Positions 1-45,560 of a stretch of 45,560 nt of DNA are shown here, in pieces. Below the pieces are notes generated by a model. The model worked only from the letters and a program-made list of their open reading frames with translations, did not search any database and had not been told where the DNA came from. The position numbers and the translations under genes are program-made. Position 1 is the stretch's first letter. The number at the start of each line of letters is the position of its first letter. Origin of the DNA: a virus; IMG/VR virus record IMGVR_UViG_3300025128_000004, positions 1 through 45,560 of that record; one strand, written 5' to 3'.

Positions 1-52
1 CTTGGTCGAAATCCGCTTTCAATAAATCCGCTGTAATTCTGTGACCGCTCAC
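1..52 (-). CDS. 5' end of the 118-aa structural gene (repeat copy)
   Basis: This is the first 52 bases of the gene that is complete at 45129-45485. It uses a GTG start at 52 preceded by GGAGA. It appears twice only because of the terminal repeat; on the closed molecule it is the same gene and should be counted once. Confidence 0.85.
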   Translation of the reverse strand, partial: MSGHRITADLLKADFDQ

Positions 53-127
53 AATAGTCTCCTAATTAAAGGTAAGTTTGACGCCAGCAACGTCATCTGA
101 TGCTGGCAATAGTTTTAACCACATAAC
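1..127. repeat. 127-bp direct terminal repeat, left copy
   Basis: These bases are identical to the last 127 bases of the window (45434-45560). The repeat spans the end of one structural gene and the start of the next, so both reading frames run through it. It shows that the contig is circular or terminally redundant. Its length equals a commonly used assembly k-mer, so it may be an assembler overlap rather than a biological repeat. Confidence 0.97.
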
Positions 128-391
128 CCCGTCCAACGCGGCGGAGGGTATTTTTTGTGCTTCCTGTTGGGTTGCACCTGTAATCTGTATTGCTGTCGAA
201 CCGTCAGAGTCATAAAGGATTCGGTAATCCCCGTCTTCTTCGTGCGAAGCATAACAAGCAATGTTTTGTCCAGTCATTGAGGCAGGACAAATAATAGTTC
301 CAGCCTCAAACGGACCTACCGCTATTGCAGGAGTATCTGCAAGAACAGAGTCCAAATCCACCGCAATTGATGTGTAATGATTGTTTCCCAT
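62..391 (-). CDS. Small structural protein next to the tail adaptor
   Basis: A 109-residue protein starting at ATG 391. It is mostly polar and beta-prone, with no membrane segment or known catalytic motif. It lies one base after the tail adaptor gene and, across the contig junction, just before the 118-residue protein at 45129-45485, which it resembles in size and composition. Both sit between adaptor and nozzle-like genes, so a minor virion or head-tail completion role is inferred from position only. Its first 66 coding bases are repeated at 45495-45560. I do not recognise the family. Confidence 0.8.
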   Translation of the reverse strand: MGNNHYTSIAVDLDSVLADTPAIAVGPFEAGTIICPASMTGQNIACYASHEEDGDYRILYDSDGSTAIQITGATQQEAQKIPSAALDGVMWLKLLPASDDVAGVKLTFN

Positions 392-392
392 A

Positions 393-1412
393 TTATTTTC
401 CTGGTATTACGCCGTTTACTTTGACGTAGTAAAAATCTCGGCGGCCCGTACCTTGGTCAACCATGTAGTTGTCCGTGCTGGTGTTCGGGTCGCTGTTGGT
501 TCCCAACGAATCAGGGGTAAATTGTCGCCTATCGTGGTGGACTGCTGCAACCAATCTTTCCACAAACTCCTGTTTTAACGTAGGCTTATTGCCATCGTCC
601 AGACGTTTATTTGCTTCCCATAGACAGGCTGAAAGAATCACCTCTCCTAAGACCTCACCACCCAAGGGGTAGGGGTTGGAGTCACCAATTGTTTCAGGGG
701 ATCGGTTGTATCTGTACCTCAAGACGTATGCGGCGTCAGGGATGGGATGGAATGTCAATCTCCACCTCTGACCCTCTACCGTACTTTCCACTTCTGCCTT
801 TGGGACGATAGCAAAATAAAACGGTTTGTTGGCTGTATTGTCGTTCTGTCGGGCCACCCGTATATCTGCCTCTGAGCGTTCCTCTATGCCTTGGTATCGC
901 GTGAAGTCTGAGTCATAGGTAATCGGGCCATTGATCCCAGCGAAGTCGTCAGGGAGCAAATACCAAACTCTGCGGAGGGTGTACGAAGAACCCGCCGTTG
1001 CTGTCGCTGAGGTGTCAAGCAGGGTAATCTGGGTAGAGCTTTGATAACTTCCCACAGGGTAAGTTGATCCACCTACTACTAGCTCTGCTTGCGAAGCATC
1101 CTCAGAAACGTAGCTGGGCCACGTTCCGGTTACTAGCGTCACTACCCCAGAAGCCACTGTCACTGTACCCGTCGTGTAAAGAGCGTCGGTGGTGATAGTT
1201 GTCACGGGTCGAAGAAACGACCATTCATGGGCAATATTTGCACCGGGGATGGGAGCAGGGCGATACACTGACCGAAGTGCTTGCCGGATAATGTGGTCTA
1301 CGTCAGCGGTTTGTTGAGTAGTCCAGTTATCGGAATCACGGTCGTAGCCAACCTCCATCCCGATTTCTCGTTGAAGGTCTGAGTATTTAATCGAAAGACT
1401 CGACTCAGCCAT
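393..1412 (-). CDS. Probable head-tail adaptor (T7 gp11 / P22 gp4-like position)
   Basis: A 339-residue protein. The N-terminus (about 1-50) is helical, with a block containing DHIIRQALRSVY of the kind seen in podovirus adaptors. A beta-rich, Ser/Thr-rich segment at about 70-148 looks like an inserted immunoglobulin-like domain. The core then resumes with WYLLPDDFAGINGP and ends with a helical region. It lies downstream of portal, scaffold and capsid genes and before the nozzle-like gene, which is the T7 and P22 order for the ring that joins portal to tail. The role is inferred from position and architecture. It overlaps the upstream 100-aa gene by eight bases. Confidence 0.65.
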   Translation of the reverse strand: MAESSLSIKYSDLQREIGMEVGYDRDSDNWTTQQTADVDHIIRQALRSVYRPAPIPGANIAHEWSFLRPVTTITTDALYTTGTVTVASGVVTLVTGTWPSYVSEDASQAELVVGGSTYPVGSYQSSTQITLLDTSATATAGSSYTLRRVWYLLPDDFAGINGPITYDSDFTRYQGIEERSEADIRVARQNDNTANKPFYFAIVPKAEVESTVEGQRWRLTFHPIPDAAYVLRYRYNRSPETIGDSNPYPLGGEVLGEVILSACLWEANKRLDDGNKPTLKQEFVERLVAAVHHDRRQFTPDSLGTNSDPNTSTDNYMVDQGTGRRDFYYVKVNGVIPGK

Positions 1413-1707
1413 TTATTGCAACTTTCTTTTTGCGAATAGCCTTCTTGGGAACCATTGCCGGTTCCATATTAACCACGGGAGAGTAACTCTTGTAATCCAT
1501 GAATGACGAAACCGTGGCCGACTCTTTTTCCATTGCAATCCACGTTAAGCATAAATGCAAAAGGTCGGCACCGTTCATATACCCGCCACCAAAAATAGGC
1601 TTACGAAACTTGTTTCCTTTTCCCACCAACTCTAAAAGTTTCACTGGAACGTCGTTTGTTCCAAGAATCTGTTGAATCTGCTCAAATTGTCGCATCTGAA
1701 CTTCCAT
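1405..1707 (-). CDS. Hypothetical virion-region protein, 100 aa
   Basis: A 100-residue protein starting at ATG 1707 with a strong AAGGAG site. The N-terminus is Gln-rich and helical, the middle has a hydrophobic stretch (DLLHLCLTWIAME) and the C-terminus is strongly basic (KKAIRKKKV). It lies between a Gln-rich small protein and the tail adaptor. I do not recognise it; a small assembly or completion protein is possible from context. Confidence 0.75.
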   Translation of the reverse strand: MEVQMRQFEQIQQILGTNDVPVKLLELVGKGNKFRKPIFGGGYMNGADLLHLCLTWIAMEKESATVSSFMDYKSYSPVVNMEPAMVPKKAIRKKKVAING

Positions 1708-1716
1708 GGTTTCTCC

Positions 1717-2118
1717 TTAATAACCTTGTTGCATTTGTTTTAATTGCTGCTGTAACTGTTGTATTTGCTGCTGTATCTGCTGAATGTAACCCTGCATCTG
1801 CGGGTTTTGCTTGTTTTGAGGCTGTTGCGAAAACGTGCTTTGCTGACCCGCCACGTTTGTCAGTTGACCCATTACAGCACTCGGTCCCTTGTAGGCTCCT
1901 CCACTGTCTCGGTGTTTTCGGAAAAAGTCAGATTCGCTAATCTTATGTTCTGGGTTTTTGTTAAATGCCTTGCTTGCGTAACCGCCGCCAGCCACTTTGG
2001 TTAAATATGCGGCATACGCCGTTGAAGCCGGGTGCATTTCATACTTATCGTCTCGCAACCAAGGGCTGTAGTTTCCCTGGGCGTCACGCTTGTATCTGCC
2101 AGCTAAAGTTGGATTCAT
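1717..2118 (-). CDS. Gln-rich small protein, 133 aa
   Basis: A 133-residue protein whose C-terminal half is dominated by Gln, including a run built from QQIQQQIQQLQQQL, predicted as a coiled coil. The N-terminal half is mixed, with Tyr and Gly. Its ATG lies only a few bases beyond the terminator hairpin that follows the capsid and LamG genes, and no Shine-Dalgarno sequence is visible. Either readthrough transcription or another start is required. No family is recognised. Confidence 0.7.
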   Translation of the reverse strand: MNPTLAGRYKRDAQGNYSPWLRDDKYEMHPASTAYAAYLTKVAGGGYASKAFNKNPEHKISESDFFRKHRDSGGAYKGPSAVMGQLTNVAGQQSTFSQQPQNKQNPQMQGYIQQIQQQIQQLQQQLKQMQQGY

Positions 2119-2120
2119 AA

Positions 2121-2158
2121 TAATTAAAATGGCGGGCCGGGGTTTCCCCCGGTCCCGC
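2121..2158 (-). terminator. Rho-independent terminator after the capsid block
   Basis: Read on the minus strand this is a long GC stem: GCGGG and CCGGGG pair with CCCCGG and CCCGC, with one bulged A and a GAAA tetraloop. An interrupted T-rich tail (ATTTTAATTATT) follows. It sits just after the LamG-like gene and would limit transcription beyond the capsid, scaffold and LamG genes, a usual way to express capsid genes more strongly than tail genes. Confidence 0.85.
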
Positions 2159-2166
2159 TCTTAACG

Positions 2167-2910
2167 TTAGTTATCAATCTGCTCTTCTTGGTACACAGCA
2201 ACCCAATCCACATGAAGAATGGGGTCGGTTGTGCCGCTAGAATGACAGACAAAACTTGGCGTCAAAGCTACGATTGGAATGTTCGTAGTAATGGCGGTTT
2301 TTGCTACACCGTTGACATAAGGGGTAACCGAAGTCAGCCCATCAACAACAAAACCAAGTTTTACATAAGTGTCATCCACAAGCGTGTGGGCCGAAGCAGT
2401 CGAGCTTCGAGTGCCAGCCTTTTCGCTGTGAATGCCAACTGCTGTTGAATTGATAGCTTCATAGCCAATGTGATTGGCTGTCGAGTTTGCAGCAGACGCA
2501 AACACGGAAGTATCAACAATTGCTAGACCTGCAAACACTTGACAGGTTGTGCTTCCAATATCAGCAGCTTTAATGCGAGCCTCATAGTAAATCTTCGAGG
2601 TTGCACTGGCGATAAAAGAAGACGCCCCGGCAGCACCGCCCAATTGAACCTGCACACCTTGGTTATTGGTTGTGCTATTGCTGTCAAGCAACAACACACC
2701 ACCCTTGGCGGCAACGTCAAGTGCTACAGTACCAGCCGTAGCTTGCGTGAGAACCCATTTGTTCTCATCGTCAAACGTAAGAAAGTCATCAGTAATTCCA
2801 AAACCAACACTAAGGTCTTGGAAGTCTCGCGGCTGTTTGGCCCAAAGTCCAGGGCTTAGGCCGCGACCGGAATTTGCACCCTCATAGGATACAAGCGGTG
2901 TAAACGACAT
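2167..2910 (-). CDS. LamG/concanavalin-like virion protein, possible capsid decoration
   Basis: A 247-residue beta-rich protein. The central part (about residues 50-235) has the alternating pattern of a LamG/concanavalin-like jelly roll, including IYYEARIKAAD, YVKLGFVVDG and LHVDWVAVYQEE. The start at ATG 2910 has a clear AAGGAG site. It directly follows the major capsid gene and precedes a terminator, so it is probably co-expressed at a high level with capsid. A decoration or surface-binding role is inferred. Two other LamG-fold candidates occur at 25599 and 41135. Confidence 0.7.
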   Translation of the reverse strand: MSFTPLVSYEGANSGRGLSPGLWAKQPRDFQDLSVGFGITDDFLTFDDENKWVLTQATAGTVALDVAAKGGVLLLDSNSTTNNQGVQVQLGGAAGASSFIASATSKIYYEARIKAADIGSTTCQVFAGLAIVDTSVFASAANSTANHIGYEAINSTAVGIHSEKAGTRSSTASAHTLVDDTYVKLGFVVDGLTSVTPYVNGVAKTAITTNIPIVALTPSFVCHSSGTTDPILHVDWVAVYQEEQIDN

Positions 2911-2921
2911 ATCTAAGCTCC

Positions 2922-3980
2922 TTATACCTTAGTACCAATTGCCTGAGCCCGACGATCCGTGCAGAGAAGATTCCAAGTCGTGTCAACGTATACAACGAAG
3001 ACATTATGCTGACCTGGGGCTTTCTCTGGCTCGGTTTCACGAAGGACATCGCCCTTCAAGAAAATCGGGTGGAAATTGTTGAAGTTGAGGAAGTAAATGG
3101 GATTCGCCTCAGACGAGTTATCGTCCAAGTACGGAGCCCATACGACAGGGGTACGCTTGAAAACAGTCTCGTCCTGATACTTCGCAGCATCATTACCAAG
3201 ATTGTCATTCTGCTTACGAACCAAAGACTCGTAATCGTCAAGCGTGGATTCGTCCATATAGATTCTCATCGCTCCACCATTACCTTTACGGTAATCGTTT
3301 ACGTCGATGGGACTCTTGAACTTAATCTTACGATACGCACGACGCATTTTGGCCAAGGCATCTTGGTCAGTAAGCGCCGAGTAGTTAAAGGTGTAGTTCT
3401 TCCAGCGGCTATAAGTGCTGCTGTCCAAACCACCCGCACCGCTCGAAAATCCGCTCGGGTTTCCACCGTTGAACGCACCCGCTGCTGTAGTAGTGTCAGA
3501 CACCACCCAGTAGGGAACGCCAAATACATCAAGCTCGCTAGAACTTGACGCCGGTTTGGACCAGAACTGCTCTTCCATGTGATCGGCCTGAGACACAAGT
3601 GCCCCGGCTCGCCGTAGTTTCAAAGTAGACAACACCGTATTCTGACCTACCTGAATCAACGCTTCGCGTCGCTCCCAGGCCCACTCGGTAACAGTGTGCT
3701 TCCACGGCACTTTAATCTGTTGCAAGAGGTCTGGAATCGAAACGTCATCAGTCTGGAACATGCCAACCTGACGAGCATTATCACTGTTTTTCACAGCGAT
3801 ATTACGCTGAATCTGGTCACCACCCTGAATCTCGATTTTGTCTTTCGTCATAATTCGAGACGCAGCTTCGTGGTGCTGGAGGTCAGTCATCAGCGAAGTA
3901 AACTTGTTTTTCCCGAGATGATGTTGCGTACCTTTTATAAGGTCTGCAATATCAGCATCGGACAAGATATTAACTGCCAT
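2922..3980 (-). CDS. Major capsid protein
   Basis: A 352-residue protein with the size and layout of HK97-fold capsid proteins: a polar helical N-terminus, a central region with VPWKHTVTEWAWERREAL, a Gly/Ser-rich loop around residues 165-190, and a C-terminal part containing a conserved-looking FLNFNNFHPIF segment. It follows the scaffold gene by 11 bases with a GGAG site. Gene order terminase, portal, scaffold, capsid supports the call more firmly than any motif. I saw no sign of a cleaved delta domain, consistent with the separate scaffold gene. Confidence 0.85.
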   Translation of the reverse strand: MAVNILSDADIADLIKGTQHHLGKNKFTSLMTDLQHHEAASRIMTKDKIEIQGGDQIQRNIAVKNSDNARQVGMFQTDDVSIPDLLQQIKVPWKHTVTEWAWERREALIQVGQNTVLSTLKLRRAGALVSQADHMEEQFWSKPASSSSELDVFGVPYWVVSDTTTAAGAFNGGNPSGFSSGAGGLDSSTYSRWKNYTFNYSALTDQDALAKMRRAYRKIKFKSPIDVNDYRKGNGGAMRIYMDESTLDDYESLVRKQNDNLGNDAAKYQDETVFKRTPVVWAPYLDDNSSEANPIYFLNFNNFHPIFLKGDVLRETEPEKAPGQHNVFVVYVDTTWNLLCTDRRAQAIGTKV

Positions 3981-3991
3981 AACTTACTCCG

Positions 3992-4954
3992 TTAATTACC
4001 AAAGAGGTCGTTGGCATCCATTCGAGGGGCGACGTTCCAACCCTTATCTTGAGCCATCTGGTCAAACATCTCGTAAAACTCCTGGTCTTCTCCACCAGGG
4101 GCTACGGTTTGTGCTGACCGTCTGGAAGGACGGGCTACGAACTGACCACTCGCACTACGGAGACGATCCGCAGTGCCGGATTGTGACTTCCTCATGGCTA
4201 ATTCAGTTTGATACTCTGGAAATGCCACGCCAACGGCGCGACGAAACAAATCATCACCTGACATATCAGGACTTAGCTGGCTGAGTTGACCGTACACATC
4301 CCATAGCTTTTCCGCATTTTGGCCGTATTGCGAATTCTGGGCGGTGCGGTCTTCAACCGACGTTCCTAATAAGGGGTGGAAATCTTCTCCCAGGTTGGCA
4401 ATGTTTTCTTCAAACTGAGAGATAGTAGATTCTTGTTCTGATTCATAACCCTGATAGGCCATGTAATCAATTAGTTCTTGTTGTTTTTTGATTTGGGCTT
4501 GCAGCGCTTCAAAGTTTGCTTTGACGCCATCATCCATGTACTCGTCGAACTGCATCTCCGGTGCATCTTCGGGAGAATCTTCTTGCGGCAATTGCTCTTG
4601 AAGCTGCTGCTGCGGCTGCTCTTGCTGAGGTTGCTGCTGAAAGCGGTTAAGCATTTCGTTGTCAAACTTATTCAGCCAATACTCTAGGTGTCCTGGAGAC
4701 TCAAAGGCTGCAAGCTCTTGGTCCGAGAAATTAAATTCTTTGGCTCGGTTTACCAAGTGCTCTGGTAACCTGCCGTTGCTTTGGGGGTCAGCCTGCGGTT
4801 CCTCAGGTAAATCCCGTGGCCCCTCGGACTCCGGCTTAATGTCTACAACCGGCTCTAGCTTTTCTTGCGCTTGTTCCTCCGCGACAAGTTTCTCGTCCGG
4901 TGTAAGCTCTGCGTCGAGAATCGCGTTCTCTACGTTTTCTGGTAGTTCTGGCAT
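3992..4954 (-). CDS. Scaffolding protein
   Basis: A 320-residue, very acidic protein rich in Glu, Gln and Pro. Residues about 10-60 are acidic and disordered, a Gln/Pro-rich stretch at about 105-130 follows, and a helical middle leads to a more basic C-terminal segment (about 255-280, RLRSASGQFVARPSRRSAQ) of the kind that contacts capsid subunits. It lies immediately before the capsid gene, the standard scaffold position. It has an AGGAG site. Confidence 0.8.
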   Translation of the reverse strand: MPELPENVENAILDAELTPDEKLVAEEQAQEKLEPVVDIKPESEGPRDLPEEPQADPQSNGRLPEHLVNRAKEFNFSDQELAAFESPGHLEYWLNKFDNEMLNRFQQQPQQEQPQQQLQEQLPQEDSPEDAPEMQFDEYMDDGVKANFEALQAQIKKQQELIDYMAYQGYESEQESTISQFEENIANLGEDFHPLLGTSVEDRTAQNSQYGQNAEKLWDVYGQLSQLSPDMSGDDLFRRAVGVAFPEYQTELAMRKSQSGTADRLRSASGQFVARPSRRSAQTVAPGGEDQEFYEMFDQMAQDKGWNVAPRMDANDLFGN

Positions 4955-4963
4955 TTGTTTCTC

Positions 4964-5362
4964 CTAAGAATACTGCCCGCCCATAGGCGGTCCTTGTTGT
5001 CCCCTACCCAATGCAATTCGCTCTTGAAGCTCTGGAGGTAGGTTGGAAGTAGTTTCATCTTGTGGTGCGCTGTCAACTTCGTACTGCTGGAAAAACTGCT
5101 CCAGGTCTGGTTGTTCTCCCTCTCTTTGTGCCCAATGAGAGTGTTCCTGCCACGCTTGGTAGATTTCATCCAGTTTGTCCGGCAGCACATCAGGAAACCG
5201 TTGTGCAATGGCTTGGCGTATTCCCGACTCGCCCTCACCGGGACTGTCCATCGGGGGTTGGTCGTATGATCCAGGTACTTGTTCTGCCATTGGGTTCATT
5301 GGCTTTTGACGCATAGCAAACTGTTCTTGCGACTCGCCTGGGTATGGTGAATTAGCTGGCAT
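4964..5362 (-). CDS. Pro/Gln/Glu-rich head-region protein, 132 aa
   Basis: A 132-residue protein rich in Pro, Gln, Glu and Gly. The middle contains an amphipathic helix (IRQAIAQRFPDVLPDKLDEIYQAW) flanked by low-complexity termini. It overlaps the upstream gene by one base (TAATG) and precedes the scaffold gene, so it is probably translated in step with head-assembly genes. A scaffold accessory role is a guess from composition and place. Confidence 0.7.
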   Translation of the reverse strand: MPANSPYPGESQEQFAMRQKPMNPMAEQVPGSYDQPPMDSPGEGESGIRQAIAQRFPDVLPDKLDEIYQAWQEHSHWAQREGEQPDLEQFFQQYEVDSAPQDETTSNLPPELQERIALGRGQQGPPMGGQYS

Positions 5363-5661
5363 TATTTAGCCCTTTGTCTATAGCAAGCGTCTTTGTCGTG
5401 CATACCTGACGAAGCTAGTAGTTTGTTTCGGTGTCCATTACTTCTGACCTTAACGGCACCATCGGCACGAATTTCGGTACTTTCAAGACCATGTTTTGCT
5501 AAGTGTGACCGGAGTTCCGGTATTTGTTCTGGATTCACCCCAAGGTTGTGGGACCAATACTCTGCCGGAGCAGAACCAGTTGCAAGCGTTTGGGGGTGGT
5601 CATGCCACCTTAATACGCCATCAGGGTCTTTGAACAAATAGTGTTTTCTAATCTCCGCCAT
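5362..5661 (-). CDS. Hypothetical head-region protein, 99 aa
   Basis: A 99-residue protein with several His and Arg residues (HYLFKDPDGVLRWHDH near the N-terminus). No membrane segment or known motif was recognised. It lies between portal and scaffold genes and overlaps its upstream neighbour by 14 bases, consistent with translational coupling. Function unknown. Confidence 0.7.
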   Translation of the reverse strand: MAEIRKHYLFKDPDGVLRWHDHPQTLATGSAPAEYWSHNLGVNPEQIPELRSHLAKHGLESTEIRADGAVKVRSNGHRNKLLASSGMHDKDACYRQRAK

Positions 5662-5875
5662 GAATATCCCAACCCAGCTTGCCTAGTTGCTCGCTTAAAA
5701 ATAACCTTGGAAGTTTGTCCATTTCTTCTGGAAACTCCAAGAACAATTCCATGTAGTCTTCTAAATACGGCTCCCCGGTAATACTTGCTTTTTCTTGTGC
5801 GAGTAATGCGTATAAAAACTTTTCGTTGTACTTTTCTGTTATTTCGTGCAGTCTATCAAGGCTGAGGCGAACCAA
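5648..5875 (-). CDS. Hypothetical small helical protein after portal
   Basis: A 75-residue acidic helical protein. The only start I could place is TTG at 5875, preceded at once by an in-frame stop and lacking a good ribosome site, so translation probably depends on coupling with the portal gene, whose end it overlaps by 20 bases. No known motif. A small head-completion or chaperone-like role is possible but unsupported. Confidence 0.6.
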   Translation of the reverse strand: MVRLSLDRLHEITEKYNEKFLYALLAQEKASITGEPYLEDYMELFLEFPEEMDKLPRLFLSEQLGKLGWDIHGGD

Positions 5876-7664
5876 TATTCATCTGGGGCTGCTGGTTATT
5901 TTGGGCGGCTAGCATTTGCTGCATCATCTGGTTTTGACCGCGATCCGTTGCTCCCGGCCTGCTCACACGCTCATACGTTCTTGTAGTGTCAGATGGCATC
6001 TGTGATCCGGGCTTTTTACCAAACGAACCTTGGCCCGTTAAAGGCTGTCCATCTTGGTTCACGATAATATCCATCAACTCCGGGATGTTGTTGTATTCTG
6101 ACAGAAGAGAGATGATTCGGTCCATATCAAACATCTTGCCGTTTTCTTGCAGCATTTGAATCATGTTGGGGTTGTTGATTACTTCCAGCACAAATTGAGC
6201 CCTTTGCTCAGGCGTAGAGTGCTGCATAGAGTAGGGGCGAACGTCAAAATTTAACTCATGCCAAATCTCTCCCCGCGACTCAGCGGCGATGTTAAACGGC
6301 ATTTGAATCTTATCCGACACATGCACTACGTCGTCGAAGTCTTGTACGGGGTCGTTCCACCAGTAATACAAAAGGCTTTTACATACGCTGGAAACCGCTT
6401 CAAAGGTTTCGTTACGCATATCATCGACTCTGGTATTGGCTTGACCCAACGCCATTCGGTCCTGACCAACGGTTTCTGACTGTGGCCCCAACCCACCCAA
6501 CGCTGACAGGTTGCCACCAATCTTGTCCATAATGTTGTCCAACGACATCCCGTAGGACATCAACTGTTGGTCAATTCCTGGGTTCTCAAACACCTTTACG
6601 GAGTTGGGGTCGTTCATTTGAACCATATCCCCGTCACCTGCTTCTCGTTGGCGGCGAGCGTCTTCATCGTGACCAGACTGAAACCCGAACACCGTCTTTT
6701 GCCTAAGAGCCTTACGGGCGTTTTTGTTAAGAATCTGGTTGGCTAGTTCGTGTACGTCCCTCCAATGTGCCACGGGAGGTACGGGCATACTTTGACCGAT
6801 AGGCCAATCAAAGCCTAAGAAGTGGTAGGGACCGGCAAAACACGGGCCCTGCTTTGGCCCCTTCCATTTGGCAATGTTTAGGGGCTCGTTAGAATGGGCT
6901 TTGTCGTCAGATGAATCACCGTCTGCGGCAAAGGTTACAATCTCGTTCGTGTCGGGAAGGTAAATCTCCCATATCTCCACTTCCTCTCGAATGCTTTCTG
7001 AGTTCTGGTTGTAGCTTCCAGAAATCGTGCCAATCTTAGGATCACCCCCTTCCGTGGTTCGTGACTCAACGAGTTCAGCCAAGGACTTTCTTGCGTCTTC
7101 GTTCCAATCAGGAAACAATTGGGCTTGGTCAAGAGCCATTCGATATTTGTGGCCCATGAATGAACAATGCTCCCACGGCTTTCCTTTGGATTGAAGGTCT
7201 TGCACCCAATCGTCCAAAAGGACCGGCTCTACAAACGTCCGTCCTACAGGTATGTGCATTTCTTCGTTTGCGTCAGTGGTGTAGTGCATAACGTCGGTCT
7301 GAGCCCAACCTACCTTGAGGATGCCCATACCAAACATTCCTGCGTTTACCCATTCCCTGACCTTAGAGCCAAAGTCAATTTCTTTGAGCATCGCGTTTGC
7401 AAGGCGCTGTGCCCTGGCTGCGATGTGCTTTAGCTCTTGATTGTTTGTAGTAACCGTGACCTGCGGCATACGAGAAGTAAGCATCCTTCCGTAGATTTGA
7501 ACCGCAAGCTGGATGTAGTTCATTGGAACGCGGTCAGAAGTTCCGTCGTCCGTGTAGTGCCTGCCGACATACTGCCGTACCGCTTCGTAGGTATTTTTGC
7601 GGTAGGGCTGTAGCTTCCGGTAGTTCTGAGAGATGACTGCTCGGAGTTTAGGTATTGTTACCAC
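5856..7664 (-). CDS. Portal protein
   Basis: A 602-residue protein that would form the twelve-fold portal ring for DNA entry and exit. Evidence is its size, position directly after the large terminase, and features usual in podovirus portals: an N-terminal helical region with VPMNYIQLAVQIYGRMLTSR, a WVNAGMFGMGILKVGW segment leading into the wing, a long central helix-rich domain with PPVAHWRDVHELANQILNK, and a Gln/Asn/Met-rich C-terminal tail. The GTG start at 7664 has an AGGAG site six bases upstream. It overlaps the terminase gene by seven bases. Confidence 0.85.
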   Translation of the reverse strand: MVTIPKLRAVISQNYRKLQPYRKNTYEAVRQYVGRHYTDDGTSDRVPMNYIQLAVQIYGRMLTSRMPQVTVTTNNQELKHIAARAQRLANAMLKEIDFGSKVREWVNAGMFGMGILKVGWAQTDVMHYTTDANEEMHIPVGRTFVEPVLLDDWVQDLQSKGKPWEHCSFMGHKYRMALDQAQLFPDWNEDARKSLAELVESRTTEGGDPKIGTISGSYNQNSESIREEVEIWEIYLPDTNEIVTFAADGDSSDDKAHSNEPLNIAKWKGPKQGPCFAGPYHFLGFDWPIGQSMPVPPVAHWRDVHELANQILNKNARKALRQKTVFGFQSGHDEDARRQREAGDGDMVQMNDPNSVKVFENPGIDQQLMSYGMSLDNIMDKIGGNLSALGGLGPQSETVGQDRMALGQANTRVDDMRNETFEAVSSVCKSLLYYWWNDPVQDFDDVVHVSDKIQMPFNIAAESRGEIWHELNFDVRPYSMQHSTPEQRAQFVLEVINNPNMIQMLQENGKMFDMDRIISLLSEYNNIPELMDIIVNQDGQPLTGQGSFGKKPGSQMPSDTTRTYERVSRPGATDRGQNQMMQQMLAAQNNQQPQMNIGSPQP

Positions 7665-9469
7665 GACGGCTCCTGCTCAAGTGTCTTTTGGTGCTTTTTT
7701 CTTCTGGCCGCAAAACTATACGGTGGTGGAGAAAGGTCGCTTATGGGTGTTTTCTTCAACTTAATAGCGGGTCGATCCGTGACCCCCCGCCATGCAACTG
7801 CTGTAGCTATGACTCTATCCCCGTGGTTGTCCCCACCGTGAGCAGGGTCTTCGGAGTTAAGTGACTTCTGGTGTACGACTTTTTGATTACTATAAACGTA
7901 ATCCTTGCACTCGTTAATACAAAGGCGACTTCTCTCGGTGTACTCTCCATTAGCGAGTGCTTTGGCGTGGCTTGAGAGAAGCATTAGCTTGGTTTGAGGG
8001 GTAGACCACCACCCTGGGGTAAAGGTTTTCTTCTTTTTTATCGAGGATTCGTTGGTTCTCATAAAGTAATGGGCGTAGCCAAACTCAATAACATGCGACC
8101 CGAACGCACCGCCAGGACCGTTATCTTCCCAGACTAAATACGCTTCTTCGTGCATCCCTTTGAAGAATTTCCCCAACGCTCGGACGTACCGTGCATAATC
8201 CAATACAGATATATCGTTGCACGCAAACTCCGCTACTTTGAAGCCTGTGGTGATGTCAATTACCGCTGCAGCGTGGTTTGTAGACCCCGGCCCGCCTTTA
8301 CCAGAAGCTACGTCGCAGCCGATAACGTAGCGCCTATCCTGGGGAGGGAGCCCGTTTGCCAGTGGTGTCCAGAGCTTTAGCCTTCCGTTTGCTAAGGACA
8401 CCCACTCCGGCTCCATAATGTCCGGTGCGAAGTCTATATCCCCGATGTGGAAGGGTTCCATGCAAGTGTCTTCGCCGTTTTTCAAAGACTCTAAATCGTA
8501 GAACTGACTGCCCGATCCTGAGTAGTCGATGTCCAATTCCTGAGCGATAAGTCTCTGCACGGGGCTTCTTCGACATTCGCGGTCGTACCATGGGGATCGT
8601 ATCTTTCCGTCTAAGATGTGCGCGTAATCTTGTTCTTTGTCCAGTATTTCGAGTTCATGGATTCCCTTGTTTCTTTGCGACCGGTAAAGACCTTCTGACT
8701 TGTGGGGGTGGAAAAACCAAGGAAGGGTAATTACCTCGATGTCAGGGGAATCTGCGTTTGCTACTTCGTAAAAGATACCCCCCGCTCCTTGTGGGGTAGA
8801 GAGCATTATTCGGCAGTCCGTAACGTGCTGAGTTGAAGCGTAAGCTGCGTAACCGTCGTCTGCCTTGAAAGCCGCGAGTTCGTCCATCATAAACGCTAGC
8901 TTACGTCCACCACGGGCCACATCGCCCGTAGCCGAGTAACCCACGATAGTTGATTCGTTTTCTGGTTGCTTAAGTTTCAAACTTGAACGGTCGTTTTTCT
9001 GCATCTCCGGTCTTAGGAAAGAGGGAAGGTTCTTTAGATGAAAATCTAGCTTCCACATAAGAGTATCGGGGTCGTCGGATTTATCTACGGCGTCCTCAGT
9101 ACGAGACACCAACCCCATCGCAGAGTAAGGCTGGAAGCACCATTGCCAGAAGAATACGGTAAGAACCATCCAAGAAGCCCCCATATCACGGGACTTTTCT
9201 ATGAGAACGTCTTTCTTTCCTAGATGTTCGATAAGCTGGAGAATGCAGTCATCTTGAAACTCCCAGGTTATGAACGGGATTACGTCCCTAGACCGGGGCT
9301 CGTATACCCAGCAAAAGGTGTTGATAAAGAACAAAATATCGTCCTTGCAGAACTGCCTTAAAGCCTCTCCGACCAAGGGATCGGTGTAAGCGGCTTCAAT
9401 TAGTTCCTGACGATATCTCAGATTGCTCTCTAATTCTTTCGGCACCCCGGCGTATAGTTCGCCGTACAT
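7658..9469 (-). CDS. terL: Terminase large subunit
   Basis: The packaging ATPase and nuclease, 603 residues from the chosen ATG. The ATPase domain shows a variant Walker A (KSRDMGAS, about 92-99), Walker B (LAFMMDE, 191-197) and a coupling motif (STPQGAG, 224-230). The RNase H-like nuclease domain has GCDVASG (Asp386), VWEDNGPG (448-449) and a late GDNHGDR acidic site. The frame stays open to a TTG at 9610, with another ATG at 9562. I chose 9469 because it places family-like sequence (YRQELIEAA) near the N-terminus and shortens the overlap with the upstream gene; none of the starts has a good ribosome site. Confidence 0.9.
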   Translation of the reverse strand: MYGELYAGVPKELESNLRYRQELIEAAYTDPLVGEALRQFCKDDILFFINTFCWVYEPRSRDVIPFITWEFQDDCILQLIEHLGKKDVLIEKSRDMGASWMVLTVFFWQWCFQPYSAMGLVSRTEDAVDKSDDPDTLMWKLDFHLKNLPSFLRPEMQKNDRSSLKLKQPENESTIVGYSATGDVARGGRKLAFMMDELAAFKADDGYAAYASTQHVTDCRIMLSTPQGAGGIFYEVANADSPDIEVITLPWFFHPHKSEGLYRSQRNKGIHELEILDKEQDYAHILDGKIRSPWYDRECRRSPVQRLIAQELDIDYSGSGSQFYDLESLKNGEDTCMEPFHIGDIDFAPDIMEPEWVSLANGRLKLWTPLANGLPPQDRRYVIGCDVASGKGGPGSTNHAAAVIDITTGFKVAEFACNDISVLDYARYVRALGKFFKGMHEEAYLVWEDNGPGGAFGSHVIEFGYAHYFMRTNESSIKKKKTFTPGWWSTPQTKLMLLSSHAKALANGEYTERSRLCINECKDYVYSNQKVVHQKSLNSEDPAHGGDNHGDRVIATAVAWRGVTDRPAIKLKKTPISDLSPPPYSFAARRKKHQKTLEQEPSW

Positions 9470-10001
9470 CCCCGAGGACTTCGCTTGAGAGATGTTTTTC
9501 AGCCGCTCCTTCGAGCAACCCCATTGCTTCTGTGTAATCAGCTTCTCGACTCTTTTGTTCATCTTCCTGGGCCGCCAGTTTATCCAGAATCCTAATTGAT
9601 AAATCCGCAAATTTGTTCTTGTTGTTCTTTTTCATATCAAGAAAGAACCACGCTCCTGCAGAAGGGGCGTTTTCCATCATTGCCGTATTTGGCGGCGTTT
9701 GGTACGCCCAGAAAAAATCCCCGACAATGTTAGTGGACTCGGACTTTTTTAAGAGGACTTCTAGGGTTTCTTCTTTTGGCTGCTCTTTGTATTCATCTGG
9801 CAAAGCAATCCCTTCTATTTCGCCATATTCTTTAGCCAGCGTGGCGTATGCTTGGTAAAAGGCACTAACTCGTCCGTCTACATCTCGCCGGTCTGGGCAC
9901 AATTCATCCCAAAGTTCTTCAAATACAACGCGGGCTTTTCTCCACTGATTGAAGATTTTTTTCCGGTCTTCGCTGACTATCTTATTAGCTTTAGTGTTCA
10001 T
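9396..10001 (-). CDS. terS: Probable terminase small subunit
   Basis: A 201-residue protein, mostly helical and charged, directly upstream of the large terminase, where DNA-recognition subunits usually lie. The first 60 residues contain a basic helix (RKKIFNQWRKARVVFEELWDE). The C-terminal 70 residues are a charged helix ending in RRTIRRGAERIREQSE and overlap the terminase frame. No clear helix-turn-helix was read, so the call rests on context. It begins at an ATGA overlap with the upstream gene. Confidence 0.5.
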   Translation of the reverse strand: MNTKANKIVSEDRKKIFNQWRKARVVFEELWDELCPDRRDVDGRVSAFYQAYATLAKEYGEIEGIALPDEYKEQPKEETLEVLLKKSESTNIVGDFFWAYQTPPNTAMMENAPSAGAWFFLDMKKNNKNKFADLSIRILDKLAAQEDEQKSREADYTEAMGLLEGAAEKHLSSEVLGDVRRTIRRGAERIREQSEISSGTN

Positions 10002-10234
10002 CTACGCCCACCGTCGAGGATTTCCATGATAGCTTGAAGGGGTTTGTACTCGGGGGGTTGTTTTCTGGCTTTTATCCCATCCACCCCAAGGACTTCCTTA
10101 GCTTTGCGGATTTCCAGCTTCTTCTTTTCGATGTGGGAGCTAAGAAGCTCAAAGTCTTTTTTCTCGGCTTTTCCGTTGCTGGTCTTGGAAAAAGCTATGT
10201 GAATATCGTCTGGGGTTTCAGGTAAGCCGTACAT
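9998..10234 (-). CDS. Hypothetical protein before terminase genes, 78 aa
   Basis: A 78-residue charged helical protein with a GGAGGC site before ATG 10234. Lys/Glu-rich segments (HIEKKKLEIRKAKEVLG) suggest a short coiled coil. It ends by ATGA overlap with the probable small terminase, so the two are likely translated together and may act together in packaging. Its own family is not recognised. Confidence 0.7.
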   Translation of the reverse strand: MYGLPETPDDIHIAFSKTSNGKAEKKDFELLSSHIEKKKLEIRKAKEVLGVDGIKARKQPPEYKPLQAIMEILDGGRR

Positions 10235-10247
10235 GATGCCTCCTTGA

Positions 10248-10730
10248 CTATGTACTTGCGATGAATACCTCTACTTTGCAGGCAGCAGCTAGCGGATCGA
10301 CCATTATAGACTCTACATCATGCAGGTCTGTAAGAGCGTCTATGTCGTTTGCCCCACCAGCAACGTCAATACAGTCGCTTGTTTCTCCGAGAATAAAGCT
10401 CTTTCCGGCAGAAAGCAAAACGCCCAGGTTCTTATCACCAACAGAGCTAGCGTGTTCGTCTTCTCGCTGCTGGATGTTAAGTATGACAGAGTTTGAAGAC
10501 TCTAAATTAGTGATACGGATGTATTTTACTAGGTCCCGGTCTATAGCTCCGTCTCTACCTGTCATTTCATTAGTAAACGCAGCAAGAGTTAAATCACTCA
10601 CTCCTGACGGACAAGTTACTATTCGGTGGTAAATGTCGTTAATGCCTGCCACGGAAAGGGTGTTTGTCGAACCCCTGTCTTTACCGTTCAAAGAAACAGA
10701 CTCTTTTATTGTTACCGTTAATGTTGCCAT
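10248..10730 (-). CDS. Probable virion beta-protein, 160 aa
   Basis: A 160-residue beta-rich protein. It begins with MATLTVTIKESVSLNG and has repeating strands such as YIRITNLESSNSVILNIQQ and SFILGETSDCIDVAGG. The pattern suggests a compact beta-barrel of the kind found in head-surface or fibre proteins. No signal peptide or membrane segment. It overlaps the upstream gene by one base (TAATG) with GAAGAG upstream. A decoration role is inference from fold-like composition and position in the head block. Confidence 0.65.
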   Translation of the reverse strand: MATLTVTIKESVSLNGKDRGSTNTLSVAGINDIYHRIVTCPSGVSDLTLAAFTNEMTGRDGAIDRDLVKYIRITNLESSNSVILNIQQREDEHASSVGDKNLGVLLSAGKSFILGETSDCIDVAGGANDIDALTDLHDVESIMVDPLAAACKVEVFIAST

Positions 10731-11713
10731 TAAACTCTTCCTGGGGGCCCATACGGATTAAAGCCACCGGCCTGCTGTTGGATGGGTAGTGGCAATGGCG
10801 GTGGGGTTTCTACTTGGTTTACTGCAGGTTGTGACACCGGAACTATTCTCTGTTGCTGACCACCGAACAAATCAATCGCTTTCCGTAGCCTTTCTTGACT
10901 ATCCTTCGACAATTTGCTCATGTCGTACTTTTCTCCTAACCCCACAAGCCCTTCCCCCACCATATTGGGGTCACCATTCACGACCTTACTGTAATCTTGC
11001 AAAAAAGATTTTTCGGGGGAATCTTTCATTTTGCTTACCGCTGCGTTAGTTGGTTTAAGCCACTCCAAACTCTGTTGGACTCCAAGGAGACCTAAAGCTA
11101 AAGGGATGTGCTTGCCAATAATCTCCCCGGCAGGCCGAGCCCCAAACCGAGCCCCGATTTCTCCCCCCGCCATTTTAGGTACATCCTGAGCCCACTTTGT
11201 AGCGGGGTGTTTAGCAAAGCGATTGAGGGCACCCACTACTCCGGCGGTGGCATCCGCTCTCGGGGCTAAGACCCGCGAGCTTTTGCTCAGGAGGTTTTTA
11301 CCAACTGCCGTTCGAGCAAACGCTGGCGCACCCCCGCTCATTAACATTACCGGGAGGTCTATGGGATCAAGAATGGGCCTTTCCAGGCCACGGTTATGGG
11401 ATTCCCAGTTTTTGGTGTACTGTGCCTGTGTCGCGTCCATGTTTTGCCACGCATCTACGGACGGAACTTGTCTTAACCGGTCTGCCCGTTTGTAAGGGTC
11501 ACCGTCTTGGTTGACCCATGCAAGCCAATCTGCTGTAGCGTTTCCCCGGTCAACCCTCTTATCTATCCCACGCTGCGCCATTTCCCCTCTCGTCCCCCAA
11601 GGCTGCTCCCCCTCTTCAAGCTGATATTCTTCTGGGGAAAGCCCAGGGTTAGTAAGGCTAGAATTAGCGTTACGCCGCTGCCTACCCAGATAATTGTCGA
11701 ATGTTTCAGGCAT
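10730..11713 (-). CDS. Hypothetical protein at the head of the late arm, 327 aa
   Basis: The start is ATG 11713 (preceded by GTG 11716) with an AGGAG site. Residues 1-120 are polar with many Arg, Asp and Trp. The middle (about 120-215) is Ala/Gly-rich with weakly hydrophobic helices (LPVMLMSGGAPAFA; IPLALGLLGVQQSLEWL), and the C-terminus is Pro/Gln-rich. This resembles minor virion proteins that meet membranes, but no family is recognised. It is the first sizeable gene of the minus-strand arm. Confidence 0.7.
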   Translation of the reverse strand: MPETFDNYLGRQRRNANSSLTNPGLSPEEYQLEEGEQPWGTRGEMAQRGIDKRVDRGNATADWLAWVNQDGDPYKRADRLRQVPSVDAWQNMDATQAQYTKNWESHNRGLERPILDPIDLPVMLMSGGAPAFARTAVGKNLLSKSSRVLAPRADATAGVVGALNRFAKHPATKWAQDVPKMAGGEIGARFGARPAGEIIGKHIPLALGLLGVQQSLEWLKPTNAAVSKMKDSPEKSFLQDYSKVVNGDPNMVGEGLVGLGEKYDMSKLSKDSQERLRKAIDLFGGQQQRIVPVSQPAVNQVETPPPLPLPIQQQAGGFNPYGPPGRV

Positions 11714-11820
11714 CACCTGCTCCTAAAAATCTTCGGACGATCAAAACCCCCGTGACGCCGATAATGCGCACGCCAAGCTATACCACCAAACAGAAAAACC
11801 CCGATCAATACCCATCTCAT
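11713..11820 (-). CDS. Possible 35-aa single-pass membrane peptide
   Basis: A short frame from ATG 11820 encodes one hydrophobic segment (WVLIGVFLFGGIAW) followed by a basic tail rich in Arg and His. Its TGA stop overlaps the ATG of the next gene at 11713 (TGATG), the junction style used throughout this genome, which favours a real gene. Against it, no ribosome site precedes ATG 11820; the frame stays open to a GTG at 11898. Confidence 0.35.
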   Translation of the reverse strand: MRWVLIGVFLFGGIAWRAHYRRHGGFDRPKIFRSR

Positions 11821-11942
11821 AGAAGAAACATAACACACAACGTAATTACAACAAATATAAGTCTTCCTTACCCAGCTTAACAGTTGATATCTGCACACTC
11901 AGTAGAGAGGATATATATAGTGTCTTAGCACGCTGGGGGTGG

Positions 11943-11990
11943 GGGGTCGGTTAGCATCTGGCGACCCCGGCCCTAGCGGCTGGTGGCCGG
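11943..11990. repeat. Two interleaved GC-rich inverted repeats
   Basis: GGGGTCG (11943-11949) is the exact inverse of CGACCCC (11962-11968), with a 12-base loop. CCGGCC (11967-11972) is the exact inverse of GGCCGG (11985-11990), also with 12 bases between. The arms share bases 11967-11968, so both hairpins cannot be fully formed at once. No T tract follows on either strand, which argues against simple terminators. Confidence 0.6.
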
Positions 11991-12156
11991 CACTATTCTT
12001 TTTCCTTCGCGTATGGCCTATGGCCCCGCCTCCCTGGTGGTCGAGGGCAGATAACACCACGCCCCTTTGTACCCAGTGTGGTGGCCTATGCTTGCTGTCT
12101 CTTTATACTGCGTGTGTAGTGTGCTGGGTTATTCTGGTTTATTTTCTCTCGTGCTC

Positions 12157-12184
12157 TTGACGCGTGTTGGTCGATAGGTAGAAT
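12157..12184 (+). promoter_or_regulatory. Sigma70-like promoter of the right arm
   Basis: TTGACG (12157-12162), a 16-base spacer and TAGAAT (12179-12184) give five of six matches in each box. Transcription would begin near 12191, about 50 bases before the first gene at 12243. It is the best promoter I can see in the region and is correctly placed to drive the plus-strand genes, most likely using host RNA polymerase. Confidence 0.65.
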
Positions 12185-12195
12185 GCCTAGGTCTT

Positions 12196-12210
12196 ATTCC
12201 GCTGTGGAAT
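12196..12210. promoter_or_regulatory. Possible operator palindrome
   Basis: ATTCC, GCTGT, GGAAT forms a 5-base inverted repeat with a 5-base centre, just downstream of the expected start of transcription from the 12157-12184 promoter. Its place would suit a repressor such as the helix-turn-helix protein at 15893. A palindrome this short can also arise by chance. Confidence 0.3.
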
Positions 12211-12242
12211 ATACCAGTACCTTAAAAGGAAGGAAGGAATCG

Positions 12243-12563
12243 ATGAGTACAGCACAACGCGTAAGTGTTGCTGATTGTATTGGAGCGACTGAGGATAGGT
12301 TGCAGGGTCTCGTAGAGTCTGGAGCCAAGAGTCAAGGGGACCTTGATAGGTTGTCTGACTCTCTCGATATGTCGTTTGATGAGTGGCGTAGCCTGCAGGA
12401 TCTCAAGAGCGTGTACGTCGGCAATGGGATTACATCTGAGGCCGCACAAGAGGTATTTCGTTTACTGGGTAGCGGGCCGGACCATGTGAACGGTTTGTCG
12501 CTCGCCACCAAGATTGTCTTGACCCAGGTGCACAAGTCTTTACTCGAACGCGTAACATCTTAG
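12243..12563 (+). CDS. First right-arm protein, 106 aa, possible regulator
   Basis: Start ATG 12243 is chosen because AGGAAGGAAGGA precedes it; the frame extends to 12183 but without a ribosome site. The protein is soluble and helical. Residues about 25-60 (GDLDRLSDSLDMSFDEWRSLQDL) look like a repeated helix pattern, and no Cys pair or catalytic motif is seen. It is the first gene after the promoter and is closed off by its own terminator, so it should be the earliest and most abundant product, a place often held by control proteins. Function not recognised. Confidence 0.8.
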   Translation: MSTAQRVSVADCIGATEDRLQGLVESGAKSQGDLDRLSDSLDMSFDEWRSLQDLKSVYVGNGITSEAAQEVFRLLGSGPDHVNGLSLATKIVLTQVHKSLLERVTS

Positions 12564-12569
12564 GGAGGG

Positions 12570-12593
12570 GGGGCCGAACGGCCCCTTTTTTTT
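12570..12593 (+). terminator. Rho-independent terminator after the first gene
   Basis: GGGGCC and GGCCCC form a perfect 6-bp stem around GAAC and are followed by eight T residues (12586-12593). It lies seven bases after the stop of the 12243 gene, and the next ATG begins immediately after the T tract. All downstream right-arm genes therefore need readthrough, antitermination or a separate promoter. Confidence 0.92.
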
Positions 12594-12791
12594 ATGTCTT
12601 TATTGCAAAACCGATTACAGAGTATATACCGCCAGCTAGCCGATAGCCTGATCGAACAGCAAGAGGGAAGAGAAAAGATTGAGATATGCGGCCAATCGTT
12701 TGACCAATCAGACGAGCGCTATATCTTGCTGCCGGTCTCGTCTGAACTAATCGAAGAGATAAAATCGATTAGGGAGGGTCTGGAATTATGA
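12594..12791 (+). CDS. Small helical protein just past the terminator, 65 aa
   Basis: A 65-residue charged helical protein (LQSIYRQLADSLIEQQEGREKIE). Its ATG follows the terminator T tract with no space for a ribosome site, so the true start may be internal or the message may be translated after readthrough. It overlaps the Gp88-like gene by four bases (ATGA). No family recognised. Confidence 0.6.
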   Translation: MSLLQNRLQSIYRQLADSLIEQQEGREKIEICGQSFDQSDERYILLPVSSELIEEIKSIREGLEL

Positions 12792-13528
12792 AAAGACCAA
12801 CTAATTTGCTGGGGAAGGGTGACAGCAACACCAAGCTCCGCAAAAACGGGCGCCATTTCGAGACATTCGGACTCTCGCTAGCTCCTCACACAATGGGAGG
12901 ATACCAAGTGTGCGCTTTCGCTGGGGAATGCAAGGGTCCCTGCCTAGTCCACACGGGGAACGGGCACACCTTCAAAGGTGTGAACGCGGGACGGGTGAAC
13001 CGCAAGCGCTTGTATTTTGAGGAGCGCGAGTGGTTTTTGTCTCGTCTGAACAGAGAAATTGAAAATAAGGTCAAGACAGCGGGAAAGCGACGTAAACGCG
13101 TTGCAATCCGCCTTAACGTGTTTTCTGATGTCACTTGGGAGAAAACAGCCCCTCAATTGTTCGACCATAGGGCACAATTTTACGATTACACTAAAAATCC
13201 CAAACGCTGGGGCAATGTGCTCGAGAATTATTGGGTAACATTCTCCCGCGATGAGCGCAACGAGCACCACGCAACCCGGATTTTAGAATCTGGCGGGAAC
13301 GCTGCGGTAGTGTTTTACAATGATGGCCGCGGATACGTCAGCGGCGGGGCACACCTGCAGGCCCTCCCTAAGACGTGGAACGGCTTCCGCGTGATCGATG
13401 GAGACAAGACCGATTTACGGTTCGAAGATCCCCGCGGGGTGGTTGTGGGGCTACGATTAAAGGCCGCGAGCTACTCGGCGCGCCAGAAGGCGATAGACTC
13501 CGGTTTTGCTGTACCCTCTTTTATTTGA
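12788..13528 (+). CDS. Gp88-like phage protein
   Basis: A 246-residue protein matching the layout of the phage 'gene product 88' family: an opening LLGKGDSNTKLRKN, then FGLSLAPH, then a Cys cluster (Cys42, Cys48, Cys52) followed by NGHTFKGVNAGRVNRK. The cluster may bind metal. The rest is alpha/beta, with VAIRLNVFSDVTWEK and FRVIDGDKTDLRFEDP. The biochemical role of the family is unsettled as far as I know. It has GGAGGG upstream and is the largest gene of the first right-arm section. Family call is from remembered sequence pattern. Confidence 0.75.
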   Translation: MKRPTNLLGKGDSNTKLRKNGRHFETFGLSLAPHTMGGYQVCAFAGECKGPCLVHTGNGHTFKGVNAGRVNRKRLYFEEREWFLSRLNREIENKVKTAGKRRKRVAIRLNVFSDVTWEKTAPQLFDHRAQFYDYTKNPKRWGNVLENYWVTFSRDERNEHHATRILESGGNAAVVFYNDGRGYVSGGAHLQALPKTWNGFRVIDGDKTDLRFEDPRGVVVGLRLKAASYSARQKAIDSGFAVPSFI

Positions 13529-13544
13529 AAGGATTTATTCTACA

Positions 13545-13622
13545 ATGGAATTAAAGTTGGCGTTGTTTGTTTTGTTTGTCGTTGTTTGTTTCTTGTTGTT
13601 TCAAAAAGGGGGCCCGGAATGA
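13545..13622 (+). CDS. 25-aa single-pass membrane peptide
   Basis: A 25-codon frame from ATG 13545 encodes MELK, then an unbroken hydrophobic run (LALFVLFVVVCFLLF), then QKGGPE. The stop overlaps the next gene's ATG at 13619 (ATGA). AAAGGA lies about nine bases before the ATG after the Gp88-like stop. The span, coupling and ribosome site all favour a real micro-gene. It could act in the inner membrane, for example in host takeover or superinfection exclusion; this is only a guess. Confidence 0.55.
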   Translation: MELKLALFVLFVVVCFLLFQKGGPE

Positions 13623-13801
13623 GAATCAATTGGTTATGCCAGTGCGGGAACGGTTTGCTGGGTGTCTCGGTCGACGAAATACCCGACTATTGCAATATAT
13701 GCGGGTTTCCGACTCCATCGGTAAGGCGGGAAGAAGCGCTCGAGTGGTGGGGTCTCGAATGCGTCGATTATGAAGGGGCCGACAATGTATCCATTAAATA
13801 G
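13619..13801 (+). CDS. Small zinc-ribbon-like protein, 60 aa
   Basis: Start ATG 13619 is chosen over 13586 because it makes an ATGA junction with the membrane peptide and places the Cys pairs at the N-terminus. CQCG (residues 7-10) and CNICG (25-29) form a likely zinc ribbon, followed by an acidic tail. No catalytic motif. It belongs to a set of similar small Cys-pair proteins in the right arm. Confidence 0.65.
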   Translation: MRINWLCQCGNGLLGVSVDEIPDYCNICGFPTPSVRREEALEWWGLECVDYEGADNVSIK

Positions 13802-13859
13802 TGCTGTGTTTCCGGGTGAAAAGTTTCGCCGGTGTCTCCGCTGCTTGCGGCCAGTGTGA
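13785..13859 (+). CDS. Possible 24-aa CxxC micro-protein
   Basis: ATG 13785 is preceded by AAGGGG at a suitable distance and opens a 24-codon frame ending in RRCLRCLRPV. It overlaps the preceding gene by 17 bases and is followed by about 57 bases without a gene. The single CxxC and basic content resemble half a zinc knuckle. It may be real or a fragment of a decayed gene. Confidence 0.3.
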   Translation: MYPLNSAVFPGEKFRRCLRCLRPV

Positions 13860-13916
13860 AAGCTCAATCATTCGATCATCGCAGCGGTGACGGGTGACGC
13901 TTCCGGTCGGGAGGCG

Positions 13917-14081
13917 ATGGACAAATTCGGAGACAAAGGCGGGCCTGAATCGAATAAGTGGTGCGCCAGCGGGGGTCATGGATGCAAGCACCACGAAACA
14001 ACCGAGGAAGGGCGCGAGTTATACGCAGAACTGAAACAAAAATATTACGATTGGCAAGACGCAAAGAAGGAGGACGAGTGA
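13917..14081 (+). CDS. Small Cys/His protein, 54 aa
   Basis: ATG 13917 has GGGAGG five bases upstream and is preferred to GTG 13887 in the same frame. The N-terminal part contains CASGGHGCKHH (residues 16-26), a possible metal site, and the C-terminus is a charged helix (ELYAELKQKYYDWQDAK). It ends by TGATG overlap with the next gene. Unknown function. Confidence 0.6.
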   Translation: MDKFGDKGGPESNKWCASGGHGCKHHETTEEGRELYAELKQKYYDWQDAKKEDE

Positions 14082-14248
14082 TGGTAAAATGCCCAGAATG
14101 CGGGAATAAGAGCCCCGAAAGGGGGGAACTTTGTGATGAATGCCACATGAAGTACCCAGCGCAAGACGACGATATGCGGGATGATTTTCACGAGGGACGT
14201 TACGATGACGACCCCAATGTTTACCACGGCGATTATTCGGAGGAATAA
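14081..14248 (+). CDS. Zinc-ribbon protein with acidic tail, 55 aa
   Basis: CPECG (4-8) and CDECH (18-22) make a classic small zinc ribbon. The remaining residues are very acidic and rich in Asp and Tyr (DDDMRDDFHEGRYDDDP). An AAGGAGG site precedes it and it overlaps its neighbour by one base. Such proteins often bind nucleic acid or a host protein; the acidic tail could mimic DNA, but this is inference. Confidence 0.7.
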   Translation: MVKCPECGNKSPERGELCDECHMKYPAQDDDMRDDFHEGRYDDDPNVYHGDYSEE

Positions 14249-14250
14249 AG

Positions 14251-14541
14251 ATGCACAGACTGCAGAAATTGACGATGCGTGACTTGTTTGAGGACATGTT
14301 AGACGACCCCATCCACGGTTGCGCAAACGACGTTATCAAAGAGATGAAGGTCCAGCTAAGAGAGTTGATCGAGGAGCATAACTCTACGTCGTTCTTCGAT
14401 GATTTGAAGCGGGATGCCGAGAGACTCCGCAAAGAAACGCTCAAAAGGCTGGACGAATCGATGCGGAAAGAGGCGGCGACGGTCTACGAGGAACTCACCC
14501 AGCGACTCAAGAAAATCGAAGGGAAGGTCTACATCAAATGA
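14251..14541 (+). CDS. Coiled-coil protein, 96 aa
   Basis: A helical, highly charged protein. From about residue 35 to the end it is a continuous heptad-like region (VQLRELIEEHNSTSFF, then RLRKETLKRLDESMRK), predicted to be a coiled coil. No Cys pairs or catalytic residues. It overlaps the next gene by four bases (ATGA). Unknown function. Confidence 0.7.
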   Translation: MHRLQKLTMRDLFEDMLDDPIHGCANDVIKEMKVQLRELIEEHNSTSFFDDLKRDAERLRKETLKRLDESMRKEAATVYEELTQRLKKIEGKVYIK

Positions 14542-14825
14542 GTGACCGAATGACGCAGGCTGACGCGCGGCGGTGGATACGTGAGGCTTGGGGAACCGAC
14601 ATACCGGCAAAGGACGTTAGGCTCCGAGGTGATTGGTTGTTTGTCCGAGTCGATGACGAGGTTGAGTGCGTACACGCGCCAAACAGCGGCGATATATGGG
14701 GCGAGCCTTGGGATGTTATTAGCCTAGAGGATAGTCCTTTTGTACCCAAAAACGAAAAGGCGGTGGCTTCTTCAATCGTCAAACTGGATGCCGCAATAGC
14801 CAAATACCAGAAGGAGGACGAGTGA
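14538..14825 (+). CDS. Hypothetical protein, 95 aa
   Basis: A 95-residue soluble alpha/beta protein. The segment DVRLRGDWLFVRVDDEVECVH reads as a beta hairpin, followed by a linker and a C-terminal helix. Coupled at both ends to its neighbours (ATGA and TGATG). No known domain recognised. Confidence 0.65.
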   Translation: MSDRMTQADARRWIREAWGTDIPAKDVRLRGDWLFVRVDDEVECVHAPNSGDIWGEPWDVISLEDSPFVPKNEKAVASSIVKLDAAIAKYQKEDE

Positions 14826-15040
14826 TGCGTTTAACCAACGAGCAGGTGGGAGTCATTAGCAGGGCACACTTCAGCCTCAAGGCTGCCCACCGTTACATAA
14901 CCATCGAAACCATCGACGACGCTGAAACCCCAATCGAACTAATTGAAGACGATGTTGCACACGCAGTCAAACAACTCGAAAAGGTCTTTCCATGGCTAGA
15001 CTTTGACCGCGTAGCATGCAGGGAGGACGAAAATGAGTAG
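14825..15040 (+). CDS. Hypothetical acidic protein, 71 aa
   Basis: ATG 14825 has AAGGAGG upstream and overlaps the previous stop (TGATG); a GTG three bases earlier is less likely. The protein is a helical, acidic 71-mer with two probable helices (VGVISRAHFSLKAAHRYI and DVAHAVKQLEKVF). No motif recognised. Confidence 0.65.
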   Translation: MRLTNEQVGVISRAHFSLKAAHRYITIETIDDAETPIELIEDDVAHAVKQLEKVFPWLDFDRVACREDENE

Positions 15041-15266
15041 AAAACGATGCGAATGTGGAATGATCCACTTTTCCGACGAGCCTTGTCCACGATGTAGCGG
15101 AGAGGTTGCGTCAGCAGGATCATATGACGCGCCGAAGCACATCCCCTATACGGGACCGCTGCCGTCGAAAGACCCGTATATCCAGGAGTTTAGAGAGAGG
15201 TATGGGCGGGTTGCCCAGGAGGAACTTTACCCGGAGTGTGATCCACTCCCACACGAAAGAAGGTAG
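15033..15266 (+). CDS. Zinc-ribbon protein, 77 aa
   Basis: CECG (6-9) and CPRC (18-21) form a probable zinc ribbon at the N-terminus. The rest is Pro/Tyr-rich with a charged helix (YIQEFRERYGRVAQEELY). GGAGG precedes ATG 15033, and it overlaps the upstream gene by eight bases. Function unknown. Confidence 0.7.
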   Translation: MSRKRCECGMIHFSDEPCPRCSGEVASAGSYDAPKHIPYTGPLPSKDPYIQEFRERYGRVAQEELYPECDPLPHERR

Positions 15267-15270
15267 AAAG

Positions 15271-15474
15271 ATGCAGATTATTCATCAAATTGAAGGCGGG
15301 ACACTGGAAAAGTCGATGTGCTTTGATCGCTACGACTCCAGCAACATAAACGTCCACTTGACGTTTTTTGGAGGGGACACGTTAACCTTTCACGCTAGTC
15401 GCGAAAGTCTCGAAACGCTGATTACTAAGCTAAATGAAGAGCTTAATAAGAAGAAAGAGGAAGAGAATGTCTAG
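15271..15474 (+). CDS. Hypothetical beta/alpha protein, 67 aa
   Basis: ATG 15271 is four bases after the preceding stop and has AGAAGG upstream. Two or three beta strands (IIHQIEGG, NVHLTFFGGDTLTFH) lead to a C-terminal Lys/Glu helix. The compact pattern suggests a small DNA- or protein-binding fold, not identified. Confidence 0.65.
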   Translation: MQIIHQIEGGTLEKSMCFDRYDSSNINVHLTFFGGDTLTFHASRESLETLITKLNEELNKKKEEENV

Positions 15475-15838
15475 TAAATTTAAGCTAATCCCAGCAAGTG
15501 AGCTTCCAAGTTCCAAACCGCTGTGCCGCTTGTGCCCAGAGGATTGGGAGCTCATCAAGCGTATACGTTGCTCTGAGGGCTCCAGATTGAACGTCTGGGG
15601 TTCAAAGACGGGTGACGGGAGGATTGCCCTGCAGATTGAAACTGATGTCCACAGGGGCCATTTTCATTACGCAGAGGCTCTCGAAGAGTCGGTTGCGATG
15701 GATAACCTCCCCGAGAACGATTTTTTTATTACGGATGACTTCTTCGATGTGGAACAACTCATTGAACTGGGTGCCACTTTGACCCTCCGCGAGCGTGCGG
15801 AATTCCGTGAAGATTTCCCCGGTCGTGTTCGGGACTAA
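15467..15838 (+). CDS. Hypothetical protein, 123 aa
   Basis: ATG 15467 overlaps the previous stop by eight bases and has GAGGAAGAG upstream; starts further upstream in the frame lie inside the preceding gene. The protein has one CRLC pair (31-34), an alpha/beta core and an acidic middle (NDFFITDDFFDVEQLIE). It is the last gene before an internal terminator. Family not recognised. Confidence 0.65.
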   Translation: MSSKFKLIPASELPSSKPLCRLCPEDWELIKRIRCSEGSRLNVWGSKTGDGRIALQIETDVHRGHFHYAEALEESVAMDNLPENDFFITDDFFDVEQLIELGATLTLRERAEFREDFPGRVRD

Positions 15839-15856
15839 TGTAAGGATTAAAAACTA

Positions 15857-15882
15857 GGGCGCATGGAAGCGCCCACTTTTTT
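15857..15882 (+). terminator. Internal rho-independent terminator
   Basis: GGGCGC and GCGCCC form a perfect 6-bp stem around ATGGAA, followed by AC and six T residues. It lies after the 123-aa gene and just before the helix-turn-helix gene. An ATG inside the loop (15863) is in frame with that gene but is unlikely to be its start. Confidence 0.85.
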
Positions 15883-15892
15883 GAGGTTTGCG

Positions 15893-16132
15893 ATGAATCG
15901 TATTGGTATTGATTCGGGATATTGCGCGAAGATTCGAGAGAGGCGGGTTGAGATCAAACTCTCCACGGTGGAGCTAGCCGAAAAGCTGGGCGTCACCCAA
16001 GGGTTTGTCTCGAAGATTGAGAACGGACAACAGCAGTCCATAGACAAGGATTTGTTTCTGCAGTGGGGAAAGGCGTTGGGGTACGACGCCCATTACTGGC
16101 CCGCTCGGATTGTTTTACGGAGGAAGATATGA
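15893..16132 (+). CDS. XRE/Cro-family helix-turn-helix regulator
   Basis: A 79-residue DNA-binding protein. The helix-turn-helix is clear: LSTVELAEKLGVTQGFVSKIEN (about 25-46) followed by GKALGY, the Cro/CI core. ATG 15893 has GAGG upstream and lies beyond the terminator; the longer frame from 15863 would start inside the terminator loop. It probably controls right-arm or left-arm promoters, with the palindrome at 12196-12210 as a possible target. No integrase or other lysogeny gene accompanies it, so it is more likely a timing regulator than a lysogeny repressor. Confidence 0.85.
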   Translation: MNRIGIDSGYCAKIRERRVEIKLSTVELAEKLGVTQGFVSKIENGQQQSIDKDLFLQWGKALGYDAHYWPARIVLRRKI

Positions 16133-16359
16133 GTCTCGATTTTCAACTAATAACAGCGGAGTTAGTTCGTGTTCACAAGGACGCGAAAGACCGTGAACAC
16201 TTAGAAGTGCGTGCTTTTGATAAGTGGAACGTCTCCACTACTTTTAGTATTCCAGTGTTGGAGCTAGAAAAGCTACATCGGCAACTCGTTGAGCTAGCCG
16301 AAGAGCGGGAAGCGCCAACCGATCACATGGGCAACGTGCTGCCCGAAGAACTCTGGTAA
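16129..16359 (+). CDS. Hypothetical protein, 76 aa
   Basis: ATG 16129 overlaps the regulator stop (ATGA) and has GGAGGAAG upstream. The first half is alpha/beta (LITAELVRVHK, LEVRAFDKWNVSTTFSI) and the second a charged helix (LELEKLHRQLVELAEERE). No known motif. Confidence 0.65.
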   Translation: MSLDFQLITAELVRVHKDAKDREHLEVRAFDKWNVSTTFSIPVLELEKLHRQLVELAEEREAPTDHMGNVLPEELW

Positions 16360-16369
16360 GGAGGAAACT

Positions 16370-16912
16370 ATGCCACAAAATTACACAGTCACTCAGATTA
16401 AACGAGCTTTTGATGATGCCGACCAGTACGGAAATATAACTTGGTCGTGCAAGATTGATGGCTCAAGCGATACGGTCTTGCTTAAAACGAAGCCTGAGAA
16501 CCAGCCAAACGAGGGTGACGTTGTTTTTGGTCGGCTTGAGCCGTCCAAGAGTGGGAAAGCCACTTGGCTAAAGAAGAAAAGGCGGGACGATTACCCGCAG
16601 CAAAATGGAGAGGTTATTCAAGGGTCTTCACCACAGCCATCTGGGCCAGTTCAATCGCTGGATGAACGCATCAGGAATCAGGTGATTTTCAAAGGTGCGA
16701 TTACCATTTGGACGAGCGGTGGCGAAAGAGGGGTTATTCAGAGCGTTTCCGATGCAATCGACATAATGGAAGCTGTCGAGAGCCAAATTGAAGGGCGAGC
16801 AGTGCGTAAAGCGGAGGAAGATAGCGCTCGAAAAGCCGATGCTGCTGAGAGATATAACAAACTCATGCAGGAGGAGGCTGCAAAGGAGGAAGAGGCGAAT
16901 GTCCCATTCTAA
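16370..16912 (+). CDS. Possible ssDNA-binding-like protein with SSB-type C-terminus
   Basis: A 180-residue protein. The N-terminal 75 residues are beta-rich (ITWSCKIDG, VLLKTKPENQ, GDVVFGRLEPSK, TWLKKKRRDDYP) and could be an OB-like fold. A Pro/Gln linker follows, then a helical part (VIQSVSDAIDIMEAV) and a Lys/Glu-rich tail that ends in EEEANVPF. Bacterial SSB proteins end in an acidic tip with -IPF that recruits replication and repair enzymes; this end closely resembles it. GGAGG precedes the ATG. The OB fold is not proven, so the SSB call is tentative. Confidence 0.45.
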   Translation: MPQNYTVTQIKRAFDDADQYGNITWSCKIDGSSDTVLLKTKPENQPNEGDVVFGRLEPSKSGKATWLKKKRRDDYPQQNGEVIQGSSPQPSGPVQSLDERIRNQVIFKGAITIWTSGGERGVIQSVSDAIDIMEAVESQIEGRAVRKAEEDSARKADAAERYNKLMQEEAAKEEEANVPF

Positions 16913-17273
16913 GGACGCTGCAATCGCAGAGGTCAATGACTGGATGGCGCGATTCTCATCAGCCCTCAACGCCCATGAGGTTCTCAAGTGGGCGTTGGGG
17001 GATTTGATGATCCAGGCCCATTCTATGCCTGACGATGCGTGGACCCAGGTGCTACCGGCCTCGGAGAAGGTCATGCACACCCTTCGGCAGTATGAAATCT
17101 GTGCCGAGAAGTGGGAACCATGTGAACGCTGCGATCAGCTTCCGTGGTTCCATCATTGGGTACTCAGGGACCGAGAGGACCGGATGGATTGGATCAAACT
17201 CTGCCTGGAGGACGGGATTGAGGAATACGAATTACGGAAAATGATCCGTAAGGAAAAGAAAAAGGAGGGTTGA
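16899..17273 (+). CDS. Hypothetical helical protein with Cys pair, 124 aa
   Basis: ATG 16899 overlaps the previous gene by 14 bases and has GGAGGAAGAGG upstream. A helical protein rich in Trp and acidic residues, with CERC at about residues 75-78 and a Lys-rich end. Only one Cys pair plus a nearby Cys is present, so metal binding is uncertain. Function unknown. Confidence 0.65.
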   Translation: MSHSKDAAIAEVNDWMARFSSALNAHEVLKWALGDLMIQAHSMPDDAWTQVLPASEKVMHTLRQYEICAEKWEPCERCDQLPWFHHWVLRDREDRMDWIKLCLEDGIEEYELRKMIRKEKKKEG

Positions 17274-17274
17274 A

Positions 17275-17475
17275 GTGGTGGACGACAAGCAGTTTAAGAA
17301 GTTTATCGAGCATGTTCACGGGCGGCTTGAATCGCTGAATAAAAAGCGGCGAATCACGAAAGAAGACATTTCTTTCGAGAGGGAATTTGCTGAGTCCCGG
17401 CTTGGGTTTCCCGTCAGCTACGCCACGATGCACGACCAGCTTTTTTGGGATGGGTTTCTTAAAGAACGATATTAA
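17275..17475 (+). CDS. Hypothetical protein, 66 aa
   Basis: A GTG start at 17275 (or the next GTG at 17278) follows AAAGGAGG. The protein is helical and charged (FKKFIEHVHGRLESLNKKRRITKED), with an aromatic C-terminus (MHDQLFWDGFLKERY). No motif recognised. Confidence 0.65.
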   Translation: MVDDKQFKKFIEHVHGRLESLNKKRRITKEDISFEREFAESRLGFPVSYATMHDQLFWDGFLKERY

Positions 17476-17486
17476 GGAGGACTGAG

Positions 17487-17636
17487 ATGGAGCTGCACAA
17501 ATGCCCGACTTGCAAGGGGTGGTTTTTTGGTGACCCTGAAAAGCGAGTGTTTTGCGGTCGGAAGTGCCTGGATGAACACAACGACAAACAGGCGGTCGAT
17601 AAACTGATTAAAAGACTTAAAAAGGGGATAGTATGA
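17487..17636 (+). CDS. Zinc-finger micro-protein, 49 aa
   Basis: A 49-codon gene with AAGGAGG before ATG 17487 and an ATGA junction with the next gene. CPTC (6-9) and CGRKC (23-27) are spaced as in small treble-clef or HNH-like zinc fingers, followed by a Lys-rich helix (DKLIKRLKKG). Probably nucleic-acid binding. It is short enough to be missed by automatic gene calling. Confidence 0.7.
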   Translation: MELHKCPTCKGWFFGDPEKRVFCGRKCLDEHNDKQAVDKLIKRLKKGIV

Positions 17637-17833
17637 GCGTTCAGATTTTAGAAGGCGAGGGCCACGCTTGCTTGTTTTGCAACACGACAGACTGGGCTTT
17701 TGGCCCGCTGTTTGAGGATTCGGAGCAGGCGAGGCGGTTCTTGAGATGGTTGCCAGAAATACCAGACCCTCGGCGGTATACCGACAAAGAGCTAGCGGAA
17801 CTGTTTTCCGAATTTAGAAAAAAGGAGGACTGA
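17633..17833 (+). CDS. Hypothetical protein, 66 aa
   Basis: Begins in an ATGA overlap with the zinc-finger gene. Contains a single CLFC pair (13-16), an aromatic centre (DWAFGPLFEDSEQARRFLRWL) and a charged C-terminal helix. Function unknown. Confidence 0.65.
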   Translation: MSVQILEGEGHACLFCNTTDWAFGPLFEDSEQARRFLRWLPEIPDPRRYTDKELAELFSEFRKKED

Positions 17834-17834
17834 G

Positions 17835-18083
17835 ATGTGCGCTGTAAGAGTTAAGCACCACGAGTTTACCAAGCGAGGAAGAGGAAATAGTAAGTACCCG
17901 TGGGACCAATGGTCTGACGGGGCTATATGGTTGGCGCAGCAAGAAAAGGATTTTTCTGTTTCTCCGAAGTCATTTGAAGCGCGTTTGCGTGCGAAGGCTA
18001 CTTCGATTGATATGAATGTGCGTGTAAACAAAAGAGGGGTAGCTGTATTTTTCCAGTTTTATAAGGAGAGATGCGATGGATAA
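17835..18083 (+). CDS. Hypothetical DNA-binding-like protein, 82 aa
   Basis: ATG 17835 has AAAGGAGG upstream. The N-terminal half (KRGRGNSKYPWDQWSDGAIWLA) and helix 2 (PKSFEARLRAKATSIDMNVRVNKRGVAVFFQF) resemble phage proteins with a small winged-helix or wHTH shape, but no confident match can be made. Overlaps the next gene by eight bases. Confidence 0.6.
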   Translation: MCAVRVKHHEFTKRGRGNSKYPWDQWSDGAIWLAQQEKDFSVSPKSFEARLRAKATSIDMNVRVNKRGVAVFFQFYKERCDG

Positions 18084-18396
18084 AATTGAACGCGAGGACA
18101 GAATGCTCTTGATCAGTGAGGGTGATAGAGTCACCAAGAATCTCTATGCGGCAGTTGACGAGTTTGTTTTGTACTCTGCTTACACCGACGAGCTTAAGAG
18201 GGACACTTTAATCCAGATGATTGATCGGCTGCTGCCAGCTAGGTCTGATGAAGAGATGGGGAAGGATATGGAAAAGCAGGTTCTTGAGCTGCGGGCTAAA
18301 GCGGTAATGGATTCGTTTTCTCGTATAAGCGACGAAGAAAAAAACGAGGCTCTGAAACAAATAATCAGGGGAGGTTGCGATGAAAAAGCCAAGTAA
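18076..18396 (+). CDS. Hypothetical helical protein, 106 aa
   Basis: Soluble and helical throughout, with charged amphipathic segments (ELKRDTLIQMIDRLLPARSD) and no Cys pair or known motif. AAGGAGAG precedes ATG 18076. It overlaps both neighbours (8 and 17 bases). Unknown function. Confidence 0.65.
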   Translation: MDKIEREDRMLLISEGDRVTKNLYAAVDEFVLYSAYTDELKRDTLIQMIDRLLPARSDEEMGKDMEKQVLELRAKAVMDSFSRISDEEKNEALKQIIRGGCDEKAK

Positions 18397-18658
18397 AAAA
18401 GATTTGGTTTTGCAACATCTACAGAGCAGACCGATTACTTCGATGGACGCAATCGAGCTTTACAGGAATACCCGACTTGCGGATAGCGTGTTTGTGCTAC
18501 GCAAAGAGGGGTACAACATTTCTACGAATACCATAAAAACCGAAAACGGAAGTTACGCTGAGTACAGATTGGAGAAACAGGATGAACAAGCACCAGTTCA
18601 AGATATGGCTGGAGAAGGATCACTTCGCGTGTTTTCAGAACGTCAAGACCTTTTTTAA
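18380..18658 (+). CDS. Winged-helix phage DNA-binding protein
   Basis: The first 65 residues fit the phage helix-turn-helix family with the pattern 'sxxDAIELYxxxRLADxVxxLRKxGYxI': SMDAIELYRNTRLADSVFVLRKEGYNIST is present, followed by a short beta wing. GGGGAGG precedes ATG 18380. It is likely to bind DNA and may regulate phage transcription or recombination. The last 25 residues lie out of frame over the next gene and look unlike the rest, so the ancestral protein may have ended near residue 66. Confidence 0.7.
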   Translation: MKKPSKKDLVLQHLQSRPITSMDAIELYRNTRLADSVFVLRKEGYNISTNTIKTENGSYAEYRLEKQDEQAPVQDMAGEGSLRVFSERQDLF

Positions 18659-19277
18659 CAAGATGACCGACGAGGAGAGGAAGCGGGTCTATCGGAAGTG
18701 GTACGCGATTCTTCGGCCGTACCAAGAGGGGTGGGCGATTAAAGCTAGTTCGCTGCTAATGGAGGACTCCGAGGGGCTTTACCCCCAGGATCACCCCGCC
18801 AGGATCGCGGCCATCTGCCGAAGACTCCAACCCCGACAGCGGGATGAAGCCCTCCAGAACCTCGACATCACCGAGGACCAGCGGGAGGAAATGAAGAAAT
18901 GGCCCCAACTCTACCCGCACATCGGGAAGATGCTGGCCCAACTTGGACAGATGAAGGAAATCATCCTCGAAGAACGCTCCCAGGTAACCGGTGACGAATC
19001 CCTAAAGAAGTTTGACGAAGAAGCAAAATCACGGATGGACGAAACCGCCGAAGTTCTCAAAAAAGAATGCGAGGCACTGTGGAAAGAGATAGAAGCCAAC
19101 AAGAACCCCTCTAAATCGCCCCCTGCCGCGACTTCTACCCCCTCCCCCTCTGCTGACACCCGTAACCCCGAAGTGCCTGTAGAGAGCGAATCTGTGGCTC
19201 AGATGGGAAAAGATGGAATTGCCTTATTAAAACAGACTTTTATTGAACTTGACGGGCAAGAGGACATTCCGTTCTAA
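18582..19277 (+). CDS. Protein with SSB-like -DIPF terminus, 231 aa
   Basis: ATG 18582 has GGAGAAACAGG upstream. Residues 1-170 are helical and charged (FKIWLEKDHFACFQNVKTFF; RRLQPRQRDEAL). A Pro/Ser/Thr-rich disordered linker covers about 175-205. The end is DGQEDIPF, essentially identical to the tip of bacterial SSB. The body is not an OB fold, so this is probably an adaptor that uses the tip to contact host SSB-binding enzymes such as helicases, primosome or repair proteins. Function otherwise unknown; the overlap with the upstream gene is 77 bases. Confidence 0.7.
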   Translation: MNKHQFKIWLEKDHFACFQNVKTFFNKMTDEERKRVYRKWYAILRPYQEGWAIKASSLLMEDSEGLYPQDHPARIAAICRRLQPRQRDEALQNLDITEDQREEMKKWPQLYPHIGKMLAQLGQMKEIILEERSQVTGDESLKKFDEEAKSRMDETAEVLKKECEALWKEIEANKNPSKSPPAATSTPSPSADTRNPEVPVESESVAQMGKDGIALLKQTFIELDGQEDIPF

Positions 19278-19284
19278 AACTCCA

Positions 19285-19494
19285 ATGGGAAGCATTGAAA
19301 TCAAATACTGCGGATCGTGTAAGAAGGTGGGCGAGGTGACCGAGATTTGGTTTCTCACCAACGCGCAGAAACGGTCAACGGATTACAGACACGTTCCTTT
19401 AGAACTCTGTGGGGTATGCGCCAGAGAGGCGCTTCAATACCTCGATAAACTAAATAAATATAAAGACCTTAGTTTAGGAGATGTGAGTGTATGA
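19285..19494 (+). CDS. Zinc-ribbon protein, 69 aa
   Basis: CGSC (9-12) and CGVC (46-49) form a probable zinc ribbon between basic and acidic helices. ATG 19285 is preferred; a TTG at 19243 in the same frame lies within the preceding gene. It closes the first block of right-arm genes, before a structured gap of about 120 bases. Confidence 0.65.
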   Translation: MGSIEIKYCGSCKKVGEVTEIWFLTNAQKRSTDYRHVPLELCGVCAREALQYLDKLNKYKDLSLGDVSV

Positions 19495-19614
19495 ATATTT
19501 TTTTATTTACACACACATAGGCCTTAATTAAGACCATTATATCAAGTGGTTTTTGAAAAAAAAGGGGTGGCAGGTCGGAGGAAAAACCCACCACCCCTCC
19601 AAGGAGGAAAGCAA
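19495..19614 (+). promoter_or_regulatory. Structured leader with alternative hairpins
   Basis: This 120-base gap contains an AT-rich start, the palindrome TTAATTAA, then AGGGGTGG (19563-19570), which is the exact inverse of CCACCCCT (19591-19598). CCTCC (19596-19600) could also pair with GGAGG at 19577-19581 or with the ribosome site at 19603-19607. These pairings exclude one another, suggesting translational control of the next gene. No well-placed promoter boxes were found. Confidence 0.5.
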
Positions 19615-19779
19615 ATGCGAAACACAGTAGATAGTACACCATTCTCCTTGGCAATCCATGAAATTAAAACAAGTAAAAGTAGGGCAAAAGCTCTGGTCGA
19701 ACAAGAAACAATCTTACGGCGAGGTAGTGCGCGTAGGGAAAACAGGATGGATCACCCTGCGAATCTCTGGGAAAATTGA
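19615..19779 (+). CDS. Basic 54-aa protein overlapping the next gene
   Basis: ATG 19615 has the best ribosome site in this stretch, AAGGAGGAAA. The 54-residue product is basic (Arg, Lys) with no recognisable domain. Its final 122 bases overlap the better-looking gene at 19658 in another frame. It may be a real small protein, a leader that couples translation to 19658, or the first part of a frameshifted product. Confidence 0.4.
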   Translation: MRNTVDSTPFSLAIHEIKTSKSRAKALVEQETILRRGSARRENRMDHPANLWEN

Positions 19780-19945
19780 ACGAGCGTGGTTTACAGACCT
19801 GCAGAAACAAAAACCAAAGGAGCCCGATTTCACACTCTTTGAAGAACTGAATATCGAGGATCAGGAAAAAGTTCTCAAGGCCTCAAACTACTGCGATTTA
19901 CCGATACACGATGTCATGGTGGAACTAGGACTATCGAGAAAATGA
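19658..19945 (+). CDS. Small beta-barrel-like protein, 95 aa
   Basis: The N-terminal 50 residues form a KOW/SH3-like beta pattern (VKVGQKLWSNKKQSYGEVVRVGKTGWITLRI), followed by a helical acidic half (FTLFEELNIEDQEKVLKASNY). This is more protein-like than the overlapping frame at 19615. ATG 19658 lacks a good ribosome site, so expression probably depends on the preceding overlapping frame. No function recognised. Confidence 0.6.
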   Translation: MKLKQVKVGQKLWSNKKQSYGEVVRVGKTGWITLRISGKIERAWFTDLQKQKPKEPDFTLFEELNIEDQEKVLKASNYCDLPIHDVMVELGLSRK

Positions 19946-20220
19946 AACTGCTACTGATCGAATGGATTGACGCATCAGTAGTCGGCGACCAGTGGACGGA
20001 CGTAGATGAAGCCCGCGCCCTCGCTGCCGACGAGCCCTACATTTGTAAGACCGTGGGCTTTTTGATTTCTGAACACCGGATTGGAACCCCGTCTCACATC
20101 ATCTATCTCACGATGACCGACGGGGGAGATGAGGTCGGCCCGCAAATCGAAATACCTGTTAGAACAATCACTTCACGGAGGGAGATTGATGTTAAAGGAC
20201 GAGATATCGAAGAAAGTTGA
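19942..20220 (+). CDS. Conserved-type phage hypothetical protein, 92 aa
   Basis: Begins MKLLLIEWIDASVVGDQW, then a helix, then KTVGFLISEHRIGTPSHIIYLTMTD and EIPVRTITSRREI. This order of strands and helix is one I associate with a small phage protein of unknown function found in many tailed phages. It overlaps the previous gene by ATGA and the next by 32 bases. Confidence 0.65.
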   Translation: MKLLLIEWIDASVVGDQWTDVDEARALAADEPYICKTVGFLISEHRIGTPSHIIYLTMTDGGDEVGPQIEIPVRTITSRREIDVKGRDIEES

Positions 20221-20434
20221 ACGGGCCGGGAATAAAAGCCTGACCGATCAACTCACGCCTGCTCAGATGCGTGACCTAAAAGAGTTCGCCAAGCTAGCCA
20301 AGGACGATCCTGGCTTTGTCGAGGCTCATGGTTGGGAGGGAATTGCAAGGTTCTTCCGCAAAAAGTGGAAGCGAAAAAGACTCGCCGCCAAAACTCTCCG
20401 CAGCAATGTGAGCAGAATCAATGGCAAATCTTAA
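20189..20434 (+). CDS. Basic helical protein, 81 aa
   Basis: ATG 20189 has GGAGGGAG upstream. The protein is helical with a basic second half (ARFFRKKWKRKRLAAKTLRS), which suggests nucleic-acid binding. It overlaps both neighbours (32 and 14 bases). No known domain; it may work with the phosphoesterase that follows. Confidence 0.6.
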   Translation: MLKDEISKKVERAGNKSLTDQLTPAQMRDLKEFAKLAKDDPGFVEAHGWEGIARFFRKKWKRKRLAAKTLRSNVSRINGKS

Positions 20435-21401
20435 ACGCCAGATTGATAAGGATCAGGCGAAGGCAGAGGAATTAAAACTTCTTAAGGCTAGACTCAAAGC
20501 CAAAGATAAACTTCTCGACCAGTACGAGAAGCAAATCGAGGACTTGAGGAAAGCCAAGTACCGCCTACCCAAATCCCGTAAAGCACGTTCAAGCAAAGCA
20601 GACTACGTTCGCCTTGTAGTCCCTGACACCCACGGGTGTTTTGCTGACCCCGAAGCACTCCGAGCATTTCTGGACGATGCCCAGCACCTAAAGCCCAAAG
20701 AGGTAGTGTTGTTGGGGGATCATCTGGACTGCGGCGGGTTTCTCGCACAACATCACACGATGGGGTACACCTCCGAGGCTACCTACTCATACGAAGATGA
20801 TTGTGCAGCGACCAATACATTCTTGGACGAATTACAAGAATACTGTCCCGGTGCAGACTTTCATTACCTCGAAGGCAATCACGAAAGACGTATCGAGAAG
20901 TATTGCATTACCTCCGCGATGCGGTCGGGGGCACCTGACATCCAAAGAGAAGCCGAACACCTACGCCAGCTTTACGCGGTAGAGGAAGTGCTTTGTCTGG
21001 ATAAACGGAAGATTCCCCTCTACCGTCAGGGCCAGTTCTATCACGACCTCGGAGTGCCAGCGACCATCAAGCTAGGTAAATGCCACTTCACTCACGGGGT
21101 GAGTACGGCGATGAACGCTGCAAAGACTCACGTTGAACGATTCAACGGGAATGTATGCTTCGGCCACACCCATCGGTGTGATAGCTTTACCATCAGGACT
21201 GTCTCTCAGGGTGTGATTGGTGCATGGAACCCTGGGTGCTTATGCGCACTACAACCCTTGTACCTCCACCAAAACGTGTCAAACTGGTCGCATGGATACG
21301 GGTTGCAACTGGTTACATCATCTGGTGACTTTCTTCACATCAACATCCCGATCATCGAGGGCAAAAGCTACTTTGTCTCGGTCGCAGAAAGGCTATCGTG
21401 A
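20421..21401 (+). CDS. Calcineurin-like metallophosphoesterase
   Basis: A 326-residue enzyme. After a Lys/Glu coiled coil (about 1-47) it carries all five metal-binding blocks of calcineurin-like phosphoesterases: DTH (69-71), GDHLD (99-103), GNHE (152-155), THG (225-227) and GHTH (248-251), in order and suitably spaced. Such phage enzymes hydrolyse phosphodiesters in DNA, RNA or nucleotides; the substrate here is not shown. Its place beside recombination-type genes suggests a nucleic-acid role. The coiled coil may make it oligomeric or tether it to a partner. Confidence 0.92.
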   Translation: MANLKRQIDKDQAKAEELKLLKARLKAKDKLLDQYEKQIEDLRKAKYRLPKSRKARSSKADYVRLVVPDTHGCFADPEALRAFLDDAQHLKPKEVVLLGDHLDCGGFLAQHHTMGYTSEATYSYEDDCAATNTFLDELQEYCPGADFHYLEGNHERRIEKYCITSAMRSGAPDIQREAEHLRQLYAVEEVLCLDKRKIPLYRQGQFYHDLGVPATIKLGKCHFTHGVSTAMNAAKTHVERFNGNVCFGHTHRCDSFTIRTVSQGVIGAWNPGCLCALQPLYLHQNVSNWSHGYGLQLVTSSGDFLHINIPIIEGKSYFVSVAERLS

Positions 21402-21772
21402 GCGCATTCGATATACAAATAGGTGGAACCCACTACTCGAAATACAAAATCCAACTCACCGAGTTCTTAATTGCAAACGAAATACAGCACGGGGAGGCGA
21501 GTGTGTTTAAGTACATGCTCCGCCACAAGGACAAGGATGGGATCAAGGACGTACTCAAAGCCATACACTATATTGCGATGATAGTAGAAAAGGTTTACCC
21601 CGATGAAAAGGAAATCCAAGAAGGGCTCTATCTCATTCTTAAAGAAAAAGGCGTGGAATCTGTTGAGCAAAGCGATTCGCCTGGAAGCAGCGGACAAAAA
21701 CGGCCAATGCAAGTGTGTGACTTGCGGCAAACAAAAACCGTGGAAAGAGATTCAAGCTGGGCATCTGGTTAG
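21398..21772 (+). CDS. DUF3310-family protein with run-on tail
   Basis: The first 67 residues match the DUF3310 pattern of phages: IGGTHYSKYKIQ, then FLIANEIQHGEASVFKYMLRHKDKDG, then DVLKAIHYI. The function of the family is uncertain. The remaining 57 residues are low in recognisable structure, and the last 170 bases lie over the NinG-like gene in another frame. The normal protein probably ends near residue 70; the tail may be functional dual coding or a consequence of a lost stop. Begins by ATGA overlap with the phosphoesterase. Confidence 0.8.
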   Translation: MSAFDIQIGGTHYSKYKIQLTEFLIANEIQHGEASVFKYMLRHKDKDGIKDVLKAIHYIAMIVEKVYPDEKEIQEGLYLILKEKGVESVEQSDSPGSSGQKRPMQVCDLRQTKTVERDSSWASG

Positions 21773-22016
21773 CGGAAGAACGAACGGAGTTTTGTTTGAC
21801 GAGAGAGGGATATTCCCTCAGTGCTACGCCTGCAACGTTTGCCGTCAGGGGATGGGGGCCGAGTACACCCTGTTTATCATTGAGAATTACGGACAGGGGT
21901 TGGTTGACGAGCTAATACAGAAACGACGAGAAGCTGTGAGCTTTACCAAAGAAGAATTAAAAGAAATGATCGAAGGCTATAAAGTCAGGATCAAGGAAGC
22001 CGGAGGAACATTATGA
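21603..22016 (+). CDS. ninG: NinG/Rap-like recombination nuclease
   Basis: A 137-residue protein with the NinG (lambda Rap) layout: AWNLLSKAIRLEAAD, a CKCVTCGK zinc pair (Cys38, Cys41), QAGHL (His54), FPQCYACNVCRQG (Cys74, Cys77) and YTLFIIENYGQGLVDELIQ. Rap acts on branched DNA in phage recombination; the related HNH-like fold is a nuclease. ATG 21603 has no clear ribosome site and lies inside the upstream gene, so it depends on coupling or on reinitiation. A DNA-repair or packaging-preparation role fits the absence of other recombinases. Confidence 0.8.
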   Translation: MKRKSKKGSISFLKKKAWNLLSKAIRLEAADKNGQCKCVTCGKQKPWKEIQAGHLVSGRTNGVLFDERGIFPQCYACNVCRQGMGAEYTLFIIENYGQGLVDELIQKRREAVSFTKEELKEMIEGYKVRIKEAGGTL

Positions 22017-22291
22017 TTGAAATAATTCAGGAACACCGTGTGCTTGTGATCATCGGGGGGTTGATTGCCCTAGTGGTAGTGAACTGGAATCTTGTGTCCC
22101 CGCTTGTGGGGGGATGGACCAACCGTGTCCACCCAGCTACCCCAAGCGACCGGCTTTCTCTGTATAACTCCCTGATAGACACCCAGAATTTACTGGTTAA
22201 ATGCGGTGTGGACCGGGATAAATTGGACGAAATGACACTTTCGGAGGTGGGGCGGGTTGCAACCACGGGAAATTATGAGAAAACTACTTAA
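22013..22291 (+). CDS. N-terminally anchored membrane protein, 92 aa
   Basis: One membrane segment at about residues 10-30 (VLVIIGGLIALVVVNWNLV) is followed by a polar domain with a single Cys. It begins by ATGA overlap with the NinG-like gene and overlaps the next secreted protein. The topology and place at the start of the lysis region suggest a membrane-associated lysis or inhibitor protein; it could also be an inner-membrane spanin-type subunit, though the domain is short. Not recognised. Confidence 0.6.
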   Translation: MIEIIQEHRVLVIIGGLIALVVVNWNLVSPLVGGWTNRVHPATPSDRLSLYNSLIDTQNLLVKCGVDRDKLDEMTLSEVGRVATTGNYEKTT

Positions 22292-22619
22292 CAGTGTTAT
22301 CTTCCTTCTACTACTGATCGCTGTGTTGGGGGTATCTGCCCCTTCCCCCGATACGGTGGTCGTAGTATACGAGTCATCCGAAAGCATACCTGAGCCGTAT
22401 GTGACGGGTGCCTTAAAAACCCTTTCAGCCGAAGGGTTGCAGACAAGAGTTCTCGACAAGGACGTAACCACGGGAGAGGGGGAAGTGCCTATTCAGGTAG
22501 AGGCTGCTCGCAGCACAGCCACTAACCTTCCCTCTCTCGTCGTCCTTTCTGGCGACACGGTTATCAGTTCCCAACCTCTCCCCTCTACCTACGACGGTAT
22601 CTTGGAGGCTGTGCGATGA
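22275..22619 (+). CDS. Secreted protein, possibly thioredoxin-like
   Basis: ATG 22275 gives a short basic N-terminus and a hydrophobic signal segment (LLNSVIFLLLLIAVLGVSA), so the product is probably exported or anchored. The mature part is alpha/beta (VVVVYESSESIPEPYV, VLDKDV, LPSLVVLSGDTVI), which recalls a thioredoxin fold with a Pro before the third strand, but no CxxC is present. Periplasmic role near lysis genes is inferred. Confidence 0.55.
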   Translation: MRKLLNSVIFLLLLIAVLGVSAPSPDTVVVVYESSESIPEPYVTGALKTLSAEGLQTRVLDKDVTTGEGEVPIQVEAARSTATNLPSLVVLSGDTVISSQPLPSTYDGILEAVR

Positions 22620-22843
22620 CAGAATTTCCAAAACAAGAACATTTGGCAGTTTGCCCGTATTGCAAGGGAGAGTTGGCTGTTTATCGCGTTACCAGGGAAG
22701 ATGGTTTGATCCCAGAAGCCGCGCTTGAAGCGATGGAGCTTGACCGGATTGATTGCTGCCACTGGTTGTATGAATGCAAATCTTGCTCCAAGGGCGTCTG
22801 GCAGAGAATGATGTCGCCTGTTAGCTCTGAAGAACAGCCATGA
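22616..22843 (+). CDS. Zinc-ribbon protein, 75 aa
   Basis: CPYC (13-16) and CKSC (53-56), with an extra Cys pair in DCCH between them, indicate a metal-binding ribbon. It begins by ATGA overlap with the secreted protein and ends the same way with the next gene. Function unknown; similar Cys-pair proteins occur upstream. Confidence 0.7.
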   Translation: MTEFPKQEHLAVCPYCKGELAVYRVTREDGLIPEAALEAMELDRIDCCHWLYECKSCSKGVWQRMMSPVSSEEQP

Positions 22844-23067
22844 AAAAAGTCATTCACATCAATCAGCACAAAATTAAAGCCAACATCAAGAAGGATAAGG
22901 TCGATCCGGTAATCACGGTTAAGACCTATAAATCCAACGATTACTGTTATGAAGCGGTAATCGAAGGACCCTGCAGAGTAGTTTATTCCCCAGACAAACC
23001 CCTTTCCTGTGGTGCGCGGGTGTGGATTGAAACAGAGTCAGAGGTAACGTGCATAGATGATAAATAA
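22840..23067 (+). CDS. Conserved-type phage hypothetical protein, 75 aa
   Basis: A beta-rich protein with KVIHINQHKIKANIKKD, then PVITVKTYKSNDYCYE, then RVVYSPDKPLSCGARVWIET. I associate this strand pattern with a small conserved phage protein of unknown function. Coupled to both neighbours. No membrane segment or catalytic motif. Confidence 0.65.
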   Translation: MKKVIHINQHKIKANIKKDKVDPVITVKTYKSNDYCYEAVIEGPCRVVYSPDKPLSCGARVWIETESEVTCIDDK

Positions 23068-23878
23068 AAAACTAATCGACGTTCAGTTTACGTTTGACGG
23101 TATGCTGCCGGAGTCTGCGCTAGAGGAAATGCACTACGCAGGGGCCAAACCCTTCCCCGATAAGTTCTTCATCGAGCGTAGTGAGTGGGACGACCGGATC
23201 AACGAACACGAAAAGCATAAGAGTTCAGCCGAGGACTTCTCTGGACGATTCACCCATCAAGGGAACTCCCATGAGTGTGTGTGTCATGCTGCACATCAGG
23301 CGTTTATGTGTGCATACAACCGCCAGCTTGGTGGGTTGAAGCATGATGTCTGGTTCTCTCCGCTGGCTCTCTACACTCAAATCACAAACGGACGCCAATG
23401 GGGAGGCTCCAGTATTATTGATAGTATGTACCAGCTTTTAGAATACGGTTTATTGCCTGAACACGACGGGCCGGAGGGGAAGAACAGCCAGTACGAGAAG
23501 TTTAAGCACACCGTCCATCAGACTGCGGGGCGGTCGGAACAGTGGTGGCCCACAAAAGGGTGGATCAGACCTGGGGAGCTACCCGATGGTTGGAAGGAAA
23601 CCGCAGAACACTTTAGAGCCCTTGAGGTTTACACCATTCCCAATAGGGAAGCTCACGCCTCGGCACTACTCCACGGGTTTGTGGTGGTCAATGGCCGAAA
23701 CGGGCACTCAATCCCCCATATGAAGCTGGTAAGGGATGGAAGTCGCTATTTGTCAAAGTATAAAGATAGCTACAATGTATTTCGTTACGATTCAGAGAGA
23801 TTGTGGGGTGGTGGGTATATCATTAGGTCTACTACCACGCCACATGATCCCACTAACCCAGCAGAGTCAACGGATTGA
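23057..23878 (+). CDS. Papain-like cysteine peptidase, candidate lysin
   Basis: A 273-residue protein with a papain-type (C1) active site: Gln68 and Cys74 in QGNSHEC have the Q-x5-C spacing of the oxyanion Gln and catalytic Cys, and His217 in NGHSIPH suits the catalytic His. The KDSYN motif (236-240) stands where papain has KNSWG, so Asp237 (or Asn240) replaces the usual Asn. No signal peptide is seen. It lies between membrane-protein genes and the holin candidate. Since no muramidase or amidase is recognisable, it may be the cell-wall peptidase of lysis, but it could equally process phage or host proteins. Confidence 0.7.
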   Translation: MINKKLIDVQFTFDGMLPESALEEMHYAGAKPFPDKFFIERSEWDDRINEHEKHKSSAEDFSGRFTHQGNSHECVCHAAHQAFMCAYNRQLGGLKHDVWFSPLALYTQITNGRQWGGSSIIDSMYQLLEYGLLPEHDGPEGKNSQYEKFKHTVHQTAGRSEQWWPTKGWIRPGELPDGWKETAEHFRALEVYTIPNREAHASALLHGFVVVNGRNGHSIPHMKLVRDGSRYLSKYKDSYNVFRYDSERLWGGGYIIRSTTTPHDPTNPAESTD

Positions 23879-23904
23879 GCGGGGGCAGGGATGCCCCTTG
23901 TACT

Positions 23905-24072
23905 ATGAAATACTACATTTCACTTATACTTGCGCTGATAATTGGGCTGGCACTCTTTGAGCGTCCCGAAAAGGTGCCCGCAAAGCCCGTAATTAAACCC
24001 AAACCGGCAGAACCCGTTGGATCACAGGAGCCCGTAGGAGCTAAATCTGAGCTTCCTGCGGGGTCGTTTTGA
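23905..24072 (+). CDS. Short membrane-anchored Pro-rich protein, 55 aa
   Basis: ATG 23905 opens a hydrophobic segment (YYISLILALIIGLALF) followed by a Pro/Lys-rich tail with repeated KPV and EPV units. A TTG at 23875 is in frame but less likely. The shape suits a small spanin-like or periplasm-spanning lysis protein, without a lipobox. A 6-bp hairpin (GGGGCA, TGCCCC; 23882-23897) lies just upstream and no clear ribosome site is seen. Confidence 0.5.
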   Translation: MKYYISLILALIIGLALFERPEKVPAKPVIKPKPAEPVGSQEPVGAKSELPAGSF

Positions 24073-24117
24073 CGAGCCCGTTAACCCTCGGTCGAGGCGA
24101 AGATTCAGGAGACGATA

Positions 24118-24183
24118 ATGTGCTGGATTTGGTGGGAAGATAAACCGTTTGACGAACCCGAAAATGAGGATTTTTATGAATAG
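24118..24183 (+). CDS. Possible 21-aa Trp-rich micro-protein
   Basis: ATG 24118 begins a 21-codon frame (MCWIWWEDKPFDEPENEDFYE) with CAGGAG upstream at a good distance. Its stop overlaps the start of the holin candidate by eight bases. It may be a leader that times holin translation, since lysis timing often depends on such coupling. Confidence 0.45.
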   Translation: MCWIWWEDKPFDEPENEDFYE

Positions 24184-24340
24184 CTGGAAAACCACAATCT
24201 CTGGAATTCTGACTGCTGTGGTAGCTGTTAGCTCTGCCGTCATTAGCACGTTAAATGGAACGCCGGTCGATTGGTCGGTCGTCATCGCCGCAGTCACCGC
24301 TAGCGTCGGGCTGCTGTTTGCAAGGGACAGTAACAAATGA
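24176..24340 (+). CDS. Holin candidate, 54 aa
   Basis: Two hydrophobic segments separated by a short polar turn (ISGILTAVVAVSSAVIST and WSVVIAAVTASVGLLFA) with charged ends (MNSWKTT; RDSNK) give the class II holin layout. The closing 'LLFARDSNK' pattern is common in small phage holins. ATG 24176 has GAGG upstream and lies in the probable lysis block. It would form membrane lesions that release the lysis enzyme; direct evidence is limited to topology and position. Confidence 0.7.
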   Translation: MNSWKTTISGILTAVVAVSSAVISTLNGTPVDWSVVIAAVTASVGLLFARDSNK

Positions 24341-24564
24341 CCCTTCCGAAGTTTAACGCGGAAAGCCTTGGCTTTATCGTTACGGTCCTGTTTGTTCTAG
24401 CCTCGATTTCCGCGAGCTACGGAGTGTCCCAACACCAACTCAATCGACACGAAGCTAAACTAGCCGAGGTCGAAGAAAGAATTAACCAAAACGAGAATTT
24501 GCTCATCGAAATCGCCAATGACGTTCGGTGGATTCGTGAGCAAATCTCTCGTCAAGCACAATAA
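24337..24564 (+). CDS. Membrane-anchored coiled-coil protein, 75 aa
   Basis: A membrane segment at about 9-29 (LGFIVTVLFVLASISASYGV) is followed by a coiled coil (LNRHEAKLAEVEERINQNENLLIEI). This resembles an i-spanin (Rz) or a haemolysin-XhlA-type lysis accessory. It overlaps the holin candidate by ATGA and the next gene by TAATG, so it belongs to the lysis operon. A separate outer-membrane partner is not certain. Confidence 0.6.
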   Translation: MTLPKFNAESLGFIVTVLFVLASISASYGVSQHQLNRHEAKLAEVEERINQNENLLIEIANDVRWIREQISRQAQ

Positions 24565-25070
24565 TGAGTACCGTAGTAAACAAGGTGACCCTCCAAGAAA
24601 AGTATTCGGCCGACCCCGCCGAGTACAATTCCGCTGAATGGCTGATTGACCCTACCATTCCCAACGCACCTAAGAGGTATTGGGTTGTGGAGGGGGACGA
24701 TTTAAGGGAAGCCACTGAGGGAGAAAAGGTGCCGATTGACATCGAGTACCTAGCCCAACAAAAAGAACAACGAATCCAAGAGCTTCGAGAGCAGTACAAC
24801 GAAGCACTGGAATTAAGATACGAAACACGCACCCTTCTCTACGCTAGCTACCTCTTAACCAAGGCTATGGCGTCAATGGACGAAGATGTAGTCGATTATC
24901 TTAGCGAGCTTGCACAATGGATCGAGGACGGGGATGTACTGGTTGAGACAGCGGAAAGCATCGTATCCGCAAGCCAAACCGTAGAGGACGTTCAATCCGT
25001 TACCCTTACGCTTACGTCGTGGCTTGAAGCTGACCCCAAAATATCCACCCGCGTAGCCAGGAATATGTAA
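24564..25070 (+). CDS. Hypothetical helical protein, 168 aa
   Basis: A TAATG junction with the coiled-coil gene starts this 168-residue acidic protein. The N-terminal third is mixed and aromatic (YNSAEWLIDPTIPNAPKRYWVVEGDD), the rest is helical (EQRIQELREQYNEALELRYE). It sits between lysis and adhesion genes and may assist assembly of the following fibre-like proteins, as chaperones often do; no family was recognised. Confidence 0.65.
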   Translation: MSTVVNKVTLQEKYSADPAEYNSAEWLIDPTIPNAPKRYWVVEGDDLREATEGEKVPIDIEYLAQQKEQRIQELREQYNEALELRYETRTLLYASYLLTKAMASMDEDVVDYLSELAQWIEDGDVLVETAESIVSASQTVEDVQSVTLTLTSWLEADPKISTRVARNM

Positions 25071-25080
25071 AGGATTTAGC

Positions 25081-25599
25081 ATGGCAAGTGGCGACACCTT
25101 ATTCATCCTTACCCCGCAGTCGTACACGCCCCCAGCGGCTAATTACGCCACCCTGGACACGGTAGCCGATGGATCGACCCCAGCCATGAGTATCCCTGTG
25201 CTGGATTTTGACGGATCGGCAGACGAATCTGCTGACTGGTATGTAACTGTCCCAAGTCATTACGCAGGTGGCGGGCTTACCTTCTCTTACGCTTACGCTA
25301 TGAGTTCTACCGATGGAGATGCCGTAGAAATAGAGTTCCGGGCATTTCCTTTTGCTGATGCGTCTTCAATTTTAACCGCTGATTTAGGCATGGATGGACG
25401 CACCGCAGTAAACATAGCCGATGACCCTAGTGCCAACGCCAACGAGTTCAACATTACAGCAACCGGCAATCTATCTCACGGCAACGCTGGTTCACCTGCT
25501 GTTGGTGCGTTTGTGGTTATCCGAGCCACACGGGACTACGACCACGCAGCTAACGCAAACGACCTCCAACTGCTTGCTGTTCATGTAAAGGAGACGTAA
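25081..25599 (+). CDS. Probable virion surface beta-protein, 172 aa
   Basis: A beta-rich protein with repeated strands (ADWYVTVPSHYAGGGLTFSYAYAM; AVEIEFRAFPFAD; FVVIRATRDYD), low in charge and rich in Ala, Asp and Gly, typical of fibre or decoration proteins. It begins the adhesion block and ends by TAATG overlap with the LamG-like gene. Role inferred from composition and neighbours. Confidence 0.65.
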   Translation: MASGDTLFILTPQSYTPPAANYATLDTVADGSTPAMSIPVLDFDGSADESADWYVTVPSHYAGGGLTFSYAYAMSSTDGDAVEIEFRAFPFADASSILTADLGMDGRTAVNIADDPSANANEFNITATGNLSHGNAGSPAVGAFVVIRATRDYDHAANANDLQLLAVHVKET

Positions 25600-26351
25600 T
25601 GGCTCTCCATTTCAACAGTGATAGCGGGACCGACGACTACCTCTCTAAAAGTGTCGCAATTTTTTCTGGTCACACCTACCCCCTAGCGTTTACTGCGTGG
25701 GTACGACCAGACGACCGGGGGTCGGAGAACGCAGTAGCTTCTGATAGCGGAAGCGGATCAAGCAAGCAAATCAGGCTTGGAACAGTGAGTGGCGGCAAAT
25801 TTCAAATGGGCATGCGAGGCGGCACCGCTACAAGCAGCGTCCATTACGACAACGGAAACACAACTTGGTTTCACCTTACTGGTTTGTTTATAGCCAGTAA
25901 CGATTACAAACTCTATGTAAACGGCTCTCTCGATGGGGCGGGAACAGCAAACGCACCAATATCAGATTTTGCTGATTCCGACACGTTTTACATTGGAACA
26001 GGCGTAAGCAGCGGAACAAACATAGCAAGCAAAACTTGGGAGGGCGGATTAGCAGAAGTAGCTGCTTACACCGCAGAGCTTAGTGCCGGTGAAATTGCTG
26101 CTTTAGCCAAAGGGTTTAGCCCCCTGCTGGTACGCCCCTCTGCGTTGGTGGGATATTGGCCTTTAGGCGGGCCGTATGCCCCGACTACCATAGACCCTGT
26201 AGGAAGCAACACTTTAACCGCAAACGGCGGGGCTTCCGTTGAATCCCACCCCAAAATAATTTATCCGATGCCGCCCCCAGCAGTCATGGTTGCCGCTGGT
26301 GGACAGGCAGTAAGAGCCATGCACCATTATAGGATGTTACGATGTTCCTAA
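25599..26351 (+). CDS. LamG/concanavalin-fold adhesin
   Basis: A 250-residue protein with a strong LamG-like pattern: FTAWVRPDDRG, then FQMGMRG, then WFHLTGLFIASNDYKLYVNGSLDG, then FYIGTG and WEGGLAEVAAYTAELSAGEIAALAKG. This is the carbohydrate-binding jelly roll common in phage receptor-binding proteins. It is followed by a short Pro-rich tail. It probably forms part of a tail spike or fibre, although it is encoded on the strand opposite to most structural genes. Confidence 0.8.
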   Translation: MALHFNSDSGTDDYLSKSVAIFSGHTYPLAFTAWVRPDDRGSENAVASDSGSGSSKQIRLGTVSGGKFQMGMRGGTATSSVHYDNGNTTWFHLTGLFIASNDYKLYVNGSLDGAGTANAPISDFADSDTFYIGTGVSSGTNIASKTWEGGLAEVAAYTAELSAGEIAALAKGFSPLLVRPSALVGYWPLGGPYAPTTIDPVGSNTLTANGGASVESHPKIIYPMPPPAVMVAAGGQAVRAMHHYRMLRCS

Positions 26352-26938
26352 AACAAAGCACAGCTTACACATTCCGTTTTGGTCCGTTTGTGGACGATAC
26401 CGACGGCAAAACTGCTGAAACTGGACTGACCATTGAAGACTCCCACGTTAGGGTGAGTAAGAATGGTGGGAACTTTATAGACAAAGCAGAAACCAGTAAC
26501 TCAGCCCACGATGAAGCTGGATTTTACGTCGTGGTTTTTAACACCACGGACACCAATACCGTAGGCGAACTGCAAGTTGCCTGTCACATATCCGGTGCGT
26601 TGCCAGTATTTAAGACTTTCTATGTGGTAGAAGAAGCTATTTACGATGCCCTCTTTGCAGGTAGTGCCACAGGTGCCCTTACCGGAGTGTCCGTAAACGC
26701 CCTTACAAGTGCAGCCATTACCGATGTGTGGAGTACAGACACCCTGACAGAAGCATACGCTTCGGATGGGGCCGCTGGAACATCAGCACAATTACTCTAC
26801 ATGATTTGGGCAGCAGTCCATGAGTTCAGCATCAGTGGTACGACAATCACTTCCAAGAAGCTGGATGGGTCTACCACAGCAATGACTTGGACGCTGGATG
26901 ATTCCTCTAATCCCACCTCCCGTACTAGAGCTACTTAA
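26342..26938 (+). CDS. Tail-fibre or baseplate-like protein, 198 aa
   Basis: Residues 1-100 follow a pattern I know from phage fibre proteins related to BppU-like N-terminal domains: FRFGPFVDDTDGKTAETGLTI, then VRVSKNGGNF, then DEAGFYVVVFNTTDTNTVGELQVACH. The remainder (about 100-198) is variable and Thr/Ala-rich. Probably joins the LamG adhesin in the host-recognition structure. Confidence 0.7.
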   Translation: MFLKQSTAYTFRFGPFVDDTDGKTAETGLTIEDSHVRVSKNGGNFIDKAETSNSAHDEAGFYVVVFNTTDTNTVGELQVACHISGALPVFKTFYVVEEAIYDALFAGSATGALTGVSVNALTSAAITDVWSTDTLTEAYASDGAAGTSAQLLYMIWAAVHEFSISGTTITSKKLDGSTTAMTWTLDDSSNPTSRTRAT

Positions 26939-27174
26939 TGGCGATCAAGGATATAATCGGACCTGGGTTCAAGAACGGTGCGAAGTTCATCGTAACCCGT
27001 GGGTTCGGTGTGTCCCTGAAAGGGTTTCTTTTTGAGTCTATGCAGATGACCCTGACCCAAGGGGGACGTAGACGCTACAACGTAGCCGACTCTCCCACAG
27101 CTTCTACTAATAAGGGTTGGTCGTTTGAATCCCTGCAGGCCATGATTACGCAGGGTGGGGCAAGAAGGAAATAA
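26938..27174 (+). CDS. Small protein with duplicated FES-TQGG motif
   Basis: A 78-residue basic protein. FESMQMTLTQGGRRR (32-46) is repeated in altered form as FESLQAMITQGGARRK (63-78), showing an internal duplication. It overlaps the previous gene by one base and its TAA is adjacent to the stop codon of the giant gene on the other strand. Function unknown; it may bind the fibre or be a small virion protein. Confidence 0.65.
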   Translation: MAIKDIIGPGFKNGAKFIVTRGFGVSLKGFLFESMQMTLTQGGRRRYNVADSPTASTNKGWSFESLQAMITQGGARRK

Positions 27175-30100
27175 TCAATCTGGCTTTAGGTAGACCCTGT
27201 ACGCACTAAACGGGTCATCCCCAGGTGAACCGCTTTCTATTTTTTTCCGTACTCCGCGGGCTTTTGCAAGAATATGTCGAGCGATTCTTTGCCTCTCTTT
27301 GTTGTTGGTGGCTGTGTAATATTCTTCAAACAGTTTCTTAAACTCTTTGTAAGACTTCTTTCTGTCGTGGCCGTTCTTCACCGCCCACTCGGTAATAAAA
27401 ACAACGTCCCTAGCGCTCGTACCCCCACCGTCGCGGGTAATTCCAATCAGGAGCCCGATGCTTCTTCCCCAATTATTAAGGCTACCTGGCTCCCCGAGGT
27501 CTGATACTTCTACAACGGCACGGCCAGTGCTTCCAAAAAGACCAACTAAAAGATGATCCCAATTCCTAGCATCAACAGCTTGAAGGCTAAAAGTCTGCAA
27601 AAACTTTCCAACATTTGACCCCCTTTCCGTACCTTTCCTTATTCTTACATCTTGCTTTTTTTCGTAGGGGGGGATGGTTGGCTTCCCCTTAAACAAGTCA
27701 TAGTTCATCCTGACTTCAAGGAAACTTACAAACGGACCCGCTATAGCTTTTATGTCTACTGGCGAAAACGACTTAAGAAAACTTGTCCTAAAACCCTCGA
27801 ACCCCTGTTTGCGTGTTGCACCGCCAGAAATAACGTCGATTGCTCTAGTTACTCCCGAAGCGAGAACACCAAACTCGTAAGGCTTGGGTATTGCAAGCCA
27901 AGTATTGGGGCCGAGTCGTATGTTGTAATAAAAATCTTTCCTCCAGGCCGGAAGCTGCCTGTATTCGTCCCGTTCCTCTTCACTTCCAGTCATATTCCAG
28001 GCGTAGACCATTAACTCGGGAACAACGCTGTACTTGAGCCAGGCAACAAGAAGGCCATTTGGATTCCTGTGCAGTTGCTTGACCGCGCGTCTAAGCGCTT
28101 GAACCGCCGCGTTAGTGAACGGGACCATTTGGTTTACATATTTCATTACCGATCCGCTAACGGCAAAATCCAACAAATCTCTTGCTTCGTAGGCTGCGTA
28201 AAGTATTGCATCGCTTTCGCTTAATCCAGCGTCAAGCGCTTTCTTTTTGGCAACTCTAAACTCGGCTAATCTGTTTAGCTTTTCGGATCCCTCGGCTAAT
28301 GATTTGTATTTTTCCCACCCTTTAGAAATCTGTTCCCGCGTCATTACCGTGACGTTTTTATCTTTAATTAGCTCTCGCGTGGCCCTGTGCATGTGCGCAA
28401 CGTAATCAACGCGACTTTTCAGGTAGTGCCCAAACTGCCCGCCTCCACCAAGCATGAACTCAGACGCCTCCGCAGTCTTTCCCAACGCTTGAAATGTGTG
28501 GCGAAGCTGACTTCCTACATTAGTTAGGTGCGGTCGAGTAAACGTATCTCGAATAATATTCCGAAACATAAACGCCGGAAAGTAGGTGATAGTGTTGCGT
28601 AGTATGCGGGGCAGAATTGTAAAGAGTACCGGTAGCGAGGCGTTGTTGCCTATCCCGTCAAGGGCTTTTCTGATTTCGGGGTGCATTCTCCAATACGTTT
28701 CTTTTCCGTTGATATAAATCTTAACCGCGTTGCTGTCTTCCTTCTCAACTCGGTGCATAATCTCTGCTAAATTTAGAGCAGGGCCTTCGTACATTCTTCG
28801 CGGCTTGCTTTCGGCAAGCTCTGCCATCTGCTGCAGGGCGTAGTTTCTTTGTGCGTCATGCTGAGCAATTTGACCTATCTGGAGCATATTTGCGTAAATA
28901 TTGCCTATTGGCTCAGTGCTTCCAAAGAACTTCTTGATAACGCTTTTAGTTGTAGTTACGCCTGTTGACCCCATTGCCTTAGTTGGGTCTGCAGTTATCA
29001 AATTGTTTGAGTCTACAATCCTCCGCATATTTACATAAAACTGGTTATCTGCTTTTATTTCGTTGTATTGCTCCCTGGATATTCGCCCAAAATGCAACAA
29101 TGGTTGCAGAATCATAGCGTCAGCGAACGCGCGATACCTTTCTGCTGCGTCCCGTAACCGAGAAACATCCTCCGGGGGAAGGGCGTTAATTTCAGCGAGG
29201 GTTCTTTTGGAAACTCGCAAGTCACCTTCTAGCCCAGCACCCGACCCAATCATGTGTTGTCGCTGCTTGTTGTTTGCTTTAATTATTCTTTCAGTTTTTT
29301 TACCAATGGGTAAATCGCCCAGATTTATCCAGATAGTTTCAAGGCCAGCGAAATACTTGCCGTCGCCGTACTTGATGCTATTGATTTCACCTTCCGCAAG
29401 TGCAACAGCTTTCATATAAAGATTTAATTCTTCCTTTAGCTCTTGGGGAATATCGAGGCCATCTTCTTTGCGCGCCTTAACGGTTGATTCTAATTCCGCA
29501 ATAATCAAACCGATTTCTTCCAGCAGTTTGAAAAACGCTTTTTCATCTATGACCTCGCTTCGCTCAATGTGCCTTTCTGCAATCATAAACGCATGTAGAA
29601 GCCGCACATCTCGTTTAAGTGTGTCTGCAGATGTCATGTCTAAAGGTGCAAATAAATATTGAAGATTCCCAACGCCTGATGCGGAACCAGGCCGAACCAC
29701 CCCGTCTCCTGCAAGCCACGCCTTCCAATCGATAGGCCCGTGAAGAAGCTGGTCTTCCCACTGAGTCATTTGGCCTTGGAGATTTCTAATAAGTATCTCT
29801 GGGTCTTTGAGTGGGTTTATGAAATCACCGTGTCTTGCCTTGAGCACATCAATCCCGTGCATCGCGGGATCAAGGCTATCGCCAAACCACGACTGGAGCT
29901 TGCTGTAAAAGCCAGGGTTGAATGCGTGTCCCGTGTCACGCCAAATGCGCGTCATGATTTCTTGGGTGAATGCGGCAACATTATTAAGCCCCAAGGTAAT
30001 AAGGCTCTCTCCGTCGCCGCCAAATCCTTCAAACTTGACGTTTGAGATTGTTTTATTTATCCCGGACAAACCGCCATGCACCCGAATCTTGTCGCCAAAC

Positions 30101-33100
30101 TCGCGGAGTTTTTTAAGAGCCTTTGGTGCGCGTTTCTGGAGCCTGGATAGCATAAACTTTGAAAACACCGGGGCTTGTTTAAGTGTAGCGTCTGGGTTCA
30201 CTAGGTACGCTCTAATCCACTCCGCTATAGCTTCGCCTGCAACGTAACGGTGCTCTGACCTTGGGCCTGTTTCTTCAATTGAACCATGCTGCGCAAACCC
30301 CATCATTTCATCCAGCATCGCTTTGGCTTCGTCGGTGTACTCAGTGACTTCTATTTCAACTTGTTGGGTTGTGCCATCAGCGTTTGTGATTTTGGATGGG
30401 TATTTTTGTACTACAAGAAGGTCGGCTCCAATGGAAGCAGCGTCGTCTACAAAATGGCCTAATTCATGGGCGGCTGTATCAAGGTCGTTCCCGTACTTGA
30501 TAACAATGCGGCCCGTGGCGGGGCTGTATGTGCCAAGCGTTTGCTTAGGGAGTTTTCCTTTAATTGGCTGGCGACCGAGCTTTGCTGAAAAGATTATGTC
30601 AGCCGGAGCTTCGGGGGTTTTGCCTTCGGGCAACGGAAGGGGATCAACGGGTATCCTTGAGACAGGGGTTGTTTGTGGCCGCGATTGAAGCGGAGCAGAC
30701 TCGGCTTCATCTGGAGCGGTTCGCATGGGCGGCGTAGCTTCGCGGGAAGGCTTGCCGGATGTCTGCGTTTTTGCGGGAGACAACTTAGCCTTTGCGATAA
30801 TATCAGACTGCGTTTTTTTCTGGTCCCACTGAATCCCGTCAATAATCTCTTGCTTACGAGCTTCCCCCTGAGAAACTTTATACCCCTGTGCTTTGAGGAC
30901 TTTTTTAATAACCTCATTCTTGTCGGTTATTTTTTTGATTCCCAAGTCAGGCAAGTTGATTCCAATTGACTGCCCTACTGAAAGTTCGCCTGCAGAAAGA
31001 TTGAAAATCCCTGGAGAAAGTCGATAAGTATAGTGATCCCGAAACACAAGTTTTTTGTTTTCGTCAACAATGAAAATCGGGTTGTAAGCAATCTCTGGTA
31101 CTTCTTTAACAAGCTCCTTGATTACCTTTAGGCCTTTTGTCTTAACCAAATCACCGGAATCTAAAACCATATCTGCTGTGACGCCAGGATCAGGCACCTT
31201 AACAGAATCAAGAAATTTCTGGCGTAGGTTATCGGGAAGCAGGCTTAAATCAGAAGCGTCCCACGCCGAACGAAGTTCTTTCAGCGTCTTCGTGGCAGCA
31301 CCGTCTTTACTGAGTTCTGCCCATGATTTTGGAACCTTGACGCCAGAATCTTGAATCATCTGGTAAAGTTGCCGAAGGTTGACTTGGGAAGCAGTTGCCG
31401 CCGAAAGACCGCTAGATAGATGCGTAAGATTCCATTGGCTGTCTTTATGCTCTTTCCATTGAGCATCGGTCATTCGTTTTCTGTCAACCAGTACAGGTTT
31501 GCCGTCTATGTCAACAATCCCACGGGTAATAGCCCATGTGTCATCAAGGACGAGCGCATCTACTTTGACGTTCTGAGATTTGCCTCCTATTTCTATGGGG
31601 ATTGAAACAGTCTGCTTAGTTCCTTTTGGAGAACGCTTGCGTAAATCTTTCCAAACTCGATCATCCTCTCGTTCTTTTTTTTGCTCTGCACGCTTTTTCT
31701 GAGCAGCTTTAATTTCGCGTTGTTCCGCTTTTTCTCCGGCTGTGGGTTTGGGAGTGGCTGGCTTTCTTGTAGGCGGGCCAACAATCCCTTGATTCCTAAA
31801 CCCTGTTGCAATCCCCTCCTTGAACTTAGCCCCCGGGTACAAAGTCTCTAAGGCTTTTTCTTTCTGGGCTTTGTCTTTACCTATTTTGTCAGCAACTTTT
31901 ACGTCTGGGTCGCTGGCCGAAAAGGCAACATTGGTTCTCCCTGACCCGTGGCGTTCGTTTAACGCACCATCTTTTGTTATGGTCCCAACTGTCGTTCCTT
32001 TATCTATTCCACCCGCCCAATTCCCAGCCTCGGATTCACCGTATAACACAAAAGCGTGTTGTCTCCTGGCCTGCTTTTCTTCTGGAGTTGTCTCCATGAT
32101 TTCGTCGTATTTTTTAACGATGTCTTTTAGCTTGGCTCCCGGTTGTTTTGAAAAGTTGTATAACTTTTTTTGCTGTTCGGGTGTCATTGTGCGGGGCTTA
32201 AAGACAGGGCGAGACGCATCTTTTCTTGCCCCCGGCCCTACCTCAAACGTGCTTGGATCAGCAGGTACACTAGCCCCTTTAGCAGCCTCAGTGGGGGTGG
32301 GGGACTCGGTGGGGGCTGTTCCAGTAGTGGTCTTGCCTTGCCGTTGCTTGGCTATTGCAATTTGCTTTTTTAACTTAGCTATATATCCTGACTGGTCCTT
32401 GCTTAAAGCTATGTCGCCTTCCGCAATAGTTTGTTCATGGTCGCGTTGTATTTCTTGTAATGCTGCTAGGAGCTTTCCAGCTCTTTCAATCGTTAGAGTG
32501 CCATTAAATTCTTCCTCTAATATCAACCCGTCTTCCGATACACCATCTTTGTCAAAATTCTGTTCGTCGTACTTCGGTGCTTCGGGGGTGGGTTGGGGAG
32601 AAGGCTCTGAATCGGCTTTAGAAACAGCGTCCAAGATTCGATCAATTATGCCAGGCTTATTGCCTACCGTTTTAACCCCAAGTTCTCTGGCAATATCCTT
32701 TAACTCGTTCTTGGTTCGAGCCTCAAGCTGCTCCCTTGTTTCTGTAAATTCGGCGCGTCGCTTGAGTTGATTTTCTTTTTCGGCTTTTTTGAGGTCGCGT
32801 TGTTTTTTCCTTGAGTCTAAAGCTGATTGGAAAAAAGCCTGTGGGCGAATTTTAATGGCAGCCGTTAGTAGGTTTTTTTGCGCAGCGGTTAGCTCCGATC
32901 CTTCATTTTGGGCTATGGCTAAATCAGCAGCCTCTCTTATCCACGTTCCACCCGTATCTTTTGCCATTGCAATTATATGTGCTACGTCATTGTCAATCAT
33001 ATCGCTGACAACGCCGCGTATCTTGTCTATCTGGCCGCTTTTGACCTTAACGCCGGTGATGCTTGTGTGCTTAACGGTTGGGGGTACACTACCTGGAGGC

Positions 33101-36100
33101 CGAGCAAAAGTCTCCTCTTTAGTAGTTACGTCCGTTTCAATACCTACAGACTTGTAAAAATCTGCGGCGTTTTTCGGGGACGTTCCACCCATAAAGTGAA
33201 ACAGAAAACTTAACGCTTTTTTTTCGCTAACTTCAGAGGGCTGCTTACCATCTAAGTCTCCATCAATTACACGCTGGCGAAGTGCTTCATGGCCTTCGCC
33301 GCCCTTTTTAACAAAGCTGTCTGGGATTGCTGCCGAATCCTCTGAAATCTGGGTGGCGTTTTCTATGGCCGGAATGAGCGATTCTTTCTGCATCTTCCCA
33401 GCACCCTTAATGCCAAGCTCTTTAGCTATCCCTTTTAGCTCGCTAACATTCATATCGCCGAGCTTTGGATCGCCCTTAGTGGGAGTGGTGGGAATGGGAA
33501 TCTTGCCCGCCTTCATTGCGCGGAGCTTCTCAACTTGTTCTTTTCTGGGCAATCCTCGCACGGCTTCTGCCGCTGCCCTGGCGTCTGCTTCGTTATCAAA
33601 TTCTACAGCTGTTTCTGATTTTGTTTTTGCGTTTGGTTCCCACCAAACTATGACACGCCACGAATTATCTTTTCTTGTGGTTTCAACAGGATTTCCGCTG
33701 GCGTCCCGCTTTAACTTGGGCCGAACACCTGTAACTTCTAAAGAATTGTAAACGTCCCCGCCTTCCCTGGGTGGCGTTCCTTCTAGTACAGTTGTGTCCC
33801 TGGTTCCACCATAATCATCTATTCCAGAAACTTCTCCTGGTGTTGGAGTAGGCTCTGCGGGGGCCCGCTGTTTAGCTATGCGGATTTGTTTTTCTAATCT
33901 AGCTATCTTGTCCCGAGTCCCGGCTGGAGCGGACCAAGGCCTTTCTCTTAATATTTGTATTAAGCCTTCTACTTCCTGTTCTGCTGCTTCAATAGAAATA
34001 GAAGGTGCATTAGCTTCCGACTCAAGATAATCAAAGTCTCTTATCCTTCCGTCTTCGGTTACGCCGTCTTCGTCGTACTGCGGTGCCTCAGTGGGAGTGG
34101 GCTGGGGTGTAGGCTCTGTGGGGGCCCCCGTAACATCGCCTCCCAACGCAGTTATTCGCCGCTTGGCTATTTCAATTGCTTTTTTTAGCGTTTCTTTTAC
34201 TTTGTCGACGTCAATAGGGTACTCTCTGGGAATAGTCCTTTCTGATATCGCCTTTAATCTCGCTTCGGCTTGCCTGATATTTAGAGCAATTGGTTTTCCC
34301 GGCCATGTAGGGTCTTTTATTTTCCCGTATTCAGTCACGCCATCTTTGTCAAAACCATCTTTGTCAAAACCAAACCTATCGTATTGCGGCTCTTCTTTAG
34401 CTGTTGGTGCTTCGGTTTCTGGGGTTGGTTGAGCGGTGTCTTTTTCGCCAAACCCTTCTAGGTTAATAGAGGAGACGATCCCAACTCCCTTTATTTGTAC
34501 TCTCGCTCTCTGCTCTGCTTCCCGTTGGGTGGCCGCTTGGACGCGAATGACACTAGTTTCGCCGTTATGCACAACGGTAACGGCGTGCCAGCGAAGGGTT
34601 CCACGAAACTCCCGTAACGAATTAGCCATTGGTCGGAGAGAATCCGCAAGCCTTTGTCTCATTGGGCCACTTAGCTTGGCCCCAGGGAGTATCTTAGCCA
34701 GCCGCGTGCGTGTTGGTGAATCTACGAACGCAAGCACACCTTCTCGGTTAGACATCATCAACGCTTGATTTATCTCAAACGACGTTTTGCCGAAATCGGT
34801 TAGCTCTTTTATCGCTTGGTTTTTTATTTTCCGATTAAATTCAAACTGATTGATTGTTGCGCCGGTCGCACTTATGGTTTCCCCAAACCCAGCACCGACA
34901 ACGGCACCAACAATTGCTTGCGATACAGCCTCAGCGATTGCTCCCTTAGACATTCTTTTGCGGTCAACGAAATAGCCTGCAGCAATTGATTCTCCAATTG
35001 CAGTAAGTGATTCCTGCCACACCTCGCTTACTATAGCAGCCGGAGCAAGAGTGATAGACTTAAATGCTTGGCGAGCAGCAGACCTGGTAACACTAGCGAC
35101 TGGCCCCTTTGCCGCCAAAACGCCACCAGGCTTAAAATGCCGTAAAATACCTTCGGCACCAGGAATAACTTTGCCCAGGCGCGCACCAAGCATCATTGGC
35201 GCAACTTCTGCTGCCGCAAGAAGGAGTCCGTAAGCAACAGAATTTTCCTGGCTCCCTCCCTCTTTGCGTAATTCTAAGTATCCGTCCCCGAATGACGTAG
35301 CACCAGCAAGTGCAGTTACCCCACCCATGCTTGACATCCACGGAGCAAACTGTCCCGTAATACCAGCAGCTACAAGAAACGACAAAGCGTTTCGCGTGGG
35401 CGCAGACATCTTTGCAATGTTGGGTGACAGGTGTGATTTTTCTAACTCGTTGACTGCGAGGTTGCGGTTGTCTAGTAGGGCTTTCCACCGCAGCCCCGTT
35501 GTTTCAAATCCAGGTACGCCTATTGCGGCGCCAACCCCGAAAACTCCGGTGCCTATCATGCCGACTGCTTCTTCACCAACAGTCAAAGACCACAACGCCA
35601 GCTTAGTTAAGTTGCTGCTCTCGGGAAGATTTAATATGTCTGAATAGTACCACGCTAAATCCTTGCTTCTTTGCGCCTGGAGCTTTTGCGTGGCGAGGAG
35701 GTATTCTTTTTTGGATAGCTTGTTGGCTTCACCAATGACCCGAAATATCTCGGACTCCGAGGCATTTTCTTTTTTTAATGAATCATACAAATGCCCAATG
35801 TGCTGGGCTTTAGCTTGCTGCCATCCGGTCTCTATGCGGAAATTTTCGTATGTTCCTTCTACCTTTTCGAGTTCTCCCCAAAACCCACGCTGCTCCAAAT
35901 AATCTTTAAGGTCTTCGTAAGACTCTGTGATTTTTTTATTTTGATCCGCTGCTTTGTTTGAAACTTTCCGTCGCTCTGTTTCTGGAACAAGATGCGGAAT
36001 ATAGTGGCGATAAGGCCCTTGCCATATAAGTTTGCCCAAGACCTCCGACTTCCTGGCGTTGTCTAGCAGCGACTCCGTGGTGGTCCACTCTTGCCCTTGA

Positions 36101-38025
36101 TATAAGTCATTTCTTCGGAGATTTTCTTCTGCAGCTTTAAGGTCTATTTGAAAAGTGTTTACTTCAACTTGGGCTGCTGCCGAGGCTTTGTAGGCGCGGT
36201 CTATCAATACCTCTATTTTTCCATCGTCTAGGTCTGGGTGATGTTGTTTTAAGAGACTTTTTAAGAACTGCCGCTTCTGTTCTTCTGGCAATTCCCAGAG
36301 ATTAACAGAGGAACCGTCTTGAAAAACAATTGGTTTCTTCTGATAGATGTACTCCCACACTAATTGTCGAGACTGGACCACCGGGTTTTTTGATTGATGC
36401 TCAAACCATTTCCTGCGGTTTTCTGCGTGCTCTTTTATGTACTGCTCTTTTAGGCTGGGGCCTGGAAAAGGGAGCTTTTCCGGACCCTCCGGCATTAGCA
36501 TTCCCAACGGAACAAGTGCTTGCCAGGTTTCCGATATCGCATTTGCGGTAGTTTGGCCCCAACCCAAAAGGTCTAGCGTTAAGGATTCGCTTAAAGGGAG
36601 TTCTTCGCTCCAGTCTTCGGGTGGCCTTCCGCTATGATCAGGGTTAAATTCCCTATGCCCTGGCCGGAGAGATTCAACTTGTCGGGGACGGTCTACCTTC
36701 TTTTCTTCCGCGTCACCCCAATCCTCATCGGATGTTTTTTTCATGTGTGGGAGTATTACGTCGCGTTCGTCACCCGTATCCCACTTAAACTCCCTGGGGG
36801 TTCTTTCTCCTGGGTCTTCAGCGCCCATTTGCGCAAGCCCCATAAGGGAAGCGCTTGTTGGATCAAACCCAAGCATTTCCTCGGCACCAGCAGCCAAAGT
36901 ATTTGGATCAATTAATGCGTCTTGGCGTCTCTGCTCATGTCTCTCTTGCAACCGGCGTTCTTTTTCTTCGTGCGTTTGCTGCGCCTGTAGGCGTTGCCGC
37001 TCTAGGTACTGCCTCGCGTCCGGCCTTGGTCGCCCAGATGCCTTGGCACCAGACCTTTCCCACTCTTTATCGAGTGACGTTTGCAGAACGTCCAGGCGTG
37101 TTCTTTGATCAACTCGTCTCCGAATCAACTCCGTAAAAGCATCCCCCTCGATTCGGTCATCCCAGGCAGCGCCTTTAACTAGAGGGTTTTGCGTGTACCA
37201 GTTCTTAAAGCCTTCGTACAAGGGCTCGTTGTTAAGCTCTGGCAGCTTTTCCGGAGAATACGGGCCGGGAAGAATGTTTCCGTGGCTGTCCAGAAGGCCA
37301 TCTACTAGCTTGATTGCATCCGGGCTATTTAATATCGCGTCTCGGCGCTCTTTTTTGAATCGCTTTCGTTCCTCAGACCGCTGCCTGCGGATTTGCTGCT
37401 CTTGTGTTTCTGCTGCGTCTGCCTGAGCTTGCTGCTGCTCTCCCAAATGTTGATTTCTTTGGCCCCACGCACCTCCGCGGGGATCAATCTCCATGAACCC
37501 TTGGGGTTCTTTTTGCCACGCGATACGAGGACGCTCTGGCACCTCATCTCTACTTCTTGGCTCAGGCCCAAACTTTTGGACAAAACCTTCCTCAGAGCCC
37601 CCGTCGGCTTTCCATTTTTCTAGCTTTGACCTGTAACCTCGAACACGTTGCATCCAAACAGTGTGAGCCCTTTCCCACTCTTTGTACTCTTTCGTCTCCC
37701 TAACCTTTTTTTCTTGCTCTTCCTTCCACTTGTGCTTTTCTCTTTCAGATTGCCTAAGACGCTCGTTTTGTTCTTCGTTAAGAAGCAGATTTTCAAACTG
37801 CATCTTTTCTTCGTCGTAAATGACCGGCTGTTGCACCTCTATGTCGGGGACTCCAGCACCCGCCCCAGAGATGGGAGACACCAAATCAGAAAGAGTTGGG
37901 TCAAAGAAATTAGGAGCATTTGGTGCTACGTTGTGGCCCTGATCTTGCAAATGAGCCGACATATCCTGAAACGAAGACGGGACGTATACTTCTTGCCCCT
38001 GAGCATTTATTACAAAACGTCCCAT
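27175..38025 (-). CDS. Giant polyvalent virion protein with zincin motif, 3616 aa
   Basis: By far the largest gene, 24% of the genome. ATG 38025 has AGGG nine bases upstream; a TTG at 38052 is possible but overlaps the prior gene. Approximate layout: Gln/Glu/Arg-rich coiled coils (1-800); hydrophobic Ala/Gly helices (806-1055); three related acidic YD..DKDGVTEDG repeats (about 1210, 1313, 1816) in Pro/Thr linkers; two SAP-like blocks (about 1521-1560, 1766-1800); HELGH (2520-2524) with EAIAE (2598-2602), a zinc-peptidase site; and a long helical C-terminus with FYSKLQ, FRNIIRD and PFTNAAVQALRR, recalling large polyvalent-protein domains. Position after the nozzle and ejection genes suggests it is injected with DNA. 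Confidence 0.9.
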   Translation of the reverse strand: MGRFVINAQGQEVYVPSSFQDMSAHLQDQGHNVAPNAPNFFDPTLSDLVSPISGAGAGVPDIEVQQPVIYDEEKMQFENLLLNEEQNERLRQSEREKHKWKEEQEKKVRETKEYKEWERAHTVWMQRVRGYRSKLEKWKADGGSEEGFVQKFGPEPRSRDEVPERPRIAWQKEPQGFMEIDPRGGAWGQRNQHLGEQQQAQADAAETQEQQIRRQRSEERKRFKKERRDAILNSPDAIKLVDGLLDSHGNILPGPYSPEKLPELNNEPLYEGFKNWYTQNPLVKGAAWDDRIEGDAFTELIRRRVDQRTRLDVLQTSLDKEWERSGAKASGRPRPDARQYLERQRLQAQQTHEEKERRLQERHEQRRQDALIDPNTLAAGAEEMLGFDPTSASLMGLAQMGAEDPGERTPREFKWDTGDERDVILPHMKKTSDEDWGDAEEKKVDRPRQVESLRPGHREFNPDHSGRPPEDWSEELPLSESLTLDLLGWGQTTANAISETWQALVPLGMLMPEGPEKLPFPGPSLKEQYIKEHAENRRKWFEHQSKNPVVQSRQLVWEYIYQKKPIVFQDGSSVNLWELPEEQKRQFLKSLLKQHHPDLDDGKIEVLIDRAYKASAAAQVEVNTFQIDLKAAEENLRRNDLYQGQEWTTTESLLDNARKSEVLGKLIWQGPYRHYIPHLVPETERRKVSNKAADQNKKITESYEDLKDYLEQRGFWGELEKVEGTYENFRIETGWQQAKAQHIGHLYDSLKKENASESEIFRVIGEANKLSKKEYLLATQKLQAQRSKDLAWYYSDILNLPESSNLTKLALWSLTVGEEAVGMIGTGVFGVGAAIGVPGFETTGLRWKALLDNRNLAVNELEKSHLSPNIAKMSAPTRNALSFLVAAGITGQFAPWMSSMGGVTALAGATSFGDGYLELRKEGGSQENSVAYGLLLAAAEVAPMMLGARLGKVIPGAEGILRHFKPGGVLAAKGPVASVTRSAARQAFKSITLAPAAIVSEVWQESLTAIGESIAAGYFVDRKRMSKGAIAEAVSQAIVGAVVGAGFGETISATGATINQFEFNRKIKNQAIKELTDFGKTSFEINQALMMSNREGVLAFVDSPTRTRLAKILPGAKLSGPMRQRLADSLRPMANSLREFRGTLRWHAVTVVHNGETSVIRVQAATQREAEQRARVQIKGVGIVSSINLEGFGEKDTAQPTPETEAPTAKEEPQYDRFGFDKDGFDKDGVTEYGKIKDPTWPGKPIALNIRQAEARLKAISERTIPREYPIDVDKVKETLKKAIEIAKRRITALGGDVTGAPTEPTPQPTPTEAPQYDEDGVTEDGRIRDFDYLESEANAPSISIEAAEQEVEGLIQILRERPWSAPAGTRDKIARLEKQIRIAKQRAPAEPTPTPGEVSGIDDYGGTRDTTVLEGTPPREGGDVYNSLEVTGVRPKLKRDASGNPVETTRKDNSWRVIVWWEPNAKTKSETAVEFDNEADARAAAEAVRGLPRKEQVEKLRAMKAGKIPIPTTPTKGDPKLGDMNVSELKGIAKELGIKGAGKMQKESLIPAIENATQISEDSAAIPDSFVKKGGEGHEALRQRVIDGDLDGKQPSEVSEKKALSFLFHFMGGTSPKNAADFYKSVGIETDVTTKEETFARPPGSVPPTVKHTSITGVKVKSGQIDKIRGVVSDMIDNDVAHIIAMAKDTGGTWIREAADLAIAQNEGSELTAAQKNLLTAAIKIRPQAFFQSALDSRKKQRDLKKAEKENQLKRRAEFTETREQLEARTKNELKDIARELGVKTVGNKPGIIDRILDAVSKADSEPSPQPTPEAPKYDEQNFDKDGVSEDGLILEEEFNGTLTIERAGKLLAALQEIQRDHEQTIAEGDIALSKDQSGYIAKLKKQIAIAKQRQGKTTTGTAPTESPTPTEAAKGASVPADPSTFEVGPGARKDASRPVFKPRTMTPEQQKKLYNFSKQPGAKLKDIVKKYDEIMETTPEEKQARRQHAFVLYGESEAGNWAGGIDKGTTVGTITKDGALNERHGSGRTNVAFSASDPDVKVADKIGKDKAQKEKALETLYPGAKFKEGIATGFRNQGIVGPPTRKPATPKPTAGEKAEQREIKAAQKKRAEQKKEREDDRVWKDLRKRSPKGTKQTVSIPIEIGGKSQNVKVDALVLDDTWAITRGIVDIDGKPVLVDRKRMTDAQWKEHKDSQWNLTHLSSGLSAATASQVNLRQLYQMIQDSGVKVPKSWAELSKDGAATKTLKELRSAWDASDLSLLPDNLRQKFLDSVKVPDPGVTADMVLDSGDLVKTKGLKVIKELVKEVPEIAYNPIFIVDENKKLVFRDHYTYRLSPGIFNLSAGELSVGQSIGINLPDLGIKKITDKNEVIKKVLKAQGYKVSQGEARKQEIIDGIQWDQKKTQSDIIAKAKLSPAKTQTSGKPSREATPPMRTAPDEAESAPLQSRPQTTPVSRIPVDPLPLPEGKTPEAPADIIFSAKLGRQPIKGKLPKQTLGTYSPATGRIVIKYGNDLDTAAHELGHFVDDAASIGADLLVVQKYPSKITNADGTTQQVEIEVTEYTDEAKAMLDEMMGFAQHGSIEETGPRSEHRYVAGEAIAEWIRAYLVNPDATLKQAPVFSKFMLSRLQKRAPKALKKLREFGDKIRVHGGLSGINKTISNVKFEGFGGDGESLITLGLNNVAAFTQEIMTRIWRDTGHAFNPGFYSKLQSWFGDSLDPAMHGIDVLKARHGDFINPLKDPEILIRNLQGQMTQWEDQLLHGPIDWKAWLAGDGVVRPGSASGVGNLQYLFAPLDMTSADTLKRDVRLLHAFMIAERHIERSEVIDEKAFFKLLEEIGLIIAELESTVKARKEDGLDIPQELKEELNLYMKAVALAEGEINSIKYGDGKYFAGLETIWINLGDLPIGKKTERIIKANNKQRQHMIGSGAGLEGDLRVSKRTLAEINALPPEDVSRLRDAAERYRAFADAMILQPLLHFGRISREQYNEIKADNQFYVNMRRIVDSNNLITADPTKAMGSTGVTTTKSVIKKFFGSTEPIGNIYANMLQIGQIAQHDAQRNYALQQMAELAESKPRRMYEGPALNLAEIMHRVEKEDSNAVKIYINGKETYWRMHPEIRKALDGIGNNASLPVLFTILPRILRNTITYFPAFMFRNIIRDTFTRPHLTNVGSQLRHTFQALGKTAEASEFMLGGGGQFGHYLKSRVDYVAHMHRATRELIKDKNVTVMTREQISKGWEKYKSLAEGSEKLNRLAEFRVAKKKALDAGLSESDAILYAAYEARDLLDFAVSGSVMKYVNQMVPFTNAAVQALRRAVKQLHRNPNGLLVAWLKYSVVPELMVYAWNMTGSEEERDEYRQLPAWRKDFYYNIRLGPNTWLAIPKPYEFGVLASGVTRAIDVISGGATRKQGFEGFRTSFLKSFSPVDIKAIAGPFVSFLEVRMNYDLFKGKPTIPPYEKKQDVRIRKGTERGSNVGKFLQTFSLQAVDARNWDHLLVGLFGSTGRAVVEVSDLGEPGSLNNWGRSIGLLIGITRDGGGTSARDVVFITEWAVKNGHDRKKSYKEFKKLFEEYYTATNNKERQRIARHILAKARGVRKKIESGSPGDDPFSAYRVYLKPD

Positions 38026-38035
38026 TAAACTAGCC

Positions 38036-39289
38036 CTACGCAGGTAACTCAAACATCCCCTGATCCATATCTAGGGGATTACCGCTTACGTCTTCCATTA
38101 CGTCAGTTTGAGCAATCATTTCCTGCTCTGGCTGGTTTTCAACTCGATAATTCGGGTCGTAAAACTCGTCCATCTCTTCCGGTTCATGCTCTAAAGAATC
38201 GGCTCTTCGCTGGCGTTCATCTATGTCCCCTCGAGGAACCGTGTTCGGGTCGTCGCCCTGATACCAAGCCTCGTCACGGGCTTGGTTCTTCATGTCTAAA
38301 TAGTCGGGGTCACTTGAGCTAGGAGCCGTGTACTGGCTTTCAATTTTAACACGCTCCCTGGCCTCTTCTTCTGGAGGAAGGTTAGCGTTTCCAAACTCCG
38401 CATCGAACTGCTGGTTTACCCAATTTTTCTTATGCTCCCGCATCAGCCTGGCGAAGTTTTGGTCCTCGTCGTGCTGCGCTTTTTCTCGCTGTTCCCCTCG
38501 CTGCTCGTTTCGGCGGTTCCACCGGTCTTTTTGACGCTCTCGGGAGGTTTGCTTGTCTGCTTGATCGAGCTTTCTATCATCTTGATCGGCTTTTCTATCC
38601 CCGTTTCTTCGCAGCCATGCGTTGTGATTTTTCTTTTCGTCTAAATCATCTTGCTGGCGATCCTCGGAAACTCGCTTATTGTAATTGTCAACGCCATCAA
38701 CGATTTTTTCAGCCTTGCCTTCTGGGGTAAGCTGCCACCTGTCAAATATCGGCTGTCCGTCTCGCGTCTTAACTCCGGTATCAATGTCGTAGGTTTTTGG
38801 CTGGTTTGGCGCGGCGTCAATTTCCCACAGCCTTCCATAAAGCTGGTTCATGTTCCATTCGCGTGTGTACTCGTCAACCTCTGGGTTGTTTTTCCATTGC
38901 TCGATTTCTTGGAGTATCTGCTTTTGCTCTTGTTCGGCTTCCTGCTGAGCTAGCTGCGATTTATGGTTTTCCAGTGCTATCTTGTTTTGAAACTCTTGAG
39001 CCTCTAAGAACCGCTGCTGCTGAAACTTCTGGTACTGTATTACTGACCTTCTTTGGTCTGAATGGTATTCTCGCTGTCCTCTAGCGTATTCTGCCTGTTG
39101 CCCAGGAAGGTATTCTTCGTGAAGATAACCACCACCGGAAGAAGGTTGAAACGCACCCCCGTCACGGGCTTGAACGTAATCAAACCACTCTTCCTGGTTT
39201 GCAAGCATCTGGTTTCTTTGAAACATGGCTGCGGCAGCAGACCGACCAATGTTTTGAACCATATCACTTTGTAGTCTTGTTTCAGGCAA
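38036..39289 (-). CDS. Probable internal virion (ejection) protein, 417 aa
   Basis: A TTG start at 39289 is favoured because GGAAGAG precedes it; ATG 39262 has no ribosome site. The protein is Gln/Arg/Glu/Asp-rich, almost entirely charged coiled coil (about 90-270), with an acidic C-terminus. No transmembrane segment. Together with its two upstream neighbours and the giant gene it has the position of T7 gp14-gp16, the core proteins ejected at infection. Role is inferred from order and composition. Confidence 0.65.
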   Translation of the reverse strand: MPETRLQSDMVQNIGRSAAAAMFQRNQMLANQEEWFDYVQARDGGAFQPSSGGGYLHEEYLPGQQAEYARGQREYHSDQRRSVIQYQKFQQQRFLEAQEFQNKIALENHKSQLAQQEAEQEQKQILQEIEQWKNNPEVDEYTREWNMNQLYGRLWEIDAAPNQPKTYDIDTGVKTRDGQPIFDRWQLTPEGKAEKIVDGVDNYNKRVSEDRQQDDLDEKKNHNAWLRRNGDRKADQDDRKLDQADKQTSRERQKDRWNRRNEQRGEQREKAQHDEDQNFARLMREHKKNWVNQQFDAEFGNANLPPEEEARERVKIESQYTAPSSSDPDYLDMKNQARDEAWYQGDDPNTVPRGDIDERQRRADSLEHEPEEMDEFYDPNYRVENQPEQEMIAQTDVMEDVSGNPLDMDQGMFELPA

Positions 39290-40145
39290 TGTTCACTCTT
39301 CCTTCTCCGCGTCTTATATCTTGCTGATTTTGGTCAGTTTGGCGTCGTCGTCGCAATTCTTGGGCTCTCTGGTACCAACTTCTTAATCCGCTCATCATTC
39401 CTCCAGCCTGATTTACAGTTTGCCCACCCCTTCGTGCGGCCGCGAGGCGTTCGTGGAACCTGGGACTCATGTACCCATAGCCACCAAGCCGAATTTTTGT
39501 AAGATGCGGATTCTTGACTCCCCATTGGTACCTCCCAGACTGCCCTTGGAGGTATTTTCGTCTTCTGTCGATTAGGTTCCTTGTCCCCGATGATAAATTA
39601 TGTGTAAATCCACCAAAGTAATTTCTTTTTATATTAGTTCCTAGGTCGCGGTGACTTGTTTTCGTATACCTTCTGTGTCCCGTTCCCGTGTAGGGGTTGA
39701 CGTAATTTTTTGCGTACCCGCGACGAGCTAGGCCTCGTTGCCTTCGGCCTTCTGCCTGTGCCGCTTTGTATTCCCTGCGACTACCAAAGTCCTTCCGGGT
39801 TCTACCGGCCATAAAACTTTTTTGCGCATCCCTTCCGGCGTTAATGAGACCTTTCCTGTAATGCCCTAACTGGTGGCTTGTCCTAAAACTCATAGCTCTT
39901 TGTGGTCGCTTGGAACCGGCAAGCATGTGCTGGTACACTCGGCCCGCAGACCCAGCAATCCCTGAATACCTTGGGTTGCCTCCCCGTATTCCGTACCCCG
40001 TAGGCTGTGTTCCGAAATATCTATGCGCAAACGTTCGGCGGTTCCTTGCGCCCGCGTAAAGAAACGGGTGAGGTCTTCCTGCTCGCGGGTGCCTTCGGCC
40101 ACCAACGGAGCGAGGATACATCATTCGGCCTTGAAACATTCTCAT
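39282..40145 (-). CDS. Extremely basic Arg/Gly/Tyr-rich protein, 287 aa
   Basis: A 287-residue protein with dense Arg, Gly, Tyr, His and Lys and very few acidic residues, and almost no hydrophobic core (for example RRHPRAGRPHPF and GQSGRYQWGVKNPHL). Such sequence resembles DNA- or RNA-condensing proteins more than a folded enzyme. It sits among presumed ejection proteins, so it could pack against DNA in the capsid or travel into the cell. CGGAG lies 11 bases before the ATG. No family recognised. Confidence 0.7.
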   Translation of the reverse strand: MRMFQGRMMYPRSVGGRRHPRAGRPHPFLYAGARNRRTFAHRYFGTQPTGYGIRGGNPRYSGIAGSAGRVYQHMLAGSKRPQRAMSFRTSHQLGHYRKGLINAGRDAQKSFMAGRTRKDFGSRREYKAAQAEGRRQRGLARRGYAKNYVNPYTGTGHRRYTKTSHRDLGTNIKRNYFGGFTHNLSSGTRNLIDRRRKYLQGQSGRYQWGVKNPHLTKIRLGGYGYMSPRFHERLAAARRGGQTVNQAGGMMSGLRSWYQRAQELRRRRQTDQNQQDIRRGEGRVNIA

Positions 40146-40160
40146 GCTTTTATTACTCCG

Positions 40161-40877
40161 TTAGCCCCAAGCGTGGCGTGAGGCTGGATTCATCCCTGAC
40201 CTGCCAGAGCCGCCAGGAGAAAGTTCGGTTTTAGTTACCTGTAAGCCGCCACCAAGGGCACCACGCCTAGCTTTGCTTGATGTAATTTGCTCGCCAACAG
40301 ACTTCATTTGTACGATAATCTGCGCCCGCCGAAGTTTATATTCGTTTGCTATTCTTTGTTGGTCTATTCTGTTTCTTGCCATAGACAATTCTTTTGTAGC
40401 CTGCCTGTCTAATTGCCGCTGAGTTGCTTGAAGCTGGGCAAGCTGCATTTGCAACTGTTCTCTAGCAGCTAGTTGAAGCTCTTGTGATCGAAGTCCAATT
40501 CCTTGGGCTTCCATTGCATCTGCCCTTGCCTGTTGCTGTGTTTCTGCTTGAGCTTGCTGTACCCCTAGCTGAGAAGCTGCTTGGTTGTACTGCTGCCCAC
40601 CCCTTTCAACTGCCTGCTGGAATCTCTGCTGCGAGGCACGATTGCCTCCAAGCATTTCAAACCCGCGGTCCATTGCCTGCGCCCTAGCCATTTGTTCTTC
40701 TTGAATGCGCTGGCGATCAAGAGCCTCTAAGTCCATTGTTCGGCCAAGGGCTGCTGTGTTACGAGCCGCCTCAAACGAGGCAGACATATCCCGCTTCCTG
40801 GCGCGTGAGGCTAACGCTCCATACTGGCCTTGAAGGTCTTGCCAAGAGGGGACGTTAGAAGAAGGGTACATTGCCAT
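40161..40877 (-). CDS. Probable internal virion protein, Gln-rich coiled coil, 238 aa
   Basis: A 238-residue helical protein with an exceptional Gln, Ala, Arg and Met content and continuous coiled-coil character from about 20 to 200. A Gly-rich basic tail ends it. Gene order (nozzle, accessory genes, then this, the basic protein, the 417-aa coiled coil and the giant) suggests a core or ejection protein. No catalytic motif. Confidence 0.65.
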   Translation of the reverse strand: MAMYPSSNVPSWQDLQGQYGALASRARKRDMSASFEAARNTAALGRTMDLEALDRQRIQEEQMARAQAMDRGFEMLGGNRASQQRFQQAVERGGQQYNQAASQLGVQQAQAETQQQARADAMEAQGIGLRSQELQLAAREQLQMQLAQLQATQRQLDRQATKELSMARNRIDQQRIANEYKLRRAQIIVQMKSVGEQITSSKARRGALGGGLQVTKTELSPGGSGRSGMNPASRHAWG

Positions 40878-40881
40878 AGGT

Positions 40882-41133
40882 TCACCATTTCTTTTCAGGG
40901 CAGTGGGCCGTTGCCCAGGCTATTTTATTGAGGGTCTTCCCCTCTTTTTTTAGACCACAACCACAGACCTCACACGATCCGGTAGTCTCGGTCTTTGATT
41001 TGTAGTGCTTACAGGGTACGCAGATATGGGTAAATATAGCACTAATGCTACGATCAGAGCGATATGGTTTTCCCGCAGACATCCAGCGGGCTGTTTCTGT
41101 CGCTAATTTGCGTAATTTACCACAACATGCCAT
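40882..41133 (-). CDS. Cys-rich protein with CxC and CP..KW motifs, 83 aa
   Basis: Two Cys close to the start, then CVPCKHY (about 38-44), CEVCGCGLKKEG (54-65) and a closing CPEKKW. The spacing suggests two zinc sites. I associate the closing CGC...K...CP..KW pattern with small proteins near tail genes of various phages, but their function is not known to me. Neighbours are structural. Confidence 0.65.
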   Translation of the reverse strand: MACCGKLRKLATETARWMSAGKPYRSDRSISAIFTHICVPCKHYKSKTETTGSCEVCGCGLKKEGKTLNKIAWATAHCPEKKW

Positions 41134-41134
41134 T

Positions 41135-41833
41135 TTAAGTCACCGAGAAACAAAGGTTATCTATTAGGATTTCCCCGCCATAAAGAATATCTGGAAATTC
41201 ACCGCTCGTTTCTCCTAATTTAAGCCCGCCTGTGTTGTTTCCAATATACAAATCGTCGTTCCCGTACTCCAAAACGCCGACGTAATTATTCGTATATTCT
41301 TCTCCGTTAGCCACAACTTTGGATGCTGTGCCTGTCCCTATTGTCCACGAAATTGTATTAAACCCGCTTGTCCCGGTTCCGCTGCTGTCGTTAAGGGCAA
41401 GTCCGTGCAAAGCGTTTGTTGTGCTGTCTGTTTTAAGAATAAAATAAACCGTGTTTCCCGTTTCTTGATGCTCGTAAATAATCGCCCATTCGCCACTCAT
41501 TGTCCCCGCTGGTGGATTTCCGTCCCAAGCGCCTCTTGTAATTAAACCCATTGCTTGACTTTGTACTAGCTCGGGCTCGTCAACAATTTTCAAATCAAAG
41601 CTAATTGTCCAAGTTGTGTGCCCGTAGGGACTGAAACAAGGATGCCTTTCTCTCTGGAAATAGCTTGATCCTGTAAACTTTGCACTCTGCGAGCCCTGCG
41701 AGGAAGTTGTGCTATACAGTGTCCCTGATTCTGTGAGGCGTTTGTTTCCAAATGAATCTTTACCGCTTCCCTCAAAGTAATAGCACGGACACGGACAACA
41801 CGGGCACCCTGGGTTTCCTTTCTTGAACACCAT
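41135..41833 (-). CDS. LamG-like virion protein with N-terminal CPCCPCPC motif
   Basis: ATG 41833 makes a TGATG junction with the upstream gene. Residues 8-16 are PGCPCCPCPC, an unusual cluster of six close Cys/Pro pairs. The remainder is LamG-like (WTISFDLKIVDEPEL; YLFILK-type strands; DNLCFSVT), a jelly roll expected in adhesion or decoration proteins. The Cys cluster may anchor the protein in the particle by disulphides or metal. Third LamG candidate in the genome. Confidence 0.65.
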   Translation of the reverse strand: MVFKKGNPGCPCCPCPCYYFEGSGKDSFGNKRLTESGTLYSTTSSQGSQSAKFTGSSYFQRERHPCFSPYGHTTWTISFDLKIVDEPELVQSQAMGLITRGAWDGNPPAGTMSGEWAIIYEHQETGNTVYFILKTDSTTNALHGLALNDSSGTGTSGFNTISWTIGTGTASKVVANGEEYTNNYVGVLEYGNDDLYIGNNTGGLKLGETSGEFPDILYGGEILIDNLCFSVT

Positions 41834-42660
41834 CAATCACACCCACAGGCTTCTACAATTACCCACAAGCTCCCGCAAGTATCTTTTGCTACCAAAAGGA
41901 TAGAGGCCACTTCTATTTCTTGGCACGAAATATTAAACACAACATCGCAAAAGTTTGGGTCTATTTTCTCAAACTCACCGTCTTCGTCATCGTCAATAGT
42001 TTTATGAACCCTAACTTTCGCGTCCAGCCCAGACACAATTTCCTCGGACATTTCTTGAGCCATGTCCCATTCGCCGCTTTCAATATAACCAGCAAGAAGC
42101 TCTTGGCTTTCTTCGTTAAAGTGTTCTGAGCTCATTTGAAACTCTTGTAGAGCAACTATTCCGGTGCCGGGAGTTCCCGTGTCTGACTGATACGCACTTA
42201 TTTTAGATAAGGCTCTTGCCGACACGATTGACGGCTGCATAAACCCATGCGGGTCTTCGTTGCACGTTGGAGGTTCTGCGGGCTGCACACACTGACCAAG
42301 AGCGTCGTCAAACACGGTTCCGGGAGGGCATTGGCCTTCGCCGCCTTCGCCTCCGCCGGGTTCCTCAAATCCGTCAAGAGGATCAAATCCCTGCGGCCCG
42401 CCCCCGCCAACCGGGACGCCAGGGAAATCAGCAAAATCTGGTATTGGCCCATCAGGAACATTCGGAAAATTTCCTATGTCTGGAGGAAAACTTAGTCCTT
42501 CTAGTGGTGGAAAATCTCCCAACTCAGGAAGGGCTACGTCCCCAAACAAGTCCATCAAGTTGTCTACTAAGTTATTGAGTGCAGACCTAGTAGACGGGTC
42601 AACATTGTCCAAACACAAGCTGTCCTTGAGTGCTTGGATTTTGTCTTTGCGTAAAGCCAT
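41833..42660 (-). CDS. Structural protein with Pro/Gly collagen-like segment, 275 aa
   Basis: N-terminal helix (1-40), then an acidic Pro/Gly/Phe-rich region (45-110), then a short Cys-bounded block CPPGTVFDDALGQCV that resembles a small disulphide loop of chitin-binding or EGF-like domains, then an alpha/beta domain to the end (VVFNISCQEIEVASILLVAKD). TAATG junction with the nozzle-like gene. Probably a minor tail component; exact role unknown. Confidence 0.6.
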   Translation of the reverse strand: MALRKDKIQALKDSLCLDNVDPSTRSALNNLVDNLMDLFGDVALPELGDFPPLEGLSFPPDIGNFPNVPDGPIPDFADFPGVPVGGGGPQGFDPLDGFEEPGGGEGGEGQCPPGTVFDDALGQCVQPAEPPTCNEDPHGFMQPSIVSARALSKISAYQSDTGTPGTGIVALQEFQMSSEHFNEESQELLAGYIESGEWDMAQEMSEEIVSGLDAKVRVHKTIDDDEDGEFEKIDPNFCDVVFNISCQEIEVASILLVAKDTCGSLWVIVEACGCD

Positions 42661-45119
42661 TACGTCCCTGCGCTTGTTATCTTAACCGTAGCAAACGATC
42701 CCCTAGCCTTGGGATGGGCTCGGTATTGAAGTCCGGTTCCTGCATATCCTTTCCACGTTCCCGACTCCCTTGCAGCGGCGTCTACTGCATCTTCGGCAGT
42801 CTGGCCTACATGAACGGACCAAGTGACATCGCCACTGTTCTGCCCCAATGCTGCACATATTGAACTTAACTTTCCCTCAAACATTCCCGTACTATCGCCC
42901 AATGAAAAAGGGCCAAATACAATATGAGAACTGATAGCGTTGCTTCCATCGTCTTCGTCCAGAGAGGGTTTAAGGTGCCGAAGGTATCCATCGTGAGAAC
43001 CAAACACCACGGGAGATTCGTTGGAGGTGAAGTCCCTTCTTGCGTGACACGATGAAGCTACATGGTCAGCATGATAAGACACGGGCCAAAACGCTGCAGT
43101 TATCTTGTCTCCTTCTAGTCGGGTTTTAATGTCAATAAACCAATGGGAGGTGCTCGACCCGTCGTGGATAAACAAATGCACCCCTCGGTAACGAACGTCA
43201 TACGCCATTGTTACCGTCTTGCTGGAGGTGTCGATGTTAATCAACTCCTCTGGAAGTAGCTCTCTCGATACACTTGTAGGAGCAGTGCCACACCCAGGAG
43301 GCATGACGTACAAACCATCTCGGCTCATAAACATCATGTACCCGCCCGCGACAAGACACCAAGACTTAGGGCCAAGAATGCCAATCTGGTCGTCGAGTCG
43401 TCGGGCCGTCCCACCTAGCGCTGGATCGCCAGTCATAATCCACAAAGACGACGTACACCCGATTACAAGACAATTATGGTGATAGGACACAAGAGCAACA
43501 ATCGGCTCGCCAATCTGACCTGCTGACGTAAGGCTACCGACGATTGACCTTTGTGCGTCATCGGCTGAGTAATCCCAATCACTTGTGTCGCCTTGGCGGG
43601 ACATCTTAAAGTTCTGCGGGTTACTTGCTTCTACGCATACAAGACGGTTTCGCCACGCTGCTATGGTTGTGCAGTTGGTGGGGACCGACCCTTTTAACCA
43701 GTCCTGGAAAAGGGGGTACATCTTGTTGTTTTCAGGATCATAGACCTTGATGGTCCGAGCTATTCGGTACTTTATACCCGTCACGTTTTCTGCGTTGGGC
43801 GAGGTAGCAAGATTGATGGTAGTGGTAGATACGCTAGCAATTTCAAACGCACCCGTTACGGTTCGTCCCGTTTTCCCTCTAGTAGAGCGAGATACCCGTA
43901 CGTCAGTGTTTATACCCTTAGTTGTTTCAGCGACGGTTAATAGCTTAGTCCCGCCCGTTAATCCCGAAGAATCAACTGCCATGATTGCCATATCTCGGCT
44001 ACCAAGGCTTCCTGAAAACGTAATAATTACGGCTCCCGCACTTAAATTAGCAGCACCGCTTTCAGACGCTTCTCCAGATGGAACAATTGACAATAACTCT
44101 ATTGCTGCTGAAATTGCTGACCCCGCAGCATTCCACGCAATAGGAGCAGTCGTTTCTACCTGTCCATCGACGATGACCTTTAGGTTAAACGTCCCGCCCG
44201 TAGCACCTTGGGTAAGGGTCTGGACTTCGTTGGTTGCTGCGCTAGTTAGCTCGTTATCTGCGGCAGTTATTAAGGGGACACGCTGACCACCAAGGTCGTT
44301 TTGAAATGTTACCGTAACGGGAGTTCCAGGTAAGTCGCCCCCTCCGACAAGTATATTGTTATTCCCAGAAGAATCCTTCCCAATAGACGAGAGTTTAAGC
44401 AACGCTGCTTGTATGGTTGCTATATCAGCATTATGCGCTAAATCTGTAGTACGCGAGCCATTGAAGGTTAAGTAGTACGTCCCACCTGTCGGAGTGCCGC
44501 CCATAGTTATGGTTTGAATCTCGTTTGTTCCCGTTCCGCGAGAGAGAATAACTACACAGTGGTCGTTAGCATTAACGCCAAGAGTTCCAAAGTCTTTGGG
44601 AGTAGAGTCTGCTGCGCTTGTTACAGAAGTAAAAGCTGTGCCGCTAGCTATTTGAGCCAATTCCCCAGAATCAACCAGCGTGTCGCTACCGTCGCCGTTA
44701 TCAGCGATGTATAACTTCTGGCGGAGGGGGGCTGAGACTAACAAGCGGTCACTTGCTAGTGTGGGGAGAGTGCCCGACGAACCATCGACACCGTTGGCTA
44801 CCTTTGTCATGGTGCTAGCGTTAGACTGATACCACAGTTCACCGCCAGCAGACGCTACAAGGATGGTTTCTCTTTCTCCGTCTTTAATAAACTGCACCGT
44901 GTCCACAAGACGAACACGGGCAGACGAACCAGAGATTTGCTGGCTAAACGTTTTGCCTAATCCCGGCCTACTGCCACCACGCTCTCGCCCTTCCGAGCGG
45001 TCATCAGTCCAGACGTTGAGCGCATCCGGTGTGGAGTACGGAGCTTGCTGTTCGTAGGAACCCCGTTTGTCCAAACCCTTGGCGGGCCAAGACAACGATA
45101 GCTGACGTTGTTTTGCCAT
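42660..45119 (-). CDS. Probable tail nozzle / tubular protein B-like, 819 aa
   Basis: A beta-propeller-like protein with repeated AWRNRLVCVEAS, HHNCLVIGCTSSLWIMTG and GYMMFMSRDGLYVMPPG strands, as in podovirus nozzle proteins (T7 gp12 or P22 gp10 position). Residues about 199-295 and 296-400 are two related inserted beta domains, each opening with NE(I/V)QT(I/L)T and containing a Gly/Thr-rich core, a repeat common in phage surface proteins. It follows the adaptor block, completing the short tail. Confidence 0.75.
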   Translation of the reverse strand: MAKQRQLSLSWPAKGLDKRGSYEQQAPYSTPDALNVWTDDRSEGRERGGSRPGLGKTFSQQISGSSARVRLVDTVQFIKDGERETILVASAGGELWYQSNASTMTKVANGVDGSSGTLPTLASDRLLVSAPLRQKLYIADNGDGSDTLVDSGELAQIASGTAFTSVTSAADSTPKDFGTLGVNANDHCVVILSRGTGTNEIQTITMGGTPTGGTYYLTFNGSRTTDLAHNADIATIQAALLKLSSIGKDSSGNNNILVGGGDLPGTPVTVTFQNDLGGQRVPLITAADNELTSAATNEVQTLTQGATGGTFNLKVIVDGQVETTAPIAWNAAGSAISAAIELLSIVPSGEASESGAANLSAGAVIITFSGSLGSRDMAIMAVDSSGLTGGTKLLTVAETTKGINTDVRVSRSTRGKTGRTVTGAFEIASVSTTTINLATSPNAENVTGIKYRIARTIKVYDPENNKMYPLFQDWLKGSVPTNCTTIAAWRNRLVCVEASNPQNFKMSRQGDTSDWDYSADDAQRSIVGSLTSAGQIGEPIVALVSYHHNCLVIGCTSSLWIMTGDPALGGTARRLDDQIGILGPKSWCLVAGGYMMFMSRDGLYVMPPGCGTAPTSVSRELLPEELINIDTSSKTVTMAYDVRYRGVHLFIHDGSSTSHWFIDIKTRLEGDKITAAFWPVSYHADHVASSCHARRDFTSNESPVVFGSHDGYLRHLKPSLDEDDGSNAISSHIVFGPFSLGDSTGMFEGKLSSICAALGQNSGDVTWSVHVGQTAEDAVDAAARESGTWKGYAGTGLQYRAHPKARGSFATVKITSAGT

Positions 45120-45128
45120 AACCCATAG

Positions 45129-45485
45129 TTAGCTAAGTGCTGCGGTGTCGTTCGCCGTAATGATCCACTTGTACCCACTGGTTCCGTTGGGAATGCTTGC
45201 AAGCACTACCGTGTCACCAGCGTCACCAAACGTAATCACCGTGTTTCCTGCGGTATTGCAGGCAGTTGCGGCTGTGACAGCACAATCGCCACCATCCGTT
45301 TTCAGGGTCAAGATGATGACCTGACCCGACTTAACGGGGTCTTTCAGGGAACGAGCTTCCGACGCGGCGGTTACCATTTCCACAACCGTCCAGTTGCCTT
45401 CTGCGGTAATGCTACCACCAGCACCGGGATCGGCTTGGTCGAAATCCGCTTTCAATAAATCCGCTGTAATTCTGTGACCGCTCAC
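45129..45485 (-). CDS. Small beta-rich structural protein, 118 aa
   Basis: A GTG start at 45485 has GGAGA seven bases upstream. The protein is beta-rich and Ala/Thr/Gly-rich (NWTVVEMVTAASEAR; VIILTLKTDGGDCAV; YKWIITAND). It lies between the nozzle-like gene and, across the closed junction, the 109-aa protein at 62-391. Likely a head-tail or decoration component; function not recognised. Its first 52 bases are the repeated segment 1-52. Confidence 0.75.
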   Translation of the reverse strand: MSGHRITADLLKADFDQADPGAGGSITAEGNWTVVEMVTAASEARSLKDPVKSGQVIILTLKTDGGDCAVTAATACNTAGNTVITFGDAGDTVVLASIPNGTSGYKWIITANDTAALS

Positions 45486-45560
45486 AATAGTCTCCTAATT
45501 AAAGGTAAGTTTGACGCCAGCAACGTCATCTGATGCTGGCAATAGTTTTAACCACATAAC
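45434..45560. repeat. 127-bp direct terminal repeat, right copy
   Basis: This copy is exactly identical to bases 1-127. Joining the copies restores a continuous run of structural genes across the contig ends, with normal junctions and an intact ribosome site, supporting closure. Confidence 0.97.
45495..45560 (-). CDS. 3' end of the 109-aa structural gene (repeat copy)
   Basis: A repeat copy of the last 66 bases of the gene complete at 62-391 (stop codon included, start absent). It should be ignored when counting genes. Confidence 0.85.
   Translation of the reverse strand, partial: VMWLKLLPASDDVAGVKLTFN

Follow-up and report, generated by a model that had tools for sequence, protein, structure and literature searches.

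The 45,560-nucleotide viral record analysed here over its whole length (IMG/VR IMGVR_UViG_3300025128_000004; hereafter the window) encodes a 3616-residue polyvalent protein whose payload has been exchanged reciprocally with those of its relatives, in that two of them (L101 and L102) share its payload and not its rear half, and a third (L004) shares its rear half and not its payload. The protein belongs to the known LPD38 class of polyvalent proteins, and is not of an undescribed kind because that class was described in 2017; very likely it is an ejected protein in which a frame carries cargo. A preliminary description of this DNA had already picked out the giant gene and its main motifs, to which we add a measured contrast between a rear half of near-constant length and a variable front, the placing of the reciprocal exchange near residue 2420, and a weak resemblance in sequence to the C-terminal domain of the virion RNA polymerase (vRNAP) of phage N4.

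The gene runs from 38025 to 27175 on the minus strand, a strand that the preliminary description had not given, and consists of 3616 codons plus a stop without internal stops. Its ATG at 38025 is backed by L004 (also L018; IMG/VR 3300025168_010309, 3905 aa), where the frame opens two codons before the shared start MGRxVxNAQGQEVYVPS. Because an exact 127-bp direct repeat lies at the two window ends (1-127 and 45434-45560), the window is a closed, complete genome of 45,433 bp, of which the giant gene takes up 23.9%, close to the 24% first estimated. The late genes 11716 to 62 run on across the window ends into 45485 to 27175, and since the operon crosses the genome ends in this way, the giant gene is its last member. 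It had been said to follow probable ejection genes; the position at the end of the late operon stands, but neither Pfam nor PHROGs gave a convincing match to an ejection protein for the 417-aa and 287-aa genes upstream of it, which match no family and are candidate ejection genes by position only. The features of the giant gene and its neighbours are as follows, with residue numbers for parts of the giant protein:

27175..38025, minus strand: giant polyvalent protein gene, 3616 aa (open frame; start backed by L004)
38036..39289, minus strand: upstream gene, 417 aa, kept as a neighbour (the gene directly before the homologue in L004 is 64% identical)
39282..40145, minus strand: upstream gene, 287 aa, Arg-rich, kept as a neighbour (counterpart in L004 about 46% identical)
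34456..38025, minus strand: constant N-terminal region, residues 1-1190 (52% identical to and collinear with L004)
34882..35571, minus strand: three hydrophobic segments, residues 819-840, 929-948 and 1028-1048 (hydropathy scan)
34321..34386, minus strand: spacer repeat 1, residues 1214-1235
34036..34083, minus strand: spacer repeat 2, residues 1315-1330
33355..33462, minus strand: Rho_N / SAP-like nucleic-acid-binding motif, residues 1522-1557 (Pfam PF07498, E=2.7e-7, above cut-off)
32626..32727, minus strand: SAP motif, the best match, residues 1767-1800 (Pfam PF02037, E=1.4e-10, above cut-off)
32521..32586, minus strand: spacer repeat 3, residues 1814-1835
30766..31710, minus strand: exchangeable payload module, residues about 2106-2420 (55% identical in L101/L102; absent from L004)
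29941..30675, minus strand: zincin-like metallopeptidase domain, residues 2451-2695 (alignments, AlphaFold model, profile against PDB)
30454..30468, minus strand: HELGH active-site motif, residues 2520-2524 (conserved 37/37)
30220..30234, minus strand: E-A-I-A-E, residues 2598-2602, probable third zinc ligand helix (E2598, A2601 and E2602 conserved 37/37)
27178..29940, minus strand: helical C-terminal region, residues 2696-3616 (phage-record and BFVD matches)
27484..27969, minus strand: LPD38 domain, residues 3353-3514 (Pfam PF18857, E=1.9e-19)

Elsewhere in the genome, the 819-residue structural protein at 42660-45119 has phage-record matches only to residues ~195-322, to actinobacterial phage proteins of which some are named minor tail protein; a 602-residue gene downstream of the terminase (5856-7664), in portal position, has no match in 50,697 phage records, and the remaining virion genes are very divergent. 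No close DNA relatives were found among named phages. As the structural genes of this phage, which has never been cultured, are so divergent, the term podovirus is taken over from its relatives. Matches that bear on the host fall in metagenome bins of Elusimicrobia, Phycisphaeraceae and Synergistaceae, which may themselves hold misbinned viral contigs.

The layout of the chain agrees in most respects with what had been noticed from the sequence. The giant polyvalent nature of the protein is borne out by several unrelated domains in one chain (SAP/Rho_N, zincin and LPD38), the proposed hydrophobic helices appear as the three hydrophobic stretches listed above, and both SAP-like blocks are recognised by Pfam. 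By composition, residues 1-1190 are charged and Q-rich, then hydrophobic, and a search of 50,697 phage records with the N-terminal 2439 residues gave no match. The three repeat spacers share the motif D..GV[ST]E.G, starting at residues 1226, 1318 and 1825; as a marker these repeats were rejected, their sole match outside being a generic GYDKDGYD repeat protein (L002). The C-terminal segments likened to polyvalent-protein domains include a true LPD38, scoring 70.9 bits against a cut-off of 27, and phrog_9854 of the PHROGs collection matches residues 2971-3461. This region is partly matched by 48 phage records, and a model of its 946 residues (pLDDT 78.6, pTM 0.75) retrieves 64 predicted viral structures from BFVD at E<=1e-3 (best 8.8e-23, TM 0.66), many annotated LPD38 and others RelA/SpoT, lysozyme-like or methylase; Foldseek of the same model against the PDB gave no significant match. 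A lytic transglycosylase domain of the N-terminal, T7 gp16 type was not seen in Pfam at E<=1, and an RNA polymerase domain found no match in Pfam, PHROGs or NCBIfam.

The exchange of payload emerges from the comparison of three relatives. Between the window protein and L004, identity is 52% over residues 1-1190 and 62% over residues 2421-3616, with a rearranged middle in which residues 2106-2420 of the window protein have no counterpart. Residues 2117-2420 are 55% identical in L101 (IMG/VR 3300035199_000441) and L102 (3300034980_000470, 2203 aa from its ATG), where they stand directly in front of the zincin, whereas the zincin and LPD38 halves of these two proteins are only about 25% identical to those of the window protein. 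Near residue 2420, identity to L101/L102 falls from 68-80% to a level of about 15-25%, and similarity to L004 begins near the same residue; from this sharp drop and this coincident start it follows that the protein is a mosaic joined just before the zincin. The module itself (2106-2420) has no match in the PDB, PHROGs or named phages, and none in plasmids.

The same division into a fixed rear and a variable front extends through the family. Across 34 proteins (33 relatives and the window protein), the length from the zincin to the C-terminus is 651-1206 residues, the lowest value belonging to a contig-truncated member, with a coefficient of variation (CV) of 0.10; the length in front of the zincin is 422-2802 residues, with a CV of 0.53. 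A C-terminal LPD38-type domain occurs in the same frame in 64 of the 66 loci that our collection scan described below returned, the contig or frame ending before it in L073 and L078. Recognised payload domains are varied, namely a PBECR1 RNase in L025, ddrB-ParB in L047, an acetyltransferase in L102, and an LT-type lysozyme and a methylase in the JC1 protein, and even members as short as about 1400 aa, which have little payload, contain the zincin. In the LPD38 proteins of Bacillus, Pelagibacter and PTXU04 phages, similarity starts at the helices behind the zincin and the zincin is absent; with several such relatives, the frame evidently does not need it. In L004, two stretches bordered by PTP-rich linkers (residues about 1490-1640 and 2230-2560) look by eye like ADP-ribosyltransferase and ParB-like payloads, a resemblance that no library match confirmed.

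The zincin domain was characterised through alignments, as a Pfam search with the window slice alone gave no match and the relation became visible only through them. A first alignment of the window protein with those of BA3, vB_ValP_FGH, VvAW1 and L004 has HE..H..D and E..AE among its invariant residues, and was used to scan 2.9 million viral contigs (IMG/VR), yielding 66 loci with relatives; two other alignments, A2 and A5, contained too much divergence to serve in such scans. HExxH or HExxxH lies within the matched frame in 65 of the 66. In an alignment of 37 rows, with 17-66% identity to the window protein, H2520, E2521, H2524, E2598 and E2602 are identical in every row, a conservation that is in part built in, AHE or E.xAE having belonged to the scan patterns and only rows with HExxH/HExxxH having been retained. 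Since the two histidines, the glutamate between them and two downstream glutamates are kept throughout, the HELGH that the preliminary description had called a zincin site is not a chance occurrence. The one exception among the 66, L040, reads HAAGH (residues about 950-1110), a natural loss of the catalytic glutamate, and its close kin L031 and L034 read HEAGH. The branches L021-L029 and L042-L069 have a motif with an extra residue (HELAGH) or HETGHH, and HELAGH fits the HEXXXH form noted by Iyer et al. (PMC5512222).

A metallopeptidase fold had been predicted around residues 2400-2700, and modelling did not refute it: the AlphaFold model is confident (mean pLDDT 88), and its short helix, short strands, HELGH helix and later Glu helix follow the element order of the zincin core of Iyer et al. 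(PMC5512222). The best PDB matches of the zincin profile are M34-type zincins (E=0.003). The agreement in element order was not matched in the PDB, where Foldseek returned nothing significant and the superpositions were long and poor; for this reason the fold is backed by sequence and model, not by superposition. The domain is probably an active metalloenzyme, and zinc binding and proteolysis would be its expected properties.

It had been suggested that an injected zinc peptidase of this kind would be an undescribed system, a claim that falls to earlier work. Iyer et al. (PMC5512222) described zincin and LPD38 together in large phage proteins, found zincin peptidases to be the commonest domain of polyvalent proteins and LPD38 to be phage-specific, and proposed both injection and self-processing. 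The window protein resembles theirs in its LPD38 above cut-off, its HExxH zincin with a Glu in the next helix, its disparate domains joined by spacers, its structural-gene neighbourhood and, as in their phage clade, an Asp at H+3 (here D2527). It differs from one of their zincin clades, in that the conserved strand-2 histidine is not seen, and from the class as described in having no recognised enzyme besides the zincin and a payload module that matches no family searched; its zincin region is only 17-36% identical to all members except L004. L004 shares the 417-aa upstream gene and differs in its rearranged middle, extra stretches and lack of the 2117-2420 module, whereas L101/L102 differ in their zincin motif, HEVGHH, and acetyltransferase payload. 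The BA3-like Vibrio/Thalassomonas phages BA3, vB_ValP_FGH and VvAW1 have, as here, a zincin followed by an LPD38-type C-terminus in a gene that is last or nearly last of the structural operon, and differ in HEMAH or HELAH with a shorter insert and in 21-28% zincin identity; some of their proteins are annotated methylase or DarB-like antirestriction protein.

Delivery into the host is suggested by analogy. The 48 phage records with relatives of the C-terminal region include short-tailed phages, and in podoviruses such as BA3, HTVC034P and PTXU04 the gene stands at or near the end of the structural operon. When CsCl-purified JC1 virions were examined by mass spectrometry, 51 unique peptides came from gp69 (4515 aa), which has LPD38 at residues 4195-4401 (PMC9144972). 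In P1 DarB, a polyvalent protein of another kind, the first 30 residues direct the chain to the head (PMC9024508). By comparison with these, the window protein would be packaged and would enter the cell with the DNA.

The preliminary description had set the protein apart from N4 vRNAP as having a protease-type site instead of a polymerase. This contrast does not hold: N4 vRNAP consists of a membrane-type N-terminal part, the polymerase, an HExxH domain (2124-2375) and a helical part (2376-3500) whose fold was reported as new in 2025 (PMC12633501, preprint), and because it has both a polymerase and a zincin behind it, the window protein is not a case of protease in place of polymerase. The layout of N4 gp50 (3500 aa) is like that of the window protein, from the membrane-type N-terminus through payload and HExxH zincin to the large helical C-terminus, save that the window protein has no RNA polymerase, and each of the 14 N4-like proteins examined has HExxH. 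With enlarged profiles, the zincins aligned in register in hhalign (single-comparison P=0.005) and so, separately, did the LPD38 core and the C-terminal end of N4 (P=0.006; its score of 38.7 exceeded 31.7, the highest value reached by 60 block shuffles), whereas smaller profiles gave P=0.047-0.048 only for both parts, and the best hhalign probability for window against N4 was only 6-7%. Pfam found no LPD38 in N4-like proteins, and Foldseek of the C-terminal model against the PDB did not return N4. Given this spread between small and enlarged profiles, a distant common origin with the C-terminal region of N4 vRNAP stays suggestive. In the PDB, residues 417-548 of 9sfn_G, a 1337-aa 'internal virion protein' for which no paper was found in the literature, are matched by the N4-like zincin profile at E=6.6e-10. 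The broader proposal that one ancient delivery frame of zincin and helical C-terminus is common to ejected giants including N4-like vRNAPs, with recombination just before the zincin swapping payloads that the zincin then frees in the host, is one that we regard as doubtful.

On balance, we favour an LPD38-type polyvalent protein that is packaged in the head and ejected into the cell with the DNA, with a fixed frame, swappable cargo and a zincin that cuts its own chain. The N-terminal 1190 residues with their hydrophobic segments would probably help in packaging and in contacting the cell envelope; the middle (about 1190-2420) would be payload, with SAP/Rho_N DNA/RNA-binding motifs and other modules separated by Pro/Asp-rich spacers; and the last ~1100 residues would form the constant frame, made up of the zincin-like domain and, behind it, the helical LPD38 region. 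The zincin would most likely cut the chain at its linkers, in the capsid or after entry, and so free the payload. Self-processing is favoured by the conserved site, by the place of the zincin between payload and frame with linkers in front of it, and by the proposal of Iyer et al. It is opposed by the zincin-less LPD38 relatives, the HAAGH of L040 and the zincin of short, payload-poor members, and by N4 vRNAP, a zincin-bearing protein that is packaged unprocessed (PMC5512222) and that stayed undegraded in recombinant form. In the literature consulted, no protein with the zincin-LPD38 frame is shown to be cleaved. That its own chain is the main zincin substrate is accordingly a tentative, if plausible, part of the favoured reading.

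Two alternatives keep the ejected protein and give the zincin another role. That the domain is mainly structural or regulatory, acting in folding, ejection or payload restraint and not as a working protease, seems somewhat unlikely: the unprocessed HExxH domain of N4 vRNAP, the C-terminal domain of that protein, which inhibits transcription and so restrains the polymerase, and the natural HAAGH variant all speak for it, and zinc binding alone could account for the conserved ligands, but a purely structural role leaves unexplained why the histidines, the glutamate between them and the downstream Glu are identical down to 17% identity. The same constancy of the active site in 37 of 37 relatives, and the presence of the zincin in short members with little payload to release, would also suit an effector that acts early in infection by cleaving a host protein, an alternative listed by Iyer et al. 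(PMC5512222). We consider this unlikely, as the zincin lies in the constant rear half whereas the recognised effectors of the relatives lie in the exchangeable part, and a host-specific effector would be less expected to persist in phages as diverse as these.

The protein might instead be an ordinary tail or tape-measure-like component that is not sent into the cell, since hydrophobic helices and great length also occur in tape-measure proteins and the tail type of the window phage comes from its relatives, not from direct knowledge. This is very improbable, however: in short-tailed phages the homologues stand at or near the end of the structural operon, effector-type payloads such as those of the relatives make no sense outside the cell, and short-tailed phages need no tape measure.

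Giant ejected proteins are a natural route for sending enzymes into bacteria together with DNA, and the role of the zinc-peptidase domain within them has been a standing question since at least 2017. Two handles on it are provided here, namely a payload boundary that reciprocal comparison of relatives places near residue 2420, and a set of relatives that either have or lack the zincin (several can be cultivated), which together with the natural HAxxH variant is available for comparison. If the weak link to the N4 C-terminal region is true, results obtained with N4 would apply to a far wider range of phages.
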